From positions 24,452,187 to 24,516,186 of the forward strand of contig NC_049985.1 of assembly GCF_000003815.2 (NCBI RefSeq): a DNA stretch of 64,000 bases. The letters are read 5' to 3'. Position numbers and translations under genes: made by a program. Source of the DNA: Branchiostoma floridae (Eukaryota > Chordata > Leptocardii > Amphioxiformes > Branchiostomatidae). Shown here piece by piece: positions 1-64,000 of the stretch. The notes under the pieces are model-generated. The model saw nothing but the letters and a program-made list of their open reading frames with translations, was not told where the DNA came from and did no database searches. Positions within the stretch are counted from its first letter, which is position 1; every line of letters starts with the position of its first letter.

Positions 1-1
1 C

Positions 2-1306
2 GGTCAGTGTAACTGCACCGAGGGGTGGTATGGTGTGCATTGTTCCCGTCCATGTTTAAGTGGTCGGTACGGGTGGAGATGTCGGCAGGCCTGTGAGTGT
101 AAGAACAACGCCACATGTCATCACGTAGATGGGAGCTGCACATGCGCGCCGCCCTGGACCGGACGGCGATGTGACGTCATCCAACCCGAAACATCTCCGC
201 TGCCACTACAAATCTCCATACCTCTTTTATTGACGCTGCTTGGTGTCTTGGTAGCATTACTGGCTCTTTACAAATGGAGGACGACCACTCAGATGAGACA
301 AGACGAAGACCAAGAGGAGACGCAGGTGTTACTCGAACTTAAAAGTATGGAAGGAAACCTCGCACAGAGTCTACAGCCCGGCTGGCTCAAACGGTGGGAG
401 AGGAAGGCAAAGGATCTGACTCTGGGCGATCTGATTGGACAGGGCGCATTTTCGTTCATCCGGGAAGGGCGTTTACGCACCGCTAACGCCAACGTTACAG
501 TTGTGGCAGTCAAGTCCGTCCGTTCAAAGGACAGACTGTGCTATCGAGCTTTCTATCGCGAAGCAGCAATGCTGGTTGCTTTGGACGAAAACTGCAAAGA
601 ACACAACAATGATGGGCATCCTAACATTATCAAGTTCCTTGGTGTCATCACCAAGTCCACACCAAAGTGTATTCTCTTGGGATATGCTGCCAAAGGGGAT
701 CTCCTGCAACTTTTGAAACACCAGAATAGAAAAAACATTGCTTGTCTAGTGGGCAGCTTTCTCCGTTACGCAGTCCACATATCACGTGCCCTGAAGGAGC
801 TTCGACTTCTGCGCATCGCTCACGGTGACGTGGCCGCCCGAAACGTCCTTATCAGTGAAGACGACGTCGCCAAGCTGTCAGATTTCGGTCTGGCCCATGA
901 CGTGTACACCACAACCACCTACATCTCCTCAGGTAAGAACGACGCGGAGGAACTCCTCCCTCTGAAGTGGATGGCTCTGGAGTCGCTGGAGACTCGCAAG
1001 TTCACGTGCGAGAGCGACACGTGGTCGTTCGGTGTGCTGCTGTGGGAGATCGCCGCGTTCGGGGAGGAGCCCGCCTATCAGCACGAGATCCAGCTGAGTT
1101 GTCCCAGGTTGGTCGGGATCCTGAGACAGGGACATCGTCTGCAGAACCCAGTCGGATGTCCGGACAGGCTGTATGACGTCTTGAAGTCGTGTTGGCTGGA
1201 GGACCCGTCAGCCAGACCAGAGCCGGCAGAACTTGAGCAGAAGCTGACAGACTGTCGTGAAGAAATAGATCCACTGTTCATCCTCGAGAAGGTAACCACA
1301 CTTTAG
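2..1306 (+). CDS. Receptor tyrosine kinase with MEGF-type EGF repeats (5' end outside the window)
   Basis: The frame is open from base 2 with no intron to the TAG stop. The first Met codon, at 35, is internal to an EGF repeat (CNCTEGWYG before it, CTCAPPWTGRRC after it), so the gene starts outside the window. Numbering from that Met: EGF repeats to about 46, one membrane segment at about 58-79, basic stop-transfer, then a kinase domain from about 128. Visible kinase features are the glycine loop GQGAFS (135-140), VAVK with Lys160, catalytic loop HGDVAARN (263-270), DFG (283-285), PLKWMALES and a DTWSFGVLLWE helix. The HRD arginine is Gly, so this is a non-RD kinase, while the catalytic Asp, DFG and Lys remain, which suggests an active enzyme. 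The HGDVAARN and GLAxxVY segments recall STYK1/NOK kinases, but STYK1 lacks an EGF ectodomain; that link is inference. Lack of introns over ectodomain, TM and kinase is unusual for an RTK. A poly(A) signal follows. Confidence 0.88.
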   Translation, partial: GQCNCTEGWYGVHCSRPCLSGRYGWRCRQACECKNNATCHHVDGSCTCAPPWTGRRCDVIQPETSPLPLQISIPLLLTLLGVLVALLALYKWRTTTQMRQDEDQEETQVLLELKSMEGNLAQSLQPGWLKRWERKAKDLTLGDLIGQGAFSFIREGRLRTANANVTVVAVKSVRSKDRLCYRAFYREAAMLVALDENCKEHNNDGHPNIIKFLGVITKSTPKCILLGYAAKGDLLQLLKHQNRKNIACLVGSFLRYAVHISRALKELRLLRIAHGDVAARNVLISEDDVAKLSDFGLAHDVYTTTTYISSGKNDAEELLPLKWMALESLETRKFTCESDTWSFGVLLWEIAAFGEEPAYQHEIQLSCPRLVGILRQGHRLQNPVGCPDRLYDVLKSCWLEDPSARPEPAELEQKLTDCREEIDPLFILEKVTTL

Positions 1307-1417
1307 AAATCGAACCATCTTTTAGGAAACTAAGAAAAGTGAAGGTTACAGTCCATATTTCAAAAGACTTTTCGCTCATCTCGTTAGGTGTACACTATTC
1401 TTCTAGGCCACCGTACC

Positions 1418-1423
1418 AATAAA
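1418..1423 (+). terminator. Poly(A) signal of the receptor kinase gene
   Basis: AATAAA lies 112 bases after the kinase stop codon, on the same strand and at a normal 3' UTR distance. Confidence 0.55.
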
Positions 1424-2818
1424 AGCCAATTATTAGACGTTTACCATACAAACTATCTTAAATTTCATGTGTTTTTGTTAAAATATAAAGATAATATTTT
1501 TGGTCAATACTAGTAGATATTCTTGTAGAAAAGTTGTCAGTGATATAGTCTAGTTATTCTTCGATAGGTTTTTGTATCTACTGCGATGTGCTATGTATTT
1601 TATAGTTTGTCTGACATGTAGTAACATTTCTTTTGTCATGTCTGTACCTATTTCTATGACTCTTCGCATGCCGTTATCCTTGCCACAGTCAAGCTTTAAA
1701 TAGCCTGACTGTTTATGATAATAAATCTTAATCACATTAAGAGCTTGATAGAGGTTTGGACTTACTGACGTTTTTTTTTTCTTCTTGATCTTATTCAATA
1801 TACCAGTTAAGTGATTTAGTTGTGGTTATACAACGTTATACATTATCAGGTGATACCTAAATATACAATATACAACTAAACCTGTCTTATTTTATTCATT
1901 GGCGCGCTGTTTACTGACATTTTATCAAATATAATTTTTCTTTCGCAGTTACGCGCTCTTACGAATGTATTTGGTATGTGTCTTCATTTTTGTAAAATGA
2001 CAATACATGATATGAGCAACACATTTTACAATAAATGGCAATGTAAGTCGTACAAAGTCGTAAGCCTTGCGTCTAGTGATATGAAATGAATCTCTGAAAA
2101 GCCTTGTGTTGTATTGAACTATGTAACGTACCCAAAGGTTTCTGTTATGCATATTTGGTCCACTGCATTTGAAGAAGTAAAAACAGCACCGTTTGTTTAT
2201 TGTTCCGTTTAGACTCAACTGAACTGTGACGACTGTCATAGAACAAAATGTTTGTTTACACTGGGCATGTTATAACCAATGAGATATTAGACCTTCTTGG
2301 CACAACAAAGTACATTTATTCCACAACGCACTGTAGCTGATTTTCTATGCAATTATGCAAAACTAAGCTCCAACAAAACTTAGGGACCTGAAAGTAGGCT
2401 TGCGCATAATGGGGACGACATTTGTTTGTTTTTCCGTATCTTCGAATCGTGTAAGATTTCTGGTGATCGATAATATCGATAATATTTACATATTGGATTT
2501 TTGTAACATTTGGAGTAAACTAAGCGAGGGAGTCAGGTATCTCCATTTCTTGTCGTCTTATAATTTAGCGCAAAAAGGAAAGGAAACTGAAATGTGACGA
2601 ACGCGTTTTTTTATTACCACTTCCACCACCAGAATCTGGACAAAACATCACTGTAGGTTTTCAACATTTTAAACTGTCTACTTGTCTACTTAGGATATAC
2701 TATATATGCCACTGCCTTTTATATCATAATTTCCTTGAATGGATAAAAAAAAATTAACGACAATATAAACTAGAATATGGACCATATTGTAAATATAAGA
2801 CAACGCATTAAAAAGTTT
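1424..2818. other. AT-rich intergenic DNA
   Basis: Only short ORFs of low-complexity or compositional type are seen. No domain, RNA gene or clear repeat boundary is recognised. Confidence 0.5.
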
Positions 2819-2969
2819 TCTCCAAGCAGGGGTTGATGGGAAAACTCGTGATCTTTTTCTTGTATGCTGTTTGTTTCAGTCAGCTGGCTCCATCACAGAA
2901 ACAAACAGCATGAAAGAAAAAACAGTCACGATTCCCCCCCCCCCCCCCCCATCAACTTCTGCTTGGAGA
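2819..2969. repeat. Foldback (palindromic) element, about 150 bp
   Basis: The left arm begins TCTCCAAGCAGGGGTTGATG and the right arm ends with its near-complement CATCAACTTCTGCTTGGAGA. Inner arms (GCTGTTTGTTTC / GAAACAAACAGC) continue the pairing. A 15-17 base poly-C run sits in the right arm. It looks like a small non-autonomous foldback transposon. Confidence 0.65.
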
Positions 2970-3360
2970 GTAATAAAAAAATTCGAAAATGTTACATGTG
3001 TTTTTTTTAGAATACTTGTCAGTCATGAGCCCCAAAACATTTTACAGATCCATTCAACCCACACATGTTCGACTATATTGTCCAAGTATTACAGGTTTAA
3101 ACTATCTAAACCAAAAACAGACACCAAAAAGTAAACATTTCTCTACCGTGTCGTTAATCTCTGAAACACCCTACCAATAAACATCAAATTAATGTCTAGT
3201 CTTGTAAACTTCAAAAAGGCAATATCCACCATTTGGTCTCAAGTTAAGTTAATAGCTATATGTTTATCTGTATATCTGACGTGATGATTATGTATGTTTA
3301 TTTTGATCTTGTAGTCTCTATGTCTGTATACAGTATTTGTTTTTTGTTCGAACACAGGAA

Positions 3361-3600
3361 GATTAGCCTCCTTTGCAGTCTTCGAACGGGGCTGTTTTTT
3401 TTTGTTGGGTGGGGGTGGGGGGTGGTGGTGTTGGTTCGCGATTTTCAACGTTGCCGTCGGACGGGGCAAAGACTCGCTATCACGGCAAATTCCCTTCCAC
3501 AGCAAACTCCCTTCCTCGACAAACTCCCTTTCCCGGCACAAGAGAACACGGCCAACGTTGGAACACTAGAAAGAAGTTTGTTTTGGAGCTATCATTCTAA
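3361..3600. repeat. Partial copy of the 5.9-kb foldback family
   Basis: It shares with 5936-6322 the series TTCGAACGGGGCTG, poly-T, G-rich stretch, CGCGATTTTCAACGTTG and clustered CAAACTCCCTT motifs, but lacks the full complementary arm. It is probably a truncated member of the same family. Confidence 0.55.
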
Positions 3601-3906
3601 TGCCAGATGGGACAAAGGTCACCGGGTGCGTTTGGCTGCAGTTTACGTGTGTTACAGCAGTCAGAATGTTTCCAAAAGTTGGAAATGGACAATTTAGAGG
3701 CCGGACTACCCTGTCAATGTTAGTTTTTCAAGGACGAAACTTCAAGTTGGTGACTTTTGACAGCTTCTTTTTGCCAGTATTTACATGTATAAGGATAGGG
3801 AAGACTGATTGGTGTTCACTCGGCAAGGGTTGACTTGCGGGAGGCTTGAGTACCAGGAGTGGGACTATGGAATTAGGGTGATATTTGGTATGTTAATAGG
3901 GCTCGA

Positions 3907-4260
3907 TTATGGGCCTCCTGGCGGCTTTCCTTGGTACTGCACCAGAAGTTCCGTTTCCCCTATCTTTTGTCCTGGATACTGTAACTGAAGAAAGGAACAA
4001 CAGATTTTCATGATGTGGGTAGGTGGCTTGGTAGCATGGGCAGATGCATGCATGAAATGCAAATTAGGACTTGATTTGCATAATTGATGAGTAAATTGTA
4101 TAAGTCCAGTATTTTCAGTAAAAGACATTCAATACATAAAACATGTAATTCATGGCCAGATTTGCATAATTGATGCGATAAAAGAAGTTTAGTGCGAATA
4201 ATGGAAATTTCATACTTGTTACATGTGGAAATTGGATAAAGGTGAACATCACCACCCAAA
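3907..4260 (+). repeat. Fragment of an AT-rich dispersed repeat family
   Basis: It matches parts of 32471-33552: a '(C)GGCT..CCTTGGTACTGCA' segment, 'GAAAGGAACAACAGATTTTCATGAT', then several 'TTTGCATAATTGATGA' motifs. Related copies lie at about 34.5-35.3, 37.9-38.3 and 42.6-44.0 kb. No coding capacity is seen. Confidence 0.55.
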
Positions 4261-4384
4261 GATTACGCAAATGTGGATAACTTTTTCACACAAACATCAT
4301 ATGCAATCTATATCTGGGGAGAAAAGGACATCAATAGAAATAGAGTATGGCAATTACAACCTTATTTCCATAAACATGGAAACA

Positions 4385-5464
4385 TGGCTCGGAGCGGGAA
4401 GGCATCAGGACCAGGTGGGCTGCCATCATGTCCTCCAAGATGTCCTCCTGTATGCCGTACGGCCGCAGGGTGGGGATCAGGTTGCTGCTGCCCATGTTAG
4501 CTTTCAGGATCTCCAGGCTTGCCTCATAGCCGTCCTCGCTGATGCCGCGGGTGATCAATCGCAGAGAGCGAGTCCAGATCTCTTGCGGCCATGCTGATGC
4601 CCCTTGCTGCCCCTTGGTTTCTTCTTTCCCTTGTACTTGGTCTTGAAGTGTTTGTAGATACGCGGACCCACTGAGAAAGCTGCCTTTGCGTTGTCGACGA
4701 TGTCAAGCATATCTTTCTCTTTCTCCGAAGCTTTGATAGCCCTCAGGCTCCCCCTGAAGTAGTCTGTGTCTTCAGGTAAGACGTGGGTGATCGTGATCAG
4801 GTCTGCCTGTTCGTAGTATGTTTCGCGCCGCCGTATCTGTGACGTGAGCATGGCCAATAACGACGTCAACATGTGGCGGTAGGTTCTCCTTCGGGTAGTA
4901 GGTCCGTTATTGAAAGGTCAGCCAGTCCAAGGATGGCTCTGTCTTGTCCCCTACTGCTTGACGGGGTTTGATCAGCTGGACACCATCTCTGTTTGCTGCC
5001 TCCTGGTCTTGTTTCGGCACACGCAGGGCTGTCGCGTACACGACTGCGTTAGTCGCGCCTATCGTTTGACCAACCTGACAGTTGATGGTAGAAATCCCCC
5101 CCTTGGAAGTTCCGTACTCGTCGTTGATCAACAAGATTATTGGTACTTCCGAACCTTTAGGAAAACAAAGGGGAACAGATGTTAAGTCCTGCTTGTATGC
5201 TCTATTCGATTCTATTAATTATCTATTCTGAATATTAAGAATTGCGTTTGATACCTGTCGGTAAACATGTGTAGTTGTCCTATTGTACATGTTAGGCACG
5301 ACAAAAGACGAGGGTTTTAAGACAGTTCAATAGAACCTCTTCAATATACATACTTAACTTTATTTACCGACCTTGAACAGGTGCGACTTGTACATCTCGA
5401 ACTTCCTCAGTTCCTTTATCTGCTGCTGAACCCTTCTCCTCCTGTCCTGCTCGTTTGGTTCCTT
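4385..5464 (-). pseudogene. Decayed GT-B type (GT1-like) glycosyltransferase gene
   Basis: An intact-looking exon (5464-5368, ending G|GTAAAT) splices in phase to 5154 (acceptor CCTAAAG), giving the N-terminal motif LLINDEYGTSKGGISTIN of a GT-B nucleotide-sugar glycosyltransferase. The frame then meets an in-frame TAA (4909-4907), continues as YYPKENLPPHVDVVIGHAH, shifts frame near 4825 to EQADLITITHVLPED, and shifts again near 4600 to ITRGISEDGYEASLEILKAN and finally MPSRSEP. MPSRSEP is the start of the sugar-nucleotide binding motif usually followed by FGL; here it stops at about 4385 in unrelated sequence. One stop, at least two frame breaks, internal loss and a lost C-terminus make this a pseudogene. 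Many lancelet proteins of this type exist; the exact substrate cannot be told. An assembly-error origin for all breaks is unlikely. Confidence 0.75.
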
Positions 5465-5935
5465 CTGTAGCAAACAAACGATGAATCAGCAACATATAAC
5501 AACAATACACAACTTTAGTAACAAAAGTTCGAAAAACTAAGGCAAACGGCTGTCAGTGCTGATTCATCAATTGTTTGCTACAGAAGGAACCAAACTAAAA
5601 TTTTTTCTGTCAGATGCAGTTCATCACACAAGGAAACTACATAGTGGCGTTAGCCTTATGGCACAAAGACCAGGACCACAATACTTAACACGTAGTCATT
5701 TTTTGCAATCGTATTTTATCTACGTATTTTTTATAAGTAAAGAATTGTTTAGGTACATCTCTGAAAGCAGTGTGACATACCTGTATATCCTCGGTTATGT
5801 TTGTCCTTTCTTAAGCAAAGCCCTGTGTTAAAACGCTAACCGCCAGTAAGTTTGGGTTGTCTAACAACATTCAATTGCAGTGAGAACACATGTACAGTAA
5901 AGTTCCCCCCCGAGTAAATAACGAGATCAAGATAT

Positions 5936-6322
5936 AGACTCCCTTGCAGCCTTCGGAACGGGGCTGTTTTTTTTTGGGGGGGGGGGGGGTCGTTGGTCCG
6001 CGATTTTCAACGTTGGCTATGTTCTCTTGTGTCGGGAAAGGGAGTTTGCTGAGGAAGGGAGTTTCCTGTGGAAGGGAGTTTGCCGTGATAGCGAGTCTTA
6101 ACGCGGGTTCAATCCATCGGTCACTCATTTCGCCGAATTGGGGCAGTCTTCGGACAGGCCAAAGACTCGCTATCACGACAAACTCCTTTCGCAGCAAACT
6201 TCCTTCCTCAAACTTCCCTTTCCCGGCACAAGAGAACGTTGAAAATCGCGGACCAACGAATACCACCCCCACCCCCCACCCCAATAAGACCCCAACCCCG
6301 TTCCAAAGACTGCAAGGGAGTC
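5936..6322. repeat. Foldback element, about 385 bp
   Basis: The left arm (GACTCCCTTGCAGCCTTCGGAACGGG...CCGCGATTTTCAACGTT) is mirrored by the right arm (AACGTTGAAAATCGCGG...CCCGTTCCAAAGACTGCAAGGGAGTC). The poly-T/G-run and C-run regions also pair. It encodes nothing and is best read as a non-autonomous foldback transposon. Confidence 0.75.
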
Positions 6323-6329
6323 GAATCAA

Positions 6330-7330
6330 GATCCTAGTACATACTGTATTACGTGGTCAGTCTTAACAATCAAATCTTATCTACGTAGTAAGTATAGAAT
6401 TGTTAAGATACATTTCAGAAGTGACTGGGCGTACCTTAGTGTATATCCTCGGTTGTGTTCGTCTTCACTATAAAATCAGCGTCCTGTGTCAGAACGCTAA
6501 CTGCCAGTAAGTGGGTTGTTTAGCCACATTCCTGCATCCAAGGTGTGATGGTGTATCGCATTTAGGTCATAAATCTCTGTATGTACAAAGGGTGTTTGTA
6601 ATATGACTAAAGTTGTAACTTTGTGAATATCGGGTTAGCTGTCCTCCATTTAGTGCGAACATAAAGGCAAAATTACCGCATCTTCGAATATGAAGGAAAA
6701 AAGGGACACAGGTGAAACGATTTCAGCGGAGAGACAGTAGATAAGATAGATAGCGTGTTGTTTTGGTCAGACAATCATGGCGGACAGACAACAATCTATC
6801 GGTTCTTTTAACCTTTGACATAGGCAGGGCGGATTTCCGAATGCTGAAATGTCCCGGGGCACACGTAGGCTACTGATCGAGTACCCCCCCCCCCCTCATA
6901 ATGCTAAAGAAAGAAGCAATTAGGATTCGCTCGAAGAATGGGACTTGGCTTGTTGGTTAGGACTTCGATGCGCTATGTGATACATACCATATAAATTTAT
7001 ATATGTGTTTGTTAAAAGTAAAAGGCAACTTTGTGCAAGGCCGTTAGATATCAATGTAGAACAGATGTCATCGATATGTTATACCGCGACAGTTATTTTT
7101 CCATAGTTTTCTTCCATATCTTTTGATATGTATTGTAAGTATGTTGGTGTAGTCGCTCCCCCGTGCATTTGTGTGCTAAGGAACAAAAGAACACAATCAC
7201 GACTGAGCCAATAACCATTTTAATTTAACAGACATTATCATATAGCCAGGCCCCGCGGACCAATCAGAAGTCCCCGTTCCACGTTGGTTATGACGCCGTA
7301 ACACAAAGATTCAGGCCAGGCAGGTGTGTA
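6330..7330. other. Intergenic DNA, nothing recognised
   Basis: Mixed-composition non-coding sequence with one poly-C run near 6885. No domain-bearing ORF, RNA gene or repeat boundary is seen. Confidence 0.45.
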
Positions 7331-7337
7331 TTGCTCC

Positions 7338-7447
7338 TCTGATTGGTCAGAATGAATCGACACCGGCATCGGTGTCGATTTACATCGACACCGGCACCAG
7401 TGTCGATGCAAATCGACACCGGTGCCGGTGTCGATTCATTTTGACCA
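7338..7447. repeat. Nested palindrome with three ATCGACACCGG-type units
   Basis: Three successive near-palindromic 24-bp units (ATCGACACCGG...CCGGTGTCGAT) sit inside longer arms (CTGATTGGTCAGAATGAATCGAC at left, GTCGATTCATTTTGACCAATCA at right). The whole can fold as one hairpin or three small ones. Confidence 0.75.
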
Positions 7448-7785
7448 ATCAAAAGTAGCCTTACACACAAGAAAGTAAGGTATATGCAGGCATTGACCAA
7501 TAAAAAGGAGCAAAACATATGCCAGAGCAGAGGGAATAGGTACAGACTGCAAGGGGGAATGGCTCCTTCTAACATTGATAATGAGTTTTGTTGTTCTAAA
7601 AAGCCTGCAATATTTCGAATATTTTCTGTGGAAATTTTTGGTTTCAAAATGCAATGTGTAATCTCCTTACATATGCATGTACCAAAGAACAAATGTGAAT
7701 TTTCAGAAATTTGACAAAGGAATTCACACGCATAGTACCAAGAGATCTATGCGTCATACAGGAGTTTGCAAGTTTGGGTAGGCTA

Positions 7786-8363
7786 CGAGGGGCGTGCAAT
7801 AAGTAATGGTCCTGACCCACTTCCAGTTGTCTGATCTAAATGAAATTTTGTATGTGTAATAATTCATATCTCTATGGGTTATGTTGCAAAAGACAGCTCT
7901 GAACTAATTGTGGTTTCTGATTTACTGGTGTTTGAACTTAGTCAGGTGCGAAATGGACCAGGTGTGAAATGGAACCAGTTGAGTGTCGCGCAGTGATTCG
8001 GTTTTTGTATTTGAAAGGACGCACACCAAAGAAGACTTTTGATGAAATAAATCAAACTTATGGTGATGATGCCCCATCATATGACCTTGTAAAGCGCTGG
8101 CATCCTGAATTCAAACGTGGCTGGAAGTCTGTGGAAACAGCTCCCAGACCTGGTCGTCCCTCTTGTGCCATTGATGAGGCATCAGTTGGAGGACCAACCT
8201 CGGGTGTCCTACAAAATCGGTGTCCAGAGCTGCATCAAACGATGGGAGAAATGCATAACTCTGGGTGATTCCTATGAAGAGAAAGACTAATAACTGTGCC
8301 AAGTTTCATTAATCTCCTGCTATGGGAAATGGGTCAGGACCATTACTAATTGCACGCCCCTCG
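7786..8363 (+). mobile_element. Internally deleted mariner element (578 bp)
   Basis: Terminal inverted repeats of about 40 bp with very few mismatches start CGAGGGGCGTGCAAT; both ends abut a TA dinucleotide, the mariner/Tc1 target duplication. From 7969 an ORF encodes the N-terminal helix-turn-helix of a mariner transposase (RAVIRFLYLKGRTPK, DDAPSYDLVKRWH, ETAPRPGRPS). It is then joined, out of frame, to the transposase C-terminus (RWEKCIT at about 8238). The central catalytic DDE/D region is missing, so this is a non-autonomous deletion derivative. Near-identical terminal repeats suggest a fairly recent insertion. Confidence 0.9.
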
Positions 8364-8380
8364 TATATGATAATATCGTT

Positions 8381-8551
8381 AATGACCCGCCTGTTCCTCG
8401 GTGTACATGGTGTCATAACGCCTGGTCCTTTGCTATAACCACCTCATAAAACCACCTCGTTCGCTTCGCTCACATCGGTGGTTTTATTCGGTGGTTACAG
8501 CAAAGGACCAGGCGTTATGACACCATATACACCTCGGGGCGGGTCATTAAC
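8381..8551. repeat. Foldback element, about 170 bp
   Basis: Arms of about 60 bp beginning TTAATGACCCGCC pair almost perfectly (including GTGTCATAACGCCTGGTCC) around a short loop near GTTCGCTTCGCTCAC. It begins 18 bp after the mariner end. Confidence 0.8.
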
Positions 8552-8670
8552 CCTTAAATGAAGCAAATATACCCGACGATGATTAGGCGCAGGTGTGTGG
8601 TTATTACATTTCTAGTAAAGCTTCTTATTATATAGGTGCAAGCTATTTTATTAATCCACCAACAACACCC

Positions 8671-8894
8671 GTAACAAATTATGATCATATAACCTATCGA
8701 ACAACTGACACCCCTATCAAACAACTGTAACAAATTATGATCATATAACCTATCGAACAACTGACACCCCTATCAAACAACTGTAACAAATTATGATCAT
8801 ATAACCTATCGAACAACTGACACCCCTATCAAACAACTACAACAAATTATGATCATATAACTTATCAAACAACTGACACCCCTCTCAATAAAAC
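8671..8894. repeat. Tandem repeat, four 56-bp units
   Basis: Units start at 8671, 8727, 8783 and 8839 (GTAACAAATTATGATCATAT). The first three are virtually identical; the fourth has a few changes. There are no spacers of varying sequence, so it is a minisatellite, not CRISPR. Confidence 0.9.
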
Positions 8895-9948
8895 ACACCA
8901 ACACCTCGATTCTCCAATTCCGACATGCGCATACATAAAACAAACCCCATCTTACGTATACTATATAAACCCAATCTTTCTAGAATGCAGCAAACTAGGG
9001 GTGATCAATAAGATCTGTGCCTCACCAAAACATAAAGACCTGATTTCGGGGAAACTAGCTATACTTATTTAGGTCACAAAAACAAACGGCGTTACAAATG
9101 TAGGTTAAGTATACATATCGTGTAAACATATCAATCAGGTTGGGAAAATATCCTTGCACATCTGTGTTTAACCCAATTTTTCATGCAGTCGGTTCCTTTT
9201 GGGGAGGGAGTTGTTTTCCGGAGCTGCGCAGAAAGTGCCCAGTGCCTACCCTTAGCCTGTTTCTTTTAGATAATTTTTTCCCTGGGCAAATTTCGATCAC
9301 AAAGGTCTATATTTCTGCAAGAGTGACTGAAGCATGTATATTTTTAAAATCTTGCCAAAAATTGTGACCTTTGGCATGCTTTGACCTATGAGTGACCTTC
9401 ATATTCGAGACTGGCACATGGACTGATCCATTAGGGGAGGGGGTGCAATCCTGACATCATGACAATCATCTGGCTGTAGCTCGTTAAAATGCCGGAGTTG
9501 AACTCGGGCCTTTTGAACCAAAACAAACCTAACAAATCCAGCTTTGCAGTGGGGGTAAAGACTTGAGGTTTGAAATGTAGTTAAATGTGTTTTTAAGTGA
9601 TTGTTTGACATGGCTTAACCATGTAGGGAATGGGCAATTCGATTTAGCAGCCCCTCCCCTTTTGGAATAGGTACTGTTGATACATGAATGAAACCTTGAA
9701 GTCTTGAATAAAGGCATGATTGTTTACTTAATAGCAAAAAAAAATGTGTTCGTTGAACTCTTGTGATAGCATTTCTAATTGTAAAGAGTTACTCCTAGCA
9801 CTGCAGTACACTGAACAAGTCAAATTGCCCTCATGAACATAACATGCGGTTATCAAAACGTCGGTGCAAATAAAGCAAAGGTTCTGTAAAAAGAGCCTCG
9901 TTATTCGTCTGTTATACTGCCTTGATAGTGCTTTCCTCATCACCAGAA
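8895..9948. other. Intergenic DNA, nothing recognised
   Basis: AT-rich sequence with short ORFs lacking domains. No RNA gene or repeat boundary is identified. Confidence 0.4.
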
Positions 9949-10243
9949 GTAACCTGAAATCCAGTCTCCTTGTGGCACGGCCTACCGTAGTTAGTGTAGG
10001 CTCTCTACCGGGCCAGTGAAGCTCTCAGCCGCCAGGGTAATCGTTCACACGGTTAAACTTTGCCCAGTGGGAGTTAATTGCTAATTGTCCCTAGCCCTCT
10101 GGGCAAAAGTCCTACCGCGTGAAAATCCTACCGGGTGTGGCCGATTCCTACGGCGGCTGAGAGCTGCACTGGCCTCGTACAAAGCCTGCACTAACTACGG
10201 TAGGCCGAGCCACAAGGAGACGAGATTCCAGGTTACACCAGAA
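9949..10243. repeat. Foldback element, about 295 bp
   Basis: Left arm AACCTGAAATCCAGTCTCCT...GGCCTACCGTAGTTAGTG pairs with right arm CACTAACTACGGTAGGCC...AGATTCCAGGTTAC. Inner arms (CTCTCAGCCGCC / GGCGGCTGAGAG) also pair, and GTTAACT-type motifs fill the centre. Confidence 0.75.
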
Positions 10244-10544
10244 GTTCATCCTAGTCATCTTTGGGGTTCACGTCGTCCTGTGGACGCTCACATCCACCGG
10301 GACTCAGCCACACGTGATCATCTGTTGATAGACATGAGAAATAGTTTACCACTTACAACAACAAACATGAGTCAAAAGAATGTACCTCTATGATCAAATA
10401 CATAACCATACATACATACATACATACATACAAAGTCATAGTCTTTATCATATATAAAAAGTACATATAAGCGGCACCATTTAAGTCATCCAAGAGCGAT
10501 GGACATCCAACATATAATGAGTGAGTGTTTGTTTTTACTTTCTG

Positions 10545-10550
10545 TTTATT
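10545..10550 (-). terminator. Candidate poly(A) signal for the P450-PLAT gene
   Basis: AATAAA on the minus strand lies 288 bases past the stop codon. It is a candidate only; the 3' UTR also spans a microsatellite-rich stretch. Confidence 0.3.
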
Positions 10551-10649
10551 TGTCAACACACATTACATACATACAGTAGATACTAAAACACGTGATTATA
10601 TTCTTACTTATGTTGATAGGTGATGAATCAAAGCATTAGGTACACACAC

Positions 10650-10651
10650 AA

Positions 10652-10677
<26 letters not shown>
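10650..10677. repeat. (CA)n microsatellite
   Basis: About 12 CA repeats within a CA-rich stretch downstream of the P450-PLAT gene. Confidence 0.85.
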
Positions 10678-10682
<5 letters not shown>

Positions 10683-10837
10683 ACACGGATAATCAACTTC
10701 TTATACATACAGACACACACACAAGAACATACATTTATCCATGTATGTAATATTTAAATATACGCAATATAGGTTATACGTAAGACAAAACATAGGTAGT
10801 ATGTGTAGGAGCACATCTATGCACTTTTATCGATCAA

Positions 10838-13800
10838 TTACGGCTTTAGTGAGACAGGGCCATATGCATGTTTATCAATCCAAAAATACTCACTTTGCCT
10901 GATCCAACGGTTCACAGAAAAGTCGTATGTCGGTCCGCTGTTGTCCGGGTTGAGTTGGACAGAGACGGACTCACAGTACCAGTCGTCATCAGGGTGGCAT
11001 CCATCCCGAAACAGCTCAATTTTCACAATAGGGGCAGCCACTTTTACATCCTTCAGTTTGTACCTGTGGAAACATAACAAGGAGGTATGCGATACTCAGG
11101 AGGCGGTAGTTAATCAGAATAGTTGCTACTACAAAACTTTTCAGAAAACTTTACAGAAATGTCCCTGAAATTCCAGAGCAAGCTGTTAGGAGGCCTGTGC
11201 AACATTTATTCCTTACATGAAATATCCACTTTTACCTCCATCAGTTTGTACTTGTGCACACATTACAAGGAGGTATGCGATACTCAGGAATAGGTAAAGG
11301 CGGTGGTAGTTAATCAGAGCAGTTGTTACTACAAAACCTTTCTTTACAGAAATATCCCTGCAATTCCAGAGCAAGCTGTTAGGAGACACCGTGCAACATT
11401 TATTCCTTACATGAAAAATCCACTTTTACGTCCTTCAGTTTTTGCCTGTAGACACATGGGCAGGGGGTATACATAATACTCAGGTTGTGCATTTATATTA
11501 GTAGATAATCAAAACAGAAACACCCCTACAGTTGTAGAGCAAGCTGCTAGGGGGCATACACGAGAAACCTTTGTCTTCACCACTCATATCTTTTTCAAGA
11601 TTTTGTAAATACTAGTACTTGCAAAAGGTAGAAATCTACTTACTGTCCCTCCTGTCCCTTTTCAAAGTCGTTTTTCCACCACACATCCAACTGCAGCTCA
11701 CGGGACTGGTGGCCTTTGTCGTCAAAGAGGCGGATGTAGACGTTTGAGTTTGTACCAGAGCCACTGTAAGTCCCGGTCTTCGTTTTGACGAGCACGTCAA
11801 TGTCATCAACATCATCTACTTCCTGGAAAATACAAGATTGTGAATTAGTTTCGTTATAAAGAGTTAAAGGGTAGGGCGAATGCTTTCAGTTTGCACCAGG
11901 CGCTGAATTGAATGAGCTTTTAATATAGGCTGGGCTAAGTTTTAATATCTCCACAAAGCGGCTGCGATTTAGCACTAAAGCTAAGGGCACAACCCGCCGT
12001 ACGTGCCATTTGTCCGTACATTTTGGGGAGGCCACGTCCGCCACGTATTTCTGAAAACGTTCAGGCTGTACAGGGCAGGCGCGTCGCTCATACTGGCACG
12101 TCCGGGGTCGAATCCGCAGCCCGATGGCACACAAGTTTTGCCTGCACGTAAAGTTCCACGGCGTGTCTGCGTGCTCCAAAATTCGCCGGATTCTGTACGA
12201 GTTCGTACGGAGGCGGCGCTTACCTCTTACGGATCCCAAAAGATTACCCACGTTTTGGCACGTAGACAGCACGTACTTGCACGTACGGCGGGTTGTGCAT
12301 GCCCTTAGCCTTACTCGGGTGACCTCAACGAGATACAGCCATAACCCTGTCTATTTTGTACCTAGTTGTTGCTAAAAGTGCGATCGATGACATCCACGCT
12401 GGTATCAATTTTCGGCCCGTTTAAAAACAAAAAGTTTTCCGTAAATATTACAAAACCACTGTTGAATGAGCACATATATGTCATTTTTTTTCAAATTTCT
12501 AAAAAAAATCGAATTACGGACACTCATGTCACATAATGCCAAAGTATATTCAAAAGTAAAAAAAGAAGATGTTAAAAGAGCAAAAAATGAAAGTGTATTG
12601 TTTATGTTACTTCACTCGTGTTCAGTCATTTGTTCAACCTTCCTGCTCACATAGCTTTCATGATGAAGGAAAGTTTTGTTGCCTATTCTGATACGCACGC
12701 TAGCATCGGTTACCAGAGGATATCATTAGGGGTGTGTAACGGTACGGTGTACCGGTACAAAACCGGTTTTTCTCTTTGGACCGGTCCCCCCCCCCCCAAA
12801 AAAAAAGCGGACCTGAAAAAATTCGGTGGACCTGATGTTGGACCTATTGGAAAATGAACAGATTATATGATCAGGCATTCACACGTTTTTGGGCTTACCG
12901 GTCGAAGAAAATAACAAGATCGTAGTAGAGTAGAGTGTACCGGTACCCACCCCTAGATATCATCTATAAAATCAAATCTACATTGGTAATTAAGGTAGAC
13001 TCCTTATAACTTACGTCAATGATGTCGCGGAAGTGGGATGGAAAGATCTCATTCAAGTCTTCAGGGTGTTGTACCCAGAATGACTTGATTTTCACTTCGT
13101 AGTCTGGTTGACTACCGCGGGTCATCTTCGTCCCTGTCCACACCGGCGGCTCCTGGAGTTCCCATCCGAAGAAGGTGTTGAAAATGGCGATGCTGCCTTT
13201 TAGTGCTGACAGCGAGACGTCTTTACCCGGGCACATGTGGTTGTTGACCGCGGGTGTGTCGGTGAGTCGTCCGTGAAAGATGACGTGGTGTTTCCGACGA
13301 GCGTCACCGTCCGGGCCGAGGAACCTTATTTTTTAAACAGAAATAATAATAATAATAATGATGATGATGATGATGATGTTTATTTTTTCAAAGCAAGAAC
13401 ATTAAAATATATTGCAGCGTCTAACAGCAGAAGACGCCGAATTGCGCACTTTATGCAAACATCGATACAATTACAATGGAATGTTATTAACATACAAGGA
13501 ATAAAATAACACCAAATCTTCTTATGATACAAAGTAGTGAAAGAAAACTGCAATGCATGTAGTTGATAAATTGATATGGGAGATGTTTTCAGGTACTTGT
13601 ATTCAGAAATTGCGTGAAATATGGGATGGGGCTGTTTTTATAGCGGTTACTTTTTGCCAAATAACATTGCCAAAAAGATGTTTGTGGCGTCGTTTGTGGC
13701 GTAACTGGTATACGTAGAGTGTTGGGCTCGGACCCAAGAGGTCTTGAGTTCGGTACTCGCCGTGCTCCCGACGTTGTACCTTTTTTTTATTTTTTTATTG

Positions 13801-16022
13801 AGATTCTCCATATACATATGGAGGGTATGGCGAAACAGGTGTCAAAGACGCCTTTTCAAAGCCACCATACCGTTGGCTTTGTTGTTCGGAGTTTCCATCT
13901 CCTAGGAGGACTTCCGACCAAGGATGCAAGGGGTTCCTCCTACCCCTGACTCGTGTGTCATGGCGGGTGCGTCATGCCCGAACATGCCCCCATGGCCTGT
14001 CACCACAACAAAGGCCGTGGAGTGTGATCTTGCCAAAGGCACTTTTCGCATTTAACACGTGTAAAACATGGTACCTAACTTCAGTCGGGGAAGTATAATA
14101 CTACTTTAACTTCCACCTTTACTTTGTATGTAGCACTAATAAAATAAGGTACTAACTCGAGTGCAGTGCCACATTGTTCACGTCTGCTGTCACAAAGCAA
14201 ATGGACGTAAAAAATTCAAACAAACGGACTGGAATCAAGTAGCAGCTCTCATCCTATGTATTTTGTACCATATATGTGTGAAAAGAAATATTTGTATAGA
14301 CATATTAGGATTTTAAATGCTATAAACTTTGTATTTTGTCAGACCCTTACCTTTTCATTCATGACCTCATTGAAAAACAGCCTGTGGGCCGATTTGGGCT
14401 TCTCGTCAATAAGGGTCAAACGAAACAGACAAACCTGCGCCACATGAAGTCTTCTGGTTTGTCGAAGACAGCAGGATCCCTCAGTGCCCAGTACGAGCTG
14501 GCATACACGCGCTCACCTTCCTTGATCTGGAAAGTGAGATGCAAAAAAAATGTGTAACTTGACAAGCTGCGCTTTTGGAAATGTATTCAACCTGCAATGA
14601 CTAGTGTGATCTAAAATGAGCTTTATATGTCTCACTTAATTTCCATGTCGATGACACAGACATGAGCCTACAGCCATACTGGTGTCCTTATTTGCATTTC
14701 AATGGCTCGAGAAGAATTTCATGAAAGAGATGAAAGTGTCTCGGCAGGTATACCAGGTTAAGATACCAGGCTTATTTAGAGCAGATTCTTTTCAAGTACA
14801 ATCAATATATTATTTAGGTCCAACGGTAGGCGCAAAGCCAATTTTCTGAGCAAGATCTTCTGGCCAATGACATCACGTGACACCAACATGGCGGCGGACA
14901 AAGCGATGACGTCACGTCATGGCGTCACGTCATTTGATTTAGTAGTTACCAACCTTCAGTGCGTGTTCTCCGCTCTCCGTGGTGTACTCCACAGTCGTTG
15001 GACGTGTAGCAATGGTGCTCCAAAACATTGGGCTTGGACAGGCCCGCAGTACTTCCAAGACGAAGCTTTCCATTTTCGGCATCTCCTCCAGGGACTCACG
15101 GGTCAGACCTCCATGTTTCTTCAGGGCAGCAAGCGCCTCCTCCCGTAGCTCCTCCCGGTCTTCTGCGCTGATGGTGTCCAAGCGGGCGAAGGACGACACA
15201 AGATTTGCTCTGATGCCAGCAACCCCGTTGAAGAATACCGGTAAGAGGAGTTGTGCCGTCGTCTCTGCTTCTCCCAACCCGTACGCATGACCAAGATCCA
15301 TCAGTTGCTGGTATCTTTGAATACAAATCAAATCATTAGAATCAATGTAAAATTCATGAAATTCGTCTGTATTTTAAAGAATTTGTAGAATATGGTTCTA
15401 ACCGCACAGGAAGTTAATATTAAACGGTCATCACCTACCTCTCTGATGTCTTTATCTTCCCAATGATCGACCTCACTGCCTGCCGTTCTTCGTCAAGGTT
15501 CTTACTTGTTAAAGCTTTCACGATGCACGATCTTACTTCAGTCGCCCCGATGATATAAAGACGAATATCTTCCGCATTAAAAGACGATGACTCCCCAAAG
15601 ATGTTAGGAAGTACGGTATCCGCTGCAACAGCCAACAACTTTGACTCGAAGTCGCTCATTGCTGTGCTGCCCCATTTAGAGATGTTGGACAATACAGACG
15701 ATGCGGTTGATGATGGAATGCCTTCGCCAGCCTTTGCGATCACTTCCATTAAAAACCCCTTGTTTTTCTCATGGATCTTGCCGTTGGACGAGACGCTTGG
15801 ACAAATGCCTTCAGTGAAATCCCGTCGGACTTCTGCCACGCCAAAACAAAATTCTTCCTTTTTGAAAAGTTCAATGTCAAAGACGGACTGCACGGCCTTG
15901 TTCCCGGTCACAACGCGACACGGAAAACCGATGTTTTTCTCCACGAAATCTTCTTCTCTATTTGGTTTCAACGCCTGGTTGCCCCATCCCAGCAATCTAA
16001 CAGTTCCCACTTGGTTGCCCAT
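10838..16022 (-). CDS. CYP74-clan cytochrome P450 fused to a C-terminal PLAT domain (583 aa, six exons)
   Basis: Exons read 16022-15439, 15314-14954, 14526-14435, 13324-13015, 11822-11644 and 11063-10838. All junctions are GT-AG and all phases agree (2,0,2,0,2). Residues 1-449 are a P450 of CYP74 type. The I-helix segment FFNGVAG (222-228) has Asn224 where CYP74 enzymes carry their catalytic Asn and lacks the monooxygenase AGxDT. ExxR is at 282-285, and the heme loop NNHMCPGKD has Cys377 as thiolate ligand, resembling plant CYP74 NKQCxGKD. No ER anchor is visible. Residues 450-583 are a PLAT domain (GSGTNSNVYIRLFDDKG, FEKGQEGQ, DDDWYCESVSV, NRWI). CYP74 enzymes convert lipoxygenase-made fatty-acid hydroperoxides to allene oxides or epoxyalcohols without O2 or a reductase; lancelet members (CYP440) are known. 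PLAT probably directs the protein to lipid or a partner. An acceptor at -11 before the ATG implies an upstream 5' UTR exon. Product specificity is not readable. Confidence 0.9.
11040..11580. repeat. Three tandem copies of the last exon's acceptor region
   Basis: The sequence around the exon 6 acceptor (plus strand CTTTTACATCCTTCAGTTTGT) recurs at about 11226 and 11425, with its following AT-rich tract, 'GAGCAAGCTGTTAGGAG' and 'ATTTATTCCTTACATGAAA'. Copies are about 185-200 bp long and increasingly diverged. The second and third carry decayed versions of the exon start. Confidence 0.75.
11979..12310. repeat. GC-rich foldback element in P450 intron 4
   Basis: Left arm GGCTAAGGGCACAACCCGCC (one base at the edge differs) pairs with right arm GGCGGGTTGTGCATGCCCTTAGCC, and CCGTACGTGC/GCACGTACGG extends the pairing. 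Size is about 330 bp. A GGTCGAATCC motif inside resembles a pol III B box, but no tRNA fold is evident. Confidence 0.7.
12727..12955. mobile_element. hAT-type MITE (229 bp)
   Basis: Ends TAGGGGTG and CACCCCTA form inverted repeats, with GGTACGGTGTACCGGTAC and GTACCGGTAC inside. The element is flanked on both sides by the identical 8-bp sequence GATATCAT, the 8-bp target duplication typical of hAT transposons. It lies in P450 intron 4, about 60 bases from the exon 4 donor, and encodes nothing. Confidence 0.88.
13343..13378. repeat. (AAT)n(GAT)n microsatellite
   Basis: Compound trinucleotide repeat in P450 intron 3, about 20 bases upstream of the exon 4 acceptor. Confidence 0.85.
13683..13795 (+). 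mobile_element. tRNA-derived SINE head with poly-T tract
   Basis: It contains an A-box-like TGGCGTAACTGG, a stem-loop TTGGG-CTCGGA-CCCAA in the anticodon-arm position, a B-box-like GAGTTCGGTACTC, and then a T-rich run. Arm spacing follows a tRNA but the acceptor stem is poor, so a SINE or tRNA pseudogene is more likely than a working tRNA. It lies in P450 intron 3. Confidence 0.5.
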
Positions 16023-16230
16023 GGTTTTTCACTACAAATGAAATGAAATGAAATCTATTAGTCTCTGCTTTTGTTTAGATGAATACAGTTAGAACAGCTA
16101 GCGATATAATGACAGAATACTATATGTTAAACTATTTTGAACATATCAAAGAAAGCTTAACACATACTGAGACCTAGTAACGTAACGATCCCCTTCATAC
16201 GTTGCGTCTTTGACAAAAATCCCGGCGTGT

Positions 16231-16310
16231 CTGTTCCTGTCCTACAAAGTGGTTGTAGGACAGGAACAGACTATATCTACAGACAGGAACAGACTATATC
16301 TACAGAATGA
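16231..16310. repeat. Small hairpin plus short tandem duplication upstream of the P450 gene
   Basis: CTGTTCCTGTCCTACAA and TTGTAGGACAGGAACAG form a perfect 17-bp stem with a 6-base loop. The right arm is followed by a second copy of ACAGGAACAGACTATATCTACAG. Located about 210-290 bases upstream of the ATG. Confidence 0.7.
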
Positions 16311-16895
16311 CTCAATAATGGCTCTCTAAATCGAAGATTTGTTCTCTCTCTATCCCATATTTCTTATATGGGATATAGGAGAATTCTTTTTACACAACCA
16401 GCAGGTACTTAGTACATAGCTTACAATTCGATGTCTCTCAGACACCTTCGTCAGAGCTTCTAACTGGAGTTCTGCTTCTCACCGCTATATGTAGCCGATG
16501 TAGGTGGCGCTTTTGCGGTGAGAAAACAATCCCAAACGTGGCTAAGCTTGTACCCCCCTCGTCCCGGTTTATCACAATTTCTTATATACTCGTTATTTTT
16601 GTGAATGAACGAGGTCTGTAGTTCGAAATGCAATAAGCTTGGTATATGTACATATATTTTTATCATTATTAACATACACACACACTGAGACCCAATATAA
16701 ACGGGACGTAGACCCTTCTACGTGACTACATTATACAGGTCAACCGTTGCAGAGAGAGACATGCAAATTCTCTATAGCATTGTCAGGCAGAAATAGGCTA
16801 GAAATTTGCCGGTTCCAGCATTCTGTCAGCTTTCTGGATAAACCATTTTAACATGACACGTGTGCGTACGTGTGTGTACACGTGTGTGTGTTTTC

Positions 16896-16898
<3 letters not shown>
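16311..16898. other. Upstream flank of the P450-PLAT gene
   Basis: Probably includes its promoter and 5' UTR exon, but no TATA box or defined start site can be assigned. Confidence 0.3.

Positions 16899-16943
<45 letters not shown>
16899..16943. repeat. (TG)n microsatellite
   Basis: About 22 uninterrupted TG units inside a longer TG-rich region. Confidence 0.9.
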
Positions 16944-16947
<4 letters not shown>

Positions 16948-17083
16948 ATGTGTGTGAGTGTGTGTCTGCATATGCAAAACAAACTCTCGCGAACTAAATG
17001 CTTCTGTTCGCCTTTGTTTATTGTGTACTCAAGCAACAGTACTACTTTATTGCTAAGAATGTCTAAACCTATATGATTTTTTG

Positions 17084-18510
17084 CCTTGCCGCCGGCAAGG
17101 CTTTACGCCAGCTTTCTTCCATGGATCCATGGATGGACGGACCTGTATGATTTTCTATTCCGGTCAAAATTCAACTACGACGTACTTCAGCCAACTACGC
17201 CGTACTTAAGCTTACTACGACGTACTTACGCTTACTACGACGTAGCTCACAGAAGTGGATCCGATACGGCTTAACTTCTTGAAGTACGCCGTAGTTGCCA
17301 GCAGTCCGGCCTAACTGAACTACGTCGTATATGGTTTTCTATCCCGGTCAAAACTCAAGCATTTACAGTAATCCGAACTACGTATTTTCAGCCACCAATT
17401 TGTATATCACCTTGACACATAACGTTATTGTATTCTCATTGAATACGCTACACTGAGAACAAGATAAAGACCAAAAAAGTCCTAGCTCAACCGTTTCCAT
17501 AGCCTTCTTGTCGAAGGCAATAACCGAAAATATACGCTTCTTGGCGAAGGCAAAAATGCGAANNNNNNNNNNNNNNNNNNNNNNNNNNNNNNNNNNNNNN
17601 NNNNNNNNNNNNNNNNNNNNNNNNNNNNNNNNNNNNNNNNNNNNNNNNNNNNNNNNNNNNNNNNNNNNNNNNNNNNNNNNNNNNNNNNNNNNNNNNNNNN
17701 NNNNNNNNNNNNNNNNNNNNNNNNNNNNNNNNNNNNNNNNNNNNNNNNNNNNNNNNNNNNNNNNNNNNNNNNNNNNNNNNNNNNNNNNNNNNNNNNNNNN
17801 NNNNNNNNNNNNNNNNNNNNNNNNNNNNNNNNNNNNNNNNNNNNNNNTCACAGTAGGCACCCCTTCCAAGAAAGCTACCCCATACAAGAGACGTCAAAGA
17901 AGTGGCTTCTACATGTAATTATCTCGACTTTGCCCTATAATTAGTGCGGCCTCGGATCATTATAAATCTGCTTGAAGAATATAACTTTATTTTATAAATC
18001 TCAGGATGGAATTCTTAACATTTAATGCATGTCGACAATGTTTTATTCAATAGACATTGAAGTTACACCTGTGGCTGTTCCGACAGGTTTGAAGCCTGAC
18101 TGTCACTAAAAAAACATTAAAATCTCTCAACCTAACATCTGCTTGGGGGCAGCATTCGAATTCCTGTTTCAGTGTTTCCAAGGAGCTTTTATAAATTTAA
18201 AGTTTCAGTGCAATGATATCAAGTTTGCCGGGCCGGAACGGGCCTTAGTTTGAACAGACCATTTCTTTTTTTCAACCTCCTTGGTCAGACCGTACCTCAG
18301 GTCAGTACGATTATTACGATGTATATGGTGTTCTATTCCGGTCACAACTCAACTACGGCGTACTTAAGCCAGGCCGTACTTCAGGCAACTACAGTGTACT
18401 TCAGGTTTAAGCCGTATCGGATCCACTTCTGTGAGCTACGTCGTAGTTTGTAGTTGGCTGAAGTACGCCGTAGTTGGATTTTGACCGGAATAGAAAACCA
18501 TAGACCTGTT
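17084..18510. repeat. Inverted-repeat pair enclosing an assembly gap
   Basis: Left segment TTTCTATTCCGGTCAAAATTC, followed by AACTACGACGTACTTCAGCC, reappears as its complement at 18440-18505 (GGCTGAAGTACGCCGTAGTT, then GAATTT-like TTTTGACCGGAATAGAAA). Both arms contain several 'ACTACGacGTACTTaagC' sub-repeats. The 285-base N run lies between them, so the middle is unseen. Confidence 0.65.
17563..17847. other. Assembly gap (285 N)
   Basis: Unresolved bases inside a repeat; ORFs drawn across it mean nothing. Confidence 1.
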
Positions 18511-19956
18511 AACCCAGCCCTTCCAAAGCCCCTTCCAAAGCCCTTCCAAAGCCCCTTGCAAAGGCCCTTCTTTTTGCTGGAAGGTGACAGTTCAAAATTA
18601 GTAATGACCATTCGATACAATGACCATACTCATATGTAGTTGACCCCTAAGGGTACACAAACATTAGGGACGCAAGCCAATCCACTGGACCACGCTCGCT
18701 CGCGGCTAATCGCTCGCTCGCTCACTCGCGGCTACTCGCGGGCGAGTTTCATGGCTTATTAGACAATGGTACATTCCAGGCGAGTATTAAAACGCTCTTC
18801 TAGACGCATGTTACTGTATGTGGTCCAGCGTAATAAATCTACGCTTTAACTCACCATGTTTATATAAAGATATATCACAAATTGCATCAGAAGGAACTTA
18901 GTTTGTAATAAAATATAATGCATATTCATTGTGGGTCAAAAAGTTTTACAAAACCTATTTAATGTGCCAATAATTCATCTGACATACATTATGATAATGA
19001 GGGGGGAGGGGGGCGACATGTGGAACTCGGGATTTTTAAGCGTAGAATCTAGTCCAACTTACCAAAATAACATAAAATACGCGGCAAGGCACAGCTTTTT
19101 TAAAAAGATTTCTTGTTTGCATTGTCTTTTCATGTTTTGTTGTTGTACAAGTCAGATAAAAAACGTAAGACAAACCAGACTGACCACTCTACGCATAAGA
19201 ATAGCATTAGCTGAGCCCTGATGCAGAATAGCATATGTGAATTAGGTCAAATTGATTGATTAGAGGAAGCATAGAAAACATGCATTTTTCGTAAAATTTA
19301 AAGTACAAACTTTAACCCAATGACTGATTATATAAATTTACCTTTTAGGAATGACAAGACGTTTTGAAACGTGTATGGCTGATTTATGTCCATTTTTACC
19401 CAAGTAGGATCTCTGATATGGTGTCAAGGACGTTATATAATAACAATCACCGCCAGAAATGCGACTATCAAACCACCGCCACGGCCCATACGTGCGATTG
19501 AGCTCTCACCTGGTCTGTAGTCTTCCTCTTTTAGAGTTGCCGTTACAGTCCGTGGCTAAGGACTTGACGCAGTAGTCTTCGTGTTAAATATGTATTTACA
19601 CCTCCAGCTTCGTTGTTAGAATCTAGTCCACTCCAGCTAGGCCTCCGTCCACCCAAGGCTGGTCTAACCTGTTCTACGGGACTAGCTCACCTCTTGTCAC
19701 GGGTCGACGCGCCTCTCTCAGCCAATCACAAGTCTCTCAACACAGCCGACCAATGGAAGCGCCGCAGACAACAAACACAGTTATTATTGCACACGGCGTG
19801 GGGTTGTGGGCTAACTTCACTGAGGGTGAAGCAAACTCGACTTCAGCTGAATGCTACACACTCTGTCACAACAGCTACTTGGTCACAATGTAACAAGGAG
19901 GGCCACTGTGTGAGCTAGGTAACAATGCTAAGATGAAAACGTGCCCTCCGTATTCG
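18511..19956. other. Intergenic DNA with short direct repeats only
   Basis: Begins with 13-14 bp repeats of the form CCCTTCCAAAGCC (18515-18565) and a CTCGCTCGCGG cluster near 18690-18745. Nothing else is recognised. Confidence 0.45.
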
Positions 19957-20143
19957 TGTACAGTCAAACCTGTATTAGGGGCCACCTCTACAGAGGGGCC
20001 ACCTGTCCATAGTGGCCACTTTTTGTCGGTCCCTTGGGTATTTTATCTACAAGTTACCACCTCTATACAGAGGCCACCTGTCTATAGTGGCCAAATTTGT
20101 CCGGTCCCTTCAGTGGCCGCTATAGACAGGTTTGACTGTACAC
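19957..20143. mobile_element. MITE with TACAGTCAAACCTGT ends (about 185 bp)
   Basis: Inverted termini GTGTACAGTCAAACCTGT and ACAGGTTTGACTGTACAC enclose repeated GGCCACC/GTGGCC motifs that also pair. It is a typical palindromic non-autonomous DNA transposon; the superfamily cannot be fixed from this one copy. Confidence 0.75.
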
Positions 20144-20416
20144 TATTTCACATGCAGTAGATATCTGGCGGTTTCTAGCGAGGACCAATCAGATGGCTGC
20201 TAGCATGTCACTGACCGCAGTCGACAATCAGCCAATGGCAGCCCAGTTACGGGCTAATCGCACCCCTTGTAGCGCCCCTAGTTTCATGTAAATGTCCTAA
20301 ACTCAACCCAAGCACATTTGAGTTGCTATTTTGAGTTTCTTCCGTATGTCTAGATAGATCAGCTTGAAAATACTCAACTTTGAAAGTTTGATGGTCAAAA
20401 CGCCTCGGGAGTGTAG

Positions 20417-20734
20417 AAATGAAGTTTTACACTCAATGGTGCTGCGCTCGCGCTAATGGAGCGGTCGCTACGTGAGGGAACGGATCCCGACGAAGGTGAG
20501 ATTTGTCGAGTTGACCCAACATTTCCCAACAAGAGCAAGCTCTCCAGGAAGGGCCGCGTACAAAAATGGAGGGAAATCAAATCTAAACTTGTCCTGGATG
20601 AGGATTTTATGGCGCATTGTGACGCCCCAAATGACAGACAATCAGCGAGAGAAGACATCGAACGCATTTTCCAGGACAGCCACCTAACAGCGCATCCCGA
20701 GTCTTTGATTCACCGGTCATGGCGGGAGACATAG
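20417..20734 (+). CDS. Hypothetical small ORF or exon, no recognised domain
   Basis: A 92-codon ORF starts at ATG 20456 (open back to 20417) and encodes a hydrophilic, charged protein with normal-looking composition (motifs EGEICRVDPTF, KSKLVLDEDF, SAREDIERIF). No signal peptide, membrane segment or family motif is recognised. The upstream GC content is higher than the surroundings. It could be a single exon, a short gene or chance. There is no supporting neighbour. Confidence 0.25.
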
Positions 20735-20739
20735 AAATC

Positions 20740-22430
20740 GGTAATAACAAGCAAAAAAAAAACATATTTGTCAACGATCCTGTAAAAAAATCATGACTAG
20801 TCATTATACAAAAATCTTTGCTAAGCGCAAATAACACCTTTATAATTGCCACTGTCCAAACATAAACTATAAACGTTACATTTTTAAGTTACATATAATT
20901 TGTATTCGGCAGTCCCAAAATAGTGTCGTGTGCTAAATAGCGTCCCGGCCGAAGACCTTGATACAACGTACTCAGTTTAGAACTGAGTGACTCATGTTGC
21001 ATATACTACACAAAGTTACACCGCGATATGTTTTGCTGCATATGCTTCGTCATGTCAAGGAGGTTCTATCTACGAAAATAAGTTCCGTTCTGTTACATAT
21101 AATACAGTCAGCGTAAATCACGCACCATATAATCGGTCATTCTGCTTCATTTGGTTTATTTCATTTGTTAATCTTCTTGTAATTATGCAAAAGTAGCTGA
21201 CAACACACTTGTAACTTTGACAAAGACGTTCACATGTTTGAAAGGTTGCTTCTATGTGATGCAAAACCAATTCCAGAATTTGAATACGTCCGTCACCTAG
21301 CTATGTAAACGCGATAATTTATTCATGCGGTAGAAGAACCAAAAACATCCCAGACAACCACAGTCGGTAACGACGATATTGAGTTTTGGGATAATGTGAC
21401 ATTATCCATCGTTGTTATTTTGTAAAACATAAAATAAAAACATCACGTAGTTCTACTGTACTTCTACAAGTCACAACTTGAATCTTGTAACCGTAGTAGG
21501 TAAAAAGATCTCTGAATCTGATGACCCGTGCGCAACGGCTGTAGTAAATTGTCAAATATGACGCTATGTACTCAAGTCGTATTGTTTGTTTTTTCAGTCC
21601 TTCCTTCTATTCTATATTACCGGCATTGAAAGGGACCAGCTCACAAAATACATGCTGTAAACTAAAGGAAGCCCTACAAAGATTTCCTTTGTAATGTATT
21701 GACGGTATTTAACAGCCAGTAATCGACGGACAATAGGTGTGAAATATTCCTCCCTGCCCCTCGCGTGCCACCAGTTTAGTGTTAATTGGTTACTCTGCAT
21801 TTGAAAGAGCGGACTTCATGGGCGTTGCCCTCGCTAGAAATCTACTGAATGGGAATCAGAGCTAGACCCCCCCCCCCCGGTCCAGGGATGACCAAAAAAG
21901 CCCGGTCTGAATAGGGTTAATCTTGACCTGTGTCTTTGCAACACCTACCCACATACTGAATATCATTACAATCGATCCAGGTTTAAAAGTTAGGCTGACA
22001 ACAAATATCCGTAAACACAAGCAGACACACACAAACACGCTCACACAGACACTCAGAAACTCTCATTGGATATTTCAAAGCTCTTTGCTTGAACTACTTA
22101 TATCTACAGAACTAAATATCATTACGACCCGTCAACCCCTTCTTGAGTTATTCTCTTTTTAAGTTCAGGCAATACTCATCACTACGTTCTGGACCAGCCT
22201 CGGAGGGAGAGGTAGTCTTCGAACATAACATCATATAGCGAGTTTAGTGCAGACGTCACGGTTACGTTATAGGAACAGGTAAGGACTAGGCTCAGTTTTG
22301 CAGTTAAAGTGACGAAGCGACAGATTTGAGTTGTTGGGTTCTATGGGTTGTATCGGGGAAAAAAACTGGGGTTAAAGGTGAGGTATTTTTCATAGTGTGA
22401 GCCTGTAATGCCAGTCAAACCAATAAATGA
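20740..22430. other. Intergenic DNA, nothing recognised
   Basis: AT-rich sequence with short ORFs of no recognisable kind and one poly-C run near 21870. Confidence 0.4.
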
Positions 22431-22439
22431 ATAGATACA

Positions 22440-22790
22440 TACAAGTTCATGTATTGAAATGTTACAATTTTCTACCCCAACATCTGCTTGGAGATAGGTC
22501 GTTCTGTAGTTCATTATCGTACGTTTTGTGGACCTGAGGGTAGTACAGGAAGTATACACGTGACTATGTTTGCTCTTGAATGTGAGAGCCTTGAAGGCAT
22601 AACGAGGAATTTGTCTTGCTTGTTTCACCTCCGATCCCAGTGGCGTGGATTATGCACTATGTGGATTTCGCAGTTTCATCTCCGAGAATACGTCAACAGT
22701 AATATGGGTGTTCGGAAAGACTCGGGGGTAATAATGATTGTCTGTGATGACTGTGCACTATCTTTTAACATAACATGCTCATAACAAAAC
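22440..22790 (+). repeat. Dispersed repeat copy 1 (inverted partner at 29.1-29.5 kb)
   Basis: Segments such as GGAATTTGTCTTGCTTGTTTCACCTCC and TTTCATCTCCGAGAATA match the complement of 29110-29480. No intact ORF is shared between copies. Confidence 0.75.
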
Positions 22791-23444
22791 GCGATCGACA
22801 TGCATTCCATCTACATCTTCTCCATTCTTCCATGACTATACCCTACAACCCAAACTCGCGTAAAATCAAAAACTACCGGTCCACAAACGACGACAAGCTT
22901 CTTGAATTTGTAACTGCTTTTATAAGATAAATAGAAAAGTTTTTCACTTACTTTTGACGAATTAATTTTTTTGTGGCGCGGCCTGCTCCCGGTAGAGCAT
23001 TATAACTTGTTAAATTTGAAAAACCCTTTCTTATTGGCTTTAGCCGAGTTGCCGAGGGTATGCTGAATGTCGCGCGCCGTGTTATTAATTAAGCCAATTA
23101 GCGACCACGTGCACGGCCACCTGATCCTACACACAGGCAAGGTGATTACGTCATTTACTATATATGGTGAAACGCTCAGAGGCGAAGAAGACGAAAAAAC
23201 AACGCCAAATTGGCTTGTAAATCATTTTTAAGTGATTTTTGGCCCAAAATTGATAACGGGGTTCTTTTCGTTAATATCTCACGCACTATCATACCAAATT
23301 TCGTGCACCTTGGGCTTAATACCTGGGCACGGGAGGCACAATTATACAGTTTCGGTCAAAACATCACCTAAAACATTCATAAAATTATTTTAATGATATC
23401 TATAAAAAACGGAAGAAAGTACAAGAAAGTAAGAAACGAAGGAA

Positions 23445-23614
<170 letters not shown>

Positions 23615-24027
23615 AATAATCTTCTTGGCGAAGGTAATGTAATACGTAGTTAATGGACTTGCAGTACATAATTTTCTGGCATGGTCTAGTTTCCGGATGT
23701 AAGTCAATAACCAGGAAAAGGAAAAGACCAGTGTGTTCAGTTGCTTTCACATGTATCCTTATAACGTTATGTAACCTGCTCATTACGTACATGACGTGAT
23801 GTGTTAATGAACATGGTGGCGCTTCTCTTTTCATGTCATGTTTTGTGCGCATGCTTAAATCAGTTAATTAGCCACCCGAACTCTGACCCTCGATAACTTA
23901 ATTAATGAGCCAATCTCGGTAAAAACGTATAAAAAGTTATAGGACATATATACAAACAAACTCATGGAAGGAAAGTTGTTTTCGACCAGAAATGCCATAA
24001 TGGCACACATGGATATACGCCTGGGCT

Positions 24028-24284
24028 CAGTTTTGACCCCATACGGTGGTTTGAGGGTTAAGCATAAAGTTCTTACCAAGCCCATTCCGTGCCTATAATC
24101 TATGTGTGAGTGCAGATAATTGTTCTATTTTAATGTCAGCTAGCGTTTTAGAATTCAGTTTTGACCCCATACGGTGGTTTGAGGGTTAAGCATAAAGTTC
24201 TTACCAAGCCCATTCCGTGCCTATAATCTATGTGTGAGTGCAGATAATTGTTCTATTTTAATGTCAGCTAGCGTTTTAGAATTC
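24028..24284. repeat. Tandem duplication, two 128-bp units
   Basis: CAGTTTTGACCCCATACGGT starts at 24028 and again at 24156, and the units are essentially identical to GTTTTAGAATTC. This implies a very recent duplication or an assembly artefact. Confidence 0.9.
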
Positions 24285-24289
24285 GGAAA

Positions 24290-25190
24290 GTTTGTGAAAA
24301 CGTTTAGACCTATTTGGAAAAGGGCTCACTTGCTTAAAGTTTTCTTTAAGTAATACTGGGCCACTCCGTGAACAAGATAGGCTAATAACCATCGAAAATT
24401 TGGCCGTGGAGGTACGTGTGGATACATTTAAAAAGAAGTCACTGTCGTGAAAATTCTATCAACTGTGTTCATACGTGACTAATGAATCTCTTCGACGATA
24501 TTTAAGCCTTTTGTCTTGTATACTTTTACTTTTTCCAAATTAGGATTACAAATATAGTACAAATAAGTGTTTATGAATTAGTTGATAAATTCAATTTCAT
24601 TTTATTATTTTATTTACCCAGGAACGACATGTCGCCACTAGGGTGGTTTTCAGTGCGCCCTGCAAACATTAATATAAAACAATGGTTCAAATCAACATCG
24701 AACATAATAATATAATACAACGAACCAAAGAAATACGTATTGGCAATACAAGCAAACTCATAATAATAGATAAAGTAAATAAGGTAGAGGATGGAATAAT
24801 CATATCAATGATATTTCAACAAAGCAAAATAAACTGTTACCTGGTAAGGCATTCATTAGCAGTTAATGTAATGATCTAATGTAATGTAATGATCTATCAT
24901 CATACGGTCGAATGTTCACTCTTCGGCATGCATATATGCTTTTTTTTGTAAATGAAGATCATGGCTTGGGACCATGAGAAGTTGAAAAAAAAAAACCTTT
25001 ATATGTAGTAAAGAAACGGTGCTACTATTTGTAAAAGTGGTACTTTACAACAGCAAGAGCTTTTGAATGCATAGGAGTACCTCCTTATTTTGCAATAGTA
25101 ACTTGTGATTGCTTCTATTTCGAATGTAACATTGCTCAAATTCCTTGAGGGAATTCAAGTCTTCTATCATCAACTAATATCTTATTCACT
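24290..25190. other. Intergenic DNA downstream of the LRR gene
   Basis: AT-rich with no recognised genes. Contains 'TTTATTTACCCAGGAACGACATG' near 24608, a phrase typical of a repeat end, but no boundary could be defined. Confidence 0.35.
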
Positions 25191-25191
25191 T

Positions 25192-25197
25192 TTTATT
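25192..25197 (-). terminator. Poly(A) signal of the LRR/Ig-like gene
   Basis: AATAAA on the minus strand, 57 bases after the stop codon. Confidence 0.55.
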
Positions 25198-25253
25198 TAG
25201 TTGTAAGCCCTGTTTTGTAGTGACATACAGTAGAAGAAAACTACTATCATTGG

Positions 25254-27233
25254 TCACTCTTCATTTGTTGGACAACCCTCATACAAACTGCCCAAACCCT
25301 CCCTAGTGCTGCTACCATCAGATACCACGGTACTAATGTTTTCAGATTGCTGTTCATACAAACTATTTCTTGAAAGAGAACAGCTTGACATTTCGATTTG
25401 GTTCACGTCTACCGCACAGTGATGTTCCGTTGGGGCGTACATGCCTGAGGAAGAGATATGGCTCGTATTTGTGTCTTCATATATTGTATTCGCTTTTGCT
25501 GTTCCGTAAGGCATTACTTCTTCATCAGACTCAGCTGCAGCTTCTTCGATTTGAGACTCGGGTTGCCCAGATGCGTCTTCCAGCCGTATGTCTGTATTTT
25601 CAGAATGGTCTGCAGCCCCAGGGATGTCTTCATCGCTAGCCACAGGTAAATCTGGCGGTTCCGCAGAAGCGTAGATGTCATCCAGGCCCCACTCAGGGTC
25701 TTCAGGCGACAAGGATGCATCATCGTTACTGTACTGATGGGTTTCTGCCTGTGTAGTAAGGTCCGAGTCCGCAACGGGGGTTTGATTCACGCTCTGGGTA
25801 CAAGATTGTGCCTCTTCGACCAATTGAACACGTCGTAAGGAGACATTGTTCGGATCGAGTTCTTCCTTTGTTAGATGGTTTACTATATTGGCCACGGCAT
25901 GAATGTTGACAAAGGCAGACATAGCTTGTACTCCTACTTGCACGGTTGCACTAGCGGTGTGTGTTGTATTCATTTTTCCACTGGGCCGTTTTCGCAAAAC
26001 TACGAGGACAATAAGGATAAGCGCCAAAAGGAATAAAAGGAATATAGAAATTATAATGGCAATGATGGACAAAAGGTTGTGTCCACTTACGTCTTTGTTT
26101 GTTGAAGGAATGTTGCCAGTATCACAGAATCTTTGATGAATTGAGCCTGAGCGGAGTCCAGGTGAACAACAAGACTTGTTTGTAAAAGTGGAACAGTTAT
26201 ATACTTGTTTGTTTTTATCTGTTGTAGCATTTACAATCGTCGTTTGGTTTTGCCGTTTCTCACTTGGTTTCTTAACAGCACAAAATAGAAGATCGTATTT
26301 CGCTTTCCTGTCACCCTTGTCTGCTACAAAGCTGTATACACCGGAGTCTTTTGCTGAAAATTTCTTTATCGTGACGGCGTCATCAACAGATTCAAGGTTA
26401 AGTCGTCCAGTCGGGGTGATCCAATAATATGTGTCAGCATAACGTAACCGTCTGTACTGTAGAGCTGGCTGGGGTAAGTGAACGTCAATATTTTCATATA
26501 CGTAGCTGATCGGTAGGTGGATTCCGAAGTATTCAAAATTGCTTTTGATGAATAAATCTTTAGTGATAAAACTTCGATTATTTCTTATTTCGATTCGGTA
26601 ATAAAAGGTCACTAATGCCCTTTCATTTGAATATTGAATTTCAGCTGGACAATGCAAAGGGTTACCACGCAAATCGTAAGAAGTCTCTGGACGTAATGTT
26701 TTCGCATCTACTGGTATTTGACTGATGTTGTTCATTCTAAGCAATACAACGTAGAGATGCTTACTGGGGATTATCTTGATGGCTTGCATCGGAAATAAAG
26801 AAAGGCAGTTTCCTGAGAGTTCTAGGTACTCCAAGTTTGCCAAACTGTTAAAAGTGTTTTCTAATATGTGAGAAATGTAGTTATTTGAGAGGATGAGATT
26901 CGACAATGCCTGGAGTGCAGAAAACGTCAACTGACGAAGAGAAAGTATTTCATTTCTGTCCATATCAAGGTACAATAACACGTGAAGTCCTTTGAACGTT
27001 TCTGGCAACATAGTAGCCACCTTGTTGTTGTTTATAAAAAGGTATCGCATTTCAGGAGTTGTATTAAAAGAACCTAGGTGGGTTATTTTGTTATCTGACA
27101 ACCTCAGAGTGTGAGTGTCCGGAGTGATTGAGTCTATCGGGACGTGTGTTAAGTTTTGTCCCGTATAGTCAGCGGTTTTTCCAGAACTAGTGGTCAACAA
27201 AGTGAAGATGATGACGATAGCCATGGCTTTCAT
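25254..27233 (-). CDS. LRR and Ig-like type I membrane receptor (659 aa)
   Basis: The start MKAMAIV at 27233 is preferred over the Met at 27302 because a splice acceptor (CCCACAG) lies at 27276-27270 and a hydrophobic signal peptide follows (about 1-18). Leucine-rich repeats span about 38-190 (LRLSDNKI, LFINNNKV, LYLDMDRNEI, LILSNNYI, LELSGNCL). The usual four-Cys LRR caps are reduced. Residues about 205-320 look Ig-like (Trp271, DSGVY at 296-300), but the expected disulphide Cys are absent, Phe302 replacing one. A short Cys cluster (347-370) precedes the membrane helix (387-413) and a 246-residue acidic tail. The tail has seven tyrosines, including YSND at 501 (fits a Grb2-type YxN site) and Tyr521, 576, 585, 599, 626 and 651. 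The family is used in adhesion and immune recognition; ligand unknown. A 5' UTR exon ends at 28335. Confidence 0.88.
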   Translation of the reverse strand: MKAMAIVIIFTLLTTSSGKTADYTGQNLTHVPIDSITPDTHTLRLSDNKITHLGSFNTTPEMRYLFINNNKVATMLPETFKGLHVLLYLDMDRNEILSLRQLTFSALQALSNLILSNNYISHILENTFNSLANLEYLELSGNCLSLFPMQAIKIIPSKHLYVVLLRMNNISQIPVDAKTLRPETSYDLRGNPLHCPAEIQYSNERALVTFYYRIEIRNNRSFITKDLFIKSNFEYFGIHLPISYVYENIDVHLPQPALQYRRLRYADTYYWITPTGRLNLESVDDAVTIKKFSAKDSGVYSFVADKGDRKAKYDLLFCAVKKPSEKRQNQTTIVNATTDKNKQVYNCSTFTNKSCCSPGLRSGSIHQRFCDTGNIPSTNKDVSGHNLLSIIAIIISIFLLFLLALILIVLVVLRKRPSGKMNTTHTASATVQVGVQAMSAFVNIHAVANIVNHLTKEELDPNNVSLRRVQLVEEAQSCTQSVNQTPVADSDLTTQAETHQYSNDDASLSPEDPEWGLDDIYASAEPPDLPVASDEDIPGAADHSENTDIRLEDASGQPESQIEEAAAESDEEVMPYGTAKANTIYEDTNTSHISSSGMYAPTEHHCAVDVNQIEMSSCSLSRNSLYEQQSENISTVVSDGSSTREGLGSLYEGCPTNEE

Positions 27234-27299
27234 TTTGCGGAGTGACACAATAACTTGCTGTGAAACTCCCTGTGGGTAAAAACAAACGTACAATAACAG

Positions 27300-28334
27300 C
27301 AAATGTCACTGGGTAAATAGAGCGCTACAGAAACAGCCCAATTCCCTATCTAACTACTTTGCTAAATAACAGTATGCAGACATAGTGCATTCTATAAGTT
27401 GATTTGTAAATGAAAACCCCATCAAATTTTTAAATCTGTTAAATAGCCATGCATTGTATCAATCGCCAAAGTAAATTGTTCAAGATTAGGAAGCATTTAG
27501 AACGTTTTGATTATCTTATTGCTGTGAAGCATGTAAATAGTATTTAAATACTTTTAATCTTAAGCTGTAAATTTCATGTATAGTATTTTACCCATGGCCA
27601 GTTGTATTATTAATTGTATTTCCAACAGAATTTGACACTTTGTCTTTGATTCTCTTGTGAAAGGAGTGTACAATTCAGCCAAAAGGCTGTGAAATGCTTT
27701 TGTCAAATAAACCATTATTATAATACCTTCAATTGGGCGAAACAAAAAAGCATGAGCTTCATACAAATGTCTTCTTCTGCATGTGAAGTGTAGTAAAATA
27801 CATTCAATAGAAATTACATAGGTGCACGTTTAGAGAATTCGATCGACGATATACAGCAAAATACCTCCTACCCTCGTCCGTTACCAAAAATTTCTATTTT
27901 GGCACAAGCCAGTCTGTTCCATGAATACCTAAATTTTAACTATATTCTATTGCGTTTGCCTTTGTGCCTTTGCGTTTTGATGGGATACGTCAGACAATTT
28001 TAACACCCGCCAATAAGATGATACTTCCAAGAACGATTCAGTTACAGTTGAACTAAGTGAAAAAATTTTCCCATAATATTTCTTCGCCATTGGAAGGTAC
28101 AGAAAAGCAATGTCTTTTGTAGTTTCAGATATTGGCATGAAAAAGATCAACACTCGCGCGTGGTAATGGTTTCATGTCACTGTTTTCTTATAAACGCCAA
28201 GGCCTTGATTTTGATTGAAGATAGAAACAAGGCCCAAAATATCCATGTATTTGACGACGACATTTGCTACATTGACTTGAGTAAACAATTGAGGCTCAAG
28301 ACAATGTGCAAAATTGAGTAATGTCGAAACTTAC
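27300..28334 (-). other. Probable 5' UTR intron of the LRR/Ig-like gene
   Basis: The stretch runs between the donor at 28334 (CAG|GTAAGT) and the acceptor at 27270. It is AT-rich with no coding signal. Confidence 0.5.
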
Positions 28335-28400
28335 CTGACGTTAGAAGGCCCGAAAGCAGGTAAACCGAGCTGGAGCTTCTGAGTCTCTGTTCGCGAGGGA
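28335..28400 (-). other. Probable 5' UTR exon of the LRR/Ig-like gene
   Basis: A consensus donor CAG|GTAAGT follows a non-coding GC-richer stretch upstream of the coding exon. The upstream limit (transcription start) is not visible, so the start coordinate is approximate. Confidence 0.45.
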
Positions 28401-29109
28401 GCCTGGAAGAAACCAGTTTTTTCTCAAATGTCACGTGGTGATTTATTACAAAACAAGCTTCGTCATTGGTCAGTAATACTCGTACGACGGATAGTGGAAG
28501 AAAACCGCCTGGAAATTAGTCTGCCTTAACGGAAAGTGATTTTGGTGCAAAGACTGTATGAAAAAAAATAATAATGTAATTATAAATTATATGATCTTCG
28601 GTGAATAGCAATCATTTGATGGTGTGTGAAAGGAATTATTTTTTGATTGTCAATATAAACGTCCTTAATGTGACGCCATAACAACTGGTGAGGTTTCTTG
28701 TGTGATTTATTGACTTGACTGTACATGTGTAACTTCCATACTCAAATAGAGACGTATCTGTATACTACTACTAGGTAGAATCCAAAGTTGTATAGTTTGT
28801 ACTGTGTTCCAATACAGCAATAAAACACTCGCCATGAATTTTCGATTCATCTCGCCGACCTTTATCAGATGTCTGATTCACTGCGCTGATCGACTTTTCG
28901 GAAGTTGGAAATGTCATGACGTCAGGAGCGAATCAAAAGCGGAGGACCGGAAGACGGAATCTACCACTGTCACAGTTCAGTGGGGGTTGATGGGCCCTAA
29001 TATAGATTGTCTCTTTATTTAACGCTTGTCACAAAGTAGTCCATTTACTATTCAGCGGGTACATTTGTATATAATTATCAATCAGGTTACACTTAACCGT
29101 TGATACTAT
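28401..29109. other. Upstream flank of the LRR/Ig-like gene
   Basis: Probably holds the promoter; no recognisable core element or gene was found. Confidence 0.3.
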
Positions 29110-29480
29110 TTATCATCAGTTCTTGATTTAGTGACCTTTGGTGTGTTTCGTTATGAACAAGGGCTGTTATGTTTAAAGATGGTGCACTGTTTTTACACAC
29201 AATCATTATTTCCCTCCGGTCTTTCCGAAGACTCATGTTACTGTTGACATATTCTCGGAGATGAAACTCGAAATCCACATTGTTCATAATGCACGCCGCT
29301 GGGATTGGAGGTGAAACAAGCAAGACAAATTCCCTGTTCTGCCTTCAGGGCTCTCACACCCAAGAGCAAACATATAGTCACGTGTATACTCCATGTACTA
29401 CCCTCAGGTCTAAAACACGTACGGTAATGAATAACAGAACTCAAAGCAGATGTTAGGGTGGAAAATTGTAACATTTTAAG
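29110..29480 (-). repeat. Dispersed repeat copy 2, inverted relative to 22.4-22.8 kb
   Basis: The complement carries GAATTTGTCTTGCTTGTTTC and CATCTCCGAGAATATGTCAA in the same order as copy 1. The copies have diverged by scattered substitutions and small indels. Confidence 0.75.
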
Positions 29481-31123
29481 ACCTGAACGTGTATTCATTT
29501 ATCAATTCGTTTGGCTGGAATAATAGGCAGCCAATGCCACCTGACGTGTCAACCTGAACATATAAAGTATACATAGAAGTACGTTATATAAACGTGTGTA
29601 TTTCTCGCGCTTTGATCAAGGTATATTGAATATAATTAATAACGCCCTTGCTTTAGTAGACAATAAAATGATTGTTATTCAGAAAAATGAACGTATATTT
29701 GAGGGGCACTCGTAATGCAGAAAACGGTACAATACAAAGTGTCGCAGTGTTATTTATCAGGGTCATTCTGTCCAGAGTGAAAAAATTGCCATTGACTCCT
29801 CCTTGACATTCTAACGCCAACAATCACTTAGCTCCTTCTATTCATATACAATATCTACAACGGGCCCGGGGTAAAAAAACGAAGATTTTCCGGGCGTTTC
29901 GAGTGACATCCATCACTCTTCTTCAGCGTCACTAGACTGAACTGGCAGAACGATTCAATACAAGTACAGCTAACTAGAAAAACTAGCAAAAACTAGCAAA
30001 AGTCACTCAAATATAAATCAAGATTGTATCACAGTTCATCTCAGGTGAATTAAGGCCTATGATGCGCATGTTAAAACGCTTAAATCCCGTTTTCACTCCC
30101 CGGCGAGCTCCATCGAATCACAGACCTTAAGTTACCAAAAAAGTAAATGTTCTGAATTTTGAAATCTCCAGTCATATTGATATTTGCAACATATCTTTGT
30201 CAGTTTCTCACGTCATAAACGTTTGTAAACAACTCGAAAGCAAGCCACACCCAAATACTCTCACTTCCGGGTAGGCTACCCGGAAGTAATTCAGCCGTAG
30301 ATTTTAGAATCGACTGTTCAACGGTCCGTGTGTACTTTCAACAATCTTCAGTGACATTTTGAGCAAACCACTGAACACGTTATACACGTTCTTTGGTTTG
30401 TAGCCTGAGTACCATCAGGGTAGTAGTTCGCTGCTATGTGCGCTTCTGCTACCCGTTTGGAAATCTGCACATTCAAACCGTTTGGAACAGCAGAGAAGCG
30501 ACTGTATAGTGTATAATCAACGCCGGAGCGAAATTCAGTCTGGATGGCACCCAGACTAAGCGGCGGAGGGAAGTGTGCATATTTCAAGACGTCAGCACGG
30601 CACAACGAAGTCGTATTGAAATGCTGTGAATATTGCTGTGCAGTGTAATAGCGTAAAGGTAGATTCAACTCATAATGTAGAAAAATGACCAAAAACGTAT
30701 TCTTTTACAATGCAGCTCTTTATTGATATTATCACTTTGACAGATTGAGTCATGTTCTGTATGATATGTGTCCAGGACAAACTTTTCTCCTCCATCTCAA
30801 ACAACTCTCCCATGCATATTTCTGAGAAGAGACACTTAGTCTAGTGATCCAGCTATTGTGGGAAAATACACCACAGCTATCATACTTTGCATAACTGATG
30901 ACATAACATTTATTCAAGCGAAAGTGGTGAATAAATGCAAAATGTAAAAGCATATTCGGTTTACAACCCAAAAATCAGGATGATTTGTCACCTCCTATTT
31001 TCAAATTTGTCTTTCGCAAAATATAAGTAAAGACTTACCGCTGGATGAACCGCCCGTGTAATACTACACCACTAATAATAATTATGTTACCTTCACAGAA
31101 GGTACATACTGTTTTTGCATCGT
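29481..31123. other. Intergenic DNA, nothing recognised
   Basis: Includes a GC-richer island at about 30400-30600 with an open minus-strand frame (114 codons) without recognisable domain; it may be a repeat. Otherwise AT-rich. Confidence 0.35.
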
Positions 31124-31152
31124 TTCTTCTTCTTCTTCTTCTTCTTCTTCTT
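31124..31152. repeat. (TTC)n microsatellite
   Basis: Nine or ten TTC/CTT units. Confidence 0.9.
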
Positions 31153-32470
31153 TTCCGCACAAATAAAAAACATGAATATCTCCAAAACTAGACCTTGGAA
31201 TATCTCGTAATTCAGCAAGCTGGTAGGTCTGCACATAAGACACTGCACCTTGGTCATTTGGTCCCCCAAAGACACCAAAAAATGATTTTATGGGGCAAAA
31301 AAGGGTGAAAAAACTAGCAATTTTAACACAAAATCGAACTTTCGAGCCCCCATAGAACATCAGAACCACGTTCCAAAGACCCGAGGTCAACGACCGGTAG
31401 CTATGGAACCCGCCCGGGAGTTATGGAACATGGTGTTCGAACGAGGTCAACGACCGCCACTACGCAACACGGAAGTGTCCGCCCGTCAAATGATGACTTC
31501 ATCTTGCTTTGGACGGCCTGAATTGAGGCAGAAGCCGTCCTCTGAATGATTTGTGGAATTCATTTTACCAAGAAGTAATAAATCGGATCAAGAAATTCAC
31601 AGAGCTGAGCTTTGACTTTATTTTGCCGAATATCGGCACCTTTTGCATACTAACGTTAGTATATCAACTTCAAGGAAATTGAGGGCAGGCAGAATGAAAT
31701 TTAATGCCCCCAAAGTATAATGTGTCTCGGTTAAGGTCTATATCGAGTCAAATCTAAGCATTTGTTTCGATACTTTTCTTGATTTTGTTTAAGCTAAAGG
31801 TTTTGCTACCTGCACAAGTCAGTTTAACTCTGAGCCATCCAAACATTGTTCGGATTCTATGTTGATGTTGTGTTTGAGTTACGTAGAATCGAGAACACAC
31901 ACGATATGTAGTACGCCAGCACTCGTGCGTAACGTTACACACGCGATAATATGGTGAACAAACGCATTCAGAGCACTACTGCAATTTTCTCAGACAGGCC
32001 GACAACTGTGGTAACGTTAACGTTACGTGTATGTGGTGATTTCTTTGGATGTCTCCTGACATGATAAGTAACTGGCATATAACACGTTAATCATAAAAAT
32101 GTAGCGAGACCTGTTCGTTTTTCAAGTTCATACATAGAGCTGTCGTCTAAATGAAACACGGATTGGTGTCACGGTTGTAGTTAACCGATTTTTGAGTCAA
32201 CAAGAACATTTGAGCAAAAAAACAACAACACATGACTACGTTAGACGCAAGGTCACTGCGTGTTGCCGGCTGTTACATAAAAAAACTAGAGTTCCTCGAA
32301 CACACATCTTCGCCAAATAAACATTCTTTATCGAAGGTCGTTGTTTTTGAATGATTAATGTATGTAATTATGGCTATAATGGGCCGGATAAGCACCAAAT
32401 ACAGCTTAATACGAGATGTTAATATAGCAAAGCTGGATGTAAGGTCTTTAGTTAGGCTAGGTTAGGCTAG

Positions 32471-33552
32471 GTCTTTAGTTACCTCCATGAAATGTCATGG
32501 AGGTTATATTTTACCCTGTGTTTGTCTGTGTGTGTGTCTGTGTGTGTGTGTGTGTGTCTGTGTGTCTGTGTGATAACTCAAGAACGGTTGGATGGATTGG
32601 TTTCATACTTGGCGTGTTGGTAGGTTGTGATGAAAGCTGGAAATGATTAGATTTTGGACCCCTAGCGGCTCCCCTTGGTACTGCAGCGCAACTTCCGGTT
32701 TTGCTATTTCGGTGTTCTGAACATGCTATGGTCACGATTTTTAAGTTTTAGATAGCTCTTGCGCTCCGAAAGAAGTGACATACGTTTGGGCCCCCTAGCG
32801 TCTAGTTTTGGGATAGCAGGGGCATTTTTGTCAAAAACTTCTGAAGAGGATAACTCAAGAAGGGAACAACGGATTTTCATGATTTTTGGTATGTAGGCAC
32901 CTCAGACAATGTTGTACAAAATGAAATACTAATTATGCAAAATAGAAGCAAATTTGCATAATTAATGACAACATTCAATCATAGCAGTCTTTTCAGTGTA
33001 TCTCTTGTCTTGGACGTGATATGGTCTTGAAATTTGGGTGGTAGATAGCTTTTACTGTCATGACAAAGTGGGGCAAGTTTCAGCCCCCTAACATTTAATT
33101 TGGGAACTGCAGGGGCGTTTTTGTCAGGACATTCCAAAGAGGATAACTGCAGAAAGGATTGACGGATTGGTATCATATTAGGCATGCGGGTACCTTAGGC
33201 AAAGATGTTCATAATGATATAAATGTTATGCAAGTGAGGACTTAATTTGCATAATTAATGAGGAAATTGTATAATTCCATTGTTTGCAATAACTAGACTT
33301 CAATAAATGTAACACATGTTAATTATTATAGGTGAAATATAAGCAGATACCAAATATGGTAATGAGGAACTTATTTGCATAATTTATGTAAAAATTGCAA
33401 AACTGCTTTATGATTAATAATGGGAATTTTATAATTGTGACATGTGTATGTTTGTCAATGATGAACAACACCATGCATAAATTATGTCAATTGCATGAAA
33501 TTTACGAAAGCTCTAAATTTTCATGGAGGTATGAGGTCGCCGAACTCTAGTT
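32471..33552 (+). repeat. Dispersed repeat element, about 1.08 kb, with ACCTCCATGA ends
   Basis: Begins with the palindrome ACCTCCATGAAATGTCATGG and ends TTTTCATGGAGGTATGAGG, so its termini are inverted. Inside are a (TG)n tract (32519-32571), 'GATTTTCATGATTTTTGGTATG' and multiple 'TTTGCATAATTAATGA' motifs. There is no transposase or RT reading frame; a non-autonomous element is likely. Confidence 0.6.
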
Positions 33553-34520
33553 TTGTATAAGATTTCACTCTACAAAATGTACATTGCAGTCTTTTCGTAA
33601 AAAAAGAAATAATAAACAAACTTTGAGTGACTGGCCTATATATTAGATAATAGGTCATCTAAGGGTTACCTAAGGGTCATACGTAAGGACTGTTACGGCC
33701 CCGCCTTGGTGAATGTTTGTGTCCATCTCATGAAAATAGTAAGTAATGTTTTGCAATCGCGAGTTAAGTCAGAGGTATTTTACACAGTCTACCTGGCCTG
33801 GCTATCACGTCAGGCTACTCAGATCCCCCCATTCATAGCCCCGCAAAGACAAAATAGCTGATTGACAGGCATAGTAATTGCTAATCTCCAAGTATTAGTA
33901 TATTCATAAGCTTTACTTAGATCCTCCTCTACAACCTAGCACAAACCGAGACAAGATACGATACCACCCGCGTTCTATGACCGCACTCGTACAACCCGGA
34001 AGTATATGATATTGTCGTAATCGGTTGCACGGAAACCCCCATGCAGTGTGAAATCGAGGCCAAAATCAGGCAAAAAGAGCCAGTTTGAAGGCCAACTTTG
34101 ACTCTTCAAATCTCATCCCGAAATAGTATTTGAATCATTAAGCGTACTGTATGCGATCGAACAACTCATGAGGATTACGTTGGCACCTTTGACAGCCTGA
34201 TTTGGCCCACCGCGATGTTTTAATCTTTTTTTACGTGACCATGTCTTATGCCTCAAACGGGCGGGCGTGTAACACCCTGCGATGGCATGACGATTAGTTC
34301 TGCTCCACCTTTGATTTGTCTGTGCTAAGCCCCGGAGACTGAGGGCAGGGGATTAATTTGGTGTGACTGGCCCTTGTCAGGGAAAGGAGATCAGGCTTCT
34401 GCTTCTGTCTGAAGGGCTTGAATGATAAATGAAGATTAATGGTCCACACATTAGTGCTGGACTAGGGTGACAATGGTGCCAGTGTCATGTTGCACTGCAC
34501 ACCACTTTTGTAAGGGATGT
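33553..34520. other. Intergenic DNA, nothing recognised
   Basis: No gene or repeat boundary could be supported. Confidence 0.35.
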
Positions 34521-34529
34521 GGTTATCTC

Positions 34530-35310
34530 CATGATAAGAATCCCAAAGTAATTATATTAAGTAGATCGCAATTTACATAATTAGCATCTCATTATGTTGA
34601 TAATCACCCTAAGTACCTACCTACCAAAAGCAAAGAATATCCATCAATCCCCTCTGCAGTTATCCTTTTTAAAAGTTACAAACTATAAGACCCACTGCAG
34701 TTCCAAACAAGCTGCTAGGGGGCCCAAAATTACACCATTCACTCCTAGTCCCAACAGCTATCCACCACTTAAAAATCATGAACATGGCACTTCTGGAAAA
34801 TTTAGGCGCAAGCTTTGACGCTCACTTGCAGTACCAAAACAAGTCGCTAGGAGGCCCATTATCGAACTTGACCTTCCTTTCTGTGTCCCCTACCTATCAA
34901 CAAAATATCATTAGCATCCATGTAGAACATCTCGAGTTATCGTGTTAACAGACAAACGCAATTACATACAAAGCCAGCTTCAGCACCATAGGTAAAAGCT
35001 AGCTAAACCATTCTCGCACATGACAATCCTTTACACAACCGCTACACACCTGCCAAATATCGTAGAAATCGCCCAGCTGCATTTTGAGTTATGCTTCTCG
35101 AAACAAACCTCGAAAAAATACAAAGGTCGCTGCTGTACCGTAGGAAAACGCCAGGTAAACCATTTTCAAACTAGGCATGCCTTTCGACAACCGCTACACA
35201 CCTACAAAAAATCAAAAAGTTCCATCCACAATTTCTCGACTTATATGCTGTTGACCTACATACAGACCCAAGTAAGCAATCTTATAATCTTCGCTGGCGA
35301 AGATAAAAAC
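34530..35310 (-). repeat. AT-rich dispersed repeat family, reverse copy
   Basis: Shares with 37850-38330 the phrases CTCGAGTTAT, AAACGCAxTTACxTACAAAG, 'GGAAAACGCCAGGTA' and 'ACCTACAxATAGACCC', ending in a TCTTCGCTGGCGAAGA hairpin. It is a minus-orientation relative of 32471-33552. Confidence 0.55.
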
Positions 35311-37849
35311 ATGCATAACGATCGTCATGCAAACTCAAAGTTTTACGCCTGAGACATAAAGGTATGTGCAACACAAACGATGGACTTGATGAGTTTATTT
35401 CGCTATTAAACTGACCTGAACAAACACGATTAACTGCAGCGTGGAACGCCCTCCCCATGTTAGGTCACGGTCATTCCTTTCACCTTGTTGTTTATCATGT
35501 AAGTTACCACAGCGCTGCGTTGGTCCCCAGCAAGCAAGTGGAGCACGGAAACGAAGTCTGGGTGAATTACAATAAATCTACTTACAGCTTTATACACGGT
35601 GGGAGTGGCCGGCACAGCACAAATCCCCAGGCACAAATCAGCATAAGCCAACGCGAAAGTTAAGTGTAGCAGAAACCTAACCCCTTGAAGTTTGCATGAT
35701 TGACAGGCGGACGGGTTTGAAGTGTACCGACTGCGGCACGTATTGATAATGAGGGCATAAACAAACTACGTACATCAAACGTAAATCAAAATTGTTTGCT
35801 AAAAATAAAAGAAATTTATGAAATATGAATTGCGGGCTCTGAAAAAATGATTGGGTCGTTCAAAATATGAATGAATTTACACAGATTGACTGTGACAGGA
35901 AGCATAGCGGAGATGTGCTGCGTACTGTGAAGATCACTTGCAGTGTGCAGGGGTAGCCATATCAATTTCTGCTCTGAGAGTGTCCGGCAACTGCGGGACG
36001 TGAACGAATATAATAGATTTGTGGCAATTTTAGCGATTACGCTAATCAGCTGTTTCTGTGAATTTGTGCGATTTACAGTAGTTGGTAAGGCCCCCTTTCG
36101 AAATTTCCACAAGACGGCGATCGCGCTGCGCTCTTACTGCGACATAAACAGGACATGTGTAACATTCGATTTCACACTGGGTATATGGTTCATAGAAAAC
36201 GTAAAAGTGTGACTGAGCATGCTGAGGAGAACCCTTCGCGCTGCGTTGTACAAGCGGCAAACTCTGTGAGACGTTTTTGTGAATGTACCTTCCGATTTTG
36301 TGCTACGCAGTGTGCCGTAACTTGGTACGCTTGTTTTAATTTCGCTCTCTTCAGAAGTTAGTCTAATTCAAGTAGATAGAAACGAGAATTCAATTCTATA
36401 ATATTTGACAATAAAATTGTGACTGTATGTACTTCTTGCCTCATGTGAGGCTGTATCTAGCACAATCTAGCTGATGTTTTCACGGGGAAAGGGACTGAAT
36501 GCACTGTTTGCGATGGTCCGACTGAAAATCATTACGAAAAAAACAACACCGCCAATATCAACAAATCTCTGCCTACCTTTTGGGAAATATCTTCGACATC
36601 TTAATTTTCATAGACGGTCAGCCCAAATTTGGTGCAACATGATGACACCGGTAGATTCGGTCCATATTTTATAAGCAGTCAATTAAAGAATCAAAAGCAC
36701 ACCTATTTGTCACGTTTCATGTAGGGTCCCGCCCCCGTATAGAGCGCAAGCATATGAGGTCCGATCGGCTTACAGGAGACTATTTTGAAAGTACCTTATC
36801 TAATTTCACATATTGTTCGATTTTTTTTTACTTCTATGGTAGCAACAACTGAGTTAATCGGGGCCGGGAAAATGACGACAAAAACATCGGCGCTAGCACG
36901 ATGCGACTGACCAGAACATTAGGGGGAGGGGCGCGGCACCGACTGGGTTCGACCAGTCGCTTCTCGCTTCTCTCTCGCCGCCGGCGCGCGTTAGGAATTA
37001 TCATCAAAGTCAGCACCGTCCGCAAACATCCGCTGATTTTTTAGAGATTTTTGCAAAATTTGTCTATACTTACGCGCCGAGTTTGTTCGTCAACAATGAC
37101 GGAAAGCGCAAAATTAAACTTATTCTTATGTTATCAACTGAACTTCGCGGCTCGCGTTCTGCTCCAAGTCAGAGACAGAGAATATGAATTTCCCAAGTGA
37201 TTCAAAGCTTTGTTTTTTTAAACATTTGAATACATATTGTTGAAGGAAGCCAGTTTTTTTTTCCATGGCCCTCTCTCCGCAAGCCAAGAAATTTCTCCCT
37301 GGACCTCCCAAGCCGAAAAAATTCATAGGCCTTGACGCTCCCGCAGACGACACGCTAAATGTCGTCGAGTAAACCCTGTTGACGACCGTCAGAAATGGAT
37401 AACCTTTTTGGACAGACAGACTGCCCCTGTGGCTTGTAGCTATGGGGATGTGATGAGATGATGATGAGAAACCCTGTTTGGAACACTATTGGACGTTGTG
37501 TTCATTATTCAAGATGTATAACGTTACAGATAAAAATCATCAAAATTTATTTGTACCTTCTTGCATGTCTTGACTTATCCTGTGTCAACATCTGCAACTT
37601 AATCAGTTTACCCTTCCAGGTAGAAATGCTAGACCAAACCATGTGAAGGTAACATTCTGTATTTGCTTGCAAATATTACCTTTCTAGTATAATGTTTGAT
37701 TTCCAGAATTGTGACTAGCAGCTGTGTCCTCAATATAGGTCAAGGTACTAAGCTCTATTTAGACAATGAAATCAATACATTGTCCTGATTAATTAAGTAA
37801 ATAATGACCTGCCTTGCATTAAATACATCTTAATATGTAAACCATAACC
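35311..37849. other. Intergenic DNA, nothing firmly recognised
   Basis: Short ORFs only. A hydrophobic minus-strand frame at 35460-35690 was considered and not accepted. No RNA gene or repeat boundary was found. Confidence 0.35.
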
Positions 37850-38330
37850 TAAACTACCTACCTTCCAAACACAGTAAAATCTATTAACCTGGGCTTGAGC
37901 TATTCTCCTCCAAAGTATCCAACATAAATGCCCACTGTAGTTGCAGCTAGGTTGGTATAACGTGCACCATTTACTACCAGTCCCTAGAGCTATCCACTAC
38001 TCAAAAATCATGAACTGAGCACTTCCAGAAAATTTAACTTTAAAACTTGAAAATATCATCAAGATCCAACTTCTCGAGTTATGTTGTTTAGAGCCAAACG
38101 CACTTACGTACAAAGCTCGCTGCAGACCCAGGAAAACGCCAGGTATACCATTTTCAACCTTGACCTTGACCTTCCTTTCCAAAACAGCTACACACCTACC
38201 AGATATCACGAAGATCCATCCACAACATTTTTTAGTTGTATGCTTTTGACCTACACATAGACCCCAAAAATCCTTGCTCAACCGTTTCCATGACCTTCTG
38301 CTATTCTGGCGAAGGCAATAAGGCTAGTTT
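37850..38330 (-). repeat. AT-rich dispersed repeat family, reverse copy
   Basis: See the 34530-35310 copy for shared phrases. It ends 'GCTCAACCGTTTCCATGACC' and a TCTGGCGAAGGCAA tail; the same tail is seen at about 17490-17550, next to the first assembly gap. Confidence 0.55.
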
Positions 38331-38469
38331 TGGAAATTTTGGCCTATAGTTACTTTTGGCAAAAGTATAGTCTGGTTGTGGCACTAAATCTTTATTTGCA
38401 TTATTAATGTCGGAGCATTTGCCTGTCTTTTAGCCTGCCTGCCTACCTGTCTAGGTGCCTAGGCCAGGT

Positions 38470-38905
38470 ACTGGCCATGGCCCCTTGCTTCTCTCCGTTA
38501 GAAGTCTCCAGGTTGCACGGTCCTTTGCACTTATCTCCGCGAACTTGATACCCTTTGAAATTTGATTCCTCAAGTCGTGGCCTTGACTTTTGGAAATCTT
38601 GAAAGTATGCTTTGTGGACTAATGTGTTTGGTGGTCTTCTTACTACATGTCCAAACCCCACCTTAGTCTGCTAAGCCTGATAGCGTCGACAGTGGAGTGT
38701 TCTATTCCAAGTCTGGCTCTGATTTCCTCATTCGGAATGCGGTCACGGAGTGAATCGTCCTTTCGAAAGCTAGCAGGAGAATTTCATCAGACTTTTTCAG
38801 AGTCCTAGTTTCACATGCATAAGTGGCAATAGGGAGTATAAGTGCCTGGAAAAGACGCATTTTAAGACATCTACTGAAACCCTTCAAGTTCCAAACTGTT
38901 TTTCT
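38470..38905 (-). pseudogene. LINE reverse-transcriptase C-terminal fragment
   Basis: In the minus direction: FGRLRKTVWNLKGFSRCLK, then MRLFQALILPIATYACET, RTLKKSDE and LLLAFER, the conserved C-terminal block of non-LTR retrotransposon RTs. After a frame change follows a segment ending FGHVVRRPPN-like, then VHKAYFQDF. Frame shifts and the absence of the RT catalytic and endonuclease parts mark a dead 5'-truncated copy. Confidence 0.75.
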
Positions 38906-39070
38906 TAGCCTACCAAATGCGGATTAGGCCGGAGAGATCCTTTACCATTTGTGGTGCCAGGTACAACCTTACCTTAGACCTTAGGTCTTCCCGTGCCGTA
39001 AGGCACATAAGGCAGCAAGCTTCCATCGTCCTCTGTCGTTTGCAGCCATTTCTGCCAGGTACAACACTTC

Positions 39071-41691
39071 CTAGGAAAACAAACTGTCTTTTAGCAGCTC
39101 ATCACAAAGAAAGTTTGCCGCGTCATACAGCTTTAAATTGTGAAGGATTTCCAAAACCGTCTTCACGGTGTGCTTGTACATAGTATTACGGGTTTCAAGT
39201 ACACAGAACAGGGCCAATGATGGGCTGTTGACTGATCGCGTGTTCACGGACTCCAGGTCTTGGTTTGTAACGCCAAACTGCACGAAGAAGGTCCTCCATG
39301 TCGGTATGGAGCTGGCGTGTGTGGTAGTAGTGTCCAAAACCGCGGCTAACCTTTCTTGGATGTTGAAGCTGAACCAATCGTCTTCCAGCAAAATCGCTGA
39401 AAATGGAAAACAATTTGTCAACGTAGATTATTTAGTGTTCGTTCCATATCATGCCCATGATTGTGAGATAAATTAGCTACCCTAATCGAATCGATATAAA
39501 TTTGAGGAATAGCTTCCAAGTAAAACTTACACGATGCTCGATCTTTGCACCAAGCCAGCTTGATGGCGTAGTCATTTGCTGCGTTGTTGCGGCTGGCCCT
39601 GTGAATTATGGCCGTTTGTTCTGTGTAAAAAAATACAACATAACTATCTACACGCGTTTATCGTGTGTAGTTCAATTTATTTTCAGTAACACTTTTTTGT
39701 AGAAAGTTTGGTCTAAAAAAAGCAAAAATATCACAAATAACTATTTTGAAGTAATGTAAGCCAAAGGTGTTGGAAAGCCCTATACAAATATGTCCAAGGC
39801 ACGTCTACTTGAAATTCCAGGTCATTCTAGTGTGTACACTAGGGGTGGGTTGTTGAACAGGTCCAAAAATCATGCCATAACCACTGTTGATTTACTCCTG
39901 GCTTGTTTCCAACCTATCTATGACTAACTCCAAAGCCGCGAACAAATCTCTGCTAAGTCATTTCCAACTTTTAAGTGACTATTACCAGAATGACCTCGGA
40001 CCATCCACCCATGTATCTGTATCTGTAACTATATCTGTTAACAACATAGAGAAATTGATTATTTTGATACACTCTTTAGAAAATCACTTATTATCTTAAC
40101 ATTCGGTTGAGGATCAGTCAGAAGAGATTCAGCAAACAACTCAATATTTGCCTGACTTTTCATCTTGGTCAAATTCGTCTTCAGTTGCGATGGTTTCTCA
40201 ACAGATCTAGATCCTGTAAATTCATTACCTTCCAGTGTAGGGACTTCCTTCGGATCCGAAATAGGCCATTTTAACTTGCGGAGCTCCTCGTTCTCTTTCT
40301 TCAGGTCGCCATTGGTTTCCTGGAGTTGCTTGATTTTCTCGGTTGCCTTGCCAAGCCTGCCTTCCAAAGTAATGACATGTTTTGATTTAGCATTGCGGAG
40401 GTAGTCGATCTCACTTTTGAGATCTCTGTTGGTTGCCTGGAGCTGTTGGATTTCTCTGTTTTATTCAGCAAAACCTTCTGAAGAGATTCATCTTTCTTTT
40501 TGAGACGAGTTACTTCCTCGTGGAGACTGTTCACAATAGTCTCCTGAATCCCAGCATGGTGCTTTGCCATCTCAAGCCTCCCTTCCAAAGCTGTGACCTG
40601 TTGTGACTTCTGTCCCATCTTCTGACCGAGATGTCGGGTGACAGGATGGGCCGCACATTCTGAGAAACTTGAATCCTGAGAACTGGTGATAGCTAAACCC
40701 AGACCTTCTAGGGTAGGATTTTCGATGGTCTCTGCAGTACAAGAGTGCCCCAAGGTTGATAGGAAATCAACAGAAGTTCCTTTCAGAAACCCTGACAAAA
40801 CATTAAAAAAAACACAAAACTTAATGTATGAGAAATGCTGGACGCAACAAGTACGACGCAGGGCAAACTTAATTGTTTCTTTAACCAACTAAGGTAACGT
40901 TACTAATTAAAGTACCGTTGCTTTTGATTTGACTGAAGGATTTGAAACATACCTGGCAAAATGGTTTGTCTTGGGGCCGCCAAAGAATTATCAGTAGAGG
41001 GTGCTGGTCTCTGCTGGGTTGACTTATCACCTGGTGGGTAACAAAGACATGTGTTTATTACATGGTCCGCCCTTAGAAGGTCACAATATATTGGCGGATC
41101 GCCATCGTGCACATAGAATCAGAGCTAAGCGATCCACATAAACACCACTTATATATTAGCATATCACGCAATACTCTTATTTCACAAAAGCTTTTGATGA
41201 TGATGCCAAAGTCATTCATAGAATACTCACATAAAAACTGAGTTTTATTGAGTTCAAGGCTCTACACTAAATCGGTTAAAGACTTTTCTGACTACAAATA
41301 AGCAGACTATAGTGATAGAAGGCTCCAGGTAGAGTGGCGCGCGGGGTTCCACAAAGAAGAGCTATGGAACCATTACTATACCCTTTGTACATAAAAAATA
41401 ATCTACCAGATCAGCTTGGTCCAAGTTTAAGTTTATCTACACATGGCTGTCTATTGTCTATGAGAATTTTATCTACAAATAGTAATGCACAACTTCCGCA
41501 AGAAGATGTGGACGCCCCCTAAAAATATATTACACTATGTACATAACAAACCAAACCCCACATTTAATTGTAGGTGCGGCTGGTCATTTGAAGTAATATA
41601 CTTAGTAATCAGTTGCTGTTGCACAGTGTGCATGCGAATCTGCCGTATTACGCTTTACGGTTATATTGGCTACACCTTAATGCAGATACGG

Positions 41692-41778
<87 letters not shown>

Positions 41779-44153
41779 CAATGATTATTAATGTACCTAC
41801 CACAAACAAGCGAGCAGATCCTTTCAGAGAGTGCTGGGAGACTGTTCGAAATTTCCTGAGTGTTCACTCTCTGCGCGATGACTTTTCTTAACTCATATGA
41901 GAACTCTCTGACGAGATTTCCAAATGCCTTGAAACCATCATTGTTGTCGTCTAGCCAAATAGGGAAGATTTGTTTGTTGTTTTTAAGAGCCGCTTCCCAC
42001 TCTGCTCGGATCCATGTTTTGTTGCTTTGGAAGCAGTACTTGCTGACAACGAATATAAACAGTTTCATTGAAGGACTTTCTATGACTTTCATAATTCTGT
42101 CTAGCTTTTCGCCGGGTTGTAAAGAAATCTCGTCATAAAAGATTTGGTCCTTCTTTAGGCCGTCGGTGTCTAGACGATCGACAAGTTGCCGCACAAATGC
42201 TTTGTTTTCCCCAGCATGGCAGAGGAAGACAGTCTTGGCTGGTGGAGGAACAAAATAAAAACTTGATGAGCACAATTTTGAGCCCCATCCACTCTAAGTC
42301 ATGCACTACTCGCATGACTATCAGATTTTCACAGAATGATGTACACGTATTTTCATCGATTCGTTTTACTTTCAGGATACATGTATAGCCCCAAACAAAA
42401 GGGAAATTGACGAAACCGTTCCTTTCTTGGGTGTGACGAATTCAGAGTAACAAAAACCCGGTTATGCCTGAACTAACGATATCGTCCGACATCTTGGATT
42501 TGACCAAAGGCGTTATTGGAATAGCTAGTTATGAATAGTTAATTATGAAAGTTACATAAAGTTCCATAAGATTTAATTGCTGCACTCGGGTGGGTTAAGG
42601 CATATCAAGTGCTGGGTATGTTTTGTAAAAAAAATAATTCGAAAAGACTAGAAAGAAAGGAATAACAGACTTTCATGATTTTTGGTATGCTAGTAACTTA
42701 AACAAAGTTGTACAGAATGATATACAAATTATGAAAAATAGAAGGATAGTTGCATTGTAAATGCCATTGATAAAATTATATCATAGAACATTTTTTCATT
42801 ATATCTCCTGTCCTAGACATGATGTGGTCTTGGATTTGGGTGGCAGATAGATTTTGACAAAGTAGGTTAGGGCTCCCTAACATATTTTGCTTTTGATACG
42901 GCAAGGGCGTTTTTGTCAAAACATTTCAGAGGATATATAACGTTAACTGAAGAAAGGAATGGCAGATCATTTAGGCATAGATGAACACAACTAGATACAT
43001 ATCATGCAAATAATGATCTAATTTGCATAATTAATCAGAGAGCTTTATGATTCAATTGTTTTCCATAATTAGATATCAACAAATGTAACACATATAATCC
43101 AGAGCATGTGGAACAAGAACAGATACCAAATATGCAAATAAGGAACTGATTAGAATAATCAATGCAAAAATGCAAAAAAAGCTTAGTGATAATTTATGGG
43201 GCTTTTATACTTGTGGTATATGTAAATCAGTTGAAGTTGAATATCAACAGTCATTTGCGTAGAATGTACAAAGGTTCTTAATACCTGATGGAGGTATGTG
43301 GTCACCGAAATCTAGTTTATGGTTGTTTTTTTAACACAAATACGTGTAATGTACATGTAGAAGTCCATGTTTACATTTTATTATGAATTATGCAAATGAC
43401 CTAGGCCTGTACATTTACATATTCTATACATAGTGTGTACACCTTTTAAACAGACTTTCACAATGTCACAAGTAGGTAATTATGGCACTTTCCGATCAAT
43501 TACGCAAATTAATAAGATTGTCAGTATCTATTAATGTTAAAGCTTCATGTAGATTATATATATGTTACGTATATGAAAGTCTTAATGTGGAAAGTACACT
43601 TAACTGTTATCCTCATTAGTTATGCAAATTAAATCCCAATTTGTGTACTGTGCATGTCATTGTGTACATCTCTGTCTATACAACATATCTGTCTTTAAAA
43701 ATTCAAGACCATATCACATCCAGATCGAAAGCTACAAAACCAAAAGTTTTGCCGCAGGAACAAGGTCACAAACCATTAGGCCCAAAGCTAAGCTCGACCT
43801 TTATCCTCCTAACGCCTTCGAACGTACCAAATCTCATTGAAATTTATCCTTAGATTCAAAAGCAAACACACGGGCAGAAGACGAAAAGACACTACGTTTC
43901 TACACACAGAAACAGACACATCAGAAACAATGACTACCTTTTTCATGGAGGTAATTAGCACATCTAGTAATAGCCGTCCAGCTAGGCGCTAGGCGACATT
44001 GAAGTTAACATTATTGACGCAGGCCTCGCAATGCCCCCCCCCCACCTCCCCCCCCCCCCCCCCATACCGTGTGAACTAGGTTAATATGTACCGAAGAACT
44101 GTTGCTCGAACTTTCGAACTTAAGAAAAGTCTACCTTGAGGTAACGTAGCCAT
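39071..44153 (-). CDS. TIR - coiled coil - Death domain protein (about 504 aa, six exons, one frame break)
   Basis: Exons: 44153-44135 (ATG, ends phase 1; inferred), 42238-41801, 41030-40953, 40791-40229, 39620-39531 and 39396-39071; all junctions are GT-AG and phases fit. TIR is at about 8-152 (box 1 VFLCHAGENK, BB loop EISLQPGEK, IFPIWL, and WIRAE at 82-86). A linker (153-178) leads to a coiled coil (179-366) with repeated LEGRL, then a small exon. A Death domain follows at about 400-504 (WRTFFVQFGVTNQDLESVN, TVLEILHNLKLYDAAN). Such combinations act in Toll/IL-1-type or cell-death signalling in the cytosol, and lancelets have many. The order is the reverse of MyD88 (Death then TIR). In exon 4 the frame changes between LLNK and EIQQLQATNRDL; a one-base loss at AATAAAACAGAG would account for it and for the exon phase. 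Sequencing error or a real mutation cannot be separated here. Confidence 0.8.
41696..41776. repeat. (GA)n microsatellite
   Basis: About 40 GA units in intron 2 of the TIR-Death gene, 25 bases beyond the TIR exon donor. It makes spurious RE- and LS-repeat ORFs. Confidence 0.95.
42640..43960 (+). repeat. AT-rich dispersed repeat copies in TIR-Death intron 1
   Basis: 42640-43320 matches 32860-33552 ('CAGACTTTCATGATTTTTGG', 'TTTGCATAATTAAT', ending 'GGAGGTATGTGGTCACCGAA'). The next 640 bases are a further AT-rich segment ending TTTTTCATGGAGGTAATTAG. No coding capacity is seen. Confidence 0.55.
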
Positions 44154-44159
44154 TTTCTC

Positions 44160-45825
44160 TTTTACGTCGTTTTGGTCCAAGAGACAGTAGTCACTGTGTA
44201 TCTTTCAAGCTGCAAAGATATGTTCATCATTTTACCGTTTAAAACTTTACATCTTTTGACTAAACACAAAGTGTTGGGACTGCAGAACTGCTGCTATAAA
44301 GAAAAACAAAAAGTCTCGAGTGTACAATTTACACATAACACAACATTTCTTAAACACAATTAAGACATACCACGAACTAATATACCCCAAATTCCTTGAA
44401 GTGAGAGTTTAATGCATGACATGAAAGAATGGCAAGGACAGGTTCGTTATGGTTTCAGGTTACAAGTACAACTAGAAAGCAAAGAATTATGTCACTTGTT
44501 GCAAGTATTTTGAACCTAACAAAACTGTCTAAAGATCTCCCTAGCTGTTCTATTTCTTACATATTTGTAATAGTGATTGTGTATCGTCATAAAGAAAAAC
44601 GTTCAAAGAAAGTTGCGGCTACCCCCCTCCCACCCGGAAGTAAAACCTTAACTCTACGAAACTCACTCTGCAATCTTAATTTGTGAAACAATATTATAAT
44701 GCCCCCCTACATTTGGAACTTAAGTCCAATGGAAACTTGTAACTACTACTTTACTGGTCCCTGACTTAGTTTGTGTTTGAAAAAAATTACAAGCTAGCGT
44801 CATGCTATCACTGGGTGTGACAGTACTATTGTACGCACCTGTACCCACCTGTACCGTTATGCTCGAACGCTCTCAGACGGAGGTCCAAATGCCGAAGGTG
44901 TCACCTTAATATCACCCTTACGTTCACGATTTTTTACTCTTGATCCTCTGAACTCAAGACATCTTAGGACTAGAATCTTGGAAGAGCGCACACCTGTCTT
45001 AACGTCCAATTGAGTTAATAGTAGTTGAAGGTGAAAGGTTAAGGTGAAGGGTTACAACTTACAGGTAAATAAACCAGGTGTACTTTACATACGCCTCGCA
45101 AGAGGGCGTGCGCTAAATTGGTTCGATTGACTTTGCAATATTGGTACTGGTTAAATGCGTGTAATCTCAATAGCTTTGAGACTGGAGTACGGCACACAAA
45201 AGCACAGGTCTCCAGAAAACCAGCGTAATTTCAAAGGTTATATTGATATGTCTATAATGCACAGCTTTTAAGGGTACTGCAGTTTCACATGTCACTCCAA
45301 GGGAGAGAAAAACTTGCTACTTCTACGAGAATCACGAAAATCTATTCAAAACGTTTCGCATATGACTCACACAAAATTTGTTGTCGAACAACACTTTGCT
45401 TGTTGGAACTGAGAGTCACGTGCCGCTCGACCGCCCCACAAAGTCTTGTGTTTGTTTTGCACGTTACGCGTTCAGCCTAAAGGCCACAAGGTAAATGCAG
45501 TCACTGAAGCGTGGTCATGTCAAAGAAGTAACGCTATACTTGTGTGCGGAATTCAACTTTGTGGGCAGTTGGAAAAGCCAGTTTTGGTCACTAATCCAGG
45601 GACCGTTCTCTTTACCCATGGTGTCCTGGATTGAAGAATTCGCCCATGAAATTAGCACCATCTAAATAAATCTATAGATTACAATTCCGATCGACGATAG
45701 CTCTCTGAGCATGGAGACTCTGTGTGTTCAGGTCAAATCCTAGCAATAGTCACCCGGTTTCCCTCACGGACTCTATATTTATCCATCCTTCGGGCTTTTT
45801 GTTGCAAACGTAACGACAACACTAG
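44160..45825. other. Upstream flank of the TIR-Death gene
   Basis: Contains short ORFs only; poly-C runs occur just inside the gene at 44034-44063. No further gene was recognised. Confidence 0.35.
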
Positions 45826-45827
45826 AA

Positions 45828-47290
45828 AGGCCGACATTTGATTGAGAGTAAATACAGCATATTTCAGCCATCTCCCTCCCCATGCAGTAGACAGTTCCAA
45901 AATTACCCATGTGTGAAAACGGGGATCACTTTTACTAAGCACAGTTTAGTCCAAAAAGGAATCATTAAAAAATTACCCCGTGCAAGAATGGACTCTTTCA
46001 GTGCACAACATTGGAGTTTGGACAATAGACCAGTCCAGAAATACTCCCGCTGAAAACATTGCCTTTGAATAAGAAACCCAGTCCAAAATTAAACTTAGCA
46101 AAAGAGAGTTCCCCCGTGCATTAAAAGGTAAAATAAACCAGTCTAAAAATGCTTCTGCTAAAAATGGAATTTTGAATCATCACCCATCCAAAACTGAATT
46201 CGAAAAAAATCCCTCTCCGTCCAAGAATGGACACTTCCTGTGATACCCCTATGTAAAGTGGACCAGTGCAAAAATACAACCTCTAAAATAGGACTTTGAC
46301 ATAATCATGGAAGTCCAAAAATGATTCTTTCTGTAAAAATGCCCCCCTCCGTGCAAGAATGGACTATTCCAGCACATCCCATGTACAACTGAAAAAATAG
46401 ACCAGTCCAAAAATACTCCCACTGAAAGATTTTACATAATCACTAGTCCAAAGATGAATTTGAAAAAAAATTAACCCCTCCATGCAGGAATGGACTCTTC
46501 CAGATAACAACAGGATCGCTGATTGGCTGTTGTAACCTACTCATAATCTTGAATCAGCCTACAGGAATGGTTGTCAAATAGTTTTTAATTAAGTTATATA
46601 GACATGTGCAGTCTGCAGATGGGGGTCAACGACCTTGAGGTCATTGACCTCTTTGGCCATTGGAAAATGACCAAAAAATCCCAAAATATATCATTTTAAA
46701 GTGATTTTTGCCAAAAATTATACATGGGTTATTTGAATAAATATCTAGAGACCCCTTTACCAAATTTTCAGGTCATTTGGTTGTGAAACGGGGGTACAGG
46801 AGCCGAAAATGCCAATGCCAAATGCCATTTTTGTACTGTATGCCCAAATTGTTGTTGAATCCATGTGCGAATATGTAGAGGGCACTCCTATACGAAATTT
46901 GAGGTCATTTGGATGTGAAACGAGGGTACAGCAGCCAAAAATGTCCTTGTAAAAAAAAAGTCACAAAATTAAGCATTTTCTTGTACCATATGCCAAAACT
47001 GTTATTGAATCTATGTGGGCATATGATCAAACCATCTCTGTACCAAATTTTAGGTCATTCGGCTGTAATACCAGGGTACAGGGAGCCAAAATATACATAA
47101 AAATTGCCAAAAAAACTCAATAAAATCATTTTAAAGGCAGATATGACAAAAAAGAAAAAAAAAACATCTGGGGGTATTGGCTTACTCTACCCTTGTGTCA
47201 AATTTCAGGTCATTCGGTCCAGGAACGACGGAGATAACGTGTTTCGAAGATTTGACAGGAGAAGAAACATTACGAATGCAATATATTTCA
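45828..47290. repeat. Long dispersed repeat, copy 1 (about 1.45 kb)
   Basis: Starts 'AAAGGCCGACATTTGATTGAGAG' and ends near 'CCATACCTATGGTATGGCTG'. It is collinear with 51838-53105 in the same orientation, sharing 'CATCTCCCTCCCCATGCA' and 'GATGGGGGTCAACGACCTTG'. Internally it has many diverged 'ccagtccaaaaatac' sub-repeats. There is no ORF of note. Confidence 0.8.
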
Positions 47291-48585
47291 CCATACCTAT
47301 GGTATGGCTGAAATGTAAATATGGATTGGAGGAAGTATCAAACCCCCACTCCACACACAAACACAGTGTACATATACCTCCTTGGTCCTCCAGAAAAAAT
47401 TATGTGCTGGCTTATAAATGATGAAAGCCATTCCAGACCACTCAAGTGTTCCATTAGGTTTTTTTAAGTACTTGATGAAGTGTATGGATATTCATTTTGT
47501 ATGGCCATGACACACTGACTTCAGACAAATTGACGTTAAACTAGGTACTAGTTTCCATATTTTAATAGAAATGACATCAAATCTACATGTCATTACTACA
47601 TTGCCAAGTACGTAACATGCAATCAATATATTTCCGAACCTTAAAAATACAGCTTCAAGATTTAAACATGGAATTGGATTTCATATAAGAATTAAGAAAT
47701 CAACATACTAACGTTATTATTTACTATCCAGTATTCTGATTACCATGTACCCTGCTGTTTTAGGCAGACTAACAGAGAAGTGCCATTATATTGCCTAACC
47801 ATCTAATGATATACATGTCTAGAACATTGCAAAGATTGCTGCATTGAGTTTTTATATCATACATGCAAGCAAATGCATGAAATATTTTACATTAACAAAT
47901 ATTTACATATATAGCGCTTCATTCAGGGGATACCTAGTTCCAGTGTTTTTTTTTATAAATAGAGTATTAAGGGATATAAAGTCGAATGGCGGTGGTGTCA
48001 AATTTCAATATTTCAAATTATTGCAGTTTGAAACTAACACCCATTGACACGACATCCCTAAATACACTGTATTTAAAAACAACGGATATAGGTTACCTCG
48101 TGGATGAAGGTGACAACTGGGTCAAAGCATTTTTCAAGCTGAAAACTATCATGCCTTTTGAAACATTTGATACTCTATAAAAACAATGGACCTAGGATAC
48201 CCCGCGGATAATGGCGAACTAGCTGTATTGCTAGACCTTTTTTCACAGCTTCAATACAAAACAATTTTAGGATCATTACAAAATCTCATCTAACTTCAAA
48301 TTGAATACGCCACCGCAAAGTTAAGCCACACAGGGTCCAAAAAATATAGTCAATATTACAATAAACCCATAGCTTATTGTTTTAGTTAAACCACGGTCAC
48401 ATATATTGTACCTAGGATAACATACGCCGTAATAATAAATCGCACGATGATCGCGGTAAATTGCAGGTAAATCTTATGTGAAATTAGCCCTCGCGGAACG
48501 ACCTGCGATAATTAAATGTTTTCCAGCGTCGTACGATTTTTCACTTTTTAATAGCCACTTGAACTCTTCTTTGCGTCTTTATTCT
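47291..48585. other. AT-rich intergenic DNA
   Basis: No gene, RNA or repeat boundary recognised. Confidence 0.4.
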
Positions 48586-48589
48586 ATCC

Positions 48590-48960
48590 ACTAACCGTGT
48601 GCCAAACACCACTGTGTTGGAGATGTGTGACTTACCAAGTATTGAAGCAGTTTTGCTTAAGGTAAACTTGCGCTGGGCAGGGCATCTTGTGAGCATAAAC
48701 AACTTCCGTATCCCAAAGTACCTCTTCTATGGGCAACCCAAGTAAGGCTCCGTTTCAAAGACTACCTCAAGAGCAACCTGAAAAAAATGCCACATAAACT
48801 CTTCCACCTGGAAAACTGAATCCCTTTAAAACTCACTTTAGAATTCATGGAGGAACCAGTGTCACGCGGCGATCAGAGCCTTCAAAACCAGCTGTATCAT
48901 CAACTTGAAGGAGAAAAGAGCGGCCAGGAAAGCCAAACAATCTGAACTAGATACACAGAC
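48590..48960 (+). pseudogene. LINE reverse-transcriptase C-terminal fragment
   Basis: In the plus direction: TTVLEMCDLPSIEAVLLKV then LRWAGHLVSINNFRIPKYLF, a stop, and after a frame change RLRFKDYLKSNLKK. This order is the 3' part of a non-LTR retrotransposon ORF2. Stops and frame changes show it is dead. Confidence 0.7.
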
Positions 48961-49845
48961 GAGGGGTCGAGACGCGAGAGAAGCTCATCTGTCGTACCAC
49001 TTCAGAACCACGACGACGACGAACCCTATTTAGACGGGGGTGCGGGTGGAGGTGGTGCTTTTGAGCCCTGAGCCAACTTTCATCTCGCACAACGCTAGAG
49101 CCGTCAAATTTGGTGAGTTTTCCTCAAATTTAGTAGGGAACAATTCCATTTTTCGTGTTGCTATGGTAACCGGATAATCTTCCTTACAGAGGGAAGTTAC
49201 CACTAGCAACCGACCACCGTGCATGAACGCACTATTTTACCTACGATTCACTACTTGCCTTGAACGGAGGCTCTTCTCTGGTTGCTAATGTGATCTGAAC
49301 TTCTGAAAGCTCCAGTTTTCAACATCGAAAACATCAGGGAAAACTAAAACCATCAGATCACGGTCAAAATTTAGTAATCTTTGTAATCAGTAGAAACAAA
49401 CTGCCATAGTGGAGCCTGAGCAATAAAATCGTACAACGATGGAGAAATTTTGAAAATGTTCAAAATCCAGCTTAGCGCTATTTTTCGCCGATGGCGAATT
49501 GTACCTAAGATGTACATCGTACGATGCGCGACGTTTGTGACCACAGCTTTATATTTCTATTTCATTTTATACTTCAACTATTATGCCCGATTTTCTCATA
49601 AGCATGACGTACGGCGTTATTGTCGCGCATGAAATACTAGTCGTGGTTAATCATACAATATATGTGACCGGAGCTTTAAGTCAAAACTCCTTTGGGCATT
49701 AGCATTTCACATATGCATTTGCTGCACGGTACCAAGTTCAAGAAAATCGTGATGTTTTACTTTATGGTATTGAAAATACTACCCATTATGTTTCTGAAAT
49801 AAAAGAACACTTAATGCAGCTCGTGTCATTACTAAACAGCTGTTA

Positions 49846-52800
49846 TCAACCTACAGCTTTCCTCTTCAGCTTGTAACGATGCCCCTCTTGTACAGTCACC
49901 AGAATGTTATTGCCAATGTGGGCCAAACACTCCCCGACGTCATCAACGTCAACCCTGACTCGATTGTGCCCCTCGTCTAATGCATATTCGATCTTTAGAT
50001 TGGTGAGACGGTCAAACTCTACCTCAGTACCGTTGTCCACGTAAACCCACTTAACGATTCTGGCGATGAGCTGGGCGTGTTCCTGCTGCTTCCCCTCGTT
50101 CATCACGCGGGCCAGGATCTGGTGGATTTCGGACTGTAGAACCAGGATGTCCTCAGCAAGCCCCTGAGTAAAATGAAATGTCTACAAAGTCATACTACGC
50201 TACGATGCACAATATTCTCGTTACAAACTTTACGATAACGCTGTACTACGCTCGAAAAGGACATCAAAGTTTAAATTGGTCGAATTATCTAACGGTAGCC
50301 TCCATGTGACATTACATTTGTTTCTTCGTCAGCTTGAGGTAACTAGCTGGAGTGTATCTAATCACCGCTCAAAAAAAGATCGAATTTGATACCTGAAGGC
50401 GGATCTTCTTCCCGTCATTGCAGATCTCCATGTAGACGTCACGTTCTAACGCCTTCTGCTGAATGGTCGCGACATCGTCATCTGTCAGCCGTGCTTGTCG
50501 GTGATGTCGTGAGTTTTGCTCTCTCTGTTGGCGGTCTCGCGGATCTTGTTGGTCGCAAACTCTACGTCCTCCTTACAGCCCGCGTAGATGTCGAGCAAAA
50601 CCTCTGGCTTCTGTGGTTTAGGTGGGGGTGGTTTGGTCGGTTCCTGGCGTATTGTCTTTACCAGATTCTTCACTCCTGAAAATAATTATTTCGTTTTTCT
50701 ATTACATTGGGAAGACAGTCAGTTATCATTAATTAAATGATATTTGCTTTGAAGTGTTTAGCCCCATCGAAATGTCTGTTTAGGTATTTTTTATGCTGTT
50801 TATCATACCAACTCTAACCAACCACACAGCTAACTACATTTATACAATTACCAAGAAGCGAGAGGAAGTCGAATGTCCTAGAATAGGTTAGAAGTATATA
50901 TACATATACAGATGTGTATGATTGTTCTCCATTGTTTACATGTTTAAGATTGTTTCCATGTGACCTGTACTTAGCCCAGTAGGGCAAAAACGTGCAATAA
51001 AGGTCTTCATTCATTCATTAATAAATATTACGCAACGCAAGAAATGCCGAGACAGTGTGGGGTCAAGCGATGTTAATATCACATAGCGCTGTGTAGAGGA
51101 GGAGGTCGGTCTAAAAGACAACAACTTGCTAGCCGCCATGCTAGATAGAGATGCATGGTCAGACATCGTTAATGGCACCTCATATGAGGATGAACTGAAG
51201 TGAACTGACTGAGCGCTGTGTAGGTGGTGTTGTAGTGCGTGTGTTGGCTCCATTTTCATGGAGGTAAAAAATGGTCAAGATCTGACAGTACCTTCAGTAA
51301 CTGGAGCAGTGCAAGATGATGTTGGATCCATTAAGGATCCAGTCCCTGCAACAATATCCGTATGCTTACCAAGCTCGGACAAAAAAGCCTAAAAATATAA
51401 ACATCACAATCGTTTATTAACGTAGCCAACAGAATAAAAGAAGTCAACAGCAGCGTGCTAAAACGGCCAATGTAATTTAGATTATTTTGATTGATTAATT
51501 GACTGAATGGCATTACAATTAATGTGCCTACCTCAAAATTTAGCTGATCGTAGACCACAAACTTGGCCTTTTCCAGATCACCTGCCGGGTTGTTCCTGCT
51601 GTGTGACAGTGTTTCCTCAAACATCAGGCGGGCGACGACGTCCTTAGGATAACCCAGACCTCCCGTACCGACGGCGGGGAAGGCGATGGTGCGTTCGCTG
51701 TCTTTGTCCGCATGTTTCAGACATGTTGACATTATTTTGCGTAAAGCCTAAGGAATCGTGAAACAGTTACAAACGAATGCAATCGTTATTGCTGTGGCAC
51801 ATGGATTAATCATATATACAGAGTTACAATAAAACTAAAAAGGCCGAAATTTGCTTGAGAGCAAATACAGAATATTTCAGCCATCTCCCTCCCCATGCAA
51901 CAATAGAATATTCCAAAATCACCCATGTGCAAAAATTGGAACACTTTTGTTTAAAAGTCACCTCTACTAATGACACTTTTGCCCCAAAAGAATTTTACAA
52001 TCTTCCAGAGCACCCCATGTGAATGTGCATAATAGACCAGTCCAGAAATACTCCCAATGAAAACATGGCCTTTTGATTAAACAACCCAGTCCAAAGTTGA
52101 ACTAAGCAAAAATGCATGGAAAATAGACCAGTCTAAAAACACTTCCGCTAAAAATGGAATTTTAAATCATCACCAAATCAAAACTGAATTTATGAAAATA
52201 TCCCCCTCCGTCCAAGAGTGGACTCTTCCTGTGATACCCCTATGTAAGATGGACCAGTGCAAAAAAACATCCGCTAAAATAGGACTTTGACATAATCATA
52301 GAAGTCCAAAAATTATTTTTAAATGACTACCTCCCTGCAAGAATAAACTCTTCCAGCATATCCCATGTAAAATTGCAAAGTAGATCAGTGCAAAAATGAT
52401 CCGACTGAAAGACTTTACAAAATCACTAGTCCAAAGATAAATTTAAAAAGGATTAACCCCTCCGTGCAGGAATGGACTCTTCCAGATAACAACAGGCTCG
52501 CTGATTGGCTGCCGAATCCTCAGGCAAAGCGAATGGTTGCCAAATAAGTTTTTAATTAAGTTATATAGACATGTAGAAGTGCAGTCTGCAGATGGGGGTC
52601 AACGACCTTGAGGTCATTTACCTCCCTGGCTATTGGAAAAAGACAAAAAAATCCCCTAATATATCATTCTGGTTTATGCCAAAAATTATACATGGGTCAT
52701 TTGAATAAATATCTAGAGCACCCATTCACCAAATGCCAGGTTATTTGGTTGTAAAACGAGGGTACAGGAGCCAAAATTGTACCCTTTGCCAAAACTGAAT

Positions 52801-53282
52801 TTGAATTTATGGGGTCATATGATCAAAGCACATCTGTACCAAATTTCAGGTCATTTGGCTGTAATACCAGGGTGAGCCAAAATATACATAAAAATTGACA
52901 AAAACCTCAATAAAATTATTTTAAAGGCAGATGTGAAAAAAATGGAGAAAAAATGCCTAAGGGTATTGGTCCACTCTACCCTTGTGCCAAATTTCAGGTC
53001 ATTCAGTCGAGGAACGCCGGAGATAGCGTGTTTTGAAGATTTGACAGGAGAAGAAGAAGAAACATTACGAATACAATATATTTCACCATACCAATGGTAT
53101 GGCTGTAAAGGAAAGGAAGTGAAATGACTTACGTCCTGAGACTTTACACTGTCCTGTGAGTTCCAGAAAGGGCACACGGCGTGGTACACAAGCTTGCATC
53201 CCAGAGTTCCCCCCGATGTTTTCACAACTTCTCCATAAGCTGGAACCCGTCCGAGATCTCTTTTAATCTTGTCGCATTCCAC
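49846..53282 (-). CDS. PARP14-like macro domain and WWE protein, 5' end missing, one frame break
   Basis: Exons 53282-53133, 51747-51532, 51388-51370, 51345-51292, 50675-50393 and 50163-49846 have GT-AG ends and matching phases. The first two give the second half of a macro domain (GEVVKTSGGTLGCKLVYHAV; IAFPAVGTGGLGYPKDVVAR), the ADP-ribose binding fold. The next carry a Pro-rich linker (TKPPPPKP) and a KH-like segment (DDDVATIQQKALERDVYMEI). The last encodes a WWE-type domain (IVKWVYVDNGTEVEFDRLTN). This order matches PARP14/15-type mono-ADP-ribosyltransferases, linked to antiviral responses in vertebrates. No catalytic domain follows before TGA at 49848; either it is lost, or the final exon is spliced at AGCT|GTAGGT to something not seen. 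In exon 50675-50393 the frame changes near AACAGAGAGAGC (about 50518); the exon is one base short for its phase. The upstream half of the macro domain was not located. Confidence 0.78.
51838..53105. repeat. Long dispersed repeat, copy 2, filling a macro-domain intron
   Basis: Collinear with 45828-47290 with scattered substitutions and deletions. It occupies nearly the whole intron between the two macro-domain exons (53132-51748), ending 28 bases from the exon donor. Confidence 0.8.
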
Positions 53283-53333
53283 CTAGGAAAGACCAAATGC
53301 CCTTTGCAGTTTGCTTGTACAAGAAAGAAACAT

Positions 53334-54201
53334 AATATATTCCCACTCACGTTGCCTCAGTGGAGAGTTAAGGACTGGGGTGAGAAGACCGAGGCATCGT
53401 GGAATCCGAGATTCCATGCTTACCCGTACAATACTTAGGGGGGCTTCTAAAAATTTGACTGCACTTCTTTCCCGTGCTCCCCCCATCTACTAATATCCTC
53501 TTCAGCAGAAAAGGTGAAGAATTGCTCCGAAACTTGATATCATGTGTTGCGCTCTGTTGTTCAGATATAACACAGAAAAGACACCTACACTTGAACAGAA
53601 CTTTATTGCCCGACAATTGTACATGATATGGCAACTATTATTACACAAAGTACCAAATGACTGACACTCGGTTTTATTCCGACTGCTGTACCACATGAGA
53701 AACAGCCATACACTCTTTGTGTCTGGCGGTAGGCTGTTCCAGACATTGGGCCCACGGTAGGCTATTGATCTTCTGAAGGTCTCTCGCTTAGGCTTTGGGA
53801 CAACCAGTTGACTACTTGCTTTGGTTGTTCGTGTACTCTGGTCCCTGCAGTACACAAACATCTAGCGCATGTAGGGTGGTAGTTGCATATAACTTCGGAG
53901 CTTTGGATAATCCACAAAGATCGGAGATATCCCTCTGGTGAAAAACGGCTACACTAGAAACCTACATTGCCTCTGACCGTGGACTGTAGCTAGACTAGTC
54001 TACTCTTGCTAGGCTGTGTCCCTCCCGTCCGGCTCATGATTCACTTGTGAATAGAGGGGGAGTTATATCACATGTCATAAACTCACGCGAGTGGAGATCT
54101 CGCGAGAGTTCATTCCATTGTGATATCATTGGGAATCATAATATATTCCCACTCACGTTGCCTCAGTGGAGAGTTAAGGACTGGGGTGAGAAGACCTCGG
54201 C
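53334..54201. repeat. 64-bp direct repeat pair flanking a LINE scrap
   Basis: 'ATAATATATTCCCACTCACG...GGGGTGAGAAGACC' occurs at about 53334-53397 and 54137-54200 with no visible difference over about 60 bases. Confidence 0.8.
53500..53930 (-). pseudogene. LINE reverse-transcriptase C-terminal fragment
   Basis: In the minus direction: LRSYMQLPPYMR, an in-frame stop, then TRTTKASSQLVVPKPKRE, FRRSIAYRGPNVWNSLPP. The STR...LVVP-RxSxxYRGxxxWNSLP pattern is the extreme C-terminus of many non-LTR RTs. It is truncated and interrupted. Confidence 0.7.
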
Positions 54202-54209
54202 ACCCGCTT

Positions 54210-55369
54210 CTCCCGAGTGCCATTATTCCCCTAATTTAAGTTCCTACATTTCCCTTCATTTAATCCTCTCCCAATCCTTATTCTTCTCCATTCCCTTTTC
54301 CCAATCCTTATTGTCTTCATTCCCCCAATCCCTTATATTTACTCCCTCACCTCTGTGCCTTTCCGTACAAAACCCTCTACGTATGCATTAAGCCACCTTG
54401 ACAACACAGCAGCATCCCCTATGGTCTGCTGCGCATGCTTGTTGTTATCAACAGGGTGGGTGTAAGACTATCACAGTCACAGTCATCAGTCTTTAGGTGT
54501 TCCTCAGGAATGCAGATTGATCCCTGGTTCTCAGCTAAGTTCATTGGGCGCCTAAGGTCCGGCTCGAGTGGGACCTGTCCAATCCGAACTCAGGGGAATG
54601 GTCGACGACCAGTCCGATTAGATAGAGAGCCCTTAGAGATTACCTGAGACCAACCTCTCCCAGGTTTACAGTAGTTCAACTCATCCTGCGTCGTGTTGGA
54701 AATCAAACATTGATTTCTCTGCGTATACAAGAACAATATTCCAGCTGCAGAGAAAGCTATCACCACAATGCTTGCTCAGTATCTAACCTGTAACTGTCGA
54801 CCTTTACGCACAGTTCTATGTATTTCAGTCTGGACAGGCCCCACTCGCTTCCCGGACCACCAGGCCGAAGCCAGTATGGGTGGCAACAGCTTAAGGGAGC
54901 TGAACACGGTCCACGAGTGAGAACTAGGCCAGCTAAAGGTAGCCAATAAACAGGAACACAGAAAATCCAATGGTAGGAAGGAATGTGACACGAGAAACTC
55001 GTCATGATCTTTGTCTTTATTCCAAACTTGCATAACAAGAAACGCAAACACCGGTTCAGTCAACGGTAAAATCACCATCCAACATTACCGTGCAGACGCT
55101 GCGGACCTTATCGAAAATTGCATGTCGTCCAAGGTCACAATCTAATTGTGACAATCGAAGTTCCATTGTTCCCATTGTGTCCTCCATTCCTTTGACCTTT
55201 ACTTCTGACCTGTCCAACAAGGTAGGTCTTCACTGTACTACCGTACGGTCTTGTTACCTACCATGGATTTGTTCACCAACCATGCAACAAACCAAACAAA
55301 ATCTGAGGTTGTCCAACAACCTGTCGTCATATCAAATGAAACACCGACTCAAATCAAACAAAGTTACGA
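54210..55369. other. Intergenic DNA, nothing firmly recognised
   Basis: A CT-rich stretch (54225-54380) and overlapping short ORFs without domains. No gene is supported. Confidence 0.35.
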
Positions 55370-56855
55370 TTACCGTCCACCGGCGCCCGTTGTCTTACAG
55401 CGAAAATCCACTATACCGTCTGACGCACCCCGCTGTCCAACAACGAATTCTCTACACGATTGTCCAACAATCTCACCACACCGTCCACCGGTGCCGTTGT
55501 TCAACAGCGAGTACAATATACAGTCATATACTGCACCACCCCCTCCAACGGTGCTGCTGTCCAACCGCAAATATCAGATACAACAAAGTACTGTACCACA
55601 CCGTCCAACGGTGCCGCTGTCCGACAGCGAATATAACATACAACCATGTACTTGTACTACACCGTCCAACGGTGCCGCTGTCCAACGGCGAATACAACAT
55701 ACAACCATGTATGTACTGTGCCACACCGTCCGGCGGTGCCGCTGTCCAACAGCGAATACAACATACAACCATGTACTGTACTACACCGTCCGACGGAGTC
55801 CGCTGTCCAACAGCGAATACAACATACAACCATGTATGTACTGTACCACACCGTCCTACAGTGCTGCTGTCCGACAGCGAATACAATATACAACCATGTA
55901 CTGTACCCCACCGTCCAACGGTGCCGCTGTCCAACAGGAAATACAACATACAATCATATACTGTACCACACCGTCCGGCGGCCACGCTGTCCAACAGCAA
56001 ATGCAATATACAACAAAGTACTGTACCACACCGTTTAACGGTGCCCGCTGTCTGACAGCAAATACAATATGCAACAATTACTGTACCACACCGTCCGACC
56101 GTGGCACTGTCCAACAGCAAATACAACATACACGATGTATGTACTGTACCACACCGTCCAACGGTGCCCGCTGTCCGACAGCAAATACAATATGCAACAA
56201 TTTACTGTACCACACCGTCCGACGGTGCCGCTGTCCAACAGCAAATACAACATACACGATGTATGTACTGTACCACACCGTCCAACGGTGCCCGCTGTCC
56301 GACAGCAAATACAATATGCAACAATTTACTGTACCAAACCGTCCGACGGTGCCGCTGTCCAACAGCAAATACAACATACACGATGTATGTACCGTACCAC
56401 ACCGTCCAACGGTGCCCGCTGTCCGACAGCAAATACAATATGCAACAATTCACTGTACCAAACCGTCCGACGGTGCCGCTGTCCAACAGCAAATACAACA
56501 TACACGATGTATGTACTGTACCACACCGTCCAACGGTGCCCGCTGTCCGACAGCAAATACAATATGCAACAATTACTGTACCAAACCGTCCGACGGTGCC
56601 GCTGTCCAACAGCAAATACAATATACACAAATTACTGTACCACACCGTCCGACGGTGCCGCTGTCCGACAGCCAATACAATATACAACAATTGCTGTACC
56701 AAACCGTTCGACGGTGCCGCTGTCCGACAGCAAATACAATAAACACAAATTACTGTACCACACCGTCCGACGGTGCTGCTGTCCGACAGCGAATACAATA
56801 TACAACAATTACTTTATTACGTCATCCGACGGTGCCGTTGTCCGACAGCGAATTC
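55370..56855. repeat. Tandem array of 60-66 bp units (about 23 copies)
   Basis: The unit runs CACCGTCCAACGGTGCCGCTG, TCCAACAGCAAATACAATAT, then ACAACAA-TACTGTAC. Unit length varies (60, 61, 64, 65), so reading frames drift. Long ORFs on both strands result from a stop-poor unit and are not taken as genes. Confidence 0.9.
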
Positions 56856-56939
56856 TAACCAATTAAAACATTAAATCGATCGACGATCCTCAGTCATACA
56901 GAGTCAAAACCTAAAGTTTCCCCACAAAAGTTACGTCCT

Positions 56940-57545
56940 CGGTACTAAGAAATCAGACCACTGCGCCCCGCTGATCAGCCTGACAGGAGCTGGGGAGGAG
57001 AGAATACCGGATTAGTGCAAAACTGCGACCCATTCCGAAACTACGTCTCGCTGATCAGCCTGACAGGAGCTGGGGAGGAGAGAATACCGGGTTAGTGCAA
57101 AACTGCGACCCACTCCGAAACTACGTCTCGCTGATCAGCCTGACAGGAGCTGGGGAGGAAAGAACGCCGGGTTAGTGCCGAACTGCGCCCCGCCAGTCCG
57201 CCTGACAGGAGCTGGGGAGGAGAGAACGCCGGGTTAGTGCCGAACTGCGCCCCGCCGATCAGCCTGACAGGAGCTGGGGAGGAGAGAACGCCGGGTTAGT
57301 GCCGAACTGCTCCCCGCCAGTCAGCCTGACAGGAGCTGGGGAGGAGAGAATACCGGTTTAGTGCAAAACTGCTCCCCGCCAGTCAGCCTGACAGGAGCTG
57401 GGGAGGAGAGAACGCCGGGTTAGTGCCGAACTGCTCCCCGCCAGTCAGCCTGACAGGAGCTGTGGTGGAGAGAACGCCGGTTTAGTGCAGACCTGCGACC
57501 CGCCCCGAACTGCGCCCCGCCGATCAGCATGACAGGAGCTGGTAA
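56940..57545. repeat. Tandem array of 62-bp and 80-bp units (about 10 copies)
   Basis: The core CCTGACAGGAGCTGGGGAGG recurs at 80-bp spacing in the first three units, at 62 bp in the next six, and again near 80 bp at the end. The longer form contains an extra 18 bp (CCGAAACTACGTCTCGCT type). Confidence 0.9.
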
Positions 57546-57549
57546 ACTG

Positions 57550-58700
57550 GAAGAAGGGCACATCACATGTTACGTCACCGCGGCAAAAATTACTGAGAAA
57601 ACAGAAACATCTCGAGTTCACGAGGGTTAAAAGATCTCTTACTAGCGTACAGGCTGTCCGACAACCTGAAGTGCAAAAACAAACACTTTCAGAAAGGATA
57701 TCACAGTCAACTTGGAATCACCGCTGCAAATTGTTGACTACTGCCCGAGTATTGAAGTCTTTGAGCCTGGTCCAACCACTTCCCGGGCTGTTGACTGCTC
57801 CACAGATTGCAGAAATGCTGGCCTAGCACAGAAAACCATGGCAAAATTGTACGGTAAAACAGACAAACAACACTGCCAAAACGAGAGCAGCCCAATCAGG
57901 CAACTCGAAACATGGCGCTTCGGCACACACAGAAAAACACTGACCACCACTTTGACGACTGCCCAAAGTTTCCAAAAAATGGCTTAACTCACCCACAGCG
58001 GTGTCAGTAATAAGTTTAACCACTACTGTCGTCAGGGGAGGAATGTCAGGTGCTCCTCCAGGCCCTCGGTGATCAGTTCAGTGTTGTTCTGCTCCATTAG
58101 GCTCCTTGCGCGAGAAAACAAGGATTACGGCAGTCCTGGTGGTGATACAGCCTTGTCTGAATACCTAACTCATGCGAAAAAAAAAACAAGAAAATCAAAA
58201 TGCATCCGAAGCCAAGTTAACCACGCTAAGTTGAATCAATCTCACCTGCGCACCCGAACACGTGCGCTCCACATACAGATGCAAATTCCACTCATAAATG
58301 ACACGAGTATCAGAAGGAACATTTGAAAACTCGAATATGCTCTAAAACACAAGCTGCACGCCTTAGGAAAGGTGAGCAAACAAATTCACAGAATAATAAA
58401 ACGAAATTCAGACAGCAAAATGTCTCTGCACTGAGAACACTGTCCCGCCAAAGCGCGGGAAACAGACCGCCAAACAAAAATTCCAGAACACGCCATAAGG
58501 CGGCAAGGCAATACTGCGTACCTTCTAGGTTAGTGACACTAACGCCAAAGGAAACTACTCAGTCCTTTGCTGCCGGCAAGATACGTTCCCAGAAGTAAAA
58601 GATGTCACCGGCTTGCACATGGCTGGTACCGCGCTACAGGAGCTCTGCTAGACAACGTCCTGTTCGTGTGGCTCATGATTCAGGCAGATGTTTCATGTAA
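57550..58700. other. Unassigned DNA between tandem arrays
   Basis: Minus-strand frames near 58110-57985 (VVVKLITDTAV with a following GTGAGT) could be a diverged exon start of a macro domain belonging to the PARP14-like gene, but the frame before it is broken. Not firm enough to annotate as coding. Confidence 0.3.
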
Positions 58701-59345
58701 GACATCACGAAATCGCCGGCAAGCGCAGCCAAGCTTGCGGGGGTCTGTCGGGGTCGATGCCCGATCGCGCCGTCCATGTGTACGCTACATCATCACGATG
58801 TACGCGTCGATAACGTCATGATATTGTCGGCAAGCGCAGCCAGGGATACGGGGGCCTGTCGGGGCCCATGCCCGATCGCACCGTCCATGTGTACGCTACA
58901 TCATCACGATGTACGCGTCGATAACGTCATGATATTGTCGGCAAGCGCAGCCAGGGATACGGGGGCCTGTCGGGGCCCGTGCCCGATCGCGCCGTCCATG
59001 TGTACGCTGCATCATCACGATGTACGTGTCGATAACGTCACGAAATTGTTGGGAAGCGCAGCCAGGGATACGGGGGCCTGTCGGGGCCCGTGCCCGATCG
59101 CGCCGTCCATGTGTACGCTACATCATCACGATGTACGCGTCGATAACGTCATGATATTGTCGGCAAGCGCAGCCAGGGATACGGGGGCCTGTCGGGGCCC
59201 GTGCCCGATCGCGCCGTCCATGTGTACGCTGCATCATCACGAAATGCGCGTCGATAACGTCACGAAATTGTCGGCAAGCGCAGCCAGGGATGCGGGGCCC
59301 ATCAAGGTGCATGCCCGATCGCGCAGTACATGTGAAAGGCGCATC
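58700..59345. repeat. Tandem array of 111-bp units (six copies)
   Basis: GGCAAGCG recurs at 58718, 58829, 58940, 59051, 59162 and 59273, exactly 111 bp apart. 111 is a multiple of three, so one frame stays open (58776-59429) with a 37-residue repeat. Confidence 0.92.
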
Positions 59346-62300
59346 ATCGCGTATAAGATGTTGTGCATGGCCGTTCCTACTGGTGTATTACACTATACAT
59401 ATGGTCTAAAATGCCCTGTAGTATTGTAGCAGGTCTTGCCGCTACAAGGGTATCGGGGCATGCCACTGCTCGTGTGCGGGATGACCTGGGCTTTCCGCCG
59501 TAGAATATATTGTGGTTGATCGTTACGACTTGTGTGACATTGTACGGATGGTCTTAAATGCCCTGTAGTATTGTAGTATTGTAGTAGATCTTGCCACTGT
59601 GAGGCTAGCGGGGTACACCGCTGCTCACGTACGGGGCGACCAGGCCTTTCATGCCGTAAAAGATATTGAGATTGACCGTTTCTATTGATGTATTACATTA
59701 TACGTATGGTCTAAAATGCCCTGTAGTAGTGTAGTATTGTAGTAGGTCTTGCCGCTACGAGGGTAACGGGGCACGCCACTGCTGGTGTACGGGACGACCT
59801 GGCCTTTCAGCCGTAGAAGATTTTGTGGTTGGCCGTTTCGACTGGTGTGACATTATACGTATGGTCTAAAATGCCCTGTAGTAGTGTAGTATTGTAGTAG
59901 GTCTTGCCGCTACGAGGGTAACGGGGCACGCCACTGCTGGTGTACGGGACTACCTGGCCTTTCAGCCGTAAAAGATATTGTGGTTGGCCGTTTCGACTGG
60001 TGTGACATTATACGGAAAGCTAAAATGCCCTGTAGTATTGTAGTATTGTAGTAGATCTTGCCGCTTCGAGGGTAGCGGGGCATGTCACTTCTCGTGTACG
60101 GGACGACCTGGGCTTTCAGCCGTAGAAGATATTGTGGTTGGCCGTTTCGACTGGTGTGACATTATACGGAAGGACTAAAATGCCCTGTAGTAGTATGGTA
60201 TTGTAGTAGGTCTTGCCGCTACAGGGGTAGCGGAGCACGCCACTGCTGATGTACGGGACGACCTGGCCTTTCATGCCGTAAAAGATATTGAGGTTGACCG
60301 TTCCTACTGATGTATCATTATACGGAAGGACTAAAATNNNNNNNNNNNNNNNNNNNNNNNNNNNNNNNNNNNNNNNNNNNNNNNNNNNNNNNNNNNNNNN
60401 NNNNNNNNNNNNNNNNNNNNNNNNNNNNNNNNNNNNNNNNNNNNNNNNNNNNNNNNNNNNNNNNNNNNNNNNNNNNNNNNNNNNNNNNNNNNNNNNNNNN
60501 NNNNNNNNNNNNNNNNNNNNNNNNNNNNNNNNNNNNNNNNNNNNNNNNNNNNNNNNNNNNNNNNNNNNNNNNNNNNNNNNNNNNNNNNNNNNNNNNNNNN
60601 NNNNNNNNNNNNNNNNNNNNNNNNNNNNNNNNNNNNNNNNNNNNNNNNNNNNNNNNNNNNNNNNNNNNNNNNNNNNNNNNNNNNNNNNNNNNNNNNNNNN
60701 NNNNNNNNNNNNNNNNNNNNNNNNNNNNNNNNNNNNNNNNNNNNNNNNNNNNNNNNNNNNNNNNNNNNNNNNNNNNNNNNNNNNNNNNNNNNNNNNNNNN
60801 NNNNAGTATGGTATTGTAGTAGGTCTTGCCGCTACAGCGGTAGCGGGGCACGCCACTGCTGACGTACGGGACGACCTGGCCTTTCATGCCGTAAAAGATA
60901 TTGAGGTTGACCGTTCCTACTGATGTATTACAGTATACGAATGGTCTGAAATGCCCTGTAGTAGTGTAGTATTGTAGTAGGTCTTGTCGCTACAAGGGTA
61001 TAGGGGCATGCCACTTCTCGTGTACGGGACGACCTGGGCTTTCAGCCGTAGAAGATATTGTGGTTGGCCGTTTCGACTGGTGTGACATTGTACGGAAGGA
61101 CTAAAATGGCCTGTAGTAGTGTAGTATTGTAGTAGATCTTGCCGCTTCGAGGGTAGCGGGGCATGTCACTTCTCGTGTACGGGACGACCTGGGCTTTCAG
61201 CCGTAGAAGATATTGTGGTTGGCCGTTTCGACTGGTGTGACATTATACGGAAGGACTAAAATGCCCTGTAGTATGGTAGTATTGTAGTAGGTCTTGCCGC
61301 TACGAGGGTAGCGGGGCATGTCACTTCTCGTGTACGGGACGACCTGGGCTTTCAGCTGTAAAAGATATTGTGGTTGGCCGTTTCGACTGGTGTGACATTA
61401 TACGGAAGGACTAAAATGCCCTGTACTAGTGTAGTATTGTAGTAGATCTTGCCGCTACGAGGGTAGCGGAGCATGTCCCTTCTCGTGTACGGGACGACCT
61501 GGGCTTTCAGCCGTAGAAGATATTGTGGTTGGCCGTTTCGACTGGTGTGACATTATACGGAAGGACTAAAATGCCCTGTAGTATTGTAGTATAATTGTAG
61601 TAGGTCTTGTCGCTACGAGGGTAGCGGGGCATGTCACTTCTCGTGTACGGGACGACCTGGGCTTTCAGCCGTAAAAGATATTGTGGTTGGCGGTTTCGAC
61701 TGGTGTGACATTATACGGAAGGACTAAAATGCCCTGTAGTAGTGTAGTATTGTAGTAGATCTTGCCGCTACGAGGGTAGCGGGGCATGTCACTTCTCGTG
61801 TACGGGACGACCTGGGCTTTCAGCCGTAGAAGATATTGTGGTTGGCCGTTTCGACTGGTGTGACATTATACGGAAGGACTAAAATGCCCTGTAGTAGTGT
61901 AGTATTGTATTAGATCTTGCCGCTTCGAGGGTAGCTGGGCATGTCACTTCTCGTGTACGGGACGACCTGGGCTTTCAGCCGTAGAAGATATTGTGGTTGG
62001 CCGTTTCGACTGGTGTGACATTATACGGAAGGACTAAAATGCCCTGTAGTAGTGTAGTATTGTATTAGATCTTGCCGCTTCGAGGGTAGCTGGGCATGTC
62101 ACTTCTCGTGTACGGGACGACCTGGGCTTTCAGCCGTAGAAGATTTTGTGGTTGGCCGTTTCGACTGGTGTGACATTATACGGAAGGACTAAAATGCCCT
62201 GTAGCAGTGTAGTATTGTAGTAGATCTTGCCGCTTCGAGGGTAGCGGGGCATGTCACTTCTCGTGTACGGGACGACCTGGGCTTTCAGCCGTAGAAGATT

Positions 62301-63480
62301 TTGTGGTTGGCCGTTTCGACTGGTGTGACATTATACGGAAGGACTAAAATGCCCTGTAGTAGTGTAGTATTGTAGTAGGTCTTGCCGCTACAGGGGTAGC
62401 GGGGCACGCCACTGCTGGTTTACGGGACGACCTGGCCTTTCATGCCGTAAAAGATATTGAGGTTGACCGTTCCTACTGATGTATTACAGTATACGAATGG
62501 TCTGAAATGCCCTGTAGTAGTGTAGTATTGTAGTAAGTCTTACCGCTACAAGATTATCGGGGATACACCGCTGCTCACGTACGGGGCGACCTGGCCTTTC
62601 ACGCCGTCAAAGATATTGAGGTTGACCGTTTCTACTGATGTAATACATTATACAAATGGTCTGAAATGCCCTGTAGTAGTGTAGTATTGTAGTAGGTCTT
62701 GTCGCTACAAGGGTATAGGGGCATGCCACTTCTCGTGTACGGGACGACCTGGGCTTTCAGCCGTAGAAGATATTGTGGTTGATCGTTTCGACTGGTGTGA
62801 CATTATACGAATGGTCTGAAATGCCCTGTAGTAGTGTAGTAATGTAGTAGGTCTTGCCGCTATGAGGGTAGCGGGGCACGCCACTGCTGGTGTACGGGAC
62901 GACCTGGCCTTTTCATGTCGTAAAAGATATTGAGGTTGACCGTTCCTACTGATGTATTACATTATACGGATGGTCTGAAATGCCCTGTAGTAGTGTAGTA
63001 TTGTAGTAGGTCTTGCCGCTACGAGGGTAGCGGGGCACGCCACTGCTGGTTTACGGGACGACCTTTCCTTTCATCCGTAAAAGATGTTGTGCTTGACCGT
63101 TCATACTGGTGTATTATATTTTACATATGGTCTGAAACGTCCTGTAGTATTGTAGTAGGTCTTGCCACTACAAGGGTATCGGGGTATGCCACTTCTCGTG
63201 TACGGGACGACTTGGCCTTTCATCCGTAGAAGATATTGTGGTTGGTCGTTCCCACTGGTGTGACATTATACGGATGGTCTTAAATGCCCTGTAGTATTGT
63301 AGTAGGTCTTTCCGCTGTAAGGGTATCGGGGCATGCCACTTTTCGTGTACGGGACGGCCTGGGCTTTCAGCCGTAGAAGATATTGTGGTTGGTCGTTTCG
63401 ACTGGTGTGACATTATACGGATGGTCTAAAATGTCCTGTAGTATTGTAGTAGGCCTTGGGTATCGGGCACACTGTTCACG
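59346..63480. repeat. Satellite-like array of about 155-bp units (about 26 copies including gap)
   Basis: The unit holds ACTAAAATGCCCTGTAGTAG, GTAGTATTGTAGTAGATCTT, GTGTACGGGACGACCTGGGC and TTGGCCGTTTCGACTGGTGT. Two main variants occur: one with CGTTTCGACTGGTGTGACAT, another with CGTTCCTACTGATGTATTAC. The array is broken by 467 N. Confidence 0.95.
60338..60804. other. Assembly gap (467 N)
   Basis: The gap falls within the 155-bp array, close to three unit lengths (465). Confidence 1.
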
Positions 63481-64000
63481 TACGTATTCTATTAGGCCAG
63501 TGACATGAAATTTGTTACGTTATGGCCCGTAAAAAGAAATGACTCTTTGACTAGTCATTTCTGCCTTTTATATCAATTATATAATCCAAAATCAGTGTTT
63601 TGTTTAATCCTGAAATGACTACCGTAGGGGTTGACATTCGCACCACAATTAATTATACTTCTTTTCATGGCGTATTAAGGAGGAACAAGAAAAGTGTAGC
63701 GTTGTGTTGTGTTGTGTTGTGTTAATGGAAAATGTCATATTTTTCTGTTATACTTTAAATGTTTACATGTCATGGTCCCATGTCTTCGCATGTAGACTGA
63801 AATTAGTATCCAAATGGCAAGAACGCACGATTACCCATATCATTAGAAAAAAATACTTCCAATTTGTATCACAAGGCAGAAAGCAGTCTTCGAATGTCAT
63901 GTTGCGTTCGAGTCTTAAAAAGTTCTTTCATCCTATGAGTGTTTCAATATAGGTACGGTACCTTGTAATTTACAACCTAAGTTCCACTATGATATCTAAG
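63481..64000. other. Non-repetitive DNA after the array
   Basis: An 82-codon ORF is present at 63704-63952 but has no recognisable features; nothing else was found. Confidence 0.35.

What the first reader, a model, noticed from the sequence alone, without database searches (positions are those of the whole stretch)
10838..16022. CYP74-clan P450 fused to a PLAT domain
Seen: six exons with matched phases give one 583-aa frame in which a CYP74-type P450 (Asn224 in FFNGVAG, ExxR 282-285, heme Cys377 in NNHMCPGKD) runs directly into a PLAT domain. Known: CYP74 enzymes use fatty-acid hydroperoxides produced by lipoxygenases, and PLAT is the N-terminal membrane/Ca2+ lipid-targeting domain of lipoxygenases. 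Known analogue: corals fuse a catalase-like allene oxide synthase to a lipoxygenase. Inference: this protein uses a borrowed lipoxygenase targeting module so that the hydroperoxide-processing step sits at the same membrane as the upstream enzyme. I do not know of a described P450-PLAT protein.
Basis: partly seen in the sequence, partly recalled or inferred. Interest (0 to 1): 0.92.

Follow-up and report, generated by a model that had tools for sequence, protein, structure and literature searches.

The report
Lancelet oxylipin P450 with lipoxygenase PLAT tail
A lancelet gene joins a P450 resembling plant allene oxide synthase to the membrane-targeting front domain of a lipoxygenase, the enzyme type that would make its substrate, and the same join recurs in sister genes, so it looks real and makes the coupling of the two steps testable.

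Summary
The fusion is real at the gene level. Pfam finds P450 and PLAT. The P450 is closest among solved structures to plant CYP74A, the PLAT to coral lipoxygenases.

In the same genome 3 further loci carry complete P450-PLAT genes, and one more has P450 and PLAT halves 22.6 kb apart. Both parts are under purifying selection. In 4 of 5 loci the PLAT exons have no in-frame ATG.

The PLAT tail is a lipoxygenase N-terminus: 70% identical over 133 residues to the PLAT of a C19 lipoxygenase-like gene, with the same two introns, stopping where that gene continues. A C12 sister gene lacks PLAT exons 5-6 but keeps a relic of exon 7.

Catalysis and calcium-dependent membrane docking are inferred. The known enzyme BfEAS is probably itself such a fusion (inference), so the sequence may be in databases although the open papers searched do not discuss the architecture.

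The parts
15439..16022 (-). Exon 1, P450 N-terminal part, starts MGNQVG
   Evidence: paralogous exons
14954..15314 (-). Exon 2, P450 I-helix region; Asn224 codon at 15229-15227; ExxR 282-285
14435..14526 (-). Exon 3, P450
   Evidence: in L039, L041 and L043 it is joined to exon 4 without an intron
13015..13324 (-). Exon 4, heme-binding region; Cys377 codon at 13233-13231; phase-0 donor GAC|GTAAGT at its end
   Evidence: the same donor stands in the PLAT-less C12 gene
11644..11822 (-). Exon 5, first PLAT exon; no in-frame ATG in the exon or upstream to the stop
10894..11063 (-). Exon 6, second PLAT exon, 170 nt as in L049, L046, L052, L053 and L054
10251..10321 (-).
   Evidence: matched in the genome search, (C7:24462440-24462514)
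10251..16022 (-). Whole P450-PLAT gene, 588 aa

Best explanation
This is a CYP440-like, CYP74-clan fatty-acid-hydroperoxide isomerase (epoxyalcohol and/or allene oxide synthase) that acquired the PLAT-coding exons of an animal lipoxygenase by exon shuffling and ends in a stop where the lipoxygenase would run on towards its catalytic domain. Shown by sequence: one open spliced frame, domain content, CYP74-type residues, recurrence in sister genes, purifying selection on both parts, closest PLAT relatives in lipoxygenase-like genes with the same introns. Inferred: the P450 has no N-terminal membrane anchor (by eye) and is brought to membranes by its PLAT, probably with calcium, so that it meets hydroperoxide where lipoxygenases with a related PLAT release it. 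Inferred too: the PLAT is not needed for catalysis as such, since one sister gene has lost it and a lancelet CYP440 of 458 aa is published as active.
For: Gene model with matched phases. Pfam PLAT and p450 above cut-off. PDB: CYP74A 73-75.5 bits, next P450 22.7 bits; PLAT best matches are coral AOS-lipoxygenase and 11R-lipoxygenase. Complete fusions at L039, L040, L041; halves at L042 and L048. dN/dS below 0.35 in 10 of 10 pairs for each part; for the PLAT, fewer non-synonymous changes than expected in 5 of 5 pairs tested out of 10, p 0.015 to 9e-7, against a fixed share of 0.76 that I set; pairs share branches. No in-frame ATG for the PLAT exons in 4 of 5 loci; no Met in the window's PLAT part. 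L049 PLAT: 70% identity over 133 residues, same two intron positions and phases; nearest full-length neighbour of the fused PLATs in the tree (90/88). Lipoxygenase exons downstream of L049's PLAT; L049 with its further frame aligns with 5-lipoxygenase beyond the PLAT, to residue 160 of chain 3o8y. PLAT relic in C12. Activity of a relative: PMC8124189 (abstract, section 2.1, passages).
Against: No RNA or protein evidence. Tree supports are moderate (91/86, 90/88; 1 of 14 inner branches starred), outgroup branches are long, and the partial row L051 sits between L049 and the fused PLATs (80/49). One of my 'lipoxygenase' rows, L047, has no lipoxygenase match near it, and one of my 'outgroup' rows, L005, does have such matches 6 kb downstream, so those two labels are wrong or unproven. 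L042/L048: halves 22.6 kb apart, 13.5 kb between them unread, start codon ATT. L039 has a possible in-frame ATG at PLAT-exon codon 2. That the C19 gene is a lipoxygenase rests on two exon matches (E 4.4e-4 and 6.1e-6) 6-9.5 kb downstream, not on a joined model. Calcium ligands were judged by alignment only. The activity of this protein is untested.
Confidence: 0.74

Rival explanations
1. Two neighbouring genes: a P450 ending in intron 4 after 16 extra residues, and a separate PLAT gene or lipoxygenase relic downstream.
For: A retained intron 4 stays open for VSYKESTLITNVDLIL and then stops. In L042/L048 the halves lie 22.6 kb apart. C12 has a P450 with only a PLAT relic. Published BbCYP440A18 has 458 aa. 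L039 has one possible start ATG in its first PLAT exon.
Against: PLAT exons lack any in-frame ATG in 4 of 5 loci. In the 4 complete loci the spliced frame passes from exon 4 to exon 5 without a stop. P450 and PLAT stay together although the P450 parts have diverged to 71-82% identity with the window. PLAT exons are under purifying selection.
Confidence: 0.1
2. The PLAT is mainly an allosteric or stabilising domain docked on the P450, as the lipoxygenase PLAT docks on its catalytic domain through a conserved Trp.
For: The Trp of the RW(I/V) motif is kept in 5 of 5 fused PLATs and aligns with the corresponding Trp of 11R-lipoxygenase 3vf1. PMC7436259 (passages) describes a conserved PLAT Trp, W107 in 11R-LOX, at the interface with the catalytic domain. 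That these are the same Trp is my inference from numbering.
Against: The lipoxygenase helix 2 that this Trp is coupled to is absent. A P450-only paralogue and the published 458-aa enzyme suggest the P450 works alone.
Confidence: 0.25
3. By-product of gene shuffling: the PLAT exons ride along without a role.
For: The PLAT core is missing in C12; L042 lacks a start ATG; a lone PLAT exon with an internal stop lies at L055.
Against: PLAT dN/dS of 0.10-0.33 in 10 of 10 pairs; open frame and terminal stop in 5 of 5 loci.
Confidence: 0.08

Closest known systems
CYP440A1 (BfEAS) of Branchiostoma floridae and CYP440A18 (BbEAS/AOS) of B. belcheri
   Same: Lancelet CYP74-clan P450s with the I-helix Asn, ERR triad and heme Cys (PMC8124189: abstract, section 2.1 and passages). 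BfEAS may be one of these very genes: the paper gives 76% coverage of the query BfEAS by a 458-aa protein, and 449/588 is 76%.
   Different: CYP440A18 is 458 aa and described without a PLAT. 'PLAT' occurs 0 times in the main text of PMC8124189 and of PMC10813956.
Coral allene oxide synthase-lipoxygenase (PDB 2fnq, 3dy5)
   Same: A hydroperoxide-processing heme domain in one chain with a lipoxygenase PLAT; its PLAT is the best PDB match of the window's PLAT.
   Different: The heme domain is catalase-related, not P450 (passages), and the whole lipoxygenase is present; here only its PLAT is.
Animal lipoxygenases with N-terminal PLAT (nearest: C19:472.8 kb lipoxygenase-like gene of this genome, L049)
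   Same: 70% identical PLAT and linker, same two intron positions and phases.
   Different: No lipoxygenase catalytic domain in the window protein; the PLAT is C-terminal, behind a P450.
Plant CYP74A allene oxide synthase (PDB 2rcm, 2rch, 3dam)
   Same: Best P450 matches, aligned without a gap from the start of the heme loop to the heme Cys.
   Different: The PLAT part of the query is not matched in these chains; plastid location in plants (passages).
Fungal dioxygenase-P450 fusions (seen only as reference titles)
   Same: A P450 hydroperoxide-processing domain in one chain with another oxylipin module.
   Different: The partner there is a heme dioxygenase, not a PLAT (recalled).

Membership tests
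CYP74 clan | Closest sequence relatives are CYP74 enzymes | tested here: met
   (solved structures only): CYP74A 73-75.5 bits, next P450 (prostacyclin synthase) 22.7 bits
CYP74 clan | I-helix Asn in the hydroperoxide-binding groove | tested here: met
   Asn224 in FFNGVAG; the Asn is kept in 7 of 7 close models
CYP74 clan | ExxR, heme Cys and the extended heme loop | tested here: met
   E282/R285 and Cys377; the loop up to the Cys aligns without a gap to CYP74A
CYP74 clan | Turnover of fatty-acid hydroperoxides without O2 or a redox partner | not testable with these tools
   needs expressed protein
PLAT domain (PF01477) | Profile match above the curated cut-off | tested here: met
   74 bits, cut-off 23, profile positions 2-112 of 117
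PLAT domain (PF01477) | Calcium and membrane binding | tested here: inconclusive
   GTN, W.NDFE and DW positions align with coral lipoxygenases; which residues bind calcium or enter membranes is recalled, not tested
Lipoxygenase (PF00305) | Catalytic domain | tested here: not met
   no such match; stop codon right after the PLAT linker
Coral AOS-LOX fusion | Catalase-related AOS joined to a complete lipoxygenase | tested here: not met
CYP440 family | More than 40% identity to a named CYP440 | tested here: inconclusive
   No named CYP440 sequence was available; inferred from motifs quoted in PMC8124189 and from the likely lancelet origin

The most novel reading that the evidence does not exclude
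Lancelets evolved a family of P450s with a C-terminal lipoxygenase PLAT: P450s whose access to substrate is switched by calcium-dependent docking at the same lipid surface as the lipoxygenase that feeds them. The module was captured from a lipoxygenase gene, passed or homogenised between two P450 clades after these had diverged, and lost again in others, one of which corresponds to the PLAT-less enzyme type described in B. belcheri.
Probability: 0.42. Interest if true: 0.8.

Novelty: new variant of a known kind. Interest (0 to 1): 0.66.

Why it matters
Animal P450s are normally held in the ER or mitochondria (recalled); a P450 with a borrowed lipoxygenase docking domain would be a different way to place one. 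It would be a natural test of whether sharing a PLAT is enough to couple a lipoxygenase to the next enzyme, a question approached so far with coral fusions and plant enzyme complexes (passages). Practically, BfEAS and other lancelet CYP74-clan enzymes should be assayed with calcium and membranes, with and without the tail.

Tried and rejected
Considered and rejected: (a) chance PLAT-like exons downstream: recurrence at 5 loci, selection and missing start codons speak against it. (b) A PLAT from a non-lipoxygenase protein: the fused PLATs fall inside rows that, except L047, have lipoxygenase exons downstream; only two rows (L001, L002) stood for other PLAT proteins, so this is not a full survey. 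(d) A primitive absence of PLAT in the C12 gene: it has an exon-7 relic. For the C10 gene (no match in 5.0 kb downstream) this remains open.

What led nowhere: a first PLAT tree was spoiled because two loci were read on the wrong strand; rebuilt without the partial row L050. The bacterial and archaeal collection gave no relative (157 pattern matches, none confirmed). Structure prediction was not attempted, because the protein is spliced and the tool asks for letter-for-letter translations of the DNA.

Full report
What was checked. The window is G000:C7:24452187-24516186 of a 513,431,437-base genome. The size fits the chromosome-level Branchiostoma floridae assembly; that identification is recalled, no tool named the species. 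On the minus strand I rebuilt the gene from splice signals: exons 16022-15439, 15314-14954, 14526-14435, 13324-13015, 11822-11644, 11063-10894 and 10321-10251; 1767 nt, 588 aa and a stop. A spliced-alignment script, given this protein, returned the same exons (self-test).

Domains. Pfam gives p450 (43.5 bits, cut-off 22.8) and PLAT (74 bits, cut-off 23) and no other family at E up to 1. Among solved structures the P450 part is closest to plant CYP74A (73-75.5 bits; next P450 22.7) and the PLAT part to coral AOS-lipoxygenase and 11R-lipoxygenase. Asn224, Glu282/Arg285 and Cys377 are in place. The N-terminus (MGNQVGTVRLLGWGNQALKPNREED) shows no evident membrane anchor, by eye.

The same fusion elsewhere in the genome. 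Searches of the own genome gave 41 matches for the P450 part (48 of 48 candidates scored), 84 for the PLAT family (150 of 248 candidates scored) and 38 for the window's PLAT part (56 of 56). Grouped by me, the close P450 matches form 7 gene loci plus an exon-1 fragment at C12:74287. Spliced alignment (refined) gives complete P450-PLAT genes at L039 (C15:3.13 Mb, 594 aa), L040 (C15:15.74 Mb, 589 aa) and L041 (C15:2.02 Mb, 594 aa) besides the window. In L041 the script first missed part of the fifth exon; I set its start by comparison with L039 and the acceptor CAG. L042 (C15:3.10 Mb) has the P450 exons and L048 the PLAT exons on the same strand 22.6 kb further on; 13.5 kb between them was not read and the start codon of L042 reads ATT. 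The C12 (L043) and C10 (L044) genes have no complete PLAT nearby. More distant CYP74-like matches (25-41% identity; C16, C9, C1, C8 and a single exon at C7:19.79 Mb) have no PLAT match next to them; this was read from coordinates only.

Is it a coding fusion? Nei-Gojobori dN/dS over the 10 pairs of the 5 fused genes, L042+L048 included, is 0.15-0.29 for the P450 part and 0.10-0.33 for the PLAT part. For the PLAT, a binomial test against a fixed non-synonymous share of 0.76 was run for 5 of the 10 pairs and gave p from 0.015 to 9e-7; the pairs share branches. In 4 of 5 loci there is no in-frame ATG between the upstream stop and the end of the first PLAT exon; L039 has one at the second codon, where L041 has Leu. 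The window's PLAT part contains no Met.

Where the PLAT comes from. A lipoxygenase search gave 48 matches (66 of 78 candidates scored). Downstream and on the same strand of near PLAT paralogues lie lipoxygenase exons: PLAT C19:472803-473364 with 479385-482888; C19:739979 with 747764-756991; C14:4892 with 26397-28899; C14:45356 with 53623-57818; C4:6422776 with 6409850; C4:24322646 with 24314055; C13:8682427 with 8677322-8674940; C12:9291894 with 9296101-9298184 (paired by position, not by joined models). The PLATs at C19:934988 (L047) and C3:15264563 (L051) have no such match near them. L049 (the first C19 gene) is 70% identical to the window's PLAT over 133 residues, linker included. Where the P450-PLAT stops, L049 reads on RAEEMTIMRERFASVTPAPGLLPW, and this longer piece aligns with human 5-lipoxygenase beyond the PLAT; 8 of the 9 PDB rows it hits at E up to 1 are lipoxygenases. 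The first intron falls at the same phase in 7 of 7 lipoxygenase-type PLATs modelled (L045, L046, L047, L049, L052, L053, L054). The second exon is 170 nt, followed by the same phase, in L046, L049, L052, L053, L054 and in the fused genes; the models of L045 and L047 end early or shift there and do not count. In a 17-row tree the 5 fused PLATs group together (91/86), then the partial row L051 (80/49), then L049 (90/88), inside other lipoxygenase-type PLATs. One of 14 inner branches is starred and the outgroup branches are long. Two of my labels in that tree do not hold: 'LOX_L047' is unproven, and 'OUT_L005' lies 6 kb before lipoxygenase matches (C7:588814, 589790) and is probably itself a lipoxygenase PLAT.

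History of the module. Between the two P450 clades (window/L040/L042 and L039/L041) the PLAT exons differ less at synonymous sites than the P450 exons: 20 of 86 against 152 of 304 for window-L039 (Fisher p 8e-6); in the 5 of 6 cross-clade pairs computed p is 4e-7 to 1.8e-5. Introns in the PLAT part partly align across clades while those of the P450 part hardly do. Within clades the difference is not significant in 4 of 4 pairs (p 0.054-0.41), and a nucleotide tree of the PLAT exons still separates the same two clades (99/99). So an exchange or homogenisation of the PLAT part probably happened after the P450 clades diverged but before their later splits; stronger constraint on synonymous sites was not excluded. 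The C12 gene keeps the exon 4 donor and, about 0.6 kb further on, a relic of exon 7 with its acceptor (79-nt match, 86% to the window, intron flank included). Exons 5 and 6 were not found in the 5.5 kb downstream, 200 bases of which read N. A splice from exon 4 to this relic would give a 456-aa P450 ending LITCD. The published CYP440A18 of B. belcheri has 458 aa in 5 exons (PMC8124189, section 2.1).

How it probably works. Lancelet CYP440 enzymes convert fatty-acid hydroperoxides to epoxyalcohols, and CYP440A18 also to allene oxide products (PMC8124189 abstract; PMC10813956 passages). Lipoxygenase PLATs are implicated in membrane association, in some cases with calcium, and coral 11R-lipoxygenase activity depends on both; calcium control is not universal (PMC7436259 passages). 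Arabidopsis AOS works in a complex with a 13-lipoxygenase, and in the coral 8R-LOX-AOS protein the C2 module is said to mediate membrane binding and domain interaction (PMC6627107 passages). By inference the fused PLAT brings this P450 to the membranes used by lipoxygenases with a closely related PLAT, so that hydroperoxide is handed over locally. An allosteric role of the PLAT is the main alternative.

What is known. No paper describing a P450-PLAT protein was seen in the listings (open-licence PubMed Central only, lists capped in part; titles, counts and abstract starts seen). 'PLAT' occurs 0 times in the main text of PMC8124189 and PMC10813956. However, PMC8124189 states that the 458-aa B. 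belcheri protein matches the query BfEAS at 71% identity with 76% query coverage; a P450 part of 449 residues in a 588-aa protein is 76%, so BfEAS probably has this tail and may be this gene or a paralogue. The 2008 paper is not held, so whether it mentions the domain is unknown to me. I therefore rate the architecture a new variant of a known kind, possibly present unremarked in databases.

Change on checking. Facts were mended (133 not 132 residues; 16 not 17 extra residues; identity, not divergence, of the P450 parts; labels of L047 and L005; the PLAT tree that keeps the clades); none of them required a change of odds.

Noticed in passing
window 16022-16005; starts of L039, L040, L041, L043, L044: All 6 of 6 models with an ATG start begin MGN or MGS and keep Gly2 and Gly6, which could be an N-myristoylation signal and so a second membrane tether; the motif is recalled, not tested.
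   Followed up: no
L055 (C15:2016600-2018400): A lone first PLAT exon, 85% identical to the window's, with an in-frame stop inside; a relic about 6.5 kb from the L041 gene, on the other strand.
   Followed up: partly
L051 (C3:15262800-15264900): First PLAT exon very like the fused ones (EMAEVNGIDVLVKTKTG...), with no convincing second or third exon in the 2.1 kb read and no lipoxygenase match near it.
   Followed up: partly
L042 (C15:3.10 Mb) and L048 (C15:3.07 Mb): P450 and PLAT halves 22.6 kb apart with start codon ATT; a broken copy or a gene with a very long intron.
   Followed up: partly
L047 (C19:934988-935610): PLAT exon pair of lipoxygenase type without a lipoxygenase match nearby.
   Followed up: no
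window 25254-27305 (-): Leucine-rich-repeat receptor-like open frame of 683 aa (Pfam LRR_8).
   Followed up: no
window 39071-42293 (-): Death domain (39071-39427) and TIR domain (41670-42293) exons, an innate-immunity-type gene or genes.
   Followed up: no
window 49846-53282 (-): Two Macro-domain exons and a WWE-like exon below its cut-off, PARP14-like.
   Followed up: no
window 4331-4917 (-): Two overlapping frames resembling PF20706, a glycosyltransferase family of conflict systems (32.9 bits above and 24.1 bits below a cut-off of 26).
   Followed up: no
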